From the NCBI RefSeq assembly GCF_932294415.1, contig NC_065535.1, positions 84,403,862 through 84,467,861 of the forward strand: a stretch of DNA of 64,000 nucleotides, given 5' to 3'. Position 1 is the stretch's first letter; the number at the start of each line of letters is the position of its first letter. Below the pieces are notes generated by a model. The model made no database searches and had not been told where the DNA came from. It saw only the letters and a program-made list of their open reading frames with translations. Of the stretch, positions 1-64,000 are shown piece by piece. Origin of the DNA: Quercus robur (lineage: Eukaryota; Streptophyta; Magnoliopsida; Fagales; Fagaceae). The translations under genes and the position numbers were made by a program.

Positions 1-479
1 GACAACCTGATTGAGTCATTGAGGCTGAGGACGGGGATGGAAATGGTGATGACATGCATAGTTGCCTAGAAGTGATTACTTGAATGGGTAAAGAAGTGCT
101 AGTGTTTTGGTCCTTGGGTAGGGGTGAGATAGTCTTAGAAATTTCAGTATTGGAGATGGTACTCTTCAGAAGATCCTTTGATGTAAGTCCCTCAGCTGCG
201 TTACAAGGCAACACAGTGGTGATGTATGATGTTTCAAGCACCGAAGTTTCAGACTGGGTAAGAAATGTATTAATAGATTTAGTAAATTCTTGGGAACTTC
301 TTTTGAGGTAAGAGGAAGTTATGATTTGAGAACATGAAGAGCACTTCAACAACGAGATAAGGAAACAAGTCTAAAATGAATTGGCAAGGGTATAAGGGAC
401 CTATAGAATTTGTTGTCTTTAATAAATTACTAGGAAAAAGGAGCAGTGAGTGAATATCCTAGCATGTGAATATCTTGTA

Positions 480-2760
480 AAATACTAAAATGTCCATGAT
501 ATGAATGATGGGGATAAACAACAGAGAACTAGAAATCTACTAAGAGATTGGAGAACAGATATAGTATGCCTTCTAGCAACCAGGATGGGAATAATAAGTA
601 GGGAGACTATGAGAAGCTTATGGGGAACCAGTTTTGATAGGTCTTAAGTACATTGGGGGCTGTAATAGGCACCTTGGTATTATGGGACAAAAGGGTAGTA
701 GACAAACTAAAAGAGTCAGTGGGTGATCACACAGTTACCTGCAAATTCAACTATGTTTCTGATGGTTTTTGTGTGGTCTTTTTTTGGTGTCTATGGTCCC
801 ATTGTAGATGGGGAAAGATGTGATTTATAGGAGGACCTGTTAACAGCTGGTGGGTTCTTCCCATGGTGCACGGCAGGAGATTACAACACCGATTGTTTCC
901 CTAGCAAACGAGTGGGAGCAGATAGGGCCTGCACAAGTATGTGGGATTTTTCAAATGTCAAGGCATTCAATAAAAAAGGATTTCTTCTTTTTACCCTTAT
1001 GGCACGATATCCAAATAATATTGATTCACCAATTTTTTGACATTACTGAACATGGTTTGATAAATTTACCTTTGGAAGGAGGTGCTTTTACCTAGTCCAA
1101 CAACTATGAATCCCCATCCATGTTTCTTGTTTCTCTAGAATAGGACGAATACTTCAGTAATTCAAATCAGAGATTACTTCCTCAAATATTATTAGACCAC
1201 TTCCAAATCCTGGTTGATGCTAATGGCATTAATAGTGGAAAGGGCCTGTTTAAGTTTGATAACATGTGGCTCAAAATAAAGGGCTTCATGGTAAAGGAAA
1301 GACAATGGTAGAGTAGTTACCATTTTAGTGGGACACCTAGTGTTAACACAAACTGTTGAAAACTGACTTTGGATTTAGAACAAAGACCTCTATTTTAGTA
1401 AATGATTGTGGAGTTATGTGAAGGAGATGGATGCACTATGCAGCAATAATTTGATATCAAGTTTGGTACTTCCTTGGCATTAATAGAGGAAAAGGCCATG
1501 TTTGAGAACATGTGGCTCAAAATAGAGTAGTTTGTAGCCAAGGTAAGACAATGGTGGAGTAGTTGCCATTTTAATGGGACACCTCTAGTGTTGCTATGGT
1601 GTTTAAACACAAAGTTTTGAAAACTGAATTTTGAACAAAGCCCTCTATTTTGGCAAATGGTTGTTGAGTTATGTGAAGGAGAGGGATGCACTATGTAGCA
1701 AGGTAATTGATATCAAATATGGTACTTCCTAGGGTGATTGGCGTTCAAATGACACAAGGGAGGTTTATGGAGTGAGCTTATGAAACATTATAGATGTGGT
1801 TGGGACAGCTTTATTAAATTTGTAAGATTTGAAGTGGAAGACGACACCAAGAATTTTTTTTGGCATGATAAATGGAATGGAGATTTAACTTTGAAGGAAA
1901 AATTTCTTGAGCTCTTAATTGTTGCAAGGAATAAAGATGCTCGAGTTGCGTACTCCATGGATTGCTCAAATGGAGCTATCCTTTGGAACCCTTTATTTTT
2001 TAGGCCAGTTCAGGATTGGGAAATGAAAGCTAAGGAATACTTTTTGGATGATCTTTATTCTACTAAGGTTAGGCAGGAAGGAACAGATAAAATCGTTTGT
2101 CACTCCTCAAAGAAAATGGATTCTAGGTTTAAAGCTATTATTAGATGTTGCATTCAGAGGGTAAATGGGTTTCCCTTGGAAAAACATCTGGAAAGTTTGA
2201 GCTTCATTACAGGTAGCATTCTTCACTTGGACTGTTGCTCTTGGGAAATTTTTTGACAGTGGATAACTTGAGAAGTTGTGAAATAGTATTTATGGACTGG
2301 TGTTGTGTGTAATGCCTAACGGGTGAATCTGTGGACCATTTAATTATATGCATTGTTCAATAGCATGTGAGATATGGACACTGATCTTCTGTCTCTTAGA
2401 GATTAGTTGGGCAATACTGAATTCAGTAGTTGATCTCTTGGCCAACTGGAAAGGGAATCTTGGCAAACAGGCTTCTGGTGAGATTTTTGGAAGTCAGTAC
2501 CAACGTATTAAATTACTAATGTTCTTAATATGGACCATTTGGAAAGAAAAGAATAGACCTACTTTATTTCATTTTTTATTTAATCCTTTTAAAGTTCAGC
2601 AGTGCTTCTTCAAATATATTATTCTTTTTGCTGGGTTAGATTAGAAGATTTCATAATTTGGAGTTCCCTATCTGAATATACTCTCTTTTTGCAAGTTGTT
2701 TAAAAGTGCTACTTCCAAGTCTGCTAGGTCTATTTTGCGCGGTATTTGATGTTTGATATA
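480..2760 (+). mobile_element. Degenerate L1-type LINE, rearranged
   Basis: Frame-shifted pieces match the usual order of a plant L1 ORF2. An endonuclease-like N-terminal part (about 490-1330) includes words such as LPLEGGAFT and FDNMWLKIKGF. The C-terminal part after the reverse transcriptase follows (1740-2700), with VRFEVEDDTKNFFWHDKW, then the zf-RVT-like region, then MFLIWTIWKEKNR. The central reverse transcriptase core is missing, so an internal deletion joins the two halves. Many stops and frame changes show it is long dead. The end of the endonuclease part is tandemly duplicated (1224-1474 and 1475-1730). It lies in sense orientation inside the presumed NOT10 intron. Confidence 0.75.
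1224..1730 (+). repeat. Tandem duplication inside the LINE relic
   Basis: Unit 1 (1224-1474, 251 bp) and unit 2 (1475-1730, 256 bp) both begin TGGCATTAATAG, pass through the ACATGTGGCTCAAAATA block and end GGTACTTCCT. They differ by scattered substitutions and small indels, so the duplication is old. It repeats the end of the LINE endonuclease region. Confidence 0.8.
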
Positions 2761-3579
2761 TAATATAATGGCATTGATCCATTTTTTTGATAAGGATTAA
2801 ACTTCATTGAAATTGAAAAAGGACGAAAAGATAAAAGCAGGGCACACATGCAGTGTGCTAAGAGACAACAAAGGAAAAACTAAACAGTAATGAAGGTACA
2901 AAAAAAAAGCATGTCAGGTAGAGACATTCAGGCAAATGTAAACATATGTTCTTCCCTTCTGATAATCATTGTCTCATTTTTATCCTTTCCTCCATTTTGT
3001 CCATTGACATTGAATTTCTGTTGTGGGAAAAGTCAAAACAAGGAGGAAAACAAACGTACCTTATACAGATCTGGCTTGTATATTGAACAGTTATGTTCTT
3101 TAGCCTAGTAGTTGTGTTTGTTAGTTATGACATGGCTATTACATTGTTACATCAAGCATGCCAATACAAATGGGCTGTTTGCAATTTTCGAACCATGATT
3201 TACTTTCATCCTCTTTTTCAGTCATGTTATCTATCTATGGATGACCAATAAATAAGCCATTATTCATGATTTTATTTATTGGCAGAAAGATATTCTGCTG
3301 CTGGCCCCAAGTTGTCTAGACTGTGAAAGATACTAATTAATTGTTTAAGCCATTATTACTTGTTTTTCTTGTCCTCACGTATTGTGGGATAACAAGCGGG
3401 AGGAAAGAACATTCTCTTATGAAAATTGGAGCTATTGAGATAACTTATCAAAAAACATGTCACTGTAATATTTATGATTCTGTAACTTAATATTCTCGAT
3501 TTTGAAGATTGCTAGTTGATGGTTTTATCTTTGTTTATTTTTGGTCATTCATTGTTTCTTTTTGTTGTGATTGGTTCAG

Positions 3580-6500
3580 AAGAGAAGTGAAGTGCTTGCT
3601 TGTGCATCTGGAGAGCAGGTGGAGGCTGTTAGCAATCTTGGGAACAAAGTTATTTCTGGGTCTAAAGGAAGTAGTGCTGCAAATAGTGCCAGTATCGTTT
3701 ATACGGATGAATTTGACACTTCTGTGGCAATCCTAAACATTGTATGTTTTTGTTATGTTTATAAGTGAATATGTTGGAGACTGCTGAAGGGTAATTCATC
3801 TGTCTTGTTTTTTGCTTGAATTGACTTGCTTGTCTTAAAATTGGTCTTATCTAGGCGGTTATCTGGTTCCATCTTCACGAATATGCAAAGGCATTATCAG
3901 TTTTGGGGCCTTTGTATCAAAATATTGAACCAATTGATGAGGTATGATAATTATTACCTATGGTTTTCTTTTTGCTATTGTAATCCCGTGTTAAATCCTT
4001 TTCTATATATTATACGCAGACGACAGCTCTTCATATTTGCCTCTTGTTGCTAGACGTTGCGCTGGCGTGTCATGATGCTTCAAAATCTGCTGTGAGTTCA
4101 ATTTTTTAATAGTTTATCTAGTTGCTTCATTCAAGATTTTGCATGATGTTCTCAAATGTTTAACATTCTTGCTATAAGGATAATATGGTATTATCGGACA
4201 AGGACTGAATGCTGAACTTAAGCATTGTATGTCATGGGTAAGTTGGTCTCTTGTTATGGCTGTAATGAGATGAAACTTTGCTAATGTTGAACATCTAAAA
4301 CAAATTACTTTAACCTTTTGGTTGGAGTTTGTGTTCTTATCCTTGGGATCAGGGAGTCTCATAGACCCCAGTGAGATGAAATGTAGACTGAAATATATGA
4401 TGTGTTGTGGCTTTTTGTTTGTAAACTTTTAGGGAATATACATATTTTGGTCCATGAATATACATGAATGTCTAATTTAGTTCTTGAAGTTAGAAAGTTG
4501 CAATCAAGTCCTCAAATGATGTGAAAAGTCACCATAAGGTTAGTGCTACTTTGGTTGGAAATGTCTTGGCAGAAATGGCTGTTGGGTTAAAGAAAAAGGA
4601 GAAACTAGAGATTGAAAAGTTTCCCTTTTTTTTTTTTTGGGGGGGGGGGGGGTTGTTGTGTCTGTGTTTTTGGGATTATTTCTAATAAGACACATCATTG
4701 CTTTCTTAGGTGAGGTAAGTGCAGATATTTAAGTGCGATTCCATTAGCAATCAACTGCCTCCTAAGAATTTCATATGACATATCATTAGTTTCTGTTAGT
4801 TAGATTGTCAGAAAGAGAGTTCCAATTTTTAAATTATTTATGGACTTCAGCTATTTTAAATTTCATACTCTTTTAAATTTTAGAGTAAATTAGAACTTCA
4901 GCTATTTCTCAGGGACTAAAATAAGTGTTTGCCTAAATTTTTATGAAAACTAATGTGTCTGTGTGTGTATTTTAAGGTCCGTTACTTCCAGTTATATTAT
5001 ATCAAGAAACTCATACAATATATTCAATATGTACAATTTAGAACTGGTTTCTTCAAATTGAATGATTCAATCATTCTAATGAGCTCCTTCATCATGCCAA
5101 TTCCATTACTAAGTGGTGCTTATTGTGTCTGGTCCAGTTTTGCTAATTCAAGGGATCACTCTCCATATCACCACACTATGACATCTACCCAACTTGCCTT
5201 GCCATAACACTCTTTGTCATAACCCAATGAACCCTGAAGAGAGAAAAAACCATGCTCCAAAGCTCTCGAGCAGCAGGGCAATGGAGAAGTAGATGATTAG
5301 TAGTATCCCCATATCTCTTACACATGCAGCACCAGTCTATAATAATTATCCAATGCTTCCTGAGGTTATCAACAGTTAGAAATTTCCCCAAAACTGCTGT
5401 CCAAAGTAAGAAACTGATGTTAGTTGGAGCTTTAGGTTTCCACAAACTCCTCCAAGGAAAGGAGCAATGGGGTGTGGATGCAACGTTTTATAATAGGATT
5501 TTTACCTCAAAGGAATTCCATGAAGAAGGATTCCATTAACAAAAATATACCTGTATTAGAAGAGCCTTAAATGCTGCCCAATGTTAGTATATTATATATG
5601 CATATAATTTATAAGGCATTTACAATATTTTATACTTAAAATTTTGATTTGTTTTTGGGATGGGGGTTAATCTGTTAATTGTGGTCAGTTGTTGGTGTCT
5701 TAATGTAGTGTAATTTGGCCTCTGGGTCTATCTTTAATTAGTTTTTTAGTTTTAAAAACAATTTTAGTCGCAATTAACTAATTATTGGGATTTGTGTTTC
5801 TATCAATTAATTGTGAATTTTTAGAGGTATTTTTGGAAAAAAGGGGGGGGGGGGGGTAGTGTAATTTGGCCATTAGGTACAATCTTTTTTTTTTTTTTTA
5901 TTCGCAAAAATGATTTTAGTGTTAATTATTGGAATTTTGCCTTTAATACTAATGGACTGCAAATTCTTCTGAGGTATAGAGCATGTAAAAATTGGATAGT
6001 ATCTCTGAATGTTTTGAGAGACTGATAATTAGAAAGCTTGTGATTGCAAGTGATAACACCACTTTGGTGTAGAAGTTAGATGTCTCAGCTAGTTTTGTGT
6101 TTATATATGTTTTCAATCATGTAAAAGTGTTGGCCAAGTAGAGAAGGAGCAATTTCAGCCAGTCAAAGTTTGTCATGTGCCAATGAAATCTAGCTCAAAT
6201 GGCAGTCAAAGTTTATCAGTAAGCATTGTTTGAAGGGTGAAAGTTGTGGGTTTGAGACCCACTGGATGCATGTGTAACTTTAACAATCAAAAAAATAATT
6301 TGCCATTTCTTGCTAAATTCTCTCTTCTTGCTCACTAGAAGTTTGCCTTTTTTCTTTTATAATTGTGCTTGGCCCGAATGACATCTCGTATGCTTTCTGG
6401 TTTATTTAAAATATGGTATCACTTTCACAACATAATATGGGAGGAACTTAACAAGGGAGTAGTTGAGTTGAGTTTTAAGCGACGTAGAATTCTGGACGAC

Positions 6501-8938
6501 CTAAACCTCGTTATAAAGATTTGCAGAAGACAATATATGTGGCCTCCTTGTAAGGGGTCTGCTTTGTGACTCAAGGTCTTGTGTGTGACTGTTGGATTGG
6601 CAAATGAATGTTGTTCTGTTGGGTTTCTAATTTAACTACGTGACTATAACTTGATCAAGTCAGAACACTTTTTTAGAAAACTTTCCACAATTTAAATGAA
6701 GCTGCTGGCTCTCTCAAGATGTTATGCTAGGGCATTTTAGGCAGTTCATGCCATCTTCTGCAGCTGTACACATGCCATTAATAGGGGCAATGATGACCTA
6801 GTCTAGACAGTTCTGATCCAATATGAATATGATGCAAAGCCTTTTTTTTGGTTTAATTTGCTGACAGTTTCAATCTGAAAATTTTTGTTTATCACAAAGA
6901 AGGAAATTCCATGGTATCATTTTCGGTTTACATATAGCATTCTTAATCCAAAATGGTAACCATTATAAATCTTTTTGTCCAGGATGCATTAATTTATGTG
7001 GAAAGAGCTTTTGGTGTAAGTTGCATGAGTCAAGTTGACAATGGAAGCATGGCACAACAACAATCTGCCAACCTAGTTGCAAAATCTTCCTCTTTTCCTA
7101 GCAGCTCATTGGCTACGGATGCTTCTAATTCAGATTTAGTGTCTAGTGTGATTGCCTCAGAAAATCCTTTAACAAGAACTTTATCAGATGACGCACTTGA
7201 ATATGAAACTATGCTATCGAAACTGGATATTGGTGGACAGAATGCAGTCAGGCCAGCTGGTCTCTCATCTTCAAATGATCTGTCAAGGACCCCAGTTGAT
7301 AGGTCTTTTACCACTGTTGATTTGAAGCTTAAGTTGCAGCTTTATAAAGTTCGGTTTCTGCTTCTCACTAGGAACCTCAAGCAAGCAAAACGTGAAGTCA
7401 AGCATGTTATGAACATTGCACGTGGGAAAGATTCATGCACTGCCCTCCTCCTCAAGTCACAGATTGAATATGCACGTGGCAACCATCGTAAAGCCATCAA
7501 GCTTTTGGTGGCATCCAATAATAGGACAGACACGGCAATTTCAAGCATTTTCAACAACAATCTTGGGTGCATTTATTATCAGCTTGGAAAATACCATACG
7601 TCATCGATATTTTTTTCAAAGGCACTGACTGATACATCCTCTCTTCGGAAAGACAAGCCACTAAAGCTTTCAACTTTTGCACAGGATAATTCTCTTCATA
7701 TAATATATAACTGTGGTTTACAGTATTTGGCCTGTGGGAAACCAATACTTGCTGCTCGCTGTTTCCAGAAGGCCAGTTTGGTATTCTACAACTGGCCTCT
7801 TTTATGGCTCCGACTAGCTGAATGCTGTCTGATGGCTTTAGAGAAGGGTCTAGTGAAAACAAGTCGGCCTCCATCAGAAAAATCAGAAGTCAGAGTCCAT
7901 GTTGTTGGTGAGGGTAAATGGAGGCAGCTTGTTACGGAAGATGGGATATCAAGAAATGGACTTGTGGATTCTGTTGAAATGGATGATTGTATGCTAAGCA
8001 ATGATGAGCAACCAAAGCTCTCAATGTCCCTTGCTCGGCAGTGTCTCTATAATGCTCTGCACTTACTGAACTGCTCTGATTCGACCCATTCAAAGCCTGA
8101 TTTGCCCTCTAATTTCTCGGAGGAAAATGAATCAAGTGAGGTGGCTTCTTCCAAGAACTCAAACCACAAGAACTTAAACAGCGTTGAATCCAAAGCATTT
8201 TCTGTAACAGTAGGCATAGGTCAGGTTAATGCAAATGGGGATGCAAGAGAACCAAAGGGAGGAACAAGTCAGGAGCTCATACAGAACTCTCTTTCCCATT
8301 ATGAAGGTATTCGTAGAAAAGAAAATCAGCTGATCAAGCAAGCTGTTCTTGCTAACCTGGCTTATGTAGAGTTGGAGCTGGAAAATCCCATGAAGGCCCT
8401 GTCAACCGCAAGGTCTCTCTTGGAACTTCCAGAATGTTCCAGAATTTATTTCTTTCTAGGTCATGTGTATGCGGCAGAGGCACTCTGCCTGCTAAATAAG
8501 CCAAAGGAGGCTACTGAGCATTTGTCAATTTATTTGTCTGGGGGAAATAACTTTGAATTGCCATTCAGCCAAGAGGACTGTGAGCAATTGCAAGTGGAGA
8601 GGACCATCGACAGTGAAGAGTTAAATGGAGGATTGGTGACTGCCAAGAATTCTTCCCCTGATGACTCACAAGGTATTGTGTTCCTCAGTCCCGAAGAGGC
8701 ACATGCAGCACTTTATGCAAACTTTGCTGCGGCGTCTGCAATGCAAGGCGAGCTTGAGCAGGCCTACAATTTTGCGACTCTGGCACTATCCATATTACCC
8801 AACAGTCCAGAAGCCACTTTGACTACAATCTATGTGGATCTAATGCTCGGTAAGTCAAGAGAAGCTCTTGCCAAGTTAAAGCAGTGTAGTCGCGTTAGGT
8901 TCCTCCCCAGTGGCATAACAGTCAATAAATCTTCTTGA
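3580..8938 (+). CDS. CNOT10: CCR4-NOT complex subunit 10 (NOT10/CNOT10), 5'-partial
   Basis: Four exons are visible: 3580-3741, 3855-3941, 4020-4091 and 6983-8938 (stop TGA). All junctions are GT-AG in phase 0. They give 758 codons plus stop; plant homologues have about 850, so about 95-100 N-terminal residues come from an exon before the window. Recognised stretches include KRSEVLACASGEQVEAVSN, AVIWFHLHEYAKALSVL, STVDLKLKLQLYKVRFLLL, NNLGCIYYQLGKYHTSSIFF and the C-terminal LKQCSRVRFLPS. The protein is built of helical TPR-type repeats, seen at NNLGCIYYQLGKY, in the YLACGKP...ARCFQKAS region and in the C-terminal NFAAASAMQGELEQAY segment. In animals CNOT10 pairs with CNOT11 on the NOT1 N-terminus in the cytoplasmic deadenylase complex that shortens mRNA tails; a similar role is inferred here. 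The long last intron (4092-6982) contains a LINE fragment. No break is seen in the visible exons. Confidence 0.9.
4092..6982 (+). other. Last NOT10 intron (2.9 kb)
   Basis: The donor is GTGAGT at 4092 and the acceptor CAG ends just before 6983. It holds a T13-G14 run at 4626-4652, an antisense LINE fragment at about 5090-5560 and an A6-G14 run at 5837-5856. The rest is AT-rich with no gene seen. Confidence 0.75.
5090..5560 (-). mobile_element. LINE ORF2 3' fragment (zf-RVT region)
   Basis: On the minus strand the sequence reads WKPKAPTNISFLLWTAVLGK, then LTVDNLRKH and a Cys/His cluster (WCCMCKRYGDTTNHLLLHC). This is the zf-RVT-like block near the C-terminus of plant L1 ORF2. It is only about 470 bp, inserted antisense to NOT10 in its last intron, and inactive. 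The intron-1 LINE has a related block, so the two are of similar families. Confidence 0.75.
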
Positions 8939-9054
8939 TGATTGTACTGGTGGTTCTTAATTCGTTATGTCCAGCCCTCTCTCAGCATTAGTTAGCGGGT
9001 AGATCAGCAATCCTTCAAGAGGATTTTGTAACATATATATAGTTCAATTCAGGG

Positions 9055-9060
9055 AATAAA
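9055..9060 (+). terminator. Polyadenylation signal of NOT10
   Basis: AATAAA lies 117 bp after the stop codon, followed by a T-rich stretch. This is a usual spacing for a plant 3' end, and no other clear signal lies nearer the stop. Confidence 0.5.
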
Positions 9061-9354
9061 TTTTTCTGTTCTTTTTTCCTTATAATTTTTCACATCTAGG
9101 GTTCATTACTTGGTGGTGGCTGTGTTTTGGTTAGTGCGGATTCCCACCTTCCAGATTTGAGTTTTAGTTCGATTCAGATTATTGTGTTTCAGTGGCTAAT
9201 CCTATTGGTATTAAAGAATATAGAGCATGTGCTTCTCACGAAAGGACTAAAATGATTCATTTTGGATTTGAATTCGAAGTCATATTTTCATATCAAGGCT
9301 CTTACCGTTTCTTTTACCTTTTTGTTCTCTACATTTTGAAGTGTTAATATCCAG

Positions 9355-9405
<51 letters not shown>

Positions 9406-9537
9406 ATATATATTTATATATTTATATATATTTGGTTGAAAGGAGATAGATATATTAAACAAATAGCAGAGAAAACTCAGTCCCAAATTTGAACCGGAAG
9501 AACAAACAACCTCACTTGGAGGGCAGAAAAAACTAGT

Positions 9538-9663
9538 GGCCTGTTTGGATGGAGGGGAAAGGAGGGGGAGTGGAAGGGAGTAGAGTAGAGTTGACTAATA
9601 ATAAGCTAATTTTGTGCTAAATCTACTTTACTCCCTTTCTCTTTCCCTCAATCCAAACGGACC
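9538..9663. mobile_element. Candidate MITE, 126 bp
   Basis: The ends are imperfect inverted repeats: GGCCTGTTTGGATGGAGGGG on the left, and the reverse complement of the right end reads GGTCCGTTTGGATTGAGGG. The length suits a small non-autonomous DNA transposon. I could not settle a target-site duplication, so the superfamily is open. Confidence 0.55.
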
Positions 9664-10176
9664 ATAAGTAATATTTCCTGGCATAAAGGTAGGCTTTCTT
9701 GGCAAGCATCCTTAACGATGAAAATGGATTTACATGTTTTAACACTGAATTTATAGTCAAGCTTTCTTCTAAGCAACAAGGTGCACTCGCACAAAAATTG
9801 AAAGAGTTTTGCTAACACATACATTACATGCCATTTAAACATGGTTTCTTTTTACTGTTTCACCCAACATAGATACATTCTAAAAAATAAATAGATAAAA
9901 CAGAATTATCAAAGTGAATCTTTTGACCGAGGAAGCTGGTCAAATGATTTGCTGATTTGGCTCATTTGAGTCTCAGGTCTCAACGATCGGTTTTGGAAGC
10001 TAGTGGCAAGTTTGCCTTTGTATTCGTGTTTCCTTGGAATCGTTGATAGGTCATTGAAAACATGCAAATTGTAGTACTTTTTTTGATACCTCAAAATTTC
10101 ATTTGAATCATGAATCACATTTCATGTTGCACGTAAAGTAGCGTACTTGAGTTATCCGCATACCACTCGTCATAAT

Positions 10177-10231
10177 AATAGAAGGTGACTCTTATAAAAA
10201 ACAGAAAAAAAAAAAAAAAATAGAAGGTGAC
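10177..10231 (+). mobile_element. Tail-only retroposon insertion
   Basis: Two perfect copies of AATAGAAGGTGAC (10177-10189 and 10219-10231) flank a 29-bp insert that begins TCTTATAAAAAACAG and continues as A's. The duplication plus A-rich insert fits LINE-type insertion of only a 3' tail. Confidence 0.6.
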
Positions 10232-11404
10232 CAATAGGTCCAATTCTTCGTAATCTGACCAATAGGTGGAAAATATGTAAAAGTTTAATAATACTAAGTG
10301 AAATAAAAAGCTGAGACGCTGTTAAATGTGGAGATATAATAGAAAATGTACATTTTGACAAGAGAAAATATTGATTCATATTTGTTGATGTACACTTCAT
10401 ACACATAATGTCCATATTTGCACATTAACTGTCCACATATTCTAAGAATATACATATTTAACACATGGAACTAATAATGTATATAAAGTACATAATTTTC
10501 AAAAAAAATTATGATATACATTAATCAGGATGAGATAATCAATATTCTTTTGACAAACCCGTGAATAATCAACCATTTTCCTAATGGATTTGGTTACATA
10601 ATTACATAATCCTGGTGCTACACTGCAAATGGGTAAAGCATTATAAATTTATAATGCATGAATTTCAAAATTTTCAACTGGATCATATCAAGAAACTGTA
10701 TAGTAAACAAAGAAACGCATGAATGTACGAGTAAAACCAGCTATGGTTTCTTTCTTGCAATTATATTGTACATCCAACATGTAGGCGGTTAGTTACTGTA
10801 CCAAAAGTTCACACTTAAAACTTCCTCCATGAATGAACTCGTCCGCAGCAATCCACAGGAGTGGCTCAACCATAAGACCATTTTGGTAATGCCCTAAGCC
10901 CCAAATGGAAGAAGGCCCCCCTAGAATAGAATATATTATATCTATATTATACTCTTTTCAAATGTTCAATATTTTATAAATACATTTTACTATGTTTGCA
11001 GTAGTTTAAAAATACAAAAATTTTCAACCTTCCAAAAATTTTACTCTTCCTTTTCCTTTATATAAATTAAAAGTTTTCGAGAAATTACTAAAATCTATTG
11101 TTCAATAATTGAAGTTCAACATTGCCAAGAGAGATAGTGACCATAGAAAATATAATATTTCTCATGATATTTCAATATTTTTTAGAATTAAAAGTTTAAA
11201 ATACGTTTTATAAATATATGAAATTAGTCCAATTAATGTAATAATTTTTTTATTAAAATTAATGTATTAAATTATATAAAAATGTTGAATCCTTTTGTAT
11301 AATTCATATATCATATATAAAATATTAAGTAATAATACACTTTACATTTGCGTTTGACTCCAAAATGTGTTGAGTCAACCCTAGATTAGGCCATATGTAG
11401 GGCG

Positions 11405-11440
<36 letters not shown>

Positions 11441-11639
11441 TTTTTTCTTTTTTGGTAGACGGTGAATTCGAGCAAGATTTAAAAAGAATATGTTTAAAGC
11501 TGGATTGAAGTATTCAATAAAAACGACATTGTTTAGAATTTACAAGTTTTTAAAACTTTTTATTTTATATTTAAAATACTCTGTGCATATGAATCTTCAT
11601 AGAAATGTGGCCATATTTTGCATGAAAGATATTTAGCAT

Positions 11640-11905
11640 TAAAACAATAAAGTAATATGATATAAAACAATAAAGTAATAGAATGCTTTTGGCCGAATGA
11701 ATTTCCTGTGTTGCTATTGTCAATATATATAGTACATTAGATATACATGACTTGAGTAGTTCAGATAAGTACAAGTATTGACTAGATCAGATATATTTGA
11801 CTTGAATTGAATATCTATCCCTATTATCTCTCATTGTGGTGTAGCTTGTTATCTTGATAAGGCTGACTTGAATGTTGATCATTATCTTCACCTTTTGTTC
11901 CAATA
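11640..11905 (-). repeat. Copia 3' LTR
   Basis: This 266-bp copy is identical by eye to 16173-16438. The gag-pol frame ends inside it, at 11824. Its outer end carries an 18-bp direct repeat (11640-11657 and 11663-11680). Confidence 0.95.
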
Positions 11906-14900
11906 CGCCCCCGCAAACGAAACGGAGTAGAGTGAACGTTGAGTTTGTCACGAAGAAGCTCAAAGCGGCGAGAAATCAACGGTTTGGTGAAGATGTCAGC
12001 AACTTGATCCTTAGTGCAGCGATACCGTACATCAAGACATCGAGTAGCAACACGGTCACGAACAAAGTGAAAGTCAATTTCGATGTGTTTTGTACGGGCA
12101 TGAAAGGCAGGATTTGCAGTGAGGTAGGTGGCTCCAATGTTGTCACACCAAAGAACTGGTGGGCGAGGAAGGAAGAAGCCAAGTTCTCGTAAGAGAGATT
12201 GGAGCCATAGAAGTTCAGCAGTAGTGGTGGCCAAGGAGCGATATTCTGATTCTGTACTTGAGCGTGACACGGTTGGCTGTTTGCGAGAGCTCCATGAGAT
12301 AAGATTGGAGCCAAGAAAGACACAATAGCCACCGGTTGATTTTCTGTCATCAGGGCAGCCAGCCCAGTCAGCATCAGAGTAGGCTTCCAGCAAGGATGAT
12401 GTGTTCTTTGTGAGAAGGAGACCATGAGAAATAGTGTGCTTGAGATAGCGTAGGATACGCTTTACAGCCTGCCAATGGATAGTTGTGGGACGATGCATAA
12501 ACTGACAAACCTTATTAACTGCAAAGGAAATGTCAGGTCTAGTCAGAGAGAGATATTGCAAGGCACCCACTGTACTCCTATACTCAGTAGGATCAGGTAA
12601 TGAATCACCATGAAAGGCAGAGAGAGCATGAGCAGAGGACATAGGAGAGGAGATAGGCTTCGCATAGGTCATCTTTGTACGACTCAAGAGATCCATGATA
12701 TATCTACGCTGTGTAAGGAAGAGACCATTTGGAACAGATACAGCTTCAATGCCCAAAAAGAAATGTAATGGTCCCAAATCCTTGATTGCAAAATCCAATT
12801 GAAGGCAGTTAATAAGACGATGGATGGCATGTGAATCAGAGCCAGTGACAATGATGTCATCAACATAAACCAAAACATAGATGATGAGGTTGGCAGATTT
12901 GTAAATGAAGAGAGAAGAGTCAGACTTAGAACCCATGAAGCCCATCTCAAGAAGCTTGTTACTGAGGCGGGAAAACCATGCTCTAGGGGCCTGTTTCAAG
13001 CCATAAAGTGCCTTCTGGAGTTTGCACACATGATGGGGATAGGATGGATGGATGAAGCCAGGTGGTTGAGCCATGTATACATCTTCAGAGAGGAAGCCAT
13101 GAAGAAATGCATTTTGAACATCAAGTTGACGTATAGACCACCCAAAAGAGATAGCTATCGAAAGAACAGTACGAATTGTGGTAGGCTTCACCACAGGACT
13201 GTAAGTTTCGCCAAAGTCAACCCCAGGTTGTTGGTGAAATCCTTTGGCAACTAGGCGAGCTTTATACCTGTCAATCGTGCCATCAGCATTTCTTTTGATG
13301 CGAAATACCCACTTGCAGCCCACAATATTCATAGTGGGAGAAGGAGCAACTAGAGTCCACATGCCATTACGAAGGAGAGCATCAAATTCAACATTCATGG
13401 CTTTGCGCCATTCAACATGCTTGGAAGCAGCAGTGAAGGATGTGGGTTCAGTATTTGTGGGTGAGGAAGAGGTAAGTAAAGCTTGAGGTAAAGGATATCG
13501 AACAGTACCATCTGAAGGGTGCTTGGGTTTGAAGATGTTGGATTTGGATCGTGTTTGCATGGGATGAATATTTTGTGGTGGTGCAGGTGGAGCCCGTGGA
13601 TTGGAGTCAGCAAGAGGCAGTTGGTGTGTGGTGGGTGAAGAACTTGAACTGGGTGGTGTAGGAGGAGATCTTGATACCGATGAAGGAGCAGTTGACTGTG
13701 GAGCAGGTGAGGACCCAAGGATGTAAGGCAAAGAGGAAGGGAGATATGTAACCTGTGGAGATGATTGTGAGGAAGCTGCAGGAACAGAGTTAGTAGCATA
13801 TGGAAATAAATTTTCATCAAAGACCACATTTCGAGAAACATAGATTTTGCCAGATGGGGGATGATAGCATTTATACCCATGATGAGAAGAGCTGTAACCT
13901 AGAAAAATGCATTGGGCAGAACGAAATTGAATTTTGTTACGATTGTAAGGCCGTAGAAGTGGCCAACAAGCACACCCAAAAATTTTCAAAAATGAGTAAT
14001 CAGGAGTCCTTTGGAATAGGAGTTCAAAGGGAGATTTGTTGTTCAAAACAGGTGTAGGTAAACGATTTATCAAATAACATGCTGTTTCAAATGCATCAGC
14101 CCAAAAATGATGAGGTAGTGATGAGTGACTCAACAGTGTGAGACCTGTTTCAACAACATGACGATGTTTCCTTTCCACTGATCCATTTTGTTGATGAGTG
14201 TGAGGGCAAGAGATTCTATGAGAAATGCCCAATTTTGCAAGTAAAGGATTTAATTTTTGAAACTCACCACCCCAGTCAGTTTGAATGGCCTTAATTTTCC
14301 TCTCAAAAAATCGTTCAACATGGATATGAAATTGTGAAAATATGCGAAACACATCAGATTTAGAAGAAATGGGAAAGAGCCATGTATAACGACTGAAATC
14401 ATCAACAAAACTAACATAATAACGTGCACCATTTATTGAAGCAATAGGGGAAGGACCCCATACATCAGCAAACAATAAATCCAAAGGAAACCTAGACCTG
14501 TAATCGGAAGTAGTAAAAGGAAGCTGGTGACTTTTGCCCTGCTGACAAGCAGAGCATACATCAGATGTTTTATTTGCAACAAAGGGAAGTTGAAACTTTG
14601 AAAGAACTTGACGAACTGTGCGGAAGGCAGGGTGTCCAAGGCGACCATGCCAAGCAGTGAGGGATGCACGTTCTCCAACAAAAGCAGCATTTTGATGATG
14701 TCTGGAAGAAGATGGGAAAAAGGAATAGAGTCCAGCTTTACTCGGCCCGCGATGGAGGATGCGTCCCGAAGCTCGATCCTTAATACAAAAAAAGTTTGGA
14801 TGAAATTCAAGAAAACAATCATTATCTTTGGTGAATTGACTAACTGAAATTAAATTTTTTGTGATGTGAGGAACGTGCAGAACATTTTGTAAAATAAATG

Positions 14901-16143
14901 ATTTAGAAGAGGAAGGAAGGGAAGAGGAACCAATGTGGGTGATGGCCAAACCTGCCCCATTACCAACGTGAATTTGATCAGTACCAACATACTCCTCAGA
15001 TTGGAGGTTGAGATTGCTTAAGTCTGAGGTGAGGTGATTGGTTGCTCCAGTGTCTGGGTACCAATTATAGTCAGCAGAAGGTGGGGAACTAGCAACAAAG
15101 GCAGCAAGTTGGGAGCTTGAGCTTTCACCATGATAGGCATGGTTGAACCGGTTATAGCATTGGAGGGCTGTGTGACCCATTTTGTTGCACACTTGACATG
15201 TGGGCCTAGTTGTTCCAGAGGAAGGCCCAGAGGGATGAGGCCCAGTGGAGGGATAAGATGTAGGACGACCACCACGTCCACGACCACGATGCCCACGGAA
15301 AGAGGCAGAGTTGTTTCGTCCACCAGATGAAGGAGGTGACCCTCGCGAACCACGGCCGCGACTTGGCTGGGATTTTGAAGCTAGATTTGCCGAAGGGAAA
15401 GCTTCTGCAGCAACATTGTGGTGCTGCTCAAGGCGGTTCTCATGTGCAAGGAGATGACCATAGAGCTCGTCAATGGAGAGAGGATCGACGCGAGTGGTGA
15501 CAGACGTAACAAAAGGGTCATACTCAGGACCCAAACCCGCAAGGAGATATGAAACGATTTCAAAATCGTTGAGAGGCTGTCCAGCAGCGGCAAGGGTGTC
15601 GGCTAAACCCTTGAACTTTTGAAAGTAATCGGAGATCGAGGATCCACCTTTCTTTGCCGTAGCAAGCTGATAGTGAATCTGCATGATTCGGGCTCGAGAT
15701 TGCGAAGTGAACATTCGTTCCAGAGCCATCCAGAGATCTCGTGAGGTGGTGCAGCCCACAACCTGAGTGAGAACTCCTTCAGTCAATGAGGACAGCAAAG
15801 TGCTCATTATAAGTTGGTCTTGCTGAACCCAGGTAAGAAATTCTGGATTTCCGATTGAATCAATGGTTGATGTCGTGTCAGGATTGGGAATCACTTGTGG
15901 TGGTGGTGTGATTGTACCATCAATGAAGCCGAAGACTCTCTGACCACGCATATATGGAATGATCTGTGCCTTCCAAAGTAAAAAGTTGTCACGGTTGAGT
16001 TTGACAGTGACAATGTTGTGAGGATTGATGAATGAAGGTAAGGTGTTTGATGTGTTTGCTGAAGTAGTGACTGAGGTGGATGGGTTTGTGTTTGGTGTAG
16101 TTGGTGGGGTAGTGGTTGAGGTGGATGATGCTGATTCTGCCAT
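11824..16143 (-). CDS. Copia gag-pol polyprotein (1,439 aa)
   Basis: A single open frame runs from ATG at 16143 to a stop inside the 3' LTR. Domains in order: gag of the UBN2/retrotransposon type; zinc knuckle CQVCNKMGHTALQC (about 15160-15200); aspartic protease with DTGAT (near 15050); GAG-pre-integrase and integrase core (about 14700-13960) with the His/Cys zinc site; a Pro/Ser-rich linker; RVT_2 reverse transcriptase with YVDDIIVTG (near 12850); and RNase H (SDADWAGCPDDRKSTGGY, then KHIEIDFHFVRD) at about 12350-12000. The length is normal for the family and it looks whole. Shorter antisense and other-frame readings inside it are shadows. Confidence 0.95.
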   Translation of the reverse strand: MAESASSTSTTTPPTTPNTNPSTSVTTSANTSNTLPSFINPHNIVTVKLNRDNFLLWKAQIIPYMRGQRVFGFIDGTITPPPQVIPNPDTTSTIDSIGNPEFLTWVQQDQLIMSTLLSSLTEGVLTQVVGCTTSRDLWMALERMFTSQSRARIMQIHYQLATAKKGGSSISDYFQKFKGLADTLAAAGQPLNDFEIVSYLLAGLGPEYDPFVTSVTTRVDPLSIDELYGHLLAHENRLEQHHNVAAEAFPSANLASKSQPSRGRGSRGSPPSSGGRNNSASFRGHRGRGRGGRPTSYPSTGPHPSGPSSGTTRPTCQVCNKMGHTALQCYNRFNHAYHGESSSSQLAAFVASSPPSADYNWYPDTGATNHLTSDLSNLNLQSEEYVGTDQIHVGNGAGLAITHIGSSSLPSSSKSFILQNVLHVPHITKNLISVSQFTKDNDCFLEFHPNFFCIKDRASGRILHRGPSKAGLYSFFPSSSRHHQNAAFVGERASLTAWHGRLGHPAFRTVRQVLSKFQLPFVANKTSDVCSACQQGKSHQLPFTTSDYRSRFPLDLLFADVWGPSPIASINGARYYVSFVDDFSRYTWLFPISSKSDVFRIFSQFHIHVERFFERKIKAIQTDWGGEFQKLNPLLAKLGISHRISCPHTHQQNGSVERKHRHVVETGLTLLSHSSLPHHFWADAFETACYLINRLPTPVLNNKSPFELLFQRTPDYSFLKIFGCACWPLLRPYNRNKIQFRSAQCIFLGYSSSHHGYKCYHPPSGKIYVSRNVVFDENLFPYATNSVPAASSQSSPQVTYLPSSLPYILGSSPAPQSTAPSSVSRSPPTPPSSSSSPTTHQLPLADSNPRAPPAPPQNIHPMQTRSKSNIFKPKHPSDGTVRYPLPQALLTSSSPTNTEPTSFTAASKHVEWRKAMNVEFDALLRNGMWTLVAPSPTMNIVGCKWVFRIKRNADGTIDRYKARLVAKGFHQQPGVDFGETYSPVVKPTTIRTVLSIAISFGWSIRQLDVQNAFLHGFLSEDVYMAQPPGFIHPSYPHHVCKLQKALYGLKQAPRAWFSRLSNKLLEMGFMGSKSDSSLFIYKSANLIIYVLVYVDDIIVTGSDSHAIHRLINCLQLDFAIKDLGPLHFFLGIEAVSVPNGLFLTQRRYIMDLLSRTKMTYAKPISSPMSSAHALSAFHGDSLPDPTEYRSTVGALQYLSLTRPDISFAVNKVCQFMHRPTTIHWQAVKRILRYLKHTISHGLLLTKNTSSLLEAYSDADWAGCPDDRKSTGGYCVFLGSNLISWSSRKQPTVSRSSTESEYRSLATTTAELLWLQSLLRELGFFLPRPPVLWCDNIGATYLTANPAFHARTKHIEIDFHFVRDRVATRCLDVRYRCTKDQVADIFTKPLISRRFELLRDKLNVHSTPFRLRGRIGTKGEDNDQHSSQPYQDNKLHHNER

Positions 16144-16160
16144 ATTGTGGGTCTTTTAAA

Positions 16161-16172
16161 GCTCTGATACCA
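16161..16172 (-). other. Copia primer-binding site
   Basis: On the element strand TGGTATCAGAGC follows the 5' LTR with no gap. This is the usual Copia site complementary to the 3' end of initiator tRNA-Met. Confidence 0.85.
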
Positions 16173-16438
16173 TAAAACAATAAAGTAATATGATATAAAA
16201 CAATAAAGTAATAGAATGCTTTTGGCCGAATGAATTTCCTGTGTTGCTATTGTCAATATATATAGTACATTAGATATACATGACTTGAGTAGTTCAGATA
16301 AGTACAAGTATTGACTAGATCAGATATATTTGACTTGAATTGAATATCTATCCCTATTATCTCTCATTGTGGTGTAGCTTGTTATCTTGATAAGGCTGAC
16401 TTGAATGTTGATCATTATCTTCACCTTTTGTTCCAATA
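16173..16438 (-). repeat. Copia 5' LTR
   Basis: This 266-bp copy is identical to the 3' LTR. On the element strand it runs from TATTGGAACAAAAGG to TTTATTGTTTTA, with a TATA-like stretch near 16257-16265 that could be the promoter. Confidence 0.95.
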
Positions 16439-16703
16439 AGCATGCCAATAATATGGTTAATATTTCATGATTTTGGCATGATCATAGTGGTATTAATACA
16501 AAGAAACTAAATCAATTGAGACTAAAATTATTAAAAAAAGCAAATTTCAAATTGATAGCTTTACAAAGAAATGTTTAATGAGTACCACCATTAGGATATT
16601 GGAGGAAATTAATAACTTTTCATAAATGACCTCATTACCTTGATAATCTGGAACTCAATGGTTTATAGAATTCTTCGAAAAACACATCAATGAACTTATT
16701 ATC

Positions 16704-16880
16704 AAGAAACGAGCTCTGTGTTTTCAATAAAAATAAATTTAAACTCAAGGTTGAATAAACACAATAAGGATTTTTTGTATAGGTTCAATTTATAAAGAAA
16801 CAAGCTTTATGTTTTCAATGAAAATAAATTTAAACTCAAGGTTGAATAAACATAATAAAGATTTTTTGTTTAGGTTCAAG
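16704..16880. repeat. Tandem duplication, 91-bp period
   Basis: Units beginning AAGAAAC at 16704 and 16795 share the core AAACTCAAGGTTGAATAAAC and end AGGTTCAA, with about ten differences. No coding sense is evident. Confidence 0.75.
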
Positions 16881-17247
16881 TAGAAAGTTACTCTAAATCT
16901 AACAGTATCGTTTAATTTGGAGTCAAATTTTTTATAATATTATCAGAGGGAGTGTTTTGCAAATATTTAGTATGGTTTTAGTAGTATAAACTATAAAGTT
17001 GATACCTAGTCTCCCATGCACTTGGTTAGATAGTTTTATGTCAAAGCCTCATTTAGAACCTAAGACTACTCCAAGTCTAGAAAAGGCTCTCATTACAAAA
17101 AATGACCCAATTTTATTTATTTATAATTATTGGGTTAAAAAAAAGGGTTGTGTACTATTTTCTTTACATCCAAGAAGACCTCCAAAATAAATTCTATTGA
17201 TATTAAATTAATATCAAAGAGAACCTCCAAAATGAATTGTATAGATT

Positions 17248-17330
17248 AAGTTATTGAAGAGCCCTATAGCTAAAGATTCCATCTCTCCTGTTGTAATCAT
17301 TGAATTATCAAAAAAAAAAAAAAGTTATTG
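17248..17330 (+). mobile_element. Short SINE/LINE 3' end with A tail
   Basis: AAGTTATTG occurs at 17248-17256 and 17322-17330 on either side of a 65-bp insert. The insert contains CTCTCCTGTTGTAATC and ends TTATC followed by about 14 A's. It may show the longer 3' end from which the tail-only insertions elsewhere derive. Confidence 0.5.
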
Positions 17331-17420
17331 TATATTTAGATGTCCTGCGATATTTGATATTTGAGTGTTGAGGGAGTTCTAAAGGATACTTGATTGTCTG
17401 TAGCGGCGGAGTAACATTTG

Positions 17421-17421
<1 letters not shown>

Positions 17422-17472
<51 letters not shown>
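17422..17472. repeat. (CA)16-(TA)n microsatellite
   Basis: A run of CA dinucleotides passes directly into TA dinucleotides. Confidence 0.9.
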
Positions 17473-17485
17473 AGGATTTACTAAT

Positions 17486-17630
17486 GAGTGCCCTTAGGGT
17501 ATATATTAGTAATTCATTTTAGGAAATTTTTTTTATGGAAAAACGAAAAAGTAATTCACTGTTTTGACAGCTTTTTCAATTTTCTATAAAAACTTTTCCA
17601 AAATAAATTGTTAATGTGTGTCCTAACCAA
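17486..17630. mobile_element. Candidate MITE, diverged
   Basis: The left arm (AGTAATTCATTTTAGGAAA region) matches the reverse complement of the right arm (TTTCCAAAATAAATTGTTAA region) with mismatches over about 45 bp. This gives a fold-back element of about 145 bp. The target duplication is not clear. Confidence 0.4.
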
Positions 17631-20354
17631 ACCCATATATATATATATATATATATTAAAGTGTTATACATATGAAATGCTTAGGACATCGTACGTATAT
17701 ACCAATTAAATTTAGGAAAAAGTTAACCAATGCCTAAGGCCGAGCATTGGTTTAGAAAAAAAAAAGATTTTTTGACAACTTTTTATATTTCTATGAAAGT
17801 GGTATGAAATTTTCTTAAAATAGTTTATTAACAAATTTTTTAAGAGTTAAGAGCATCTGTTTGCACATAACAAGACATATGTCATCTTTTTATTGGTGGT
17901 CGGATCTCAAGGCTCCAAACATGTTTGGAGCCAAACCTTTTCCTTTTTTTAATTATATATATCTATAAATAAAATTATTTCTTTTGAAGTATGTAATTAT
18001 TATGAGAAAGTTTAAAGTTATTTATATTCATTTAAATAAGGCCACAATCTCATTAATGAAAAGTTGTATATACTAATTACTTAAATTAACTGGACATTTA
18101 TAAAATTATAATGAACACATATCCTAACAATTATTTTAAATAATAAAGAGAAAAAAAAAGTTTTGGTCTTTACAATTTATAGCTTATAATTTAAATAAAA
18201 GTATCTAATTTTACATTATTGTTTATTTTGTTATTTGCCTAATGGCTGATTGTTGATTAAAGACAGATTAGAAATATAAAAAATTTGTCAAGTTGAATAA
18301 ATATATCTCTTGTAGTACACATATTATGTTTTTTTTTGGTTACGAAAAACATATATATGATGTTATAAAGTACTTAAAAACCATTTTAAAATTTAAAACT
18401 GATTTATAGTATTCTTTTATATTACTATATATATATATAAAATTTATTCATTACATTTTTATTTTGCTGCCGAAGAACAAATTCCTGTCTCCGTCATTAA
18501 TTGTGCCCTTGCTGACGTGAACTATTTTTTGAGCGAATCGAATAATAATTTTGTTCACTAAAAAAGCAAAAAAAACTAAAGGTGCATCTCATTTTCAGAT
18601 CAGATAGCCAGTAAACATTTCTCAGTTGATACACTGTCTCAAATCTTGAAGAAAGATCCAATTTAACATTATTATGCTATTTAATTACCTTGAAATTGCA
18701 TAAAATAACCATGGAATCTCTTGTGATATCAATCAAACAACAGGAACCCTTCAAATTAACAGGCACCACATGTTTTAATGGGAAGAGACAAACAAATTAA
18801 GTTCATGTGCCTTAGGTCCTTACTTTAAAAACTTAAGGTCTTGGCGGGATTTCTCATGTATTTGTTTTCTTATCCCTTCTCCGTCTTTTTCTCAAGTAAG
18901 GCAGCACACAAGATAAGGTTTTCAATCTTCAATCCCACCATTTACCTTCACAATTAATGTACGAACAACAATTTTCCCTACACAACTTTTTCATAATTTT
19001 TTTTAACAGCTAAATTAAGTTTTGGTCACTACTAATAGACGATATGGTGATGTTAATCATAAACCTATGTTAAAGTCAATAACAATTTTTTAAAATTATT
19101 ATTATAAAAATTGTTTTGTATGTGATATTACTAATGTAAAGGCTCTTCTTCTTTCTGTGGGTGAAAGCTACCATTTAGTCATTAGGATTTTTCTTTTCGG
19201 ACAGGAACGTACGTGACTTAAAGTGAAACCCTGGGGAATATGATAAGAAATTAATGTTGCAAAAGAAAAATGTGTAGTGCGTGGGGTCTAGTTCATGCTT
19301 TTCAAGTGAACCCTACCTCGTATATATGCTTTTGCTATTGACTACTGGACTAAATTAAAGATTCGATGTTCTTCTTCAAGCGTGGTCCACCAATTTACTA
19401 GACTTTGCAACACGATCTTCCTTTCGTTTATATCTTGATGGTTGCTACATTTGTTATAAAAGGTTGTAAAAAAAGGTTGTACATTGAAACTCTATGAACT
19501 ACATATTTGTATACTTTCCTAAAGCATTGAAATATCAATGGGTGCTTCAAGATTTTCCATTAAATTTGGGGTTAGGCTTCAAAAGGGGTCAAGTCCAGCG
19601 TTCACAGTAAAGTTGAAGGCTTGGTAAAGAAAAAAAAAAAAAATTGGAGATCAAATATATTTTGTAAAGTTACAGGCATGCTTTAGAATATGGAGTTTCT
19701 GTGTCACTTTAAGTGATGGAAAAAGTTGCACTCTTGGCAAAGGTGATGTGTCCAACAATATTAATTTATACTCAATCACTCACTTTTAGCGTAAATGTAA
19801 CACTTTAAGAACGGTGGAATTTCTCAACGCCCATTGGAAATCACAAAACCAGAATCTCTCTTTTCTCTCTCTCTCCAATTATGTGGTGTTCTTATAAGAA
19901 AAATTATCTTGTGTGTACTGAGTCTAAGCTGGCACCAACTACATATAAGAATGGGGCATATGCACTTGGGACAAAAATATCTCCCCCTCCAATTACATGC
20001 AAGGTGTTTTAAAATGAGAAAAATTATCGTGTACTGCGTGCACATAGGCTCTAATTATAATAGGTATGAGTCTCATGCAGTCAGAACTTAGAACACACAA
20101 TATCTAAGATGAAAGATTAGGTTGATTTAGAGCTAGCTATGAACTTACCAAATCAAGAAGATCCCCTTGTTCAAGCTCAACAAATCTATTAATTGTACAA
20201 AACCGCCACTCTTTTAAGATTTGCTTCACTTTTTTACTATAAAGAGCCTTATACCTCAAGTTAAAAATAATTATCATATGGAAGATATCGTTTGATAGAG
20301 ATCCAAATTATAATTCTCATGCGAGGATTCCATCTCGCAGTTATTATTAATCTA

Positions 20355-20407
20355 AGGCTCACTACTTTTCTCTTCTTTTTTTTTTTTTTTTTTTTAGGCT
20401 CACTACT
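20355..20407 (-). mobile_element. Tail-only retroposon insertion
   Basis: Perfect 12-bp copies of AGGCTCACTACT (20355-20366 and 20396-20407) flank a 29-bp T-rich insert, TTTCTCTTC followed by about 20 T's. Confidence 0.6.
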
Positions 20408-21188
20408 CTTATTATACAATAAATATAATACAAGATGATATACAACAAGGAGAGAGACCGATAAAGAATTGAAATTTGAGACGAAAAAGCATCTTTGATT
20501 GCTTCCTTGCTTAATTAAGACAAAAACACACATGCAACAATCCCTTAATTTAAAAATAAATGTTGTACAATTTCGCCAAATTAAAATACCAATCAACAAA
20601 AGGATAAGATTCTCGGAAGAGAGAGAGAGAAGGAAGGTCGACATCCTCTCATGTCGATCTTGTCAGTCCAGCCATCAATCTAGCAACCTGCAATCCAGCA
20701 ATTACGACATCCAGTGAGCCAAATTTTCCTAATTTTCCCATATCCAAAGAAATAATACATATGCATGCTATTAACAAATAACATTTGAATGGTTGGATAT
20801 TTCAAGAAAACGACTAAATTGGCTAAACTATAGCTTCACTATTTACAAATGCACTATATTCAACCTTAAAAAAAGGGTCATTGTCTTTTCTTTTCTAGTT
20901 CAGATTATGAGTTAGTGAGTGCGCAAATTGCCTCACATTTTTAGCTCTCATATATTATAAAAATCATAAGCGTACCAATGTTAAGTCAAGCTAGCTAATA
21001 CACTTCCTTTTTCGGATTACAAGCACAAGTAATTAATTAAGTTAATTAACATCATTTTCAAATGCTATATCTTCAAATATTAATATGAATAAATGATTCC
21101 GTACAATGTAAAAGAAGAATTTTCCTTGATATGAAGCAGAAATAAAGTTTTTGCAATGAATTTACTCCTAAGTCCTAATAGTGATAAA

Positions 21189-21246
21189 GCTCATGAACAT
21201 GCAGAAAAAGCTTATGGGCTCATGAACATGCAGAAAAAGCTTAAGG
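21189..21246. repeat. 29-bp tandem repeat, two copies
   Basis: GCTCATGAACATGCAG and the rest of the unit occur at 21189-21217 and 21218-21246 with one or two differences. The repeat lies about 50 bp past the stop codon of the proline-rich protein gene, so it is probably in its 3' UTR. Confidence 0.85.
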
Positions 21247-21293
21247 GTTACCTACGGTTTCGAGATAGATAAAGTGCAGTACTTAATTTGTTT

Positions 21294-22010
21294 CTACAGA
21301 GAACAGGTGTAACCAGGAGGAGGTGTCTTCCCACAAGTTACAAGGAGCTGAAGTGCTAGTGGGACATAGATGTTAAGGTTGAGAAGCTTGAGCTTGAGAG
21401 TGGTGCACAAGCAAACTGCAGCTTCTAGCTCAACAAGTCCTGCCAGCACTGGACAACACTGATTAACCACTGGATCTCCAAGCCCAATGTGAATCAACCC
21501 ACCTAGAAGATCCACACAAGCACCTAGTTTCAATGTGTCAATGGGGCATGTTTGGGCCGTTCCTGGTGGCGGTGGGCATGGCGTGCCACTTGGTGGCTTG
21601 GTCACTGGAGGAACTGTAATTGGAGGGACTGTAACTGGAGGTAGAGTCACAGGTGGTTTCACAATGGGAGGGAGTACTACTGGGGGCAGAGTCACTGGTG
21701 GTTTTACTATTGGGGGTAGAGTCACTGGTGGTTTTACTATTGGGGGAAGAGTCACTGGTGGTTTAATGGGAGGGACTGTCACTGGGGGCAATGTGATTGG
21801 GGGCTTGACAATGGGTGGAGTGATGGGGTGTTTGGGATTCTTTGCCTTTGGTGGCCTTGTTATTTTGGGTGGCCTTGGATTCTTGGGTGTGTTGTGCTTT
21901 GGGGGCTTGCCACCACCACAGTATCCACAGCCAAGAATGGGGGTGACTGAGGAGATGAAGAGCATGCAAATGAGCAAGAGAGCAGAGATCTTAGAGGATT
22001 CCATTTTCAT
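21294..22010 (-). CDS. Hybrid proline-rich protein (HyPRP), 8-cysteine motif, 238 aa
   Basis: This is a single-exon gene starting at the first in-frame ATG (MKMESSK). A signal peptide (SALLLICMLFISSVTPILG, about residues 8-26) is followed by a short Cys/Gly segment, CGYCGGGKPPK. Next comes a basic PPK region, then a proline-rich domain of repeats such as IVKPPVTLPP up to about residue 140. The C-terminal domain, about 90 residues, has the eight-cysteine pattern: TCPIDTLKLGAC, NQCCPVL, VCLCTTL, VTCG and a last YTC. This is the lipid-transfer-like Tryp_alpha_amyl/hydrophobic-seed fold of plant HyPRPs (36.4 kDa proline-rich and DC2.15 type). Family members are secreted to the cell wall and linked to growth, cold or drought responses; the exact role here is unknown. 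The gene looks intact. Confidence 0.93.
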   Translation of the reverse strand: MKMESSKISALLLICMLFISSVTPILGCGYCGGGKPPKHNTPKNPRPPKITRPPKAKNPKHPITPPIVKPPITLPPVTVPPIKPPVTLPPIVKPPVTLPPIVKPPVTLPPVVLPPIVKPPVTLPPVTVPPITVPPVTKPPSGTPCPPPPGTAQTCPIDTLKLGACVDLLGGLIHIGLGDPVVNQCCPVLAGLVELEAAVCLCTTLKLKLLNLNIYVPLALQLLVTCGKTPPPGYTCSL

Positions 22011-22088
22011 GGGGTTATAAGTCTCTCTCTGGAACAAAGAGAGAGAAATATAGAGTGGTGATTTTTTTTTTGAAGAGGAAATAGGGTG

Positions 22089-22096
22089 CTATATAG
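22089..22096 (-). promoter_or_regulatory. TATA box of the HyPRP gene
   Basis: CTATATAG lies about 80 bp upstream of the start codon. A leader rich in GA/CT dinucleotides follows. The motif is its own reverse complement, so strand is assigned from the gene. Confidence 0.5.
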
Positions 22097-22300
22097 GGAT
22101 AGTGAGGATTGCAAGAAAACAAGAACCCTAGAAGCATATCACGTGAACATAAGGGGACTTGCTACCCTCAAAAGGCAGCTGTCAAACTTTGCTAGTTGGC
22201 AACTACCATACAAATGCATGAATCCATATGACTATATGTTCATGTGCTATTATTCTTTTTTCCATCATTAACATTTAACATCATCTTTCGTTTTCATTTG

Positions 22301-22341
22301 ATTGAGGAAGACACGCTCATTAAAAAAAAAATTGAGGTAGA
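22301..22341 (+). mobile_element. Tail-only retroposon insertion
   Basis: ATTGAGGAAGA (22301-22311) and ATTGAGGTAGA (22331-22341) flank CACGCTCATT followed by nine A's. The duplicates differ at one base. Confidence 0.5.
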
Positions 22342-22418
22342 GACTTCATTAGCGCTAACATGCATGGTTTTTGGTGGAGGAAACTCGATCTATGCTTTAG
22401 AATCTAAATTTAATTAAA

Positions 22419-22454
<36 letters not shown>

Positions 22455-22725
22455 TAATAACATGTAAAATTGGGAGGTTTCAAAAACTTATGTGGCAAAA
22501 TATTATGAAGTCAACTAAAAGACAATTGTTTTCGGTTATATATATATATATATATATATTATAGATAAATTGATGATAATAACAATTAGGTGTTCACAGT
22601 GCAGCTCGATGTAGTTTTGGGCCATATTTTTAACACCACACCGCATAATGAGATTTGCCCAAAACCTTCACTGTATCTCACCTTAATAGATTGCTCATCG
22701 TGTGGTGCAGCAAGATTTGATCTGT

Positions 22726-22781
<56 letters not shown>

Positions 22782-22998
22782 TTTTTTGTGGGGAATCCAT
22801 ATTTTTTGGAAATTAAAATCTTAGAAATTTTAATTATGCAAAATAACATATATTAATAAAAGTTTGCCGAGCCTGAATCTAACTCCATCATTTACTCTTA
22901 GGATTATACTTCAACAGTCTAACTGTCATGCATATAGCCTCATATTTCATCGGCATTGCTGGTCCTTTATAAGGAGGATTGGATTCAAATTATCTCTT

Positions 22999-23205
22999 TT
23001 AAGTTTCGTTTGGCAATGATTATTTTTGTAAACTAATTTGATTATTTAGTTTATTTTTGCTATTATTTATGAGTTCTACTGCACTTTTTAGTGTTATTCA
23101 TGGGTCTTACTGTACTATTTCAACTAACTTTTACTTTTATCTATAGTACTTTTAGCAAAAAGTTTTCAGTTTCGACAAAATAAGTGGATTCCAAATGAAC
23201 ACTTA
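22999..23205. mobile_element. Candidate MITE
   Basis: The left end TAAGTTTCGTTTGGCAA resembles the reverse complement of the right end, TAAGTGTTCATTTGGAA. It is about 205 bp of T-rich non-coding DNA. No target duplication is resolved. Confidence 0.4.
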
Positions 23206-23636
23206 TTATTGTAATTATCAAATCATCAAAAAATATATATATTTATATATTATTTTGTTGATATTCTCAACTGATAAATGCTACGTGCAAATGAAATTGA
23301 TCTATAGTTTAATTATTGATAGTTAAAATAATAAGAAAAGAATAAAATTGTTTAATGGATGTTTGATTTGATTTAGATTATTTTAGTACAACACATGCAT
23401 CTTTCCTTCCCTAGTCATAATATATATAATCAATTTTGCACTATTTTAGTCTTGCCCCACGTGATACATTCTCATATCTCAATCAATGTTGACGGAATAT
23501 TTTCTCCCTAAAATAAACATGAAAAAAGGATTGGTAAAGACAAAAATACCCTAAGATTTACAATTGTAGTAACCCTTTTTTGTGGCTTGTAGTAAAATGT
23601 GTCAAATCTACTAAAATATTCGAAAATTTATTTCAC

Positions 23637-23683
<47 letters not shown>

Positions 23684-23780
23684 TTACCGTCTACTTTATT
23701 TAAAATGTCAGTAAAAATCTTTTAGATTTGAGTTTAAATTAAAGACAATAACTTTGAAACTTAAACTGTATGGTATATAT

Positions 23781-23980
23781 GGATTGGGATCCAGTGCAAT
23801 TGCCGTGCAGTTCACCCAAGTCCCTTATATTTTATTTTATTTTATTTACTTTTTTACTTTTCCTCATTTTTTATATTTAATGGTTGAAATTTAAAGTTGC
23901 TTTTTGCAACTTTAAATCTTGATTATCCATACCAATTGCATCAGGTGCAATACCCTAAGTATTGCACCTGATCTCAATCC
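23781..23980. mobile_element. MITE with 9-bp target duplication (Mutator-like)
   Basis: The 200-bp element begins GGATTGGGATCCAGTGCAAT. The reverse complement of its other end begins GGATTGAGATCAGGTGCAAT. GGTATATAT stands on both sides (23772-23780 and 23981-23989). Nine-bp duplications are typical of Mutator-like elements. Some chance agreement is possible because the flanks are TA-rich, but the leading GG supports the call. An internal second copy of the GGTGCAAT word lies near the right end. Confidence 0.65.
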
Positions 23981-24447
23981 GGTATATATATGTTTTCACA
24001 ACTTGTTTCTATCACTTAATTAAAACAAAATGGGGCGGGACCTACTTTGAAAACTCATTTGGCTCATCATTTCTAAAGACTCAAAAAATCACCTCACAAT
24101 TTCATTGTGGAGACAAATTTTGGTACTAGCTAACTAACTAGGGGAAGAATTGGAGAAGGACTGGTGGGGTTTGAAGCCAAGTGCCTAAGCATCATAAGAG
24201 GTGTTATTAAAGAGGTGTTATTAAGGTATCCCTCGATTCCTCCAACAATTTTTATTTTTTTGATAAATTCAATAGTTACAAAGAGAGAAGATGAATTTGA
24301 ATTATGAACATTTCTATTAAAAATACTAGTTTGTAACCTCATGCATATATATATATATATATATATTCTTCTCCAACGTGTCAGTCCCACTTTCTCAGAA
24401 CAGATAGTTTGTTTTCACTTAGGAATTTGGACTCTCACTTAGCTTAA

Positions 24448-24488
24448 CTATAGTACTATTAAAAAAGAAATTTTATCTATAGTACTAT
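24448..24488 (+). mobile_element. Tail-only retroposon insertion
   Basis: Perfect 12-bp copies of CTATAGTACTAT (24448-24459 and 24477-24488) flank a 17-bp A/T-rich insert, TAAAAAAGAAATTTTAT. Confidence 0.5.
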
Positions 24489-24882
24489 GCATTTCAAAAT
24501 TTCAAAGTGATCTTTTGAATCAAAAGTTTTTACTAAGGATTGATTCTTGGACCCCAGCACATACCTCTGTTGTCCAAGAAATCAAAAAAATATGTCAAGA
24601 CACTCCCTTGTCTAGGAATCCCCTCACAAAATTCCTTCTACCTTTATCTTCCAATTTTTGGATCTAACCTTAGATCTGAAACAGGGTGTTCTCAAAGAGA
24701 CTGGTGCCTTTTGTGAATACTGTGGAAGGCTGTGGAGTATGGTCTGGTGGTGAATACTGAAATCCTGCCAGTATTTCAACCTGAACCAAACAGTAATTCT
24801 CGTCAAGCCAGGAGAGCGTTAGGGTATGAGCGGAAAGGTTGTTGTAACACCAGAATAGGAATAAGCGGCAGTAAGTAGTAAC

Positions 24883-25662
24883 AGTAGGGATAAAGGCCCA
24901 AGATCATATATTGGGCCTTGGGCTTTGTCCGAGGATATTGATAGGTCCGCGCGAGGATGAACAAACAACTATTAGGAGTTCTCAATTAAAGTCTCATAAG
25001 TAGGGGACGAGTAGAGGATGATTCGAGGAGGAACTCCTTCTCGGATATGATAAATGCAGCTTAGATATGTATTCCAACAATTAAAGTGACCCTCCAAGAA
25101 GCTCTCATAATAGGAATGTGCCTTACGAACATACTAGAAAGAAGGAAACCCAAAAATATCTTAGGGAAAGCTGCTACCATCGCATTAAATGCACTGCAGC
25201 TACTTTTTTGGCCGCATTTATGTGGAGAAGACCTCTGAACAATGCTGCCTTGACCACCACAACTCACAGAAAGCCAGAAAGAGTGTCTGATGGGACGGGT
25301 ATTCAAGTAAGGGCTCAGATGATCAACAAGTGTAAGACCAAGATGACCCAAAGGAAGCTATATAATGTGAGAGACCCTCCATGAGAGAGGGGGCAAAAAA
25401 ATAGAGAAAAACATTGTAGAAATCTAAATTATCTTTGTATCCATTTGTGATTAATTTATACAAAGGGGACCTCCTCGGACTGAAAGTATATTAAAATAAA
25501 AATATCTTATTTGTGTTTAACTGTCATTCAAATCAAAACTAACCGTTGTTCAGTTCATTAGGGCCTAGTTCTTCAACCCACTCTCTACAAATTTATTGTA
25601 TTTTGCTCATTGGGCCAACATCCCATACGTTTTGGGCTTGGACTGTAAATCGAGACCCTACA
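24883..25662 (+). repeat. 5' LTR of element A
   Basis: It ends GACCCTACA. A TATA-like CTATATAAT at 25358-25366 is the likely LTR promoter. Confidence 0.88.
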
Positions 25663-25664
25663 AT

Positions 25665-25682
25665 TGGTGCCGTCTGTGGGGA
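25665..25682 (+). other. Primer-binding site of element A
   Basis: TGGTGCCGTCTGTGGGGA follows the 5' LTR after two bases. Element C has nearly the same site, TGGCGCCGTCTGTGGGAA. I do not assign the tRNA. Confidence 0.6.
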
Positions 25683-25715
25683 GAGCTTATGTGATAGTGA
25701 AAACAATGGTCAACT

Positions 25716-26700
25716 ATGGTAGGTTCAGGTCCACACCAGGCAGAATCCATAGCATCTCAACGTGAAAATCCTTTCGCCAACTTTGAGCGTAGGAGAGATC
25801 AAGAGGGCAGTGTGCACACTACGCATACCAGCAAAAGTCACTCTCGAGTTGGGAGTCACGTCTCTCAAGAGCAACATAATAAAGCCATGCAAAAGGAAAT
25901 CGATCATCTGAAGAAGAAATTACGCCATGCACAACGAAAACGAACTCCCACCCCATTTGATTCCTCTTCCAACGATGAGAAGGATAGCGATTATAGACGT
26001 ATATCAAGGACTCCTCCTAGTGAATTCTTCTCATATGAAGAGGAGCACCACCGTGAACGTAGATGTAAGAGCCCAACTCATAGAGGGCTGGGAAATGATG
26101 TGATGAGCAAAATTTTGAACTAGATTTTCAAGTCGCCCTTCACACAGGATTGAAAGAGCAACTCTTTCTCGGCGTTTCCATCAACCAACATTCACCATCT
26201 ACAATAGGCGAACGGACTCGGTGGAGTATGTGAGTCATTTCAGTCAGAGAATGGCTTTATATTCTAAGGACAAAGCCTTGATATGCAAGGTGTTCCCATC
26301 CAGTTTGGGACTCGTGGCGATGAGATGGTTCGACAGCCTGAAGACAAATTCTATAGATTCCTTCAAGGAGCTCACTCAGGCATTTTTCTCTCGTTTTATC
26401 ACATGTACCAGGGTCCCTCGGCTCTTAGACTCCCTACTGTCTTTGTCCATGCGAGAAGGGGAGACCCTGAAAACATACTCGGACAGGTACTGGGAGATAT
26501 ACAATGAGATAGATGGTAACTTTGATGACGTTGCTATTAGTACTTTCAAAAGCGGCCTCCCAACTAAGCATGGTTTAAGGAAGTCCCTAACAGGAAAACC
26601 TCTCACCAGCCTGCGCCAACTCATGGACCGGATTGACAAGTATAAAAGGGTGGAAGAAGACCAGCAACTAGGTAAAGGAAAGACTAAGGTTATCCCTTAG
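25716..26700 (+). pseudogene. Degraded gag of element A
   Basis: The N-terminal part has a charged region with a likely coiled coil (near KEIDHLKKKLRHAQRKR). The capsid-like Retrotrans_gag part follows, with words such as AMRWFDSLKTNSIDSFKEL and LLSLSMREGETLKTYSDRY. It corresponds to the gag of element C. It is broken. Confidence 0.8.
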
Positions 26701-27031
26701 GAGAAGAGGGATTTCAGGTCAGACCAATTCAATAACAACCGACCTCGGAGAGATTTTGCTGAATAATCAGGATCTACCAACACCCAGACCGTTGATGCAG
26801 TATTTCGAGAACCGGTAGCATCGGGTTCTAGAGAAAATTAAGAACGAGTCATTCTTCAAATGGCCGAACAAGATGGCTGGAAATCCCATGAGACGCAACC
26901 AGAGCCTTTATTGCCAATATCATCAGGACTAGGGGCACACTACAGAAGACTGCAGGAATTTGTGGGACCATCTAGACCAGTTGGTCCGAGAAGGGAAGTT
27001 GAAGTAGCTGCTGCGCCTTTCCAGTGGCTAA

Positions 27032-30000
27032 GTGGGGCAGATAGGTTCGGATCCCCGGAGAGATGCCTCTTCAAGACCTCCTCTGGGAATAATCAATGTC
27101 ATCTTCGCTGCCCCTGGTAGGACCAGTTCTTGTCCTTCCAGAGTGATATATGTGGCTCGGCTATCCACCGAAGACAGAAATTCAATGCCAAAAAGAGTCA
27201 GAATAGAGGTCCCACTGGTTCTGGGCTTCTCGGTCGACGATAAGATCAGAACTATCCAACCCCATGACAATGCTTTAGTGGTCACACTCAAAATAGGGGG
27301 GTATGATGTGAAGAGAGTGTTGGTAGACTAGGGAAGTGCTGTTGAGATAATGTACTCCGACCTTTATAAGAGGCTAAATTTGAAACCCGAGGACCTAACG
27401 GCATACGATTCCCCTCTAGTAAGTTTTGAAGGGAAGACTGTTACTCTAAGAGGTCAGATTAGACTGCCCATACAGATCGGTTCGGACGTGGTAGAAGTGG
27501 ACTTTATTGTGGTGGTCGCTTATTCACTGTACACGGTTATTGTGGCTAGACCTTGGCTTCATGCCTTAGAAGTTGTCTCTTCTACCCTGCACCAGAAGGT
27601 GAAGTACCCGTCTGATGGCCAGGTTAAAGAGATTGTGGGAAATCAGTCCATGGCTAGGCAGTGTATGGTGGCTGCCATCTTACATAGGCCTAATGCTGAG
27701 TCCTCGGCCTTTGCTGAGAAGGACTTATATCAATCAAAAACTCTGGTATTGCCCAATAATGGATCAACCGAGGAAGCAAAGTGCGAAGATTTAGAAAAGG
27801 TTATTGTTGGCGATGATCTGGAGAAGTTCTTCCAGGTCGGCTTCGAGCTACCTCCCCAAGAGAAAGAAGAACTAATTGAGTTCCTTAGAAAAAATGTGGA
27901 AGTATTCGTGTGGAATGCTTATGAAGCTTCGGGGGTGGACCCAAACTTCATTTGCCACCATTTGAATGTCAATCCATTTATTACCCCCAAAAAACAACCT
28001 CCTCGGCGCTCATCTAGAGATCATTCCGATGCTGTTAAAGATGAGGTGACAAAATTTAAGCAGGCAGGGGCTATCAATGAAGTTTTCTACCCTGAATGGC
28101 TGGCCAATACTGTGGTAGTGAAGAAAAAGAACGAGAAATGGCAAGTATGTGTGGATTTCATGGATTTAAACAAGGCTTGCCTAAAAGATCCCTTCCCTAT
28201 GCCTCGAATAGACCAGCTGATGGATGCCACTGTTGGCCATCCTCGGATGAGTTTCTTAGATGTCTTTCAAGGATACCATCAAATACTACTAGCCCTGGAT
28301 GATCAGGAGAAGACAGCCTTTGTCACTCCCACTGGAAACTACCATTACAGAGTAATGCCATTTGGCTTAAAAAATGCGGGATCTACCTATCAAAGAATGA
28401 TGACTAACATGTTTAAGCCGCAGTTGGACAAGAGTATTGAGGTCTATATAGACGATATGGTGGTGAAGAGCAAAATGGTGTCTGAGCATGTGGGAGACCT
28501 TGGAAACATTTTTGAAATTCTGAGGAAACACAAGCTACGCCTTAACGCTTCCAAGTGCTCTTTTGGTGTGGGATCAGGCAAGTTTCTAGGCTATATGGTG
28601 ACTCACCGGGGGATCGAGGTTAATCCCGACCAGATTAAGGCAATAAACAATCTACAACCACCTCGGAATCCAAAGGAAGTTCAGAAACTAACCGGAATGA
28701 CTACTGCCTTGAACCGATTTATCTCTCAGTTTGCGAATAAATGCAAACCCTTCTTCCTATTGATAAATAAATGGAAGGGATTTGAGTGGACTGAGAAATG
28801 CGCTTTAGCTTTCCAACAACTTAAGGAGTATCTCTTTCATCCACCTATCATGTCCAGCTCTGAAGTTGATGAAATTCTATTTGTTTACATTGCTGTGGCC
28901 CCTCATGTGGTGAGTTTAGTGTTGATATGAGTTGACAGTGGCATACAACGGCCAGTTTACTACGTGAGCAAGTCACTACACGAGGCCGAGGTTCGTTACC
29001 TACCATTGGAGAAGGGCATCCTAGTAGTAGTGCATGGTACGCGAAAGCTTCCCCATTACTTTTAAGCACATACAGTTGTCGTCCTAACTCAGCTTCCACT
29101 CAAGGCCATACTTAGAAGTGTTGATTACACGGGGAGGATTGCTAAATAGGGCATAGTTCTGGGGGCTTTTGATATTAAATACATGCTTCATACTTCTGTC
29201 AAGGGCCAGGTCCTTGCAGACTTGGTGGCCGAGTTCGCTGAACCCCCATCAGAAGAAATAGCAGCGACACAGAACATGGATGGAAAATCGGTTGGCACAA
29301 TTTCCCTACAAGAACCTTTATTCTGGAAGGTATACGTTGATGGTACTGCAAATCAAAGGGGTTCTGGAGTGGGACTAGTTTTGGTCTCATCTGAAAAACT
29401 CATCATCGAGAAATCATTAAGATTGAGCTTTTCGGCCACAAATAATGAGGCTGAATATAAGGCTTTGCTGGAGGGAATGTCCATGGTTCAAAGAATGGGA
29501 GGAAAGACAGTAAAAATGTTCTTGGACTCGAGGCTAGTCGTTGGCCAGGTAAAGGGCGAACTAGAAGCAAGAGATGAGAGAATGCAAGGGTATTTAAGCC
29601 AGGTTAGGCATTTGCAATCAGGATTGAATCCTTCAGCCTATTGCATGTCCCTAGGAGTGGAAACACACACGCCGATTCCCTAGCCACGCTTGCAACCTCC
29701 TCGACGCAAAGCTTACCTCGGGTTATCCTTATAGAAGACTTGTGCAAACCCACAGAGGTAAGGGGAGAAGTGGTTTATGTTCACCAAGTCAGAGTAGGGC
29801 CTAGTTGGATGGATCCTATAGTACTATACCTGAGAGAGGACATCTTGCCGAAAGAAAAATTAGAAGCTGATAAGATAGGAGAAAGGTGCCTCGTTTCTAG
29901 TTGTCCGAAGACCAAAAATTGTACAAACGCTCTTTTTCTAGGCCATATCTACTCTGCATTCACCCTGAAGCATCAGAGCTACTCCTTGAGGAGCTGCATG

Positions 30001-31043
30001 AAGGGATTTATGGAAGCCACAAAGGAGGCAAGTCTTTGTCTCACAGAGCCATCACTTAGGGCTACTGGTGGCCAAATATGCAGAAAGAAGCACAAGAGTA
30101 TGTGAAGAAGTGTAATCAATGCCAGAGATTTGCACCAAACATACACCAGCTAGGAGGAGTTCTTAACCCCCTATCCAGCCCCTGGCCATTTGCTCAATTG
30201 GGCTTGGATATAGTTGGTCTTTTCCCTAAAGCAGCGGGGAACAAGAGGTATCTACTAGTCGGCATTGACTATTTCACTAAATGGGTTGAAACTGAACCTT
30301 TAGCAAACATCAGAGATGTAGACGCTAAGAAGTTTGTCTAGAAAAACATTGTTACCCGGTTCAGGGTCCCTCATTCCCTAATCTCGGACAATGGTCTTTA
30401 GTTTGATAGTAAGTCCTTCAGGAGATACTGCTGTGAATTGGGAATTACGAACAAATATTCTACCTTAGCCTATCCTTAGGGTAATGGACAAGCCGAGGCT
30501 GTTAACAAGGTCATAGTGAATGGACTCAAGAAGAGGTTGGATGATGCGAATGGAAGATGGGTGGAAGAACTGCCCCATGTCCTGTGGACGCATTAAACCA
30601 CAGCTCGTAGATCAACAGGGGAGACCCCCTTTTCGATGACTTATGGAGTTGAGACTGTTATTCCTTTAGAAACGGGTTTTCCAACGCTAAAGACCAGCTC
30701 ATTCAGTCTGAGTAGTAACAATGAGTTGTTAGAAAGGAGCTTAAATCTCATTGAATAAAGAATAGAAAGTGCAATGGTCTAATTGGCATACTACCAACAC
30801 AAACTCAAGCAAGGTTATGATGCTAAGGTAAAGCTGAGGCCACTAGTGCCTGGTGACTTGGTATTGAGGAAAGTTCTGGGCACTGCAAAAAACCCAGCAT
30901 GGGGAAAGTTAGGACCCAATTGGGAAGGACCATATCGCATCACCTTTGTGGCTGGTATATGGGCATATTTCCTAGAAGACTTAGATGAGCATGTAATACC
31001 ATACCCTTGGAATGTAAACAACCTGAAAATGTATTATTATTAA
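27032..31043 (+). pseudogene. Degraded pol of element A
   Basis: Domains in order: protease region (about 27200-27600); reverse transcriptase (about 27950-28560) with FLDVFQGYHQILL and YIDDMVVKS; classical RNase H (about 28800-29150); a second RNase H (about 29310-29690) with VYVDGTANQRGSGVG and NNEAEYKALLEGM; integrase with its zinc site (about 30000-30110) and core (GLDIVGLFP, IDYFTKWVE); and a C-terminal GKLGPNWEGPYRI block. The paired RNase H domains mark the Tat branch. It is a fossil with several breaks. Confidence 0.88.
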
Positions 31044-31120
31044 TGAAAATTTCCTTAATCAATAAGTTCTTTTGTTGTGTAAAGGCATTGTGCTTCCTGT
31101 TACTCAATCTATTCAAATAT

Positions 31121-31636
31121 TAAACAGAACCTAAGCCTTGTATGGCTCTTCGGACCACAAGTGTAGGGGAAATTAATATCTTATGGCATCTTTATAAGTG
31201 TTAAACAGATTCCAAATTATGTCAGGTTTCTTGGACCACATACTTAGGTAAAATTAACACTCAATGACATCTATTCAAGTATTAAACAGAACCTAAGTTT
31301 TGTATGGCTCCTCGAACCACAAGTTTAGGGGAAATTAATATCTTCGAGCATTTATTCAAGTATTAAACAGAACCTAAGTCCTGCATGGTTCCCCGGACCA
31401 CAAGCTTAGGAGAAATTAATTACTTTTGACATCTGTTCAGGTATTAAATAGAACCTAAGTCTTGCATGCCTCCTCGGACCACAAGTTGAGGGGAAATTAA
31501 TACTCAATGGTATCTTTATAAGTGTTAAACAGATCCTAAGTTATGTATGGTCTCTCGGATCACATACTTTGGTGAAATTAACACTCAAGGGCATCTTTAT
31601 AAATATTAAACAGAACTTAAGTTACAAGGCATATTA
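31121..31636 (+). repeat. 81-bp tandem array in element A (about 6.4 units)
   Basis: Units start TAAACAGA or TAAATAGA at 31121, 31202, 31283, 31364, 31445, 31526 and 31607, exactly 81 bp apart with no net indel; the last is partial. Two subtypes are seen. Units 1, 3, 4 and 5 contain CACAAG and GGGGAAATTAAT or close variants. Units 2 and 6 contain CACATACTT and AAATTAACACTCA. The array lies between the end of pol and the 3' end of the antisense gene and is not open in any useful frame. Confidence 0.9.
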
Positions 31637-31953
31637 CTTATTTCCTTTAGATTCAACATTCATTGTATAAGGGTTGATTCATAATACAAGTGGATAATAA
31701 CTCTCTCTTGCTAATACTTAGTTAGATTTCTTGAAATATCAGTAATGAATTACTGTTAGAACACATTGGAAATGGAGCAACAATAGTTCAAACTTGTTTG
31801 CAATAATAATCAGTATGAAAAGCATAAAAAGTAAAGATCCAGGGAATAGAAGGAAAAGTTCATTAATTAATTCAAAAGAAGATATATTACAAGCAGTGAC
31901 CTAAGCCACAGGAAAAGAAAATAAAAGAAGGTACATAAAAGAAAATCCTACAA

Positions 31954-34504
31954 CTACTTCTTTGTTGGCTGAGGATCCTCTTTAGTATCAACGATCTTGG
32001 ACTTAGCATCCCCAACCTTGGGCTTCTCAGCTACCTTAGCCTGGGAGATTACATCCTTGATTGTAAAGGTGTTCTCAGACTGAGTATCTTCGATTGGAGG
32101 CAGACCCTCCTTGCCCCTACCTACCCCTATGGAAGCCCCAGCATCAAGAGTAAGATCTTGAATACTAGAAACCAACTCAGGAGGGGGCAGGGGCAGGGTA
32201 GTGGAGGGGAGGTCAGCTGGAACTTCTCTAATGTGTTCAGGGAAAAACACGCTCTCAGCCCTCCTCAGCTCGGAGTCCGCAGAGACCCCTGCACTGTTAA
32301 GAGCCTCCATCCAAGTCATAGTGCAGTAGTCCCTGCACACTTCGGCTACTTCCTCAGCCAGCCTCTGCTCCGTCTCAAGCACCCCCCGCTTATAGGCTGC
32401 TTCCTCCGTGGCTTTAGCAGCTTCCCTGACCGTCTGGGCTTCAACTTTAGCTTTTTGCAGTTCAGCCTTCAGACTTAGAACCATCGCTTTCTCGGTGGCC
32501 AGGTTCAGCTCAGTTGTATAAAGTAGCTTGCGCTGGTCCTTAGCCTGGGCCTTAGCAGTTTTAAGCCCCGCCAAGGCGCTTAGACGCTCATGCTCTGAGG
32601 TTTTCGGCTTCTCGGCCAATTGTGTCTTCTCCTCCTTCACGACCTTGAGTGTTTTCTCAACCTCGTGCCGAGAGTGAGTGGGACTCAGCTTCAAATTTAT
32701 TATGGGCATTTCGAACCCACTCCTCAGCAACGTAGATTTGTTAAGTGACCTGCATAAAAGTATCAAAGGGGTTACATATAAAAAAATATATATGAATGAA
32801 AAAGGGAATGAATTAAGGTACTGCTAGAAGCTTACTTACCATAACAAGGTCTCTCTTTAGAGACATAAATAGGTTAGGTTGCCTTGTCCGCCTGAGGGCT
32901 TCCATGTCCCTAGAAAGGAGGAGAGGCTGTTCCACATCTTGGGCTAAATGGGTAGCGTGCCCTCTACTGGATTCCCTTATGGTAGAATCATAAGGGATGG
33001 GGGCTCTGTCCTTCTCTATCACAGGAGCCCATGTGCGTTGCTATCGGTGTACCTCAGTGTCATCCCTACTGTCTACAGATTTAGCCCTCTTATCTCTAGG
33101 GTCTTTGGTTTTTTGCTGTTTGGTGCCTCTCTGAGGGAGCACCTCCCCTTTTTCCAGCTCCTGTATTGGTCTCTTTTTCTTTAGATCAGGATTAATACGC
33201 AGTCCGAGATCAGCATGAGGAGGAGGAGGAGGAAGAGGAAGATTGGCAGAAACCTGGGCCTTGGGGATTTTTGTCAGAGTTGCCCCTTTGTTCCTATTGG
33301 CGATCAAACCCCTCAGGCTTGGCCTTTTCTTCTGGTCCATATTCTCTCCTTCTTCGGAGCTTGTATCAACTAAAGCAACTGCCTGTTCTGGCTGATGAGC
33401 CATGGAAAGCCTGTCGGACTCAGTCTCAGAATCCGAAAGCTTCATGGGCTTCTCTGGGGTTCTCTTTTCCTTTGCAAAATGAAATCTGTCAATCTCCTCT
33501 TCAAGTGATAAACGTGAGGAGGAGGCTATCTCTTCTGCTACTGCTACTGCCGCTTCGTATGGAACCTGCCGAAGTGGTATTGCTAATGGTGGAGGGTTCT
33601 GTTGAATGGGCAATACCACAGGTGGGAGATCCCGCCTCGCTAGGAACCCCGGTTTGGAGACGTCTATTCGAGCGAGCCTGGGGTTACCTGCTCTTAGTGC
33701 TTGGCCTGTGTCCTGGTATAAGTGCAACAAGGGCTCGTAACTTAAAATGAGGTGAGCAGCCCGCAACTGATTATCTTCGCTCACGAATATTTCTGACCTC
33801 AGCAAAAAGTTGAGCCCGGGAACGTTGACCAGACTAAGCTTCAGAGAGACATGATCTTTATCTGCAAAAACATTCGAGAAGGGAATTATGGTTAAATCAG
33901 TAATAAACACTATCCGAGAAGACAAATTACTAAAAGTAAGTAAAGGGAGAGCTCAGAAAACTAAGGTCCCGGCCGAGGGACCTGATCCTAGGGTACCTCA
34001 CCTGGTGTTCCTACCCTAACTGGGTAGTGAAGACCGTCGTGTCATTCCTCAGAGACGACCAGATAATTGTCCTTCAAGCTTTTGTTGGACTTAGGAAGGT
34101 AAGATATCAATCTTACCTCGTCGAACTGTGATTTAAGGTAATATCCCCCGGTAAGGGAATGACACTCGTACAAATGAGTGACGTCGTGCCATGTAAGACC
34201 GAGGTTCATCTGGTCGTTTAGAGCGTCTACACACCCTAGGACTCTAAACATATTGGCGGCGCACTGATGGGGGCATAACTTATGGTTGAGCAGATAATCT
34301 CTAGTTATCCTACCTATGGGAAGCGTTATTCCCCCCTTTATAAAGGCGATCATTGGAATGACAACTTCGCCCACCTCTCTATCTGTGAGTACATGGTTTG
34401 GGGAACAGTATTGTAGGCCTACTCCTTGGGGGATATGGTACTTGGCCCTAAAGCTCTCCGTACTAGCCGGAGAGTCTACTAAATACTTGAATCTACCCAT
34501 TTAA
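31954..34504 (-). pseudogene. Antisense accessory gene of element A, degraded
   Basis: On the strand opposite to gag-pol lie three blocks. The N-terminal block begins at 34500 with MGRFKYLVDSP and includes MIAFIKGGITLPIGRITRDYL and LPKSNKSLKDNYLVVS. This resembles the plant transposase-like Transposase_28 domain. The middle block (about 33925-33041) is Ser/Pro/Lys-rich with a LKLSLVNVPGLNFLLRSE stretch. The C-terminal block (32766-31954) is a long charged helix, probably coiled coil, ending QPTKK. Order and style match the intact antisense gene of element C, although sequence similarity is low. It is a fossil; I do not attempt to restore it. Confidence 0.65.
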
Positions 34505-34764
34505 ATGAACGGAGATGATGCAGGAAGAAGTTTCTAAAAAAGAAAGAAAGCCGAGGAGGAAGGCCGAGAATAAAAAGGAGAAAAAAAAAAGGACTTATGA
34601 GAATGAGTATGTTTATCTTTGAAGTTTTTAAAAGATTTTCAAGGAAATCTTGAGGGAAAGGTTTGGGAAGCTTTGTAACTTAGGAAGTTTTGTGAGTTGG
34701 AGCGCTTGAAATCACTAGAGAGCTTGAAGATTGGTAAAGTAAAAGGAAAACAAGTTCCCTCGAG

Positions 34765-34774
34765 GCTTTATATA
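34765..34774 (-). promoter_or_regulatory. TATA box of the antisense gene in element A
   Basis: On the minus strand TATATAAAG lies about 265 bp before the first ATG of the antisense gene. The sequence around it, with GAGCGGGATAACTCCCACTC just upstream and AAGCCT just downstream, recurs in element D at the same relative place. Confidence 0.55.
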
Positions 34775-35052
34775 GGAAATGGAAATGAGTGGGAGTTATC
34801 CCGCTCAAATTTCCAAGAAAAGGCTCAACCGTTGGATCTGAGCTTTGCCATTGGATCTGGGGAACAACACGCCGCCTGGAGCAATTAATGATGCTTTGTG
34901 GGCTGCGAAACGTCAGAGATAATCATGAGGCACATAAAACGGTACTCCTACATGTACGAACAACAGAGTCAAATGGTGTTAACTCTTAAAAAATCAAAAC
35001 CCCACTTTTCTCCTCGAATTGGAGGGAAAAAACCAGAGTTTTGAGGGGCTAT

Positions 35053-35823
35053 TGTAGGAATAAAGGCTCAAGATCATATATTGTGCCTTGAGCTTTATCC
35101 GAGGATATTGATAGGTCCGAGGATGAACAAACAGCTATTAGGAGTTCCCAGTTAAAGTCTCATAAGTAGGGGACGAGTGGAGGATGATTCAAGGAGGAAC
35201 TACTCCTCGGATATGATAAATACAGCTCAAATATGTATTCCGACAATTAAAGTGACCCTCCAAGAAGTTCCCATAATAGGAACGTGCCTTACGAACATAC
35301 TAGAAAGAAGGAAACCCAAAAATATCTAAGGAAAAGTTGCTACCATCGCATTAAATGCACTGCAGCTACTTTTCTGGCCTAATTTATGTGGAGAAGACCT
35401 CCGAACAGTGCTGCCTTGGCCACCACAACTCACAGAAAGCCAGAGAAGGTGTCTGATGGGATGGGTACTCAAGTAGGGGCTTAGATGATCAACAAATGTA
35501 AGATCAAGATGACCTAAATAGAGTTATATAATGTGAGAGACCCTCCATGAGAGAGGGGGCAGAAAAATAGAGAAAAACACTGTAGCAATCTAAATTATCT
35601 TTGTATCCATCTGTGATTAATTTATACAAAGGGGACCTCCTCAGACTAAAAGTATATTAAAATAAAAATCTCTTATTTGTGTTTGACTGTCATTCAAATC
35701 AAAACTAGCCGTTGTTCAGTTCATTAGGGCCTAGTTCTTCGACTCACTCTCTACAAATTTATTGTATTGAGCTCATTGGGCCAACATCCCATACGTTTTG
35801 GGCTTGGACAGTAAATCGAGACC

Positions 35824-35828
<5 letters not shown>
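35053..35828 (+). repeat. 3' LTR of element A
   Basis: It begins TGTAGGAATAAAGG directly after the purine tract (GAGGGG near 35043-35048) and ends GACCCTACA at the edge of a (TA)n tract. Confidence 0.9.
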
Positions 35829-35855
<27 letters not shown>

Positions 35856-35955
35856 TTGGATATTGCATGGATATATTTAAAAGATATATATTAAGATGTA
35901 TAATAAAATTCCTATATATATAATTTAAATACTATTGATATATAGTTATTATTAC
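35829..35955. other. 127-bp spacer between elements A and C
   Basis: A (TA)n tract (35829-35852) is followed by AT-rich single-copy-looking sequence. The 3' LTRs of A and C face each other across it. Confidence 0.8.
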
Positions 35956-36642
35956 TGATGATTCCTTGGTTATCAGTGGGTTGATAAGACTTGAACGTTG
36001 ATCTTCGGGCTATCTCCTGTAATACCAAAGACACAGAATCAGAGGGGACCGGTGTCGACCGGCCAAAAATCCTCCGATGATCAAGTTAGTTATTTGGAAC
36101 TCTCTGTAACGAAGAAGTGTTCTCTTAAAAGTAAGAAAGTGTCTGAATACCTTTTTCCTTCATCGAAGAAGCCTTATATAGTGTGTGGAACGGTTATCTA
36201 TTTGGTAACCGTTCCCAGTGTCGAGGAGTCCGGAGAATTGGGAGTAACCGCTGTGGAAGTTACTTAGGTCGGACGGGCCGATGAACTCGTCCATCCATAA
36301 TGAAGATGGACGAGACCTTCATGAGTAGCTCGTCCACGTTTAGTCCATCCATAATGAGGATGGACGAGACCTCCAGGATGATCTCGTCCACTTTTAGTCC
36401 ATCCATAATGAGGATGGACGAGACCTCCAGGATGATCTCGTCCACTTTTAGTGAAAGACGGACGAGATCATCTTGGAAGGCTTGTCGTCCATAAATGACG
36501 AGTAGATCTTGAGGTATTAAGCCCGTCCATATACGGACGAGGGTCGCTGGTACGGTTGCAATTCTCTCCGCCTATTGTTGCTTCTTTCGTTGGACGAGAC
36601 ATATGGATGAGTTATGGGTTTGGGGATTCTGTGACACCATCA
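35956..36642 (-). repeat. 3' LTR of element C
   Basis: 687 bp, from TGATGATTCC to CACCATCA on the plus strand, nearly identical to 45303-45989. It contains a 54-bp minisatellite at 36291-36452. Confidence 0.95.
36291..36452. repeat. 54-bp minisatellite, three copies, in the 3' LTR of C
   Basis: Each unit begins CCATCCATAATGA and holds GGATGGACGAGACC and CTCGTCCAC. Units 2 and 3 are identical; unit 1 differs at several bases. Each unit can fold on itself because it contains both CTCGTCC and GGACGAG. Confidence 0.9.
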
Positions 36643-36716
36643 GTTGCCCCCTCGTCCATGTGAGTCGTCCAAAAGGTTGAACGTTCTTGGGCACAATTGG
36701 TTAACAATTATTGTAC

Positions 36717-36781
36717 CACGTGTCCTTTTCTTATTAGAGACTGATTCTGTCGATTTATTTTTCCAAGATTGATGCCACGTG
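36717..36781 (+). promoter_or_regulatory. Two G-boxes upstream of the antisense gene of C
   Basis: CACGTG occurs at 36717-36722 (in ACCACGTGTCC) and 36776-36781 (in GCCACGTGTTGC), 107-112 and 48-53 bp before the TATA box. Both contexts fit the ABRE/G-box class bound by plant bZIP and bHLH factors. They lie outside the LTR. Confidence 0.5.
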
Positions 36782-36828
36782 TTGCTTCTGTATTGGTTGG
36801 GTCGTTTCGATTACCCAGGTCAGCATCC

Positions 36829-36836
36829 TATAAATA
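36829..36836 (+). promoter_or_regulatory. TATA box of the antisense gene of C
   Basis: TATAAATA within CCTATAAATAGTGG lies 161 bp before the ATG at 36997 and outside the LTR. It is close to the plant TATA consensus and points in the direction of the antisense gene. Confidence 0.65.
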
Positions 36837-36996
36837 GTGGAATGCCTCCCTTGACCCTCCTCATTCCAGAAATTTTCTTCCTTGACATCCATCGTCTAGA
36901 GCCTCGTCTAAGAGTTCTCTGCGTCTAGAGTCTTCTTCCGTCTAGAGCCAGGTACTCTTCTTTTTCTCGTCTTTAGGTTTAAGTTTCTTCTTAGGG

Positions 36997-39170
36997 ATGT
37001 CTGTTGCTTCCTCGTCCACAGATAGCCTTGATAAGGTTATAGACGAGTATTGTGATGATACTAGTGATAGGTCTAGCTCTAGCAGTGCTAGTGATGAGAG
37101 TGGAGGAAGCACGGACGAGAACTACTCTTCTGGGGCCCCTGGGCTCCCTATTGAAGTCGTCCAAGAACAGCTTAGGAGAGCTTCTGGCTCTCAAGCTGGT
37201 TCTCCGTCCAATCCTACGGACGAGGTAGAAACCGTCTTCAGTTGCGCTGTAGGCGTCCATTCTAAGACGGACGAACAGAGGTTAGGTAACCTTAGGTCCT
37301 GGTATCAAATCCCAGACGAGTTTAACCCTAGGCTACCCGTCCGTGGAGAATGGTGTTGTGAGCCCCGTTTTGGAATAGGCGTCTATGAATCTTACTTCCT
37401 AGGTGGCCTTAGGTTTCCTTTAAATGCCTTTGCTAGGGAGTTACTAGTCAAATTAGGTCTAGGTGTTTGTCAATTCAATCCCAACGCATGGAGATTAATT
37501 ATCTCCATGCAAATTTTGTGGAGGGAAGTTTTTGGTAGGGACCGTCCTCTTACAGTGGACGAGTTCCTTTATTGTTATAGACCTTCTGCCATAAGTCAGT
37601 CTGAAGGTTTTTACCAATTTACTGCTAGAGGGAATGATTGTAGGTTGATCAAGTCCCTAGCTTCGTCTGATAGGAAGTGGAAGACGGAGTTTATTTTTAT
37701 TTCAGGCTTCTGGGCAGGGAACCCTGTGGACGTTGGCAGGGATCCCTTTCCTCCTTACACTGGGGACCTGGGGAACCTTCGTCCAGAAGGTACGTCCCTT
37801 CCCCTCGTCTACTTTTATTCTTCTATTTAGTACATTTACAATTTCTAACCTTTGTTTGTTCATTGTTTTGTAGCTGCCAAACGTCCGTCCTTGAGCAAAT
37901 TTCACCGTGACCGCGTCCACAGGGCCCGTCTACACGCAGACAGGAGCTTCCATTCCCTTGTCACGCTTAGGCGTCTGGCCAAGTGGGGTTTAGGTCCCGA
38001 GCCTTCAGACGAAGCTATAGCCCACGAAGTCACTGTGCGAAAAAGTAAGTTTTTAACTTAACCTTCCTTTCTTTTTCTTTTTTATGTATACATTCCTCAT
38101 TTGTTCATCTCGTCCTAGGAATGTCAACAATGAAAGAGAACCGAGGAAAAGAGATCGCAGGAGAGGGGAAACGTCCTGAGGGTCAAGCCCAGGATCGTCC
38201 AACGGCTGGGGACAAAAGAAAGTTCTTGCCTAAGAACATTGACCTGGATGGGCTCCCCAGTCGAAGAGATAAAAGGGTTAAACAAAGCTCGTCCAAGGTG
38301 GTCAAGTCCAAACCACCCTCGTCTCAGCCTGCCGTCCAAATAGTTGATGTGGACTCGTCCACTCCAGTTGAGTCCACCCCGTCCAAGACTCCTCCCAGAA
38401 CTCCTGTGGCCAGATCTACCATGCCTGGCTCGTCCCAGCCTTCTATGAATATTATTGCAAATGAAGACCTGGCTTGGGAACGGTTCCAGATGGCCGTCAA
38501 GGACGAGGATATAAACATGTGCTATAACATGGGCTTGAAGGAATTTGAGCATTCAGGCGTCCATGACCTTTTCAAGGTATGCCAGTATCCCTCGTCCTTG
38601 TTTAGTTATTAAATTTTCCTCATTTAATCATTCTATGTTGTTCTCTGTTCACAGGCCATGTCGAAGTTTATAGCAGCGTCTAGACAGGCAACGGAGCTGG
38701 ACAAGACGAGAGTCTTGTTGGAGACGAGGATTCAGGAGGTGAACGCTGACTGTAAAAAATGGGCTGGGTTTGCTGAAAAAGCTAAGGACGAGGTCAAAGA
38801 GCATAACAAGCTGATTGAGGAGCTAAGGACGGATGCATTGGAGAAGGAGACGCGCATTGATCACTTACAACAGGTGAACAATGAGTTGAATGCTCGTCTT
38901 TCCAAAGCAAGAGAGGACGCTGTGGCTGAGTTCAAGTCGTCCAAAGAGTATACAGACACTTTGGATCGCAATTATGCAGCTGGTTTTGAAGATTTCAGAA
39001 TGGACGCTGTTGAAAACTTTCCTGAAGTTGACTTCAGCACAATCAAGCTTAACCTTGCTGCTGCCACAAGCTCTCTCCTCCAGACTGGCTCTGATGATGT
39101 CAACGTGGAAGACGACGCCAGCACTCAGCCTCCTCAGGACGAGCCTACAGTGAATGCTCCCCCTTCTTAG
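36997..39170 (+). CDS. Spliced accessory protein antisense to gag-pol in element C (645 aa)
   Basis: Four exons fit exactly: 36997-37789, 37874-38044, 38119-38576 and 38655-39170. All introns are short (74-84 bp) with GT-AG ends, and the frame is continuous through every junction. The N-terminus is Ser/Asp-rich. Residues about 90-260 hold a folded domain with YQIPDEFN, FLGGLRFPLNAFARELLVKL, PLTVDEFLYCY and FIFISGFWAG, resembling the plant transposase-like Transposase_28 family. The middle is basic and Ser/Pro-rich with several Lys/Arg clusters, a possible nuclear signal (RRDKRVKQ). The last exon is a long charged helix, likely coiled coil, with an acidic tail. Antisense extra ORFs are known in Tat elements; the function is unknown. 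The frame looks whole. Confidence 0.8.
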
Positions 39171-40038
39171 GACGGGATTTTAAACTTTGTAGCTTTGCTT
39201 TTTCTTTTTTTGTAACTTTTGTGTTTGGTCCTTTGTTTTTGGACCTTCTTTATGTAACAAGAATACATTATACTCGTCCATGGTTTTAGGACGGGTTTTT
39301 TAAGTATACTATTTCTACTTTTCAAACTAATCAAGGGTTTTTGGACGTAGGATGTCCACCCTTTGAATGAAGTTTTATTTTCTTTGCATGGATAAATGAT
39401 TTCATTTTCTTTGAATGGACGAGTGATTTCATTTTCTTTGCATGGACGGATGCTGCTAAGCTATTTTATTCTTAGCTCGTCCATGTCGAGAATACATATT
39501 TTTCTTGTAGTCTAACTCGTCTTAGCAGGTAGTATTTTTAATTAGCTTGATTCGTCTTAAGACTTGCAAACTAATTTTTCATACCGTCTACTTATTTTGC
39601 CAACTTTTTGTCTCGTCCAGAATTTGGATTGTTTCAGTTGGCTTTACCTCGTCCATGAGTTGGACGAGTATGGATGTGGTTTCTTTTATTCAAGAAAATT
39701 TAGACGTTACATCTCTGCGTCCAGAGATTTTGTTCGTCTTGGATCTTTCAACCCTCTTGAGGATTGAATTGGACGATAATATCATGGAGAATTCACACAA
39801 CATTTTGTACATAACATAAATATTGTTTACAGACAAGGCATATGCACACTGATGCCTTTTTATTTAATAAATACATACTTCATGACTTCGTCCATAACCA
39901 CAACACAACTATAAAAAGTAAATCATAGTTTCAAACTTCACACACAAACAATACCAAACATAGTAGTATCAAACAGCATCACTCATAATAGTACGCTAGT
40001 AGACAGATAAGACCCAAGTCTCGTCCATAGGTTCACTC
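39171..40038. other. Region between antisense gene and pol in element C
   Basis: T-rich non-coding sequence with the 27-bp array and many CTCGTCC/GGACGAG words. The two genes converge here, so it probably holds both 3' ends. Confidence 0.6.
39373..39453. repeat. 27-bp tandem repeat, three copies, in element C
   Basis: Units TTTCATTTTCTTTGCATGG with variants start at 39373, 39400 and 39427. The array lies between the antisense gene and the end of pol, the same place as the 81-bp array in element A. Confidence 0.8.
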
Positions 40039-43000
40039 TTACTGGTAGTACCTCCTCAGGTGCTCCACATTCCAAGGATGTTCCAATTTTCTCCCGTCCA
40101 GGGCCTCCAGGTAGTAGGATCCTTGCCTTTTACAGTTGATTATTCTATAGGGTCCTTCCCAGTTTGGGCCCAACTTCCCATGTGCTGGGTTCTTGGTTGA
40201 CAAAGAGACCTTTCTCAGGACGAGATCTCCTATATGGAAACGCCTAGGCTTCACCATCGCATCATACTGCTTAGCCATGAGGTTCTTATACTTTGCTGCC
40301 CTGTATTCTGCGTTTGCCCTTACCTCGTCTATTAGATCGAGGTTCAGACGAAGCTGGTCCTCATTATCCTTGTCTTGATACGTCATCACCCTGTGATTAG
40401 CCATATGCACTTCTGCAGGTATGACTGCATCGCTTCCATAGGCCAACTTGAAAGGAGTCTCCCCTGTAGGGGTCCTCACAGTGGTCCTGTATGCCCATAA
40501 AACTCCTGGTAATTCATCTGGCCATATTCCCTTTGCCCCCTCAAGCCGAGTTTTGATGATTTTCAACAAGGATCGGTTTGCTACTTCAGCTTGGCCGTTG
40601 GCTTGGGGGTGTGCAGGTGAGGAGTAATGGTTCTGAATTCCAAAGTGTAAGCAAAAGTCCTTGAAGAGTGCATTGTCAAATTGCCGTCCGTTGTCAGACA
40701 CCAATACCCTCGGCACTCCAAATCTGCAAACAATGTTCTTCCACACGAAGTTCTTAACATTCTGTTGTGTGATATTTGCCAACGGTTCTGCCTCCACCCA
40801 TTTGGTGAAGTAATCGATGCCCACAACTAAAAACTTCATCTGCCTTACTCCCAAAGGGAAGGGACCCAAGATATCCAATCCCCATTGTGCGAAGGGCCAC
40901 GGTGCTACCATTGGGGTGAGGTATTCCGACGGTTGCCTGGGGACATTGCTAAATCGCTGGCATTGGTCGCAGACTTTAACATATGCTTTTGCATCAGCTT
41001 GCATGTTCGGCCAGTAATATCCTGCACGGACGATCTTGTGGACAAGTGATCTGGCTCCTGAGTGATTGCCACAGGCCCCTTCGTGAACTTCTCTCAGCAC
41101 GTAGTTTGCTTCGTCCGGAGCTAGGCACCTAAGGTAAGGTTGAGAGAAACCTCTCTTGTATAGCACTTCATTCATAAGGACGTATCTAGCTGATCTCACC
41201 CTCACCTTTCTGGCTTCGTCCTTTTCTTCTGGTAGTCGTCCATCTTTCAAATATGATATAATGGGAGTCATCCAATCTTCTTTGTTATCTACCTGCTGTA
41301 CTTCCTGGGCATCTATACTTGGCATATACTGAACTTCATCTGACTTCTCTAATGATTCATCTGCTGAGGCCTCTTTTGCTATAGTATCAGCTTCCACGTT
41401 CTCCTCCCTGGGGATTTGAACGAAGTCAGCTTTTTCAAACCTTTTCACAAGGCGCATCACCCTACCAAGGTATTTCTTCATTCGTCCTTCCTTCGCTTCA
41501 TACATCCCATTCACTTGCCCCATGATCAGTTGGGAATCTCCCATGACACGTATGGACTTGGCTTCCACGGACTTCGCCAATTCTAGCCCTTTGAGGAGGG
41601 CTTCATATTCGACTTCATTGTTTGTCGTTTGGTATTGTAGACGGACTTTATGTTTCAGCTTGTCTCCCTCTGGGGACTGCAGGACCACACCAATTCCTCC
41701 TGCATGCCGTGTAGACGAACCATTCACGTGGACGATCCATCTCTTGCTGTCCTCTGCCTCGTTATGACTTGGGGTAAACTCTGCAATAAAATCTGCTAGG
41801 GCTTGAGCTTTTATGGCATGCCTTGGTTGATATCTGATATCAAACTCACTTAGCTCCACAGCCCACTGGATTAATCGTCCTGCAGCATCCAGTCTATTCA
41901 TTGCCTTTTTGAGAGGATGATCTGTCATAACATTAATGACATGTGCTTGGAAATAATGCCTCAGCTTCCTTGAAGCTGTGATTAGTGCGAAGGCCAACTT
42001 CTCCATTTGTGGATATCGTCCTTCCGCTCCTTTCAATGCCGTGCTTGTATAATACACAGGTCTTTGTACTTTATCTTCCTCTCTTATCAATGCTGAGCTC
42101 ACTGCATGTGGGGTTACCGCTAGGTACAAATATAGTTCCTCTCCTTCCACTGATGGACTCAGCAGCGGTGCCATGGTAAGGTATACCTTCAAATCTTCGA
42201 AAGCTCTCTGACAGTCGTCGGTCCATTCAAATGCTTTTTTGAGAACCTTAAAAAATGGCAAACATTTGTCAGTAGCCTTAGAGACAAACCTGTTAAGCAC
42301 AGCGACTCGTCCAGTGAGGGATTGAATTTCCTTGGTATTTTGCGGTGGCTTCATGTCCAGTATTGCTTGAATTTTATCTGGATTCGCTTCAATTCCCCTA
42401 TGGGATACCATAAAGCCAAGGAATTTCCCTGACGATACTCCAAAGGCACATTTGCTAGGATTCAGCTTCATGTGATACTGCCTCAACGTCTCAAATGTCT
42501 CCTGCAGGTCGTCTAGATGTCTTCCTTCGTCCTGGCTTTTCACCAGCATGTCATCTACATAGACTTCCACATTCCGCCCAATCTGCGGACGGAACATGTG
42601 GTTGACCAACCTCTGGTATGTCGCCCCTGCATTCTTTAAACCAAACGGCATCACTTTATAGCAGAATAAGCCTTGACTGGTGACAAAAGATGTCTTCTCT
42701 TGATCAGCCTCGTCCATTCTTATCTGATTATATCCTGAAAAGGCATCCATGAAGCTAAGCAATTTGTGGCCTGCAGTTGAGTCTACTAACTGGTCAATGC
42801 GCGGTAACGGATAGCTGTCCTTTGGGCAAGCCTTGTTCAGATCAGTGAAGTCCACGCACATTCTCCACTTGCCATTCGCTTTTTTGACCATTACTACATT
42901 GGCCAACCAATCCGGGTAGTACACCTCCCGAATGAACTTTGCTACCATCAGCTTTTGAACCTCGTCCTTGATTGCATTATCTCTCTCAGGGGCAAACACC

Positions 43001-45243
43001 CTCTTCTTTTGCCGCACAGGCTTGGAGGAAGGACATACATTCAAACGGTGGGTAATGACACCAGGGTCTATACCCGGCATATCCTCGTGACTCCACGCAA
43101 ACACGTCGATGTTTTTCTTCAAAAACTGGACGAGGTCTGTCTTAATCTTCTCTTCTAAATCTGCTCCCACCCTGGTACACCTCTCAGGGTTATCTTCATC
43201 CAAGGAAATATCTTCCAATGCTTCAGTAGGTTCTGCTACAACCCTCTTTTCTTCAATGTTCATTGCTTGAACTTGTTCATCCATGGCCAGCATGGCCAAG
43301 TAACACTCTCTTGCTGCCAGTTGGTCACCTTGTACCCGTCCTACCCCGTGTTCTGTTGGAAACTTGACTGATAAGTGGTAAGTAGAGGTAACAGCTTTCC
43401 AACTATTCAAAGTTGGCCTCCCAATGATGGCATTGTAAGAGGATGGACAATCTACCACAAGGAAGTTCACATCCTTGGTAATCTGTTGTGGATATGCCCC
43501 CACTACCACGGATAGGGAAATGGTACCCACTGGTTGCACCTTCATCCCCCCAAAGCCTACTAGGGGGGAGTTCACTGGACGGAGCTGGTCTCGTCCTAAT
43601 CTCATCTGCTGAAAGGCTGGATAATACAAAATGTCTGCTGAGCTTCCATTGTCCACAAGCACTCTTCTGGTTGTGTAGTTTGCAATTAGTAAAGAGATGA
43701 CGAGGGCATCATCATGAGGGTGATGAATTCTGTCAGCGTCCTCGTCCGTAAAAGTGATTGCCCGCTCGTCCGTGGATCTTGCTCTTGGTGATCGTCCAGA
43801 AAGTTGGACGCTCTGTACTACCTTCAAGTATGCTTTCTTGGACTTGGACGACTGGCCAGTTGTACTTCCTCCAATGATGACTCTTATCTCCCCGAGTGGT
43901 GGTCGCGATGAATCTTCCATCTTTCCCTTCTGTTTCTCGTCCCTCTGGTCTCGTCCAAGGAAACCCCTTAACTTCCCTTGCCTTATGAGATTTTCAATTT
44001 GCTGCTTCAAGTCAAAACACTCGTCCGTGTCATGACCATGATCCCTATGGAAGCGACAATACTTGTTCCTGTTGCGCTTATTGGGATCACCCTTCATCTT
44101 CTCTGGCCACTTCAAGGAAGGATCATCCTTGATTTGCATAAGGACTTGCTCAAGTGGGGCGTTTAAAGGGGTATACTGCTGGTTCCGTACTGGAGGGCCT
44201 GGCTTCTTACTTTCTCGATCTCTCCTTTCCTCCATCCGTCCCTTCTTTGGACGAGTACCTTGCTCATGCTGACGACTGGGATTTGCGTCCATTCTCTCGG
44301 ACCTCTTCCTCTTCTTAGCAATGATTGCATCTTCTGCATTCATAAAATTCTGAGCCGAATGGACGAGTTCGGCCATGGACTGGGGCTCTTTTTCATAGAG
44401 CTTGTGTATAAACAGATCTGAATTCACCCCATTGTGGAAGGCTGCCAGTAGAAGCTTATCATCTGCTTCGTCCACACTGAGAGCTTCTCTGTTAAAACGG
44501 GTGATAAATGACCGAAGGCTTTCGTTCTCTCCCTGCTCTATTGTCAACAAACTGGACGAGGAACGCTTGTGCCTTTGTCTTCCAATGAAATTGTTAACAA
44601 ATAACTTGCTCAACTCTTCAAAAGAACTCACCGAATTCGGAGGTAGTTTGCTAAACCAAACTCGCGCCGAACCCTTAAGGGTGGTTGGGAAGGCCCTACA
44701 CATTATTTCATCAGGCACTCCTTGAAGATGCATGGTGGTTTTGAAAGTGGCTATATGATCAAACGGGTCACGTGTTCCATCATATGAATCCAGAGAAGGC
44801 AACTTGAACTTTGATGGTAGTGGGTGACCGTTGATGGAAGCCGTAAAGGGAGAATCTGTCCTGTGAACCAAGTCTTCTATCGGATTTGCCTTTTTCATAT
44901 TCTCCTTCATTTCCTCCATAACTCTCTTCATTTGGTCCATTTCTTCCTTCAAGTATGGTACCGTTCGTGAAGTGGTGCCTCTGAACTGACTTCCAACTTC
45001 GGTGTTCTCTCTTCCACCGTGACTATCTGTTTGTCTTCCTTCACGTTCTTCTTGTGTTTGCCTCCTCATATTAATCTCCATTCGCAATTCTTGGTTTTGG
45101 CGAGTCAACTCCGCCATAGCGTCTGCCATAGATTGTGCTTGTTGGGCAGATGACTGCATGACCGGCGCAGACTGGCGATCGCGATGCGGGTTGCTGCTAC
45201 CCTGATGGCCTGGGCTAGTAGCCCGTGATCTAGTCCGAACCAT
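40039..45243 (-). CDS. Gag-pol polyprotein of Tat-type element C (1,734 aa)
   Basis: One open frame. I start it at the ATG giving MVRTRSRATSPG, just inside the element; the frame stays open further upstream into the LTR. Domains: gag with a Retrotrans_gag capsid region (about 44860-44440); a zinc-knuckle-like CRFHRDHGHDTDEC (about 44060-44010); a retropepsin-like protease with VLVDNGSSADILY (near 43650); reverse transcriptase with FMDAFSGYNQIRM and VYVDDMLVKS (near 42550); RNase H; a second RNase H beginning WIVHVNGSSTRHAGGIGVVL (about 41740-41450); integrase zinc site ending VCDQCQRF (near 40950); integrase core with DNGRQFD (near 40690); and a C-terminal GKLGPNWEGPYRI block. Gag and pol in one frame and the doubled RNase H are Tat traits. 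It looks whole. Confidence 0.93.
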   Translation of the reverse strand: MVRTRSRATSPGHQGSSNPHRDRQSAPVMQSSAQQAQSMADAMAELTRQNQELRMEINMRRQTQEEREGRQTDSHGGRENTEVGSQFRGTTSRTVPYLKEEMDQMKRVMEEMKENMKKANPIEDLVHRTDSPFTASINGHPLPSKFKLPSLDSYDGTRDPFDHIATFKTTMHLQGVPDEIMCRAFPTTLKGSARVWFSKLPPNSVSSFEELSKLFVNNFIGRQRHKRSSSSLLTIEQGENESLRSFITRFNREALSVDEADDKLLLAAFHNGVNSDLFIHKLYEKEPQSMAELVHSAQNFMNAEDAIIAKKRKRSERMDANPSRQHEQGTRPKKGRMEERRDRESKKPGPPVRNQQYTPLNAPLEQVLMQIKDDPSLKWPEKMKGDPNKRNRNKYCRFHRDHGHDTDECFDLKQQIENLIRQGKLRGFLGRDQRDEKQKGKMEDSSRPPLGEIRVIIGGSTTGQSSKSKKAYLKVVQSVQLSGRSPRARSTDERAITFTDEDADRIHHPHDDALVISLLIANYTTRRVLVDNGSSADILYYPAFQQMRLGRDQLRPVNSPLVGFGGMKVQPVGTISLSVVVGAYPQQITKDVNFLVVDCPSSYNAIIGRPTLNSWKAVTSTYHLSVKFPTEHGVGRVQGDQLAARECYLAMLAMDEQVQAMNIEEKRVVAEPTEALEDISLDEDNPERCTRVGADLEEKIKTDLVQFLKKNIDVFAWSHEDMPGIDPGVITHRLNVCPSSKPVRQKKRVFAPERDNAIKDEVQKLMVAKFIREVYYPDWLANVVMVKKANGKWRMCVDFTDLNKACPKDSYPLPRIDQLVDSTAGHKLLSFMDAFSGYNQIRMDEADQEKTSFVTSQGLFCYKVMPFGLKNAGATYQRLVNHMFRPQIGRNVEVYVDDMLVKSQDEGRHLDDLQETFETLRQYHMKLNPSKCAFGVSSGKFLGFMVSHRGIEANPDKIQAILDMKPPQNTKEIQSLTGRVAVLNRFVSKATDKCLPFFKVLKKAFEWTDDCQRAFEDLKVYLTMAPLLSPSVEGEELYLYLAVTPHAVSSALIREEDKVQRPVYYTSTALKGAEGRYPQMEKLAFALITASRKLRHYFQAHVINVMTDHPLKKAMNRLDAAGRLIQWAVELSEFDIRYQPRHAIKAQALADFIAEFTPSHNEAEDSKRWIVHVNGSSTRHAGGIGVVLQSPEGDKLKHKVRLQYQTTNNEVEYEALLKGLELAKSVEAKSIRVMGDSQLIMGQVNGMYEAKEGRMKKYLGRVMRLVKRFEKADFVQIPREENVEADTIAKEASADESLEKSDEVQYMPSIDAQEVQQVDNKEDWMTPIISYLKDGRLPEEKDEARKVRVRSARYVLMNEVLYKRGFSQPYLRCLAPDEANYVLREVHEGACGNHSGARSLVHKIVRAGYYWPNMQADAKAYVKVCDQCQRFSNVPRQPSEYLTPMVAPWPFAQWGLDILGPFPLGVRQMKFLVVGIDYFTKWVEAEPLANITQQNVKNFVWKNIVCRFGVPRVLVSDNGRQFDNALFKDFCLHFGIQNHYSSPAHPQANGQAEVANRSLLKIIKTRLEGAKGIWPDELPGVLWAYRTTVRTPTGETPFKLAYGSDAVIPAEVHMANHRVMTYQDKDNEDQLRLNLDLIDEVRANAEYRAAKYKNLMAKQYDAMVKPRRFHIGDLVLRKVSLSTKNPAHGKLGPNWEGPYRIINCKRQGSYYLEALDGRKLEHPWNVEHLRRYYQ

Positions 45244-45283
45244 CAACCCTTTGTCACGAAGAAACAAATTGTGAAACAATCGT

Positions 45284-45301
45284 TCCCACAGACGGCGCCA
45301 A
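45284..45301 (-). other. Primer-binding site of element C
   Basis: On the element strand TGGCGCCGTCTGTGGGAA begins one base after the 5' LTR. It matches the site in element A at 16 of 18 bases. The tRNA is not assigned. Confidence 0.65.
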
Positions 45302-45518
45302 CTGATGATTCCTTGGTTATCAGTGGGTTGATAAGACTTGAACGTTGATCTTCGGGCTATCTCCTGTAATACCAAAGACACAGAATCAGAGGGGACCGGT
45401 GTCGACCGGCCAAAAATCCTCCGATGATCAAGTTAGTTATTTGGAACTCTCTGTAACGAAGAAGTGTTCTCTTAAAAGTAAGAAAGTGTCTGAATACCTT
45501 TTTCCTTCATCGAAGAAG

Positions 45519-45529
45519 CCTTATATAGT
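45519..45529 (-). promoter_or_regulatory. LTR promoter TATA box of element C
   Basis: On the element strand CACTATATAAGGC lies about 465 bp into the 5' LTR, a suitable place for the U3 promoter that drives gag-pol. Confidence 0.6.
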
Positions 45530-45637
45530 GTGTGGAACGGTTATCTATTTGGTAACCGTTCCCAGTGTCGAGGAGTCCGGAGAATTGGGAGTAACCGCTG
45601 TGGAAGTTACTTAGGTCGGACGGGCCGATGAACTCGT

Positions 45638-45799
45638 CCATCCATAATGAAGATGGACGAGACCTTCATGAGTAGCTCGTCCACGTTTAGTCCATCCATA
45701 ATGAGGATGGACGAGACCTCCAGGATGATCTCGTCCACTTTTAGTCCATCCATAATGAGGATGGACGAGACCTCCAGGATGATCTCGTCCACTTTTAGT
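45638..45799. repeat. 54-bp minisatellite, three copies, in the 5' LTR of C
   Basis: Same array as in the other LTR, shifted by 9,347 bp. Confidence 0.9.
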
Positions 45800-46368
45800 G
45801 AAAGACGGACGAGATCATCTTGGAAGGCTTGTCGTCCATAAATGACGAGTAGATCTTGAGGTATTAAGCCCGTCCATATACGGACGAGGGTCGCTGGTAC
45901 GGTTGCAATTCTCTCCGCCTATTGTTGCTTCTTTTGTTGGACGAGACATATGGACGAGTTATGGGTTTGGGGATTCTGTGACACCATCAATTATATTTTG
46001 TTAACTCTTTAGAAAATCAAGTAAGAATATTATTGGGTAGAAAATGTAAATTTTCCATATTAATTTTTTTTTAATGAATTCTTAATTTTCGATATTACGA
46101 AGTACTTTTTTTATTTTATGTATTCTTAATTTTCGATATTATGAAGTACATTTTATTTATTTATTTATTTATTTTTACAGTTCATTAATTCTATACTTTT
46201 TGGTTTTTGTACTCAATAACTCACTTAGATAAATATTTATGATGTGATCTCAAATTTAGCTCCAAAATTAAGAAATAAAAATCTTTAAAAATAAATAATT
46301 TAGAATATATAATACAAAATTGGACTTTAATTGTAAAATCTAATTGAATTTTCTCTAAATTTTACCTA

Positions 46369-46415
<47 letters not shown>

Positions 46416-47486
46416 TAGATGGTGTCAGTTGAGCTGTAATACAGAAAAACTCTTGGCATCCCTCCAACAATTTTAGTTGGAATGGTTGACGAAGGTCAAA
46501 ATTTACCTTAATTGCTTCATTTATTAGAGTTGAAGCAAAAATAGGCATGGAAAAAGATGTACCTTGAGGTTCCATGCTTGATCATTTCTAAAAGAGATAT
46601 AGGTCCCACATGAAAGGGGACTGAACGTTTGGACTGACAAAATCCGCTTTATAAACACGTTGATGGAGGTGGGGTTACAGGAACTACTTTGCGTTAATTA
46701 TTATGTGCAATAACAAAGAAACTTCATGGAAATTACAGAAGCTAGTAGCTAGTACATGCAAATCCTTTAAATCTTTTGACTCTATTATTTTCACTCCATT
46801 TCATTTTTTTGTTCTGACAATTGTTGCTAGAAAACAATTCTCTCTCTTATGATTTAGTCCAAACATTACATCTTGATCAAATTTGTTTGGACATGGTGAG
46901 ATCTGAAAAAAGATAAAATAGTCTTGGACGAAAAACAGTAAGCTAACAAAAAGCAAAATACCATCTGCTATGCTAACAAAAAAGAGAGTATTATATATGC
47001 AAACATACAGAGAGTGGAGAGTGGAGAGTGGTGAAGCTGTTGTGTTTGGAGAGCAGTACAGCTATGCAAGCATGTGCAATGGTGGGGTTAGAAGAAGAAG
47101 GAAAAGAAAAGAAAGAAAGAAAGAAAAGGATTATACAGTTAGAAAGTGTGTACTGAAGCAAGGTGGGGGAGATCAGAGGGGCATGCATGGACATGGTGAT
47201 GGGTCTGGAAGTTGGTCTATATGTCCGTCCGTGAGTTAATCTGTGAAAGGATATCCTTGAGAGGCTGGAAGTTTTGTAATGTTGTGTATCCGTGATACTG
47301 CTTTGCTCACTCTGATGTGATCGGTCGCCCTCTTTTGCTCTTACCAATCTCTCTCTCTCTCTCTCTCCTCTCTCTTCAATGATCATCTTATTTCTTCAAC
47401 AATGAAATGCTATAAATTACAAGTATTTATAAAAATTGCTTGCAAAGCTTATTGGCCAAAATATCCCACAATATAACAACTTAACC

Positions 47487-47536
47487 AACTTGACTACACT
47501 TCTTCTCAAAAAAAAAAAAAAAAACTTGGCTACACT
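47487..47536 (+). mobile_element. Tail-only retroposon insertion
   Basis: AACTTGACTACACT (47487-47500) and AACTTGGCTACACT (47523-47536) flank TCTTCTC followed by A's. The duplicates differ at one base of 14. Confidence 0.6.
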
Positions 47537-49648
47537 AGTTGCAATCTTACTACTACCAAGCTAACTAATCTTGTAACTGTGTGATTAGGAGAATTACACC
47601 TGCACCCCTATATATAGTACATGTTTGGGTTCATTATATATATTACCCTCCCATTTAGAACACCTTGCCCACATGGTAAACGTTATTGATGGGGAGAGCT
47701 TTGGATCATCTTGCATGCAATTGCAGCAGGTTGTAAAGTCCACTTGGAAAAATGTTGTCCCAAATGAGATGAGTGGATTGGCTTGCTGAACGTGGGGGAC
47801 CTATCAGGGGATATCATCGAATCTAAACTACGAACACATCCATTGACAAACCCCACCAAAGAAACTTTGTATCCTTCTGTTATTTTTGAGGGAGAGTAAC
47901 AAAAAAACCCCTACAGTTGAGTTTCATTTTAGAGTAGAGGAAGAAACTTTTCAATTGACATCTTTATCATGAGTGACCTATTACTTGGATCAATATCTTA
48001 GTGACATCTTTTTCATTTTATTATTACAATCTGTTTTTAGCAAGTTTGAGAATGTCTCTCTCAATGTTTTTCTACTTTTTGGGTTGAGTTTTAAACTATC
48101 CAACCAAATTCTTTTTACTATGAGTAATGTTAGAGATATAAATTTTTTTTCAATTTTTTTTTTACAAACTACTGATGTGGTGAGTGGTTATTGGTAAAAG
48201 AAAAAGTGATGTTAATGGTAGGCCTAGATGAAGAAGCTGGCCATATCAACAGTTTATAACCGTATCATTACTCGTTTCACTAATATATCATGTTTGCACC
48301 ATTAGGATATTCCTTTATCCTTTTTGTTAAATTGGTTATCCCTTTATGATCATAATTGGTTACTAGTGTATATGATCATCGCGCCCCTCGTTGCGTGATA
48401 GTCACTTCACAAGTTAGTGTACTTGTAAGGTATAGGATCCGGGCAGGGTCAATAGAATTCTATCTTAGATAAAAAGAAGTTACTAACGTATATACGTCAA
48501 CACACGTACGACGAAAAATGTGAATTTATCACGAGACAGACTTCCTGGTAAAGACTCATGAAAACATTAATCCAACGCATACGTGTACATTACTCCATGT
48601 TTGATCCACATCGATTCACAAATTCCTCTGTGCATACGTACGATTGTACGAAGACACGAGTCTTATTAATTGGGTTTTTTTTTTTTGTCGCGTGTGGTGT
48701 CTCTATACTGTAACATTTAAATTTAATGGACGCTGGGTCTTCATGGCTCAGAATCAGATTTCCTCCATGAAATTCATGGCCCTGAATGCAAGTCTCTGAT
48801 AAAAATGAAATCTGAGCCAGTGATGATAGTGTTGGGTTGGGTTGGCTGTGATCATGTACGTGGATATTGTACATCCACAGAATGCTTGACTAATTGTTTT
48901 TAGTTTATTTGTATAGGGAGCCAAAGAAAAATGTGATGCTATCAATAATGGCACACGGGAAGCACGGGGAGCGATCATATTCTTTTGTTTTGTTCTTTTA
49001 GTTCGATAATTAAAATAGAGAAGTGAGATTTAAATTATAAATGTTTTCATTAGAAATATTAAAAGGTATTCGTTGAACTACAAACTTACAAGGCTTTTGG
49101 TCATTTATTTGTTATACTACATTTTTTGAAGAGATATCAATTCCAATTTTCATGAGCGTATACTGTGTAAATTAATGTAGCTAGCAAGGCAATGCAGCCA
49201 ATGCTATATAGATTGATCCCAATGCTTTGGACCTGGTCAGAGTAGCCCTATGTTAAGTTTAAAAAATTATACAAATCTTCTTTGTGATTTAGAAAAATAT
49301 CAAAATCTCCTTATATTTTTGAAAAAGACAGTTGCTTGGAGTTATTATTTTTAATTTTTAATTTTTAATTTTGCTTATCATACAATTTATTTGGTTAGTA
49401 AGCATTATTTTAAAATTATTTTGGATGAGAATCAAACTTGGAAAATATTTATTTTGACTTAATTTATAATGAACAAAATGATCATAGGAGTTTTTTATTT
49501 TATTTTATTTATATATAAATCTCAAGGTCTGAAGTGTTGTTTATAAAAATTGGAGGTGACTTATGATATTTTTACAAACCTGGAGAGAGATGTTGCAAGC
49601 TTGTAATTTTCTAGAAGATGAACTAAATTGAAATAGCTTAGTTCGTAT

Positions 49649-49651
<3 letters not shown>

Positions 49652-49718
<67 letters not shown>

Positions 49719-49719
49719 G
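49652..49719. repeat. Poly-T followed by (TTG)12
   Basis: About 34 T's pass straight into twelve TTG trinucleotides. Confidence 0.9.
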
Positions 49720-49987
49720 AATAAGGGAAGGATATATATTCTAAACCCGGCCCATCAGTCCATCACCCATCTCCTCCACAAAAACTTCAAGGTAGAGATT
49801 ATGGATGGGGATCATATTCTACAAAAGAACAGGAGTCAGCCCAATCATGAGCCCACGCAGCAATGGGCGTGGGCCTAGCAATTAGAATGTCCATACTCCA
49901 TACACATGAGAGCATGCCCAGAAATTAAACAACAAATCTGAAGTCTTGACGTCCTCCAACAGGAGAGAGAGCAGAATTCGAATGGAA

Positions 49988-49999
49988 ATCAACAGGCTA

Positions 50000-50045
<46 letters not shown>

Positions 50046-50072
50046 AATTTATAAAGAAACATCAACAGGCTA
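49988..50072 (-). mobile_element. Tail-only retroposon insertion
   Basis: Perfect 12-bp copies of ATCAACAGGCTA (49988-49999 and 50061-50072) flank a 61-bp insert made of about 35 T's and an AT-rich remainder. On the minus strand it reads GTTTCTTTATAAATT and then A's. Confidence 0.65.
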
Positions 50073-51126
50073 GCTTATGTCCTCAACAAATATAGACATT
50101 CTAATTGCTTATTTTCCACAATCCCCTCGCTTGCATTCCAAATCAAGCACATTAGAATGGAAAAAGATACCAAATTGGTGCTGTTGTACCCCTCTTGGTA
50201 GGTTGGCACTGGTTTATCAAACTCACTCAAACTTGTTTGCTTATGCACAATTTTTTAAAATCTCACTTTTTAAGCACAAATGAACTTTTATGTTGTTTTC
50301 ATATTTAAGAAGATTATAATGGCTTGACATCTGATCCCATTATGCATTAGAGTCGACTTGATACAATTTGAGATTTAAATAAGGAAATTTTCAAACTAAA
50401 ATATCATTTAAATAATATTTATTCAAATTCTATATTATAATTTTATTTTTTAATTTAAAAACCACTCTTGCTTTTTGAGTTGCAAATTTATTGTTCAAGT
50501 TTTTGTATTTAGGATTTTTGCTAACAATTCTTTTTCAATTGATAATAGTTTATCCAATTAATTTTTTTGGGACATGATCGATTAATTTCGAGAATAATTT
50601 TATCAATATTAATTTAAAAAAAAAAACTTATTTATGAATAAACATATGTAAAGTATATTGTCAATAGAATTCTGTTAAAGATATACATATTTGGAAAAAA
50701 AAAAAAATTAGTCTTTAGTCTTTTTTAAATAATAAAGAATTGTCATTTTTCTGTAGTATTATTTCATGATCTTCCTAACTTTTTTGATGAATTGCTTGTT
50801 CATATCCAGAGTGATATTTTTTTGGTAGACATTTATAATAACAAAATATTTATATAAAAAAAACACTAATTATAATAAAAAGTTATAACATGATAAGAAC
50901 AAAACTTTAAAGCTTAGAATAATATAATCTAATTTTTTAAAGGCCTTATTGCAACTGCACTTTATAATAGAATCACCCAAATGCCCCAATCTACCAATAC
51001 AACTTCACTTCACTTAAAACATAAGTCAATGAATGAATACTAACCAAACCAAGATTAATTTCATATAGAGAATCAATTATCATAGTTCAAGTATACAATT
51101 TAACAAAAAGGAAATGAAGTTTATTA

Positions 51127-51765
51127 TCTATACTACTATTTAAGGGGCTTCCCCTATTTGGACCGAAATTATTTTTTTTCCAAAATACCTCTACACCCTT
51201 AGGTTTAAGTAGAAACAAAACTAAAGGATACTCTGGTAAAAATATATATCTAATTTGCACAAAAATATTGCCTACAAAATAGGAACACTCTTCCACTAAC
51301 CCATTTTTTTAAAGCAACTATATGTTTTTTTTTTTAATAGAAAAAAAAAGTTAAACAACTTAGCAACATTTTTTTTTTTTCCTATAGAAAAAACACCCCA
51401 CGTTCATCCAAAAACAAAAAATAAAAAAAATAAAAAACTAAATAGTTATAAAAAAAAAACTAAACTAAATAGATATATATATATATATATATATATGTTT
51501 TTTTTTTTTTGATAAGTAGATACATCTTTAACTCTCACTAAAACGTTGCCTACAAAACATGACCACTCTTCTGATGGTTTTCAAATTGCTTTATCCATTT
51601 ATAAAAAAATTAAAATTAAAACAAATACACGTTTCTTTGTAAAAACACATTTGCCATATTAATAATTAAAGAAAAACACATCTATCGTTATTGCAAAAAA
51701 AAAAAAAAAAATTGAATTAGAAGAGCCTCTGAGCACACGCGTGAGTGCGTGCTCAGAGGCTAGTT
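51127..51765 (+). mobile_element. Non-autonomous Helitron-like element, 639 bp
   Basis: It starts with TC (TCTATACTACTATTTAAGG) after an A and ends with CTAG before a T, as Helitrons do when inserted between A and T. A strong hairpin lies at the 3' end: GCCTCTGAGCAC (51727-51738) pairs perfectly with GTGCTCAGAGGC (51751-51762). In most Helitrons the hairpin sits some 10 bp before the end; here it runs into the CTAG itself, which is a caution. There is no coding capacity and no target duplication. Confidence 0.6.
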
Positions 51766-51849
51766 TCTTTATTAAAAAATTATGTATACTTTACCTTAGA
51801 TAAAGTGATGCATGGATAAAGAAAGTTGAAACAAATTTTCAATTTTGAT

Positions 51850-51988
<139 letters not shown>

Positions 51989-52429
51989 ATGTGATTACGT
52001 GGGAGATTATGTGAATAATTTGGACAATTTATTGTGTGAAATACTGGTTTACAAAAGTTAAAATCTCAAGCTATTAGGGTAAATAGATTGGCATTGATGA
52101 TTTGACATGCTCAATGGTTTTTTTTTTTGGTTTTGTTTTCTTCTGGGGGTAAACTAGTTTGAGGTTTCAATTGGATTGGATTTTTATTGATGCAATATTT
52201 TGGAGAATTTTTGGAGGTTAGGGAAAGAGGGCACATTCCACTTTTTTTAGTAAAAAATATCAATTATTATCCTTCAATATTTATGGGACCATAGGCCTAG
52301 AGCTGGCCCGACATCCCATTAGGGTAAATTTCCTTTAGAGGTATAACCAAGCAATTGGATCAACCTTGCACTACATGAGTTCATTATTCTTTTGGTTGAA
52401 CTTTAGGATTTGAATTCATGATGTATTAT

Positions 52430-52930
52430 CGTGACAAAGGCCAAGGGGAAGTTTGAAACAACTCATCGCAAAGGTTGGAATAGCTTGTACCACGGCTTTA
52501 AATAAGATTTCTCTACCTGCTTGGGACAATAACTTTTCCTTCCAATACCTTAATTTATTCCAAACTCACTCCTTAATATAGTTAAGGCTTGCCTTTTTGT
52601 TTCTCCCCACTGTTGTAGGGATCCCCAAATACTTTTCATATTCTTTGATTTCTGGAACACCTAATAGATTTTTTATTTCCTCCTTCCTCCCATCCGGGAC
52701 ACACTTACTAAAGAATAGTGTGGTCTTCTCTTGATAATTTGTTGACCTGAAGCTTTTTTGTACAAAGACATCCCCTGAATAATATTCAATTCTTCCAAGT
52801 TTGCATGACAAAACAATAAGCTATCATCAGCAAAAAAAGAAAAAAAAGAAAAGAAGAAGAAGAAGAGTAGTATGAGGGCCATTCTTACAAAGAGAGAAAC
52901 CTCTAGTAGATTCCTCATTGGTTAAATTGT
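52430..52930 (-). mobile_element. LINE reverse transcriptase fragment
   Basis: On the minus strand it reads FADDSLLFCHANLEELN, then KASGQQI and EKTTLFFSK, then EYEKYLGIPTTVGRNKKAS, and on to a shifted LLSQAGREILFKAVVQAIP-like stretch. These are the catalytic FADD motif and the following region of plant L1 ORF2. It is truncated at both ends, with frame changes. Confidence 0.8.
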
Positions 52931-54190
52931 GCAATAAAAATATAATCAAAATTTATTTCACAGTCACTTTTTTCTTTCATACAACAAGTGGAGAAAGGGG
53001 TTCATTTAAACTTATGTTTTCTCATGATAAAGATCGTGTAATAACACTAAATCACAAATCTCTTGATCTATTTTTAATACTTTAATGCAACTTTGAGATT
53101 ATTTTCAACGACATTATCCAAGTTTTGGTACTCCGTATTTGTTATGACCTGAAACAATGTGCTTGATAGATTGTTATTTTAATTAGAAGAATTTAAATTT
53201 AGACTTAGTGATAAATCTTTATTTGAATAAGGTAGTAATAGATTAGTATTGTTATCTACTTGTATTCAAATTGATCCCTATGTTTTAGGATAAGATTAGT
53301 TCCTATATTTTAGGATTTGTTGATGAGGTTATCTCATACTTGGCTATTTATGTACGTTAAATGCATTAATGAGAAAAAGCAGATAATTAACCCAAAAGTT
53401 ATATTCTCCCTCTCAAGTTTAGGAGACTAATCACATAGAATCGACTAAGTTATTTTTTTATTTTTCAGGTTCACAACAGTATTTTTTTAATTTTTTTTTT
53501 AAGAATACTAATGATTTAACACACACACACATACGGGGAGAGGGAAGAAGGTCTTAAAGAAATTGACAGTGATGTATATTTAAAATGGCCTAATTCTTGG
53601 ATACACTGTACAGATTTTAAACCTCTTTAACTCACACTCATTTTCTGATGTGTGATTAACCCACTGTTAACAGTATTGTAATTCTCATGAAATTGCATTT
53701 GGATTGAATTAGGGTGTAATCATATGCCTAATATATATGATAGGGTAGTTGAACTTGTTATATATTCGCCATTGAACTCTAGGAGGCCAATGGCGTGCTC
53801 AACACTTTTTCACCTAATAATTTAACACTCGAGCTTAGTTTATGAGATACATTAGGTATTGTCCATATAATTTCTTTTAGAATATTACTAGAAAATAAAA
53901 CCGTGAATTTTTCTTTTCTTACAATGTGCCTAGGACCAAAATGTTGTATTTTATTTATTGTCATTAATAATTAATTAAGTTTATTTATGATATTTTCTTA
54001 ATTTTTCTAGTAAATTATATTAAGTAGCAATTGCGTTATAAGTCTCTTAGATTAAGGGGAATCACTATCAACAATGGACTTGAGATTTGCTACCAGAAGA
54101 ATTCTTCTCCTTACTTATTAAATTAAAGAGGAGAATCTAAAGTGGTCCCCTTGGGTCGCGATCTTCACATATGACAAATTTTTTTTAGAG

Positions 54191-54362
54191 AAATGATATG
54201 TCTACAACATTTTTACAACAAATCCTAAGTGGCAAGTTGTTATTAGTTGTTATTGTTGGGACAAAAAAGTAATCTTAGCGTTAGTTTGAAATTTGAACCA
54301 ATAACAACTAACCACCTGTGATTTGTTATAAAAATGTTGTAAAAATGTTGTAAACGTAGCAT
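54191..54362. mobile_element. MITE, about 170 bp
   Basis: The left end contains CTACAACATTTTTACAACA and then AAGTGGCAAGTTGTTATTAG. The reverse complement of the right end gives the same series (TTACAACATTTTTACAACA, then GGTGGTTAGTTGTTATTGG). The inverted repeats are about 60 bp with mismatches. The superfamily is not resolved. Confidence 0.6.
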
Positions 54363-54974
54363 CTTTTTTTTTTTTTTAAGGGAAACATTTATCCATAATT
54401 AAGTACCAAAACAACTTTAAAAGGAAAAGAGAGCAAGGAATAAGATATTACATAAGAAATCACCTTAAAATTACAATATTTTTCTTTCTAAAAAAAATTG
54501 AAGCATTATCGTTAGAACATGCTGCTTTTACTGTGCAGTTTCAATAGACAAACATAATTTTTTTTTAAAAACAATTGAGTTAATAAGTTTTTATTATTTT
54601 TTATCTTGAAGCACCATCGACATTACTTTATCTTGTCCTATTCACAATTTGCTACCTTAGTAGATGTGAAATATTTTGTGAAGATTGTTGTGAATCTGAA
54701 CTTATTGTTTTCATGATATGAAATGTTTTGCCTATATGCTTAGACTTAGGACATGTTTGGTATGTTGTAATATATCTTATAATGGAATGTCTATTTATGT
54801 GGAATAACTATTTGATTATTTGGTTGAATTTTTATTACAAGTAATATCATTCGTTAGTAATAGCTATTCCTTAATTGAGGAATAACTTCCTCTAAAAAAA
54901 ATGTAATATCTATATCTTAATATGTGTAATAATTTTTAAAATTAATATATTTTTCAAAATATAAACTTTACATA

Positions 54975-55011
54975 TGCACATAATAGTTTTTTTTAATCAG
55001 TGCACATAATA
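54975..55011 (-). mobile_element. Tail-only retroposon insertion
   Basis: Perfect 11-bp copies of TGCACATAATA (54975-54985 and 55001-55011) flank a 15-bp insert that reads CTGATTAAAAAAAAC on the minus strand. Confidence 0.5.
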
Positions 55012-55120
55012 ATTATAAAAATAAAAAATCATCATAATAGTCTCTCTCAAATTTTAAAACTATTATTTTTTGGGAAATATAAATGAAATATGTAATATAT
55101 TCCAAAAATATAAATCATGA

Positions 55121-55605
55121 GTTTTATTTTAATGTTACAACAATAGAAGTAATTCCATTACAACATCTTTATTTTTAGTAAGAAATATTATCATTCTTAT
55201 TGTAATCTCTATTGATTATATGTTTCGAGTGAGTTGGCACCGTGTTTGGCGATCTCTTTGGTGTATATGACTAATGTGGATGGTTATTCCAAGTGTTTCG
55301 CACGCACTCGCTCTCTCTATTAATCATTAATTTCTATTTTTTACTCATAGATGTTAAAATTTTAATGTTAAGTTTTATTGTAATATTACAACAATAGAAG
55401 TTATTTTATTACATCTTTATTTTTAGTAATAAATTTTATAATTCTTATTATAATCTCCATTCATTATATATTTCAACTGAGTTGGCACCGTGTTTGGTGA
55501 TCTCTTTGGTGTACATGACTAATGTGGATGGCTGTTCCAACTCACTCTCTCTATTAATCATTAATTTCTATTTTTTACTCATAGATGTGAATTTTTTTTT
55601 TTTTG
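55121..55605. repeat. Tandem duplication, 251-bp period
   Basis: Units begin GTTTTATT at 55121 and 55372 and share GAGTTGGCACCGTGTTTGG, then GTGGATGG and a CTCTCTCTATTAATC end. Differences are scattered. Unit 2 is interrupted near its end by the tail-only insertion at 55580-55621. Confidence 0.8.
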
Positions 55606-55621
55606 AAAACATAGATGTGAA
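55580..55621 (-). mobile_element. Tail-only retroposon insertion
   Basis: Perfect 12-bp copies of CATAGATGTGAA (55580-55591 and 55610-55621) flank an insert that on the minus strand reads TTTTC followed by A's. The empty site is preserved in the first unit of the 251-bp duplication. Confidence 0.65.
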
Positions 55622-55696
55622 AATTTTAATCTTCAATTAAAAAAAAAATATCGGCTCATATATAAGCCAAGATGTACCAGAAGGCAGATGCTACCC

Positions 55697-55747
55697 GAAG
55701 TCCTATTTAATTTTTTATTTTTTTGAAAAGGGAAGTCCTATTTAATT
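55697..55747 (-). mobile_element. Tail-only retroposon insertion
   Basis: Perfect 16-bp copies of GAAGTCCTATTTAATT (55697-55712 and 55732-55747) flank a 19-bp insert that on the minus strand reads CCTTTTCAAAAAAATAAAA. Confidence 0.65.
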
Positions 55748-56288
55748 ATTATTATTTTTTTTTTTAAGGGGAATTTTCACCTTAACCATCTTAGTGTGAG
55801 TTTGGATAGCGGCAGGTTACATGTTTTGCGCATCTGCGTTTTTTTTTTTTTTTTGGTTTTGTGTATTGTTTACAGGACTTGCAAGTACGGAATCTGGCAA
55901 AATTAACTTTAAAATTGGATCCTTCGACACTATTTACATATTTAAAAATTATTTCGTTACAGTATTTTCAATTTTTAATTTTCATTTTTTAGTATTAAAC
56001 GGTATCTAAACAGAGTCTTACTAGTTTGGAAAATTCCTCTCTTTCCTTTGCCCCTGTTCCGTTCAAATTCCACCCTGTCCTTTCCCAAAAAGGAGTTGAA
56101 TGAAAGTTGAAAAGTTGAAACCCAACGTCCAGTGTCCACTTTCCACATGGACATGGTAATAGACTCTCTCTATCTCTCCTAAATTTATGTTTTGTTCTTC
56201 CAAACCCCACCTCTCCGCCGAAAGGCTAACCTAGCAGCTGAAACGTCCTCATCTCTCTCTCTCTGTCTCTAGAATTTGATAGACAGAG

Positions 56289-59200
56289 ATGATGGGTATA
56301 TTTTACTGCTTGGTGGCGAGGGGCAACGTGCTATTGGCTGAGTCCAGCGCCGCCGCCACGGCCCCCAATGCAAGCTCTTTAGCCAGGCAAGTCCTTGAGA
56401 AGACGATGCAAGCAGCTAAAGATAACAGCAATGCCTCGTACTCCCATGATCGCTGCATTTTTCACGTCAAGAGAACCGATGGCCTCACCGTTCTTTGCAT
56501 GGCTGACGACGCCTTTGGACGTAATTATTATTATTTACCCTTTTTTTTTTTTCCCGCTTTCACGATTTTTTTGTTATTGGATATTTGCGGGAAGAGGTGA
56601 TTTGATCCTTGAACCATCTCCGACTCTCTGTTAGAGACATTAAAAGTGTCAATTGAGTTATACAAACTTTTGGCTACCTGTCCTTGTCAAAAGGTGTCAC
56701 AATTAATCCCCCTCCATTTGTTTAGTTTTTTGGTTTTCTGGTTTTTTGGTTTTTTTTTTTTTGTCTGTTTATATTGGTTTATGTTATGTAAGCAACAACT
56801 TGCATGGTAGATGAGGTGAATCTAAGCCTTCGAATTCTACGTTTGTTTGACGTGTGAATCAATTCATGGTCCTTCTGTTTAATCAATTAATTAATTAGTA
56901 TATCGTTTTATGTTATGGAATTTTTGGTTTGATGATGTGAATTATTTGGAATGAATTTTGATCAACGGAATGAAGTTTAGGAATTTGTATTTATTTTTTT
57001 TTTCTGGGTTTATTTTTGTTGGGCTAAAAATTGTGGTTTTGTTAGGACTTAGGAATGCAGGATTTTCTCTCTTTTGAAGATCATGTTTTGTGTATCGGAA
57101 ATATAGTGATATTTGACATCAATAAGTCACGTCGCGTGTCCACGCATCTAATATAATGATCACTTTTGTGGTGATAGATTTATGTAGTTCTTGGAAATTT
57201 AATGACATACTGAGCTAACATTTACAATGAAAAAGGTTTTAGGATGGTCACATGATTTTGCAAGGTTGAGATTTAAGGATATCCAGGGGTAATTATTGTT
57301 TGTTAACAGTGAATTCCACTTAAAAAATGGCTATATGAATGAACAGAAGGAGACTAGCTACTAGGAAAGAATTTCAAAATTATATTTCTGGAGGGCTATT
57401 GAAGAGATTTGCACACTGCATTTGGCCATTGTTACATATAACCTAATGCTTTGAAACAAGAAGATGTGGCTGGAATTTATAATTGGTGAAACGGTTGAAA
57501 TCATGACGATCTTTAGACTTGCTCTTCGCTTTTAACTGCAATCAGACGCGTTTTGCAATACACTAATTTTGCAGAAACTCTAATGTAATTTTGAAATTAA
57601 GGTCAAGTAGTTTTTGTGTTTTTTTTTTTTTTTTTTTGGGGGGGGGGGGGGGGGTAGTTTAGAAGAATGTCAGATTGTTAGTATGAAATAAAATTGAGAC
57701 TTCAGTAACAGTTATTACTCTATTACATACAATACTTTCTGTGGAGTTGTTTGTAGTACTCTTAACATCAGGATGAAATTCAGTCTTGTTTCTATTGATT
57801 TGTAATGCGTGTCCACTTGAATTTATTATGCACAGGGAGACTCCCTTTTGCATTTCTTGAAGATATTCATCTAAAGTTTGTGAAGACTTATGGTCGTGCT
57901 ATTCTTTCTGCTCCTGCCTATGCCATGAATGAGGAATTCTCAAGGGTCTTGAGCCAACAGATGGACTATTACACAAATGATCCAAATGCTGATAGATTAA
58001 ATCGTTTGAAAGGTGAAATGAGTCAGGTAAGTTCATATTATATGTCTCTATATTCTATCTATAAAAATATGGGTGTCTGTATGTGCCTGTGTGAGTTTAT
58101 ATACATTGGTTTATTGGATTGTAGTTACTTTTTTCTCTTTCATATTCATTCATGCTTGTCTTTTGAAAGACATGATTCCTTTAACTTTCCATGTTTAGTT
58201 GATTAACTGTCCAATTTGTACTGGCTCTTGTCAATTGCTCCTGTTGTGCAGTTGACTATGAATGATTGTTAGTTGGATTATTATGAAAGATATCCCACAC
58301 GAGATTCTAGGGATGGATTTGGAATTATTTAACCAAATTGATTTTGTTGGGCCCTTTGGAGGTTTTACCAATCGTCTTAGTCACCATGCTATTTGTTATT
58401 AAATATCTTCACTCAGCTTGGCTTTAAATTGTCTCAAAATACACTACAATGTGATGTCCAGATTATCTATAATTGATTCTGAAGATTAAATTCTTACATA
58501 TACTGGTCATCTGATGATGATAGGTGCAAAGTGTCATGATTGACAATATTGAAAAAGTCTTGGACAGGGGTGACCGCTTGGCATTGCTGGTTGATAAAAC
58601 TACTTCATTTCAAGGGAGTGCAGTTCGCTTCAATAGGAGTTCCCGTCGTTTCAAGAATAATCTATGGTGGAGAAATGCCAAGCTCATGTAAGTAAGCTTA
58701 ATGCTGTCCACTTTCACATAAATGGATTTGTTAAACATTTGCAAATGCGTGTACAGATGCTGTGCAAGTCACTATTGTCAATGAAACTACTCTATTAATT
58801 GGATGCCACTTGTTGGGTTAAATTGTCTTTAGATTTCAAGTTGTCATATTATGGAGGTGCAGCCCTTGAGTTTCTTGTCAAGAATGCTTCTCTTTCTTCC
58901 ATTATTTTCATTATATTAAGAAAATGAAATCTTTTGTGTCATTCTTTGAAAACTGGCACAAAAGAATTCTTCCCAAGATTTTTCTGGTTGCCATCACCTG
59001 CAGTCGATATGAAATGGTGGCTATCTGTCACCAATAGATCTTCCTCTCTCTCTCTCTCTCTCTCTCCCCCCCCCCCCCCCCCCTCCTCTCTTTCTCTCTC
59101 TCTCACACACACTGTGGTCAAATCCATCTTCTATATTCATCTGCTATATTGTTCTGCATAAAATGGATAGTTCAACACATATTGGTAATCGCCTAAATAA

Positions 59201-59391
59201 TCTGCGAGTGAGATGGATCCGTACTGTTTTAATTAAGTTGCAATGTACCATGTCATGAAAAGCTTACTCAGCTCATTGCGAATTTCATTTCGTGCTGCAG
59301 GTTTGCTCTGGTAGCTGTTCTCTTGATCATCATTTATGTTGTGCTTGTATTTGTTTGTCATGGTTTCTTGCTGGCGTCCTGCTTCAAGTAA
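56289..59391 (+). CDS. R-SNARE of the VAMP7 family, VAMP711/713-like (225 aa)
   Basis: Four exons: 56289-56520, 57836-58026, 58524-58687 and 59301-59391 (stop TAA). All introns are GT-AG and the frame is continuous. Residues 1-125 form the longin domain (FYCLVARGNVLLAES, HVKRTDGLTVLCMADDAFG, LPFAFLEDIHLKFVKTYG). The R-SNARE motif follows (about 132-190), with the central-layer Arg in KVLDRGDR and DNIEKVLD around it. A short basic WWRN stretch precedes a C-terminal membrane anchor (FALVAVLLIIIYVVLVFV) and a brief Cys-containing tail. Class members sit on the vacuolar membrane and drive fusion of late endosomes and vesicles with the vacuole; that role is inferred here. Two in-frame ATGs open the frame (MMGIF); related proteins usually start with one Met. 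It matches the VAMP711-713 group much better than VAMP721 or 714, but the exact orthologue is not decided. Confidence 0.93.
57619..57654 (+). repeat. T19-G17 homopolymer junction in VAMP intron 1
   Basis: Nineteen T's are followed by seventeen G's, ending 181 bp before exon 2. Length is probably variable between individuals or reads. Confidence 0.85.
59043..59104 (+). repeat. (CT)n-C18-(CT)n tract in VAMP intron 3
   Basis: CT dinucleotides flank eighteen C's (59066-59083), all within the last intron. Confidence 0.9.
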
Positions 59392-59731
59392 ACACAGCAG
59401 TTGCAGTCGAGTAATTTTTGTATGGCATATTTGTAGATCTTATAGCCTATTCTTTTAAAGCTGCTTTTATGATTTATTTACTCAAAACTAGGGGACGTAA
59501 TTTCACATATAGTACAGTTGTCCCTTTCTTGTAAAGCTTACAATTGCTTGTATATGTTTTCTGAATTCCCAGCATTGCCAACATATTGAAGTCATATACT
59601 CTCATGTACTGATTAGTTTTGAAGGATCATTCTGATATATACATAGGTGGAATTTGGGACATCGTGACTTTAATGTTTACAACTTTTACAAATTTCTATT
59701 ATCAATTCCGTAGGAATTGTGCATATGATGG

Positions 59732-59782
59732 ATTGTCCAAAGCATTTTATCAAAAAAAAAAAAAAAATTGTTCAAAGCATTT
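59732..59782 (+). mobile_element. Tail-only retroposon insertion
   Basis: ATTGTCCAAAGCATTT (59732-59747) and ATTGTTCAAAGCATTT (59767-59782) flank TATC followed by 15 A's. One mismatch in 16. Confidence 0.6.
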
Positions 59783-60577
59783 ATTCTTTTCTATTTTTTG
59801 TTTTGTTTTTTGGAGAAGAGTTCTTTTCTAAACCGAGTCTAAAAGATGTCATTTTTCTGGTAAGAAACAACACTCTTGTAGTAGTTATGATTCGTATGGC
59901 TCTGAGAGTCTGAGTGTTACCTTAATATGTATTGGATCGATACATAATTAACTTGCAAGTTCTGCCTAACTAAGCTCAACCACTAGATGATAGTACATTT
60001 TGGGATCCTTGCAACCCAATTAGAGCTCATGTGGCTTATTATGTGCAATTGCCCTTTTATGCTAATTTACTAGCACCTTAATAATATTCATGGTATTTTT
60101 CTTCTATTAAAAAAAAATGATAATCCTCAATTTTGGAGATTATCATTTTACTTTTCATTATCAATTTATTTTCTCTTTCTTGTTTTTTCTCCTTTTCATA
60201 TTTTCCTACTCCCATTTCTATTCCCTTTCTTTGTTTTTTATAACCATTTTGCCTCAAAAAAAAAAAAAAGGATAGAAAAAGAAATGTAAAATGCATTCTT
60301 CATAAAATGCATTTCAGGAAAATTGAAAAGCACAAAACAAAAAACAAAAAAAAAAAAAGAAAAAATGCAAAATTTATTTTTGGTAGAGTTACCAAACATA
60401 GGCTTAATAGTATGCAAGTGGGTTCCAGGGAAATTGAAAAGCTTTACAAAACAAGAAAATTGCAAAATGTATTTTACTACCTAAAAGATTAAACGCATTT
60501 TTGATAGAGCTACCACTTACCAAACATAGGCTTAATAGTATGCAAGTGGGTTCATTTGCTTTTCACTGATGAGATAA

Positions 60578-60598
60578 GTGATACTGTCATAGCGTTCT

Positions 60599-60632
<34 letters not shown>

Positions 60633-60646
60633 TGATACTGTCATAG
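60578..60646 (+). mobile_element. Tail-only retroposon insertion
   Basis: Perfect 15-bp copies of GTGATACTGTCATAG (60578-60592 and 60632-60646) flank CGTTCTC followed by about 31 A's. Confidence 0.7.
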
Positions 60647-60961
60647 TAATACAAGGGATCCGTAGAAGAAAAGAAAATAAACTATCGGTCCATTAATTTT
60701 GATGGAAAACTTTTTGTGAAGATAGTTTTATGTTTTTTCCCGTGTTTAGTAATATCGGAAAAAATATTTTGAAGGAAAACTATCTTTGGTTAATGGAAAA
60801 TTTTATTGAAAATATGACTCCAAAGATTGTTTTTCACTAAAATATTCTGGAAAACAACTCTGTCCACGCTAAATGAAGGAAGCTAAGAGGAAATATGGAA
60901 AATATTGAAAATAAATTTATTTTAATTTTTGAGAAATTGAAAACAACTTTATCTCGTTTTT

Positions 60962-61008
60962 AAGGATGCTACCAAACTATTACCAAAATAAAAAAGGATG
61001 CTACTAAA
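60962..61008 (+). mobile_element. Tail-only retroposon insertion
   Basis: AAGGATGCTACCAAA (60962-60976) and AAGGATGCTACTAAA (60994-61008) flank a 17-bp insert, CTATTACCAAAATAAAA. One mismatch in 15. Confidence 0.45.
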
Positions 61009-61329
61009 TATAGGAAATAAGGTAATATTAAAAAAAAAAAAAATACTACCAACCATAGGAAAAATGAGATAAATTTGGCTTAAAAATTTTTTTTTTAGCC
61101 AATGTCTACAACTTTACTTAATTAATATCTATTGGACAAAATTTGGTTACAAATTTGGTTGTAGCCTAATGCTACAACTCCTACTAAAAAAAAAAAAAAT
61201 TAACATGACCTCATCTTTTGAGAATTTAATTGTTGGATTTCATATTCTTTATGTTCTTAACACATGTCAAATTTCGTGCAAATTAATTAGAAGTTATTTA
61301 GTACTATTTAATCCGCAAACCAATTAATT

Positions 61330-61890
61330 ATGCATAATTTTAAACTATAAAACTTGAAATTTAAACATTTGATTAATGACATAACTATTGATATTTAATT
61401 TTATATAAATTTTACAAGCATGCAGGATATTAAAAAAAAAGAAAAGTAATTCAATGGTAGATTTGTCAAAATTCATATCTAATAAAATGATACTAAATTT
61501 TACAGCCAAGTTTGTAGCTAAACATTGTTGATATCTTTTTATTGTATGTGAATTTTGACAAATTCACTATTGGATTACATTTTTTTTCCCATATCATTTA
61601 TGCTTGCAAAATTTCCAAAAGATTAGAGATTAATAGTTATGTCATCAACCAAATGTAAATTTCAAGTTTTTGAATAAAATTATGCATATAAAATAAAGAA
61701 AAAAAATTTAGTTACAAACTTGGTTGTAGCCAATGGCAACTCTACTCAATATCTTTTTATTTAACGTGAATTTTGACAAATCTACAATTGGATAACATTT
61801 TCTTTTTATATCCTCTATACTTGTACAAAATTTCTGGAAGATCAAAGATCAAAAGTTATATCATCAATTGAATATATAAATTTTATGTTT
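61330..61890. repeat. Fold-back repeat with a third, direct arm
   Basis: Arm 1 (about 61330-61495, starting ATGCATAATTTTA) is the inverse of arm 2 (about 61525-61687, ending AAAATTATGCAT). Both contain GACATAACTATT and GTCAAAATTCA or their complements. A third copy in the orientation of arm 2 lies at about 61748-61890. Related words GGTTGTAGCC stand at about 61160 and 61722. The LTR of element D begins 15 bp later. It resembles a fold-back or MITE-derived structure. Confidence 0.6.
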
Positions 61891-61904
61891 TTGCAATCTA
61901 AAAT

Positions 61905-62681
61905 TGTAAGGTCATGTTTTGCAGCCCAAGCCCAAAAATATATGGGATTTTGGCCCAATGAGCCCAATACAATAAATTTGTAGAGAGTGAGTCAAAGAAC
62001 TAGACCTTAATGAATTGGACAATGACTAGTATAGATTTAAATGATGATCAAACAAAAACAAGGAGCATTGATCCGAAACAATTCACTATCTGAGGAGGTA
62101 AGTCTTCATATAAATCAACTAGACCAAATACAAATATAATTTTAATGGCTATAGTGTTCTCTCTTTATTTTTCTGATCCCTCTTTCATGGAGGGTCTCTT
62201 ACATTATATAGTTCCATTTGGACCATCTTGATCTTACACTTGTTGGTCATCTGATTCCTTATTTGAGTACTTGTCCCATTAGATATCCTCTTTATCTTTC
62301 TGTGAGTTGTGGTAGCTAAGGCAGCACTGTTTAGAGGTTTTCTCCACATAAATGCGGTCAGAAAAGTAGCCGCAGTGCATTCAATACGGTGGTAGCAGTT
62401 TTCCCTTAAATATTTTTGGGTTCCCCTCCTTCTCGTATGTTCATGATGCACGTCCCTATCACTGGAGCTTCATGGAATGTCACTCTGATCATTGGAATAC
62501 ATATTTGAGTTGTACTTATCGTATCTGAGGAGATATTCCTCCTCGAACAACCTTCCAATTTGTATCTTGCTCATTAAATCCTGAGCCTGAACCGTTCATT
62601 ATCATTTGTTCCTCCTCGGACCATTCACGCTTTCGGCCAAGGTCCAAGGCCCAATGTATAATTTAGGCCCTTAATTCTACA
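61905..62681 (-). repeat. 3' LTR of element D
   Basis: 777 bp, ending TTCTACA on the plus strand next to ATAGCCCC (the purine tract). Its minus-strand sequence aligns with both LTRs of element A, including the CTATATAAT TATA-like site and GAGACCCTCCATGA. Confidence 0.8.
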
Positions 62682-62957
62682 ATAGCCCCTTAAAATTCCG
62701 GTTTTTTCCTCTCATCCGAGGAGAAAACTAGGGTTTTGAATTTTTAAGAGTTAATTCTACTTAATCCTTTGATTTACACGTGTGGGAGTGCCGTTTTACG
62801 TGCCCCATAATTGCCACTGATGCTTTGAAGCCCGCGAGGTGCCATTAATTGCTCTAGGCGGAACTTTGTTCCCCAGATCTAACAGTGAGGCGCAGATCCA
62901 ATGGTTGATCTTTCTCTTGGAATTTTGAGCGGGATAACTCCCACTCATTTTCATCCT

Positions 62958-62967
62958 CTATATAAAG
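62958..62967 (+). promoter_or_regulatory. TATA box of the antisense gene in element D
   Basis: CTATATAAAG follows GAGCGGGATAACTCCCACTC by a few bases, as in element A. A G-box (CACGTG, 62777-62782) lies about 180 bp upstream. The downstream leader (AACTCACTAAACT) is also shared with A. Confidence 0.55.
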
Positions 62968-63221
62968 CCTTAAGGGAAATCATTTTCCCTTTACTTTACG
63001 AATTTTCAAGTTCTTCAGAGATTTCAAGCACCCCAACTCACTAAACTCTCTACACTCTTAAGTTTCCTTAACTCTTTTCCTTAAGAAATTCTGAAAAAAA
63101 ATTTCTAAAGGTTCAGGATTTAATTCACTTGTTTTCGTAAGTATCTATCTCTTTAAACTTTCTTTTTCTCCTCAGCCTTCTTTCTTTTTTAGAAAACTTC
63201 CTTTGTGTTATCTACGTTTGC

Positions 63222-64000
63222 TTAGATAGGTAGATTTAAGCACTTAGTAGACTCTCCGGTCGGTTTAGAGAGATTTAGGGCTAGGTACCACATTCCGTAG
63301 GGAGTAGCCCTGAAATATTGTGCCCTAGACCAAGTTCTTACCAATAGAGAAGTGGGTGAAGTTGTCATTCTCATGATTGCTTTCATAGAGGGAGGAATGA
63401 CGCTTCTTATGGGTAGGGTAACCAGGGATTACCTGATTAATCACAGACTGACTCCCCATCAGTGCGCCCTTAACCTATTTAGGGTCTTGGGTTACGTAGA
63501 TGCTCTCAACGAGTAGATGGACTTGGGGCTCACGTGGCATGATGTAGTTCACATGTACGAGTGCCACAAACTTGTCGGCACGAGATACTATCTCAAGTCC
63601 CGGTCTGACATCGTTAGATTGATATCGTGCCTTCCTAAGTCTAACAAGGGCATGAAGGATGACTACCTGATTGTTTCCGGGGAGTGGAACGATGGTCTTC
63701 ACTGCCTAACTCGGGCGGGAGAGCCAAGTGGGGTGCCTTAGGATTAGTCCCTTTGGCTGGGGATTTAGTACTTTTAGTTTTATCCCCTTTCACTTTTAAC
63801 ACTTCATCTCATTTTGATGGTAATTTTTGTTGGTTTGCCCATGATTTGCTCCTCGGATGTTTTTGTAGATAAAAGGCACGTCGCTCCGAGACTTAGCTTG
63901 GTCAACGTTCTGGCTCTCAATTATTTGCGGAGGTCTGAGGTCTTTGTCAGTGAGGATAGACAGCTGCGAGCCGCTCACTTAGTACTTGACTACAAGCCTC
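63222..64000 (+). pseudogene. Antisense accessory gene of element D, degraded and partial
   Basis: The reading is related to the element A copy along its length, with stretches such as GEVVILMIAFIEGGMTLLMG, DLGLTWHDVVHMYECHKLV and LPKSNKGMKDDYLIVSGEW. A later stretch beyond an intron-like gap matches the second block of A (FVSEDRQLRAAHLVLDY). It is a fossil with a few breaks and is cut by the window edge. Confidence 0.65.

Follow-up and report, generated by a model that had tools for sequence, protein, structure and literature searches.

A predicted antisense gene of TRP28 type with three introns in a young Retand-type retrotransposon of Quercus robur

A young Retand-type element in oak very likely carries an antisense accessory gene (aORF-3R, TRP28 type), which would have its own promoter, be spliced at three introns and encode a 645-residue, probably nuclear, regulatory protein. 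That the gene is transcribed and spliced, and that its product enters the nucleus, binds DNA and has a regulatory role, are all predictions from the DNA. The element lies in a 64,000-nucleotide stretch of the Quercus robur genome (the window; NC_065535.1, positions 84,403,862 to 84,467,861 of the forward strand), and the gene consists of 645 codons and a stop codon in 4 exons, on the strand opposite to gag-pol, between the 3' LTR and the end of pol at 40039. The gene type is already known, and the novelty appears to be the introns within it. The features are summarized in Table 1.

Table 1. Features of the element and of its predicted antisense gene (positions within the window)
Feature	Position	Strand	Remarks
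Whole element, Ty3/gypsy LTR retrotransposon	35956..45989	.	
3' LTR	35956..36642	-	TG..CA, 687 bp; holds 54-bp repeat x3 (36289-36452)
G-box CACGTG	36717..36722	+	no substitution among 8 copies read
G-box CACGTG	36776..36781	+	altered in L008 only (base 36779; 8 copies read)
TATA box TATAAATA	36829..36836	+	no substitution among 8 copies read
Exon 1	36997..37789	+	Ser/acidic N-terminus; Transposase_28-like stretch, residues 130-184
Intron 1	37790..37873	+	GT-AG, 84 nt, phase 1
Exon 2	37874..38044	+	
Intron 2	38045..38118	+	GT-AG, 74 nt (75 nt in L006, L008), phase 1
Exon 3	38119..38576	+	basic linker, NLS-like stretch KRK...RRDKRVK (spotted by eye)
Intron 3	38577..38654	+	GT-AG, 78 nt, phase 0
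Exon 4	38655..39170	+	helical/coiled-coil-like C-terminus and stop codon
gag-pol	40039..45432	-	single open frame, 1797 codons: gag, RT, RNase H, second RNase H, integrase
5' LTR	45303..45989	-	687 bp, TG..CA; 2/687 differences vs 3' LTR
54-bp tandem repeat x3 per LTR	36289-36452, 45636-45799		GGACGA and TCGTCC once each per unit

The insertion of the element is young, because its two LTRs differ at only 2 positions. One of the two differences, base 36608 in the 3' LTR, sets the window's copy apart from its own 5' LTR and from all 7 other copies that were read, and is probably a private change of this copy. The five-base repeats flanking the element, ATTAC and ATTAT, match at 4 of 5 bases. Among the Pfam matches in pol is RVT_3, which we take to be an archaeal-type RNase H. 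The domain order in Pfam (RT, RNase H, second RNase H, integrase) is the pol order described for Ogre and Retand in PMC6317226 (this and the other papers given by PMC number are cited from their accessible parts). The stretch separating pol from the 3' LTR (36643-40038), which holds the antisense ORF, is 3396 bp long and falls inside the range of 2933-6566 bp in PMC11963269. The element was named Retand rather than Ogre because of this structure and of its TRP28 gene, and its assignment as a young Retand-type Ty3/gypsy element (Tat clade) is one by structure and gene content.

As a control against chance, we made a blind search, guided by simple splice-site rules and allowing at most 3 introns of 60-130 nt, for the longest frame from ATG to stop. 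A sequence-only reading of this DNA had described two G-boxes, the TATA-like box, four exons with GT-AG junctions and a continuous 645-codon frame, antisense to gag-pol and outside the LTR, and all of its coordinates turned out to be correct. The blind search returned exactly the 645-codon model, while the same search on 1000 dinucleotide shuffles gave a mean of 91 and a maximum of 237 codons, which bears out the earlier view that three frame-keeping introns are unlikely by chance. Under bare GT/AG rules, a frame of 658 codons with different junctions came out best (mean of 191 and maximum of 378 codons over 1000 shuffles), and the exact junctions thus hinge on the site rules used. That slightly longer frame is what would speak for a frame that arose by chance under loose splice rules, but the observed 645 or 658 codons stand far above the shuffle maxima of 237 or 378 (n=1000) and the frame is conserved across 8 copies, so we rejected this explanation as hardly credible at all. 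Coding on the sense strand of the gene region was rejected too, the best opposite-strand frame there being 142 codons.

When the same search was run on 32 other stretch-strands of the window, 645 codons were exceeded twice (811 and 667), because a copia element and a TPR-like ORF hold long open frames. The copia element (11640-16441) has 269-bp LTRs with 99.6% identity and a single open frame of 1443 codons, and the ORF at 6947-8938, open over 663 codons, shows TPR matches and may be a host gene.

The introns contain 65-70% A+T versus 43-52% in the exons. A single extra ATG, at 36842 and directly 3' of the TATA box, lies in the stretch that separates this box from the CDS. On the 3' side of the gene, the length of a pyrimidine tract (39204) varies among copies (L006 and L008 vs the window).

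For the antisense protein, seven Pfam families matched at E up to 1, of which presumably none is related to VANC. The sequence-only reading had proposed a DNA-binding domain plus a coiled coil, with Transposase_28 as the family to look for. PF04195 (Transposase_28), which Pfam describes as a gypsy-type transposon family, was matched at E 3.3e-5, yet its 24.5 bits are below the gathering score of 26.2. The C-terminal part is helical, with weak matches to coiled-coil families in Pfam (E 0.12 or worse), and DNA binding is a prediction. A fold comparison of the protein gave no confident match. Since DNA binding is predicted for TRP28 (PMC11963269) and the antisense protein of Grande is reported to be nuclear (PMC7264820), the most likely role of the present protein would be that of a nuclear regulator of its element.

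To see how the gene is kept among insertions, we scanned the 785.7-Mb genome and scored 40 of 665 candidate copies, of which 18 have 98-100% identity, 1 has 95% and 21 have 93-94%. In 39 of them query bases 1-2454 are matched and in one 1-2453, with spans of 2454-2497 bp, which means that the introns are present in all 40 scored copies and the gene is full length in each. Eight of the 40 were read, namely the window's copy and 7 others, all from the rounded-100% group (the nearest subfamily). Differing left flanks mark these eight as independent insertions. It turned out that all eight have a CDS of 1938 nt (stop included) with no internal stop and with GT-AG at all 3 introns, the conservation of splice sites in related copies that the sequence-only reading had looked for. 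The only indel within 36997-39170 is 1 nt in intron 2, shared by L006 and L008. Substituted sites number 28 of 1938 in exons and 9 of 236 in introns, the introns being more variable (Fisher P 0.015), and half of the exon substitutions (14 of 28) fall on third codon positions. The replacement test was not significant in these 8 nearest copies (15 nonsynonymous and 13 synonymous changes, 18.9 nonsynonymous expected, P 0.085), so that the dN/dS asked of the family came out below 1 (omega ~0.56) but not significantly. About one stop is expected by chance among 28 changes, so that in copies as young as these little can be read from the absence of stops by itself. The conservation of frame and splice sites in 8 of 8 copies supports, without proving, a spliced protein as the product. 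The idea of a second product, separately transcribed and spliced, is thus backed by promoter motifs, introns and this conservation, while transcription and splicing themselves are predicted.

Two other explanations are touched by these copies. The antisense transcript rather than the protein might be what matters, pairing with the genomic RNA and feeding small-RNA silencing; its sequence would complement that of the stretch from pol to the 3' LTR, and the idea is raised in PMC7264820. Such a role needs no long frame, no three intact introns and no restriction of the indel to an intron, as seen in 8 copies, and we regard it as quite unlikely. The coding conservation favours action via the protein, with which an additional antisense-RNA effect is compatible. 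The gene might also be a host gene captured recently and carried as a passenger, as its introns and private promoter might suggest. This was rejected as very improbable: each of the 40 scored element copies has the gene at full length, Pfam calls the matching family a gypsy-type transposon family, and PMC11963269, in its accessible part, reports nothing similar to TRP28 outside TEs.

For the accessory gene of the element itself, the preferred reading, the course of events would be as follows. The host would transcribe it from the G-box/TATA promoter just inside the 3' LTR, independently of the LTR promoter, and the three short introns would be removed from the transcript. Translation would give 645 residues with a Ser/acidic N-terminus, a TRP28 globular region, a basic NLS-like linker and a helical C-terminus, and the protein would act on the expression or silencing of its own element. 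A retroelement would be able to keep such introns because the gene is antisense: retrotransposition copies RNA of the opposite strand, where the introns appear as CT..AC and would stay unspliced, so that they would outlast the process.

Besides, two older elements were found in the window. The older element at 24884-35828 (+) has LTRs with 92% identity, a broken pol and CCGAGG/CTCGGC as top hexamers. It contains a TATATAAA box at 34775 (-), just inside the LTR, and downstream of it an exon alignable to exon 1; its antisense exons are at 34500-34042, 33952-33041 and 32823-31954. The third element runs from 61902 to the window end (64000) on the minus strand; it is partial, has 73% identity to the second element and contains a TRP28-like frame with stops. 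A G-box (62777) and a TATATAAA box (62959, +) stand just inside its LTR, again followed by an exon alignable to exon 1. Identity in these alignments to exon 1 is low, at 27% of the aligned columns and, by tblastn, 22% with E 0.014. A Pfam search of the exon of the older element did not recognise Transposase_28, so its kinship rests on a weak pairwise alignment. Given these weak alignments, the missing Pfam name and the stops in both older elements, a layout of promoter plus antisense exon common to them is suggestive only.

The word TCGTCC/GGACGA occurs 77 times, in both orientations, in the 10-kb element (35956-45989), where 3.9 are expected. The whole window contains 88, leaving 11 for the remaining 54 kb. 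In the extended form CTCGTCCAT, C is found in 55, A in 50 and T in 40 of the 77. By part, 23 sites lie in the LTRs, 2 in the leader, 15 in the exons and 2 in the introns of the antisense gene, 9 in the intergenic spacer and 26 in gag-pol. In the internal region the word has a z of 30.5, while the top hexamer in 200 shuffles has 7.8; higher scores exist in the window for simple repeats elsewhere (AGAGAG, z 45). In 2000 synonymous-codon shuffles, the antisense gene gave a mean of 3.4 and a maximum of 9 (15 observed) and gag-pol a mean of 5.8 and a maximum of 13 (26 observed), so that protein and codon use are insufficient to explain the word, whose occurrences are biased to some reading frames. 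Flanking sequences at the 54 internal sites resemble one another no more than those at random positions do (median of best matches 16/37, control 15.6/37), which argues that these sites were not spread as longer repeats. In the LTRs, the number of 54-bp units varies among insertions, with one more in L007 (+54) and one fewer in L008 (-54). Among the 8 young copies, word bases were not significantly protected from substitution under any of three definitions (P 0.13, 0.53 and 0.37; for P 0.13, 1/240 vs 80/4405). C-to-T singletons showed no CG excess (CG 6/322, CHG 8/325, CHH 23/1432), but counts this low allow no firm statement on methylation.

This pattern seems to call for a selective cause. 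A DNA-reading protein would be the simplest such cause, and one candidate for it is encoded in the element. One could imagine that the TRP28 protein binds CTCGTCCAT across its own element and fends off silent chromatin in a sequence-specific way, like VANC in VANDAL elements. The enrichment (77 of the window's 88 words inside the element), the excess over synonymous shuffles in both genes, and the LTR words in a tandem repeat of variable number, a form also taken by VANC targets (PMC5735166), are in keeping with this. Against it, VANC21 sites are noncoding (PMC5735166), while 41 of the 77 words here are in coding sequence, the word lacks significant protection (P 0.13), the older element's CTCGGC (z 8.0) barely exceeds the control CACCAC of copia (z 7.8), and the Pfam list holds no family known to be related to VANC. 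We therefore consider such anti-silencing doubtful. The same low expectation applies to its wider form, an LTR retrotransposon with its own anti-silencing system made up of a spliced antisense gene, a TRP28 DNA-binding protein and about 77 recognition words, in which each Retand family may own a word and a matching protein that co-evolve as in VANC/VANDAL.

Compared with known systems, elements of the Retand lineage usually carry an antisense Transposase_28 gene (TRP28, PF04195; PMC11963269), from which the present gene differs in its three short introns, the survey in that paper having counted uninterrupted ORFs. In its Table 1, the TRP28 ORFs of some clusters are shorter than 600 nt, for which introns might be one possible reason. 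Gene23 of maize Grande (Gomez-Orte et al. 2013, via PMC7264820) has the same antisense place between pol and the 3' LTR and, reportedly, a nuclear protein; its own promoter is reported, whereas the one here is predicted, and the two are likened by description only. Ogre is also of the Tat clade and also uses an intron, but on the sense strand, between GAG-PROT and RT and removed from a subset of transcripts (PMC6317226), while the present introns are antisense and outside gag-pol. In VANC/VANDAL of Arabidopsis (PMC5735166), too, a TE bears an additional protein gene and numerous short family-specific words, partly in variable tandem repeats. However, VANDAL is a DNA transposon (Mutator-like) and the present element has LTRs, RT and integrase; VANC21 words are noncoding and the present words also fill coding exons, and binding and demethylation here are putative.

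The main text of PMC11963269, as far as accessible, has no word beginning with "intron", and the accessible text of PMC7264820 does not mention introns; its conclusion recommends looking for antisense and spliced transcripts. In the partly accessible literature that we searched, introns in a TRP28-type antisense gene were not found reported, though Gomez-Orte 2013 and Steinbauerova et al. (extra ORFs) might mention them; nor was an anti-silencing system in an LTR retrotransposon (including PMC12844716, PMC12859917, PMC9784723 and PMC10398659).

In conclusion, the antisense TRP28 gene is carried by most recently active Retand elements, and the present copy indicates that an intron-bearing form is possible, which ORF-based surveys would shorten or overlook. 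The antisense placement would explain how a retroelement can keep introns. Besides, the word CTCGTCCAT is a concrete candidate target for the TRP28 protein, and should the protein prove to bind it, an anti-silencing system like that of VANDAL DNA transposons would exist in LTR retrotransposons as well.
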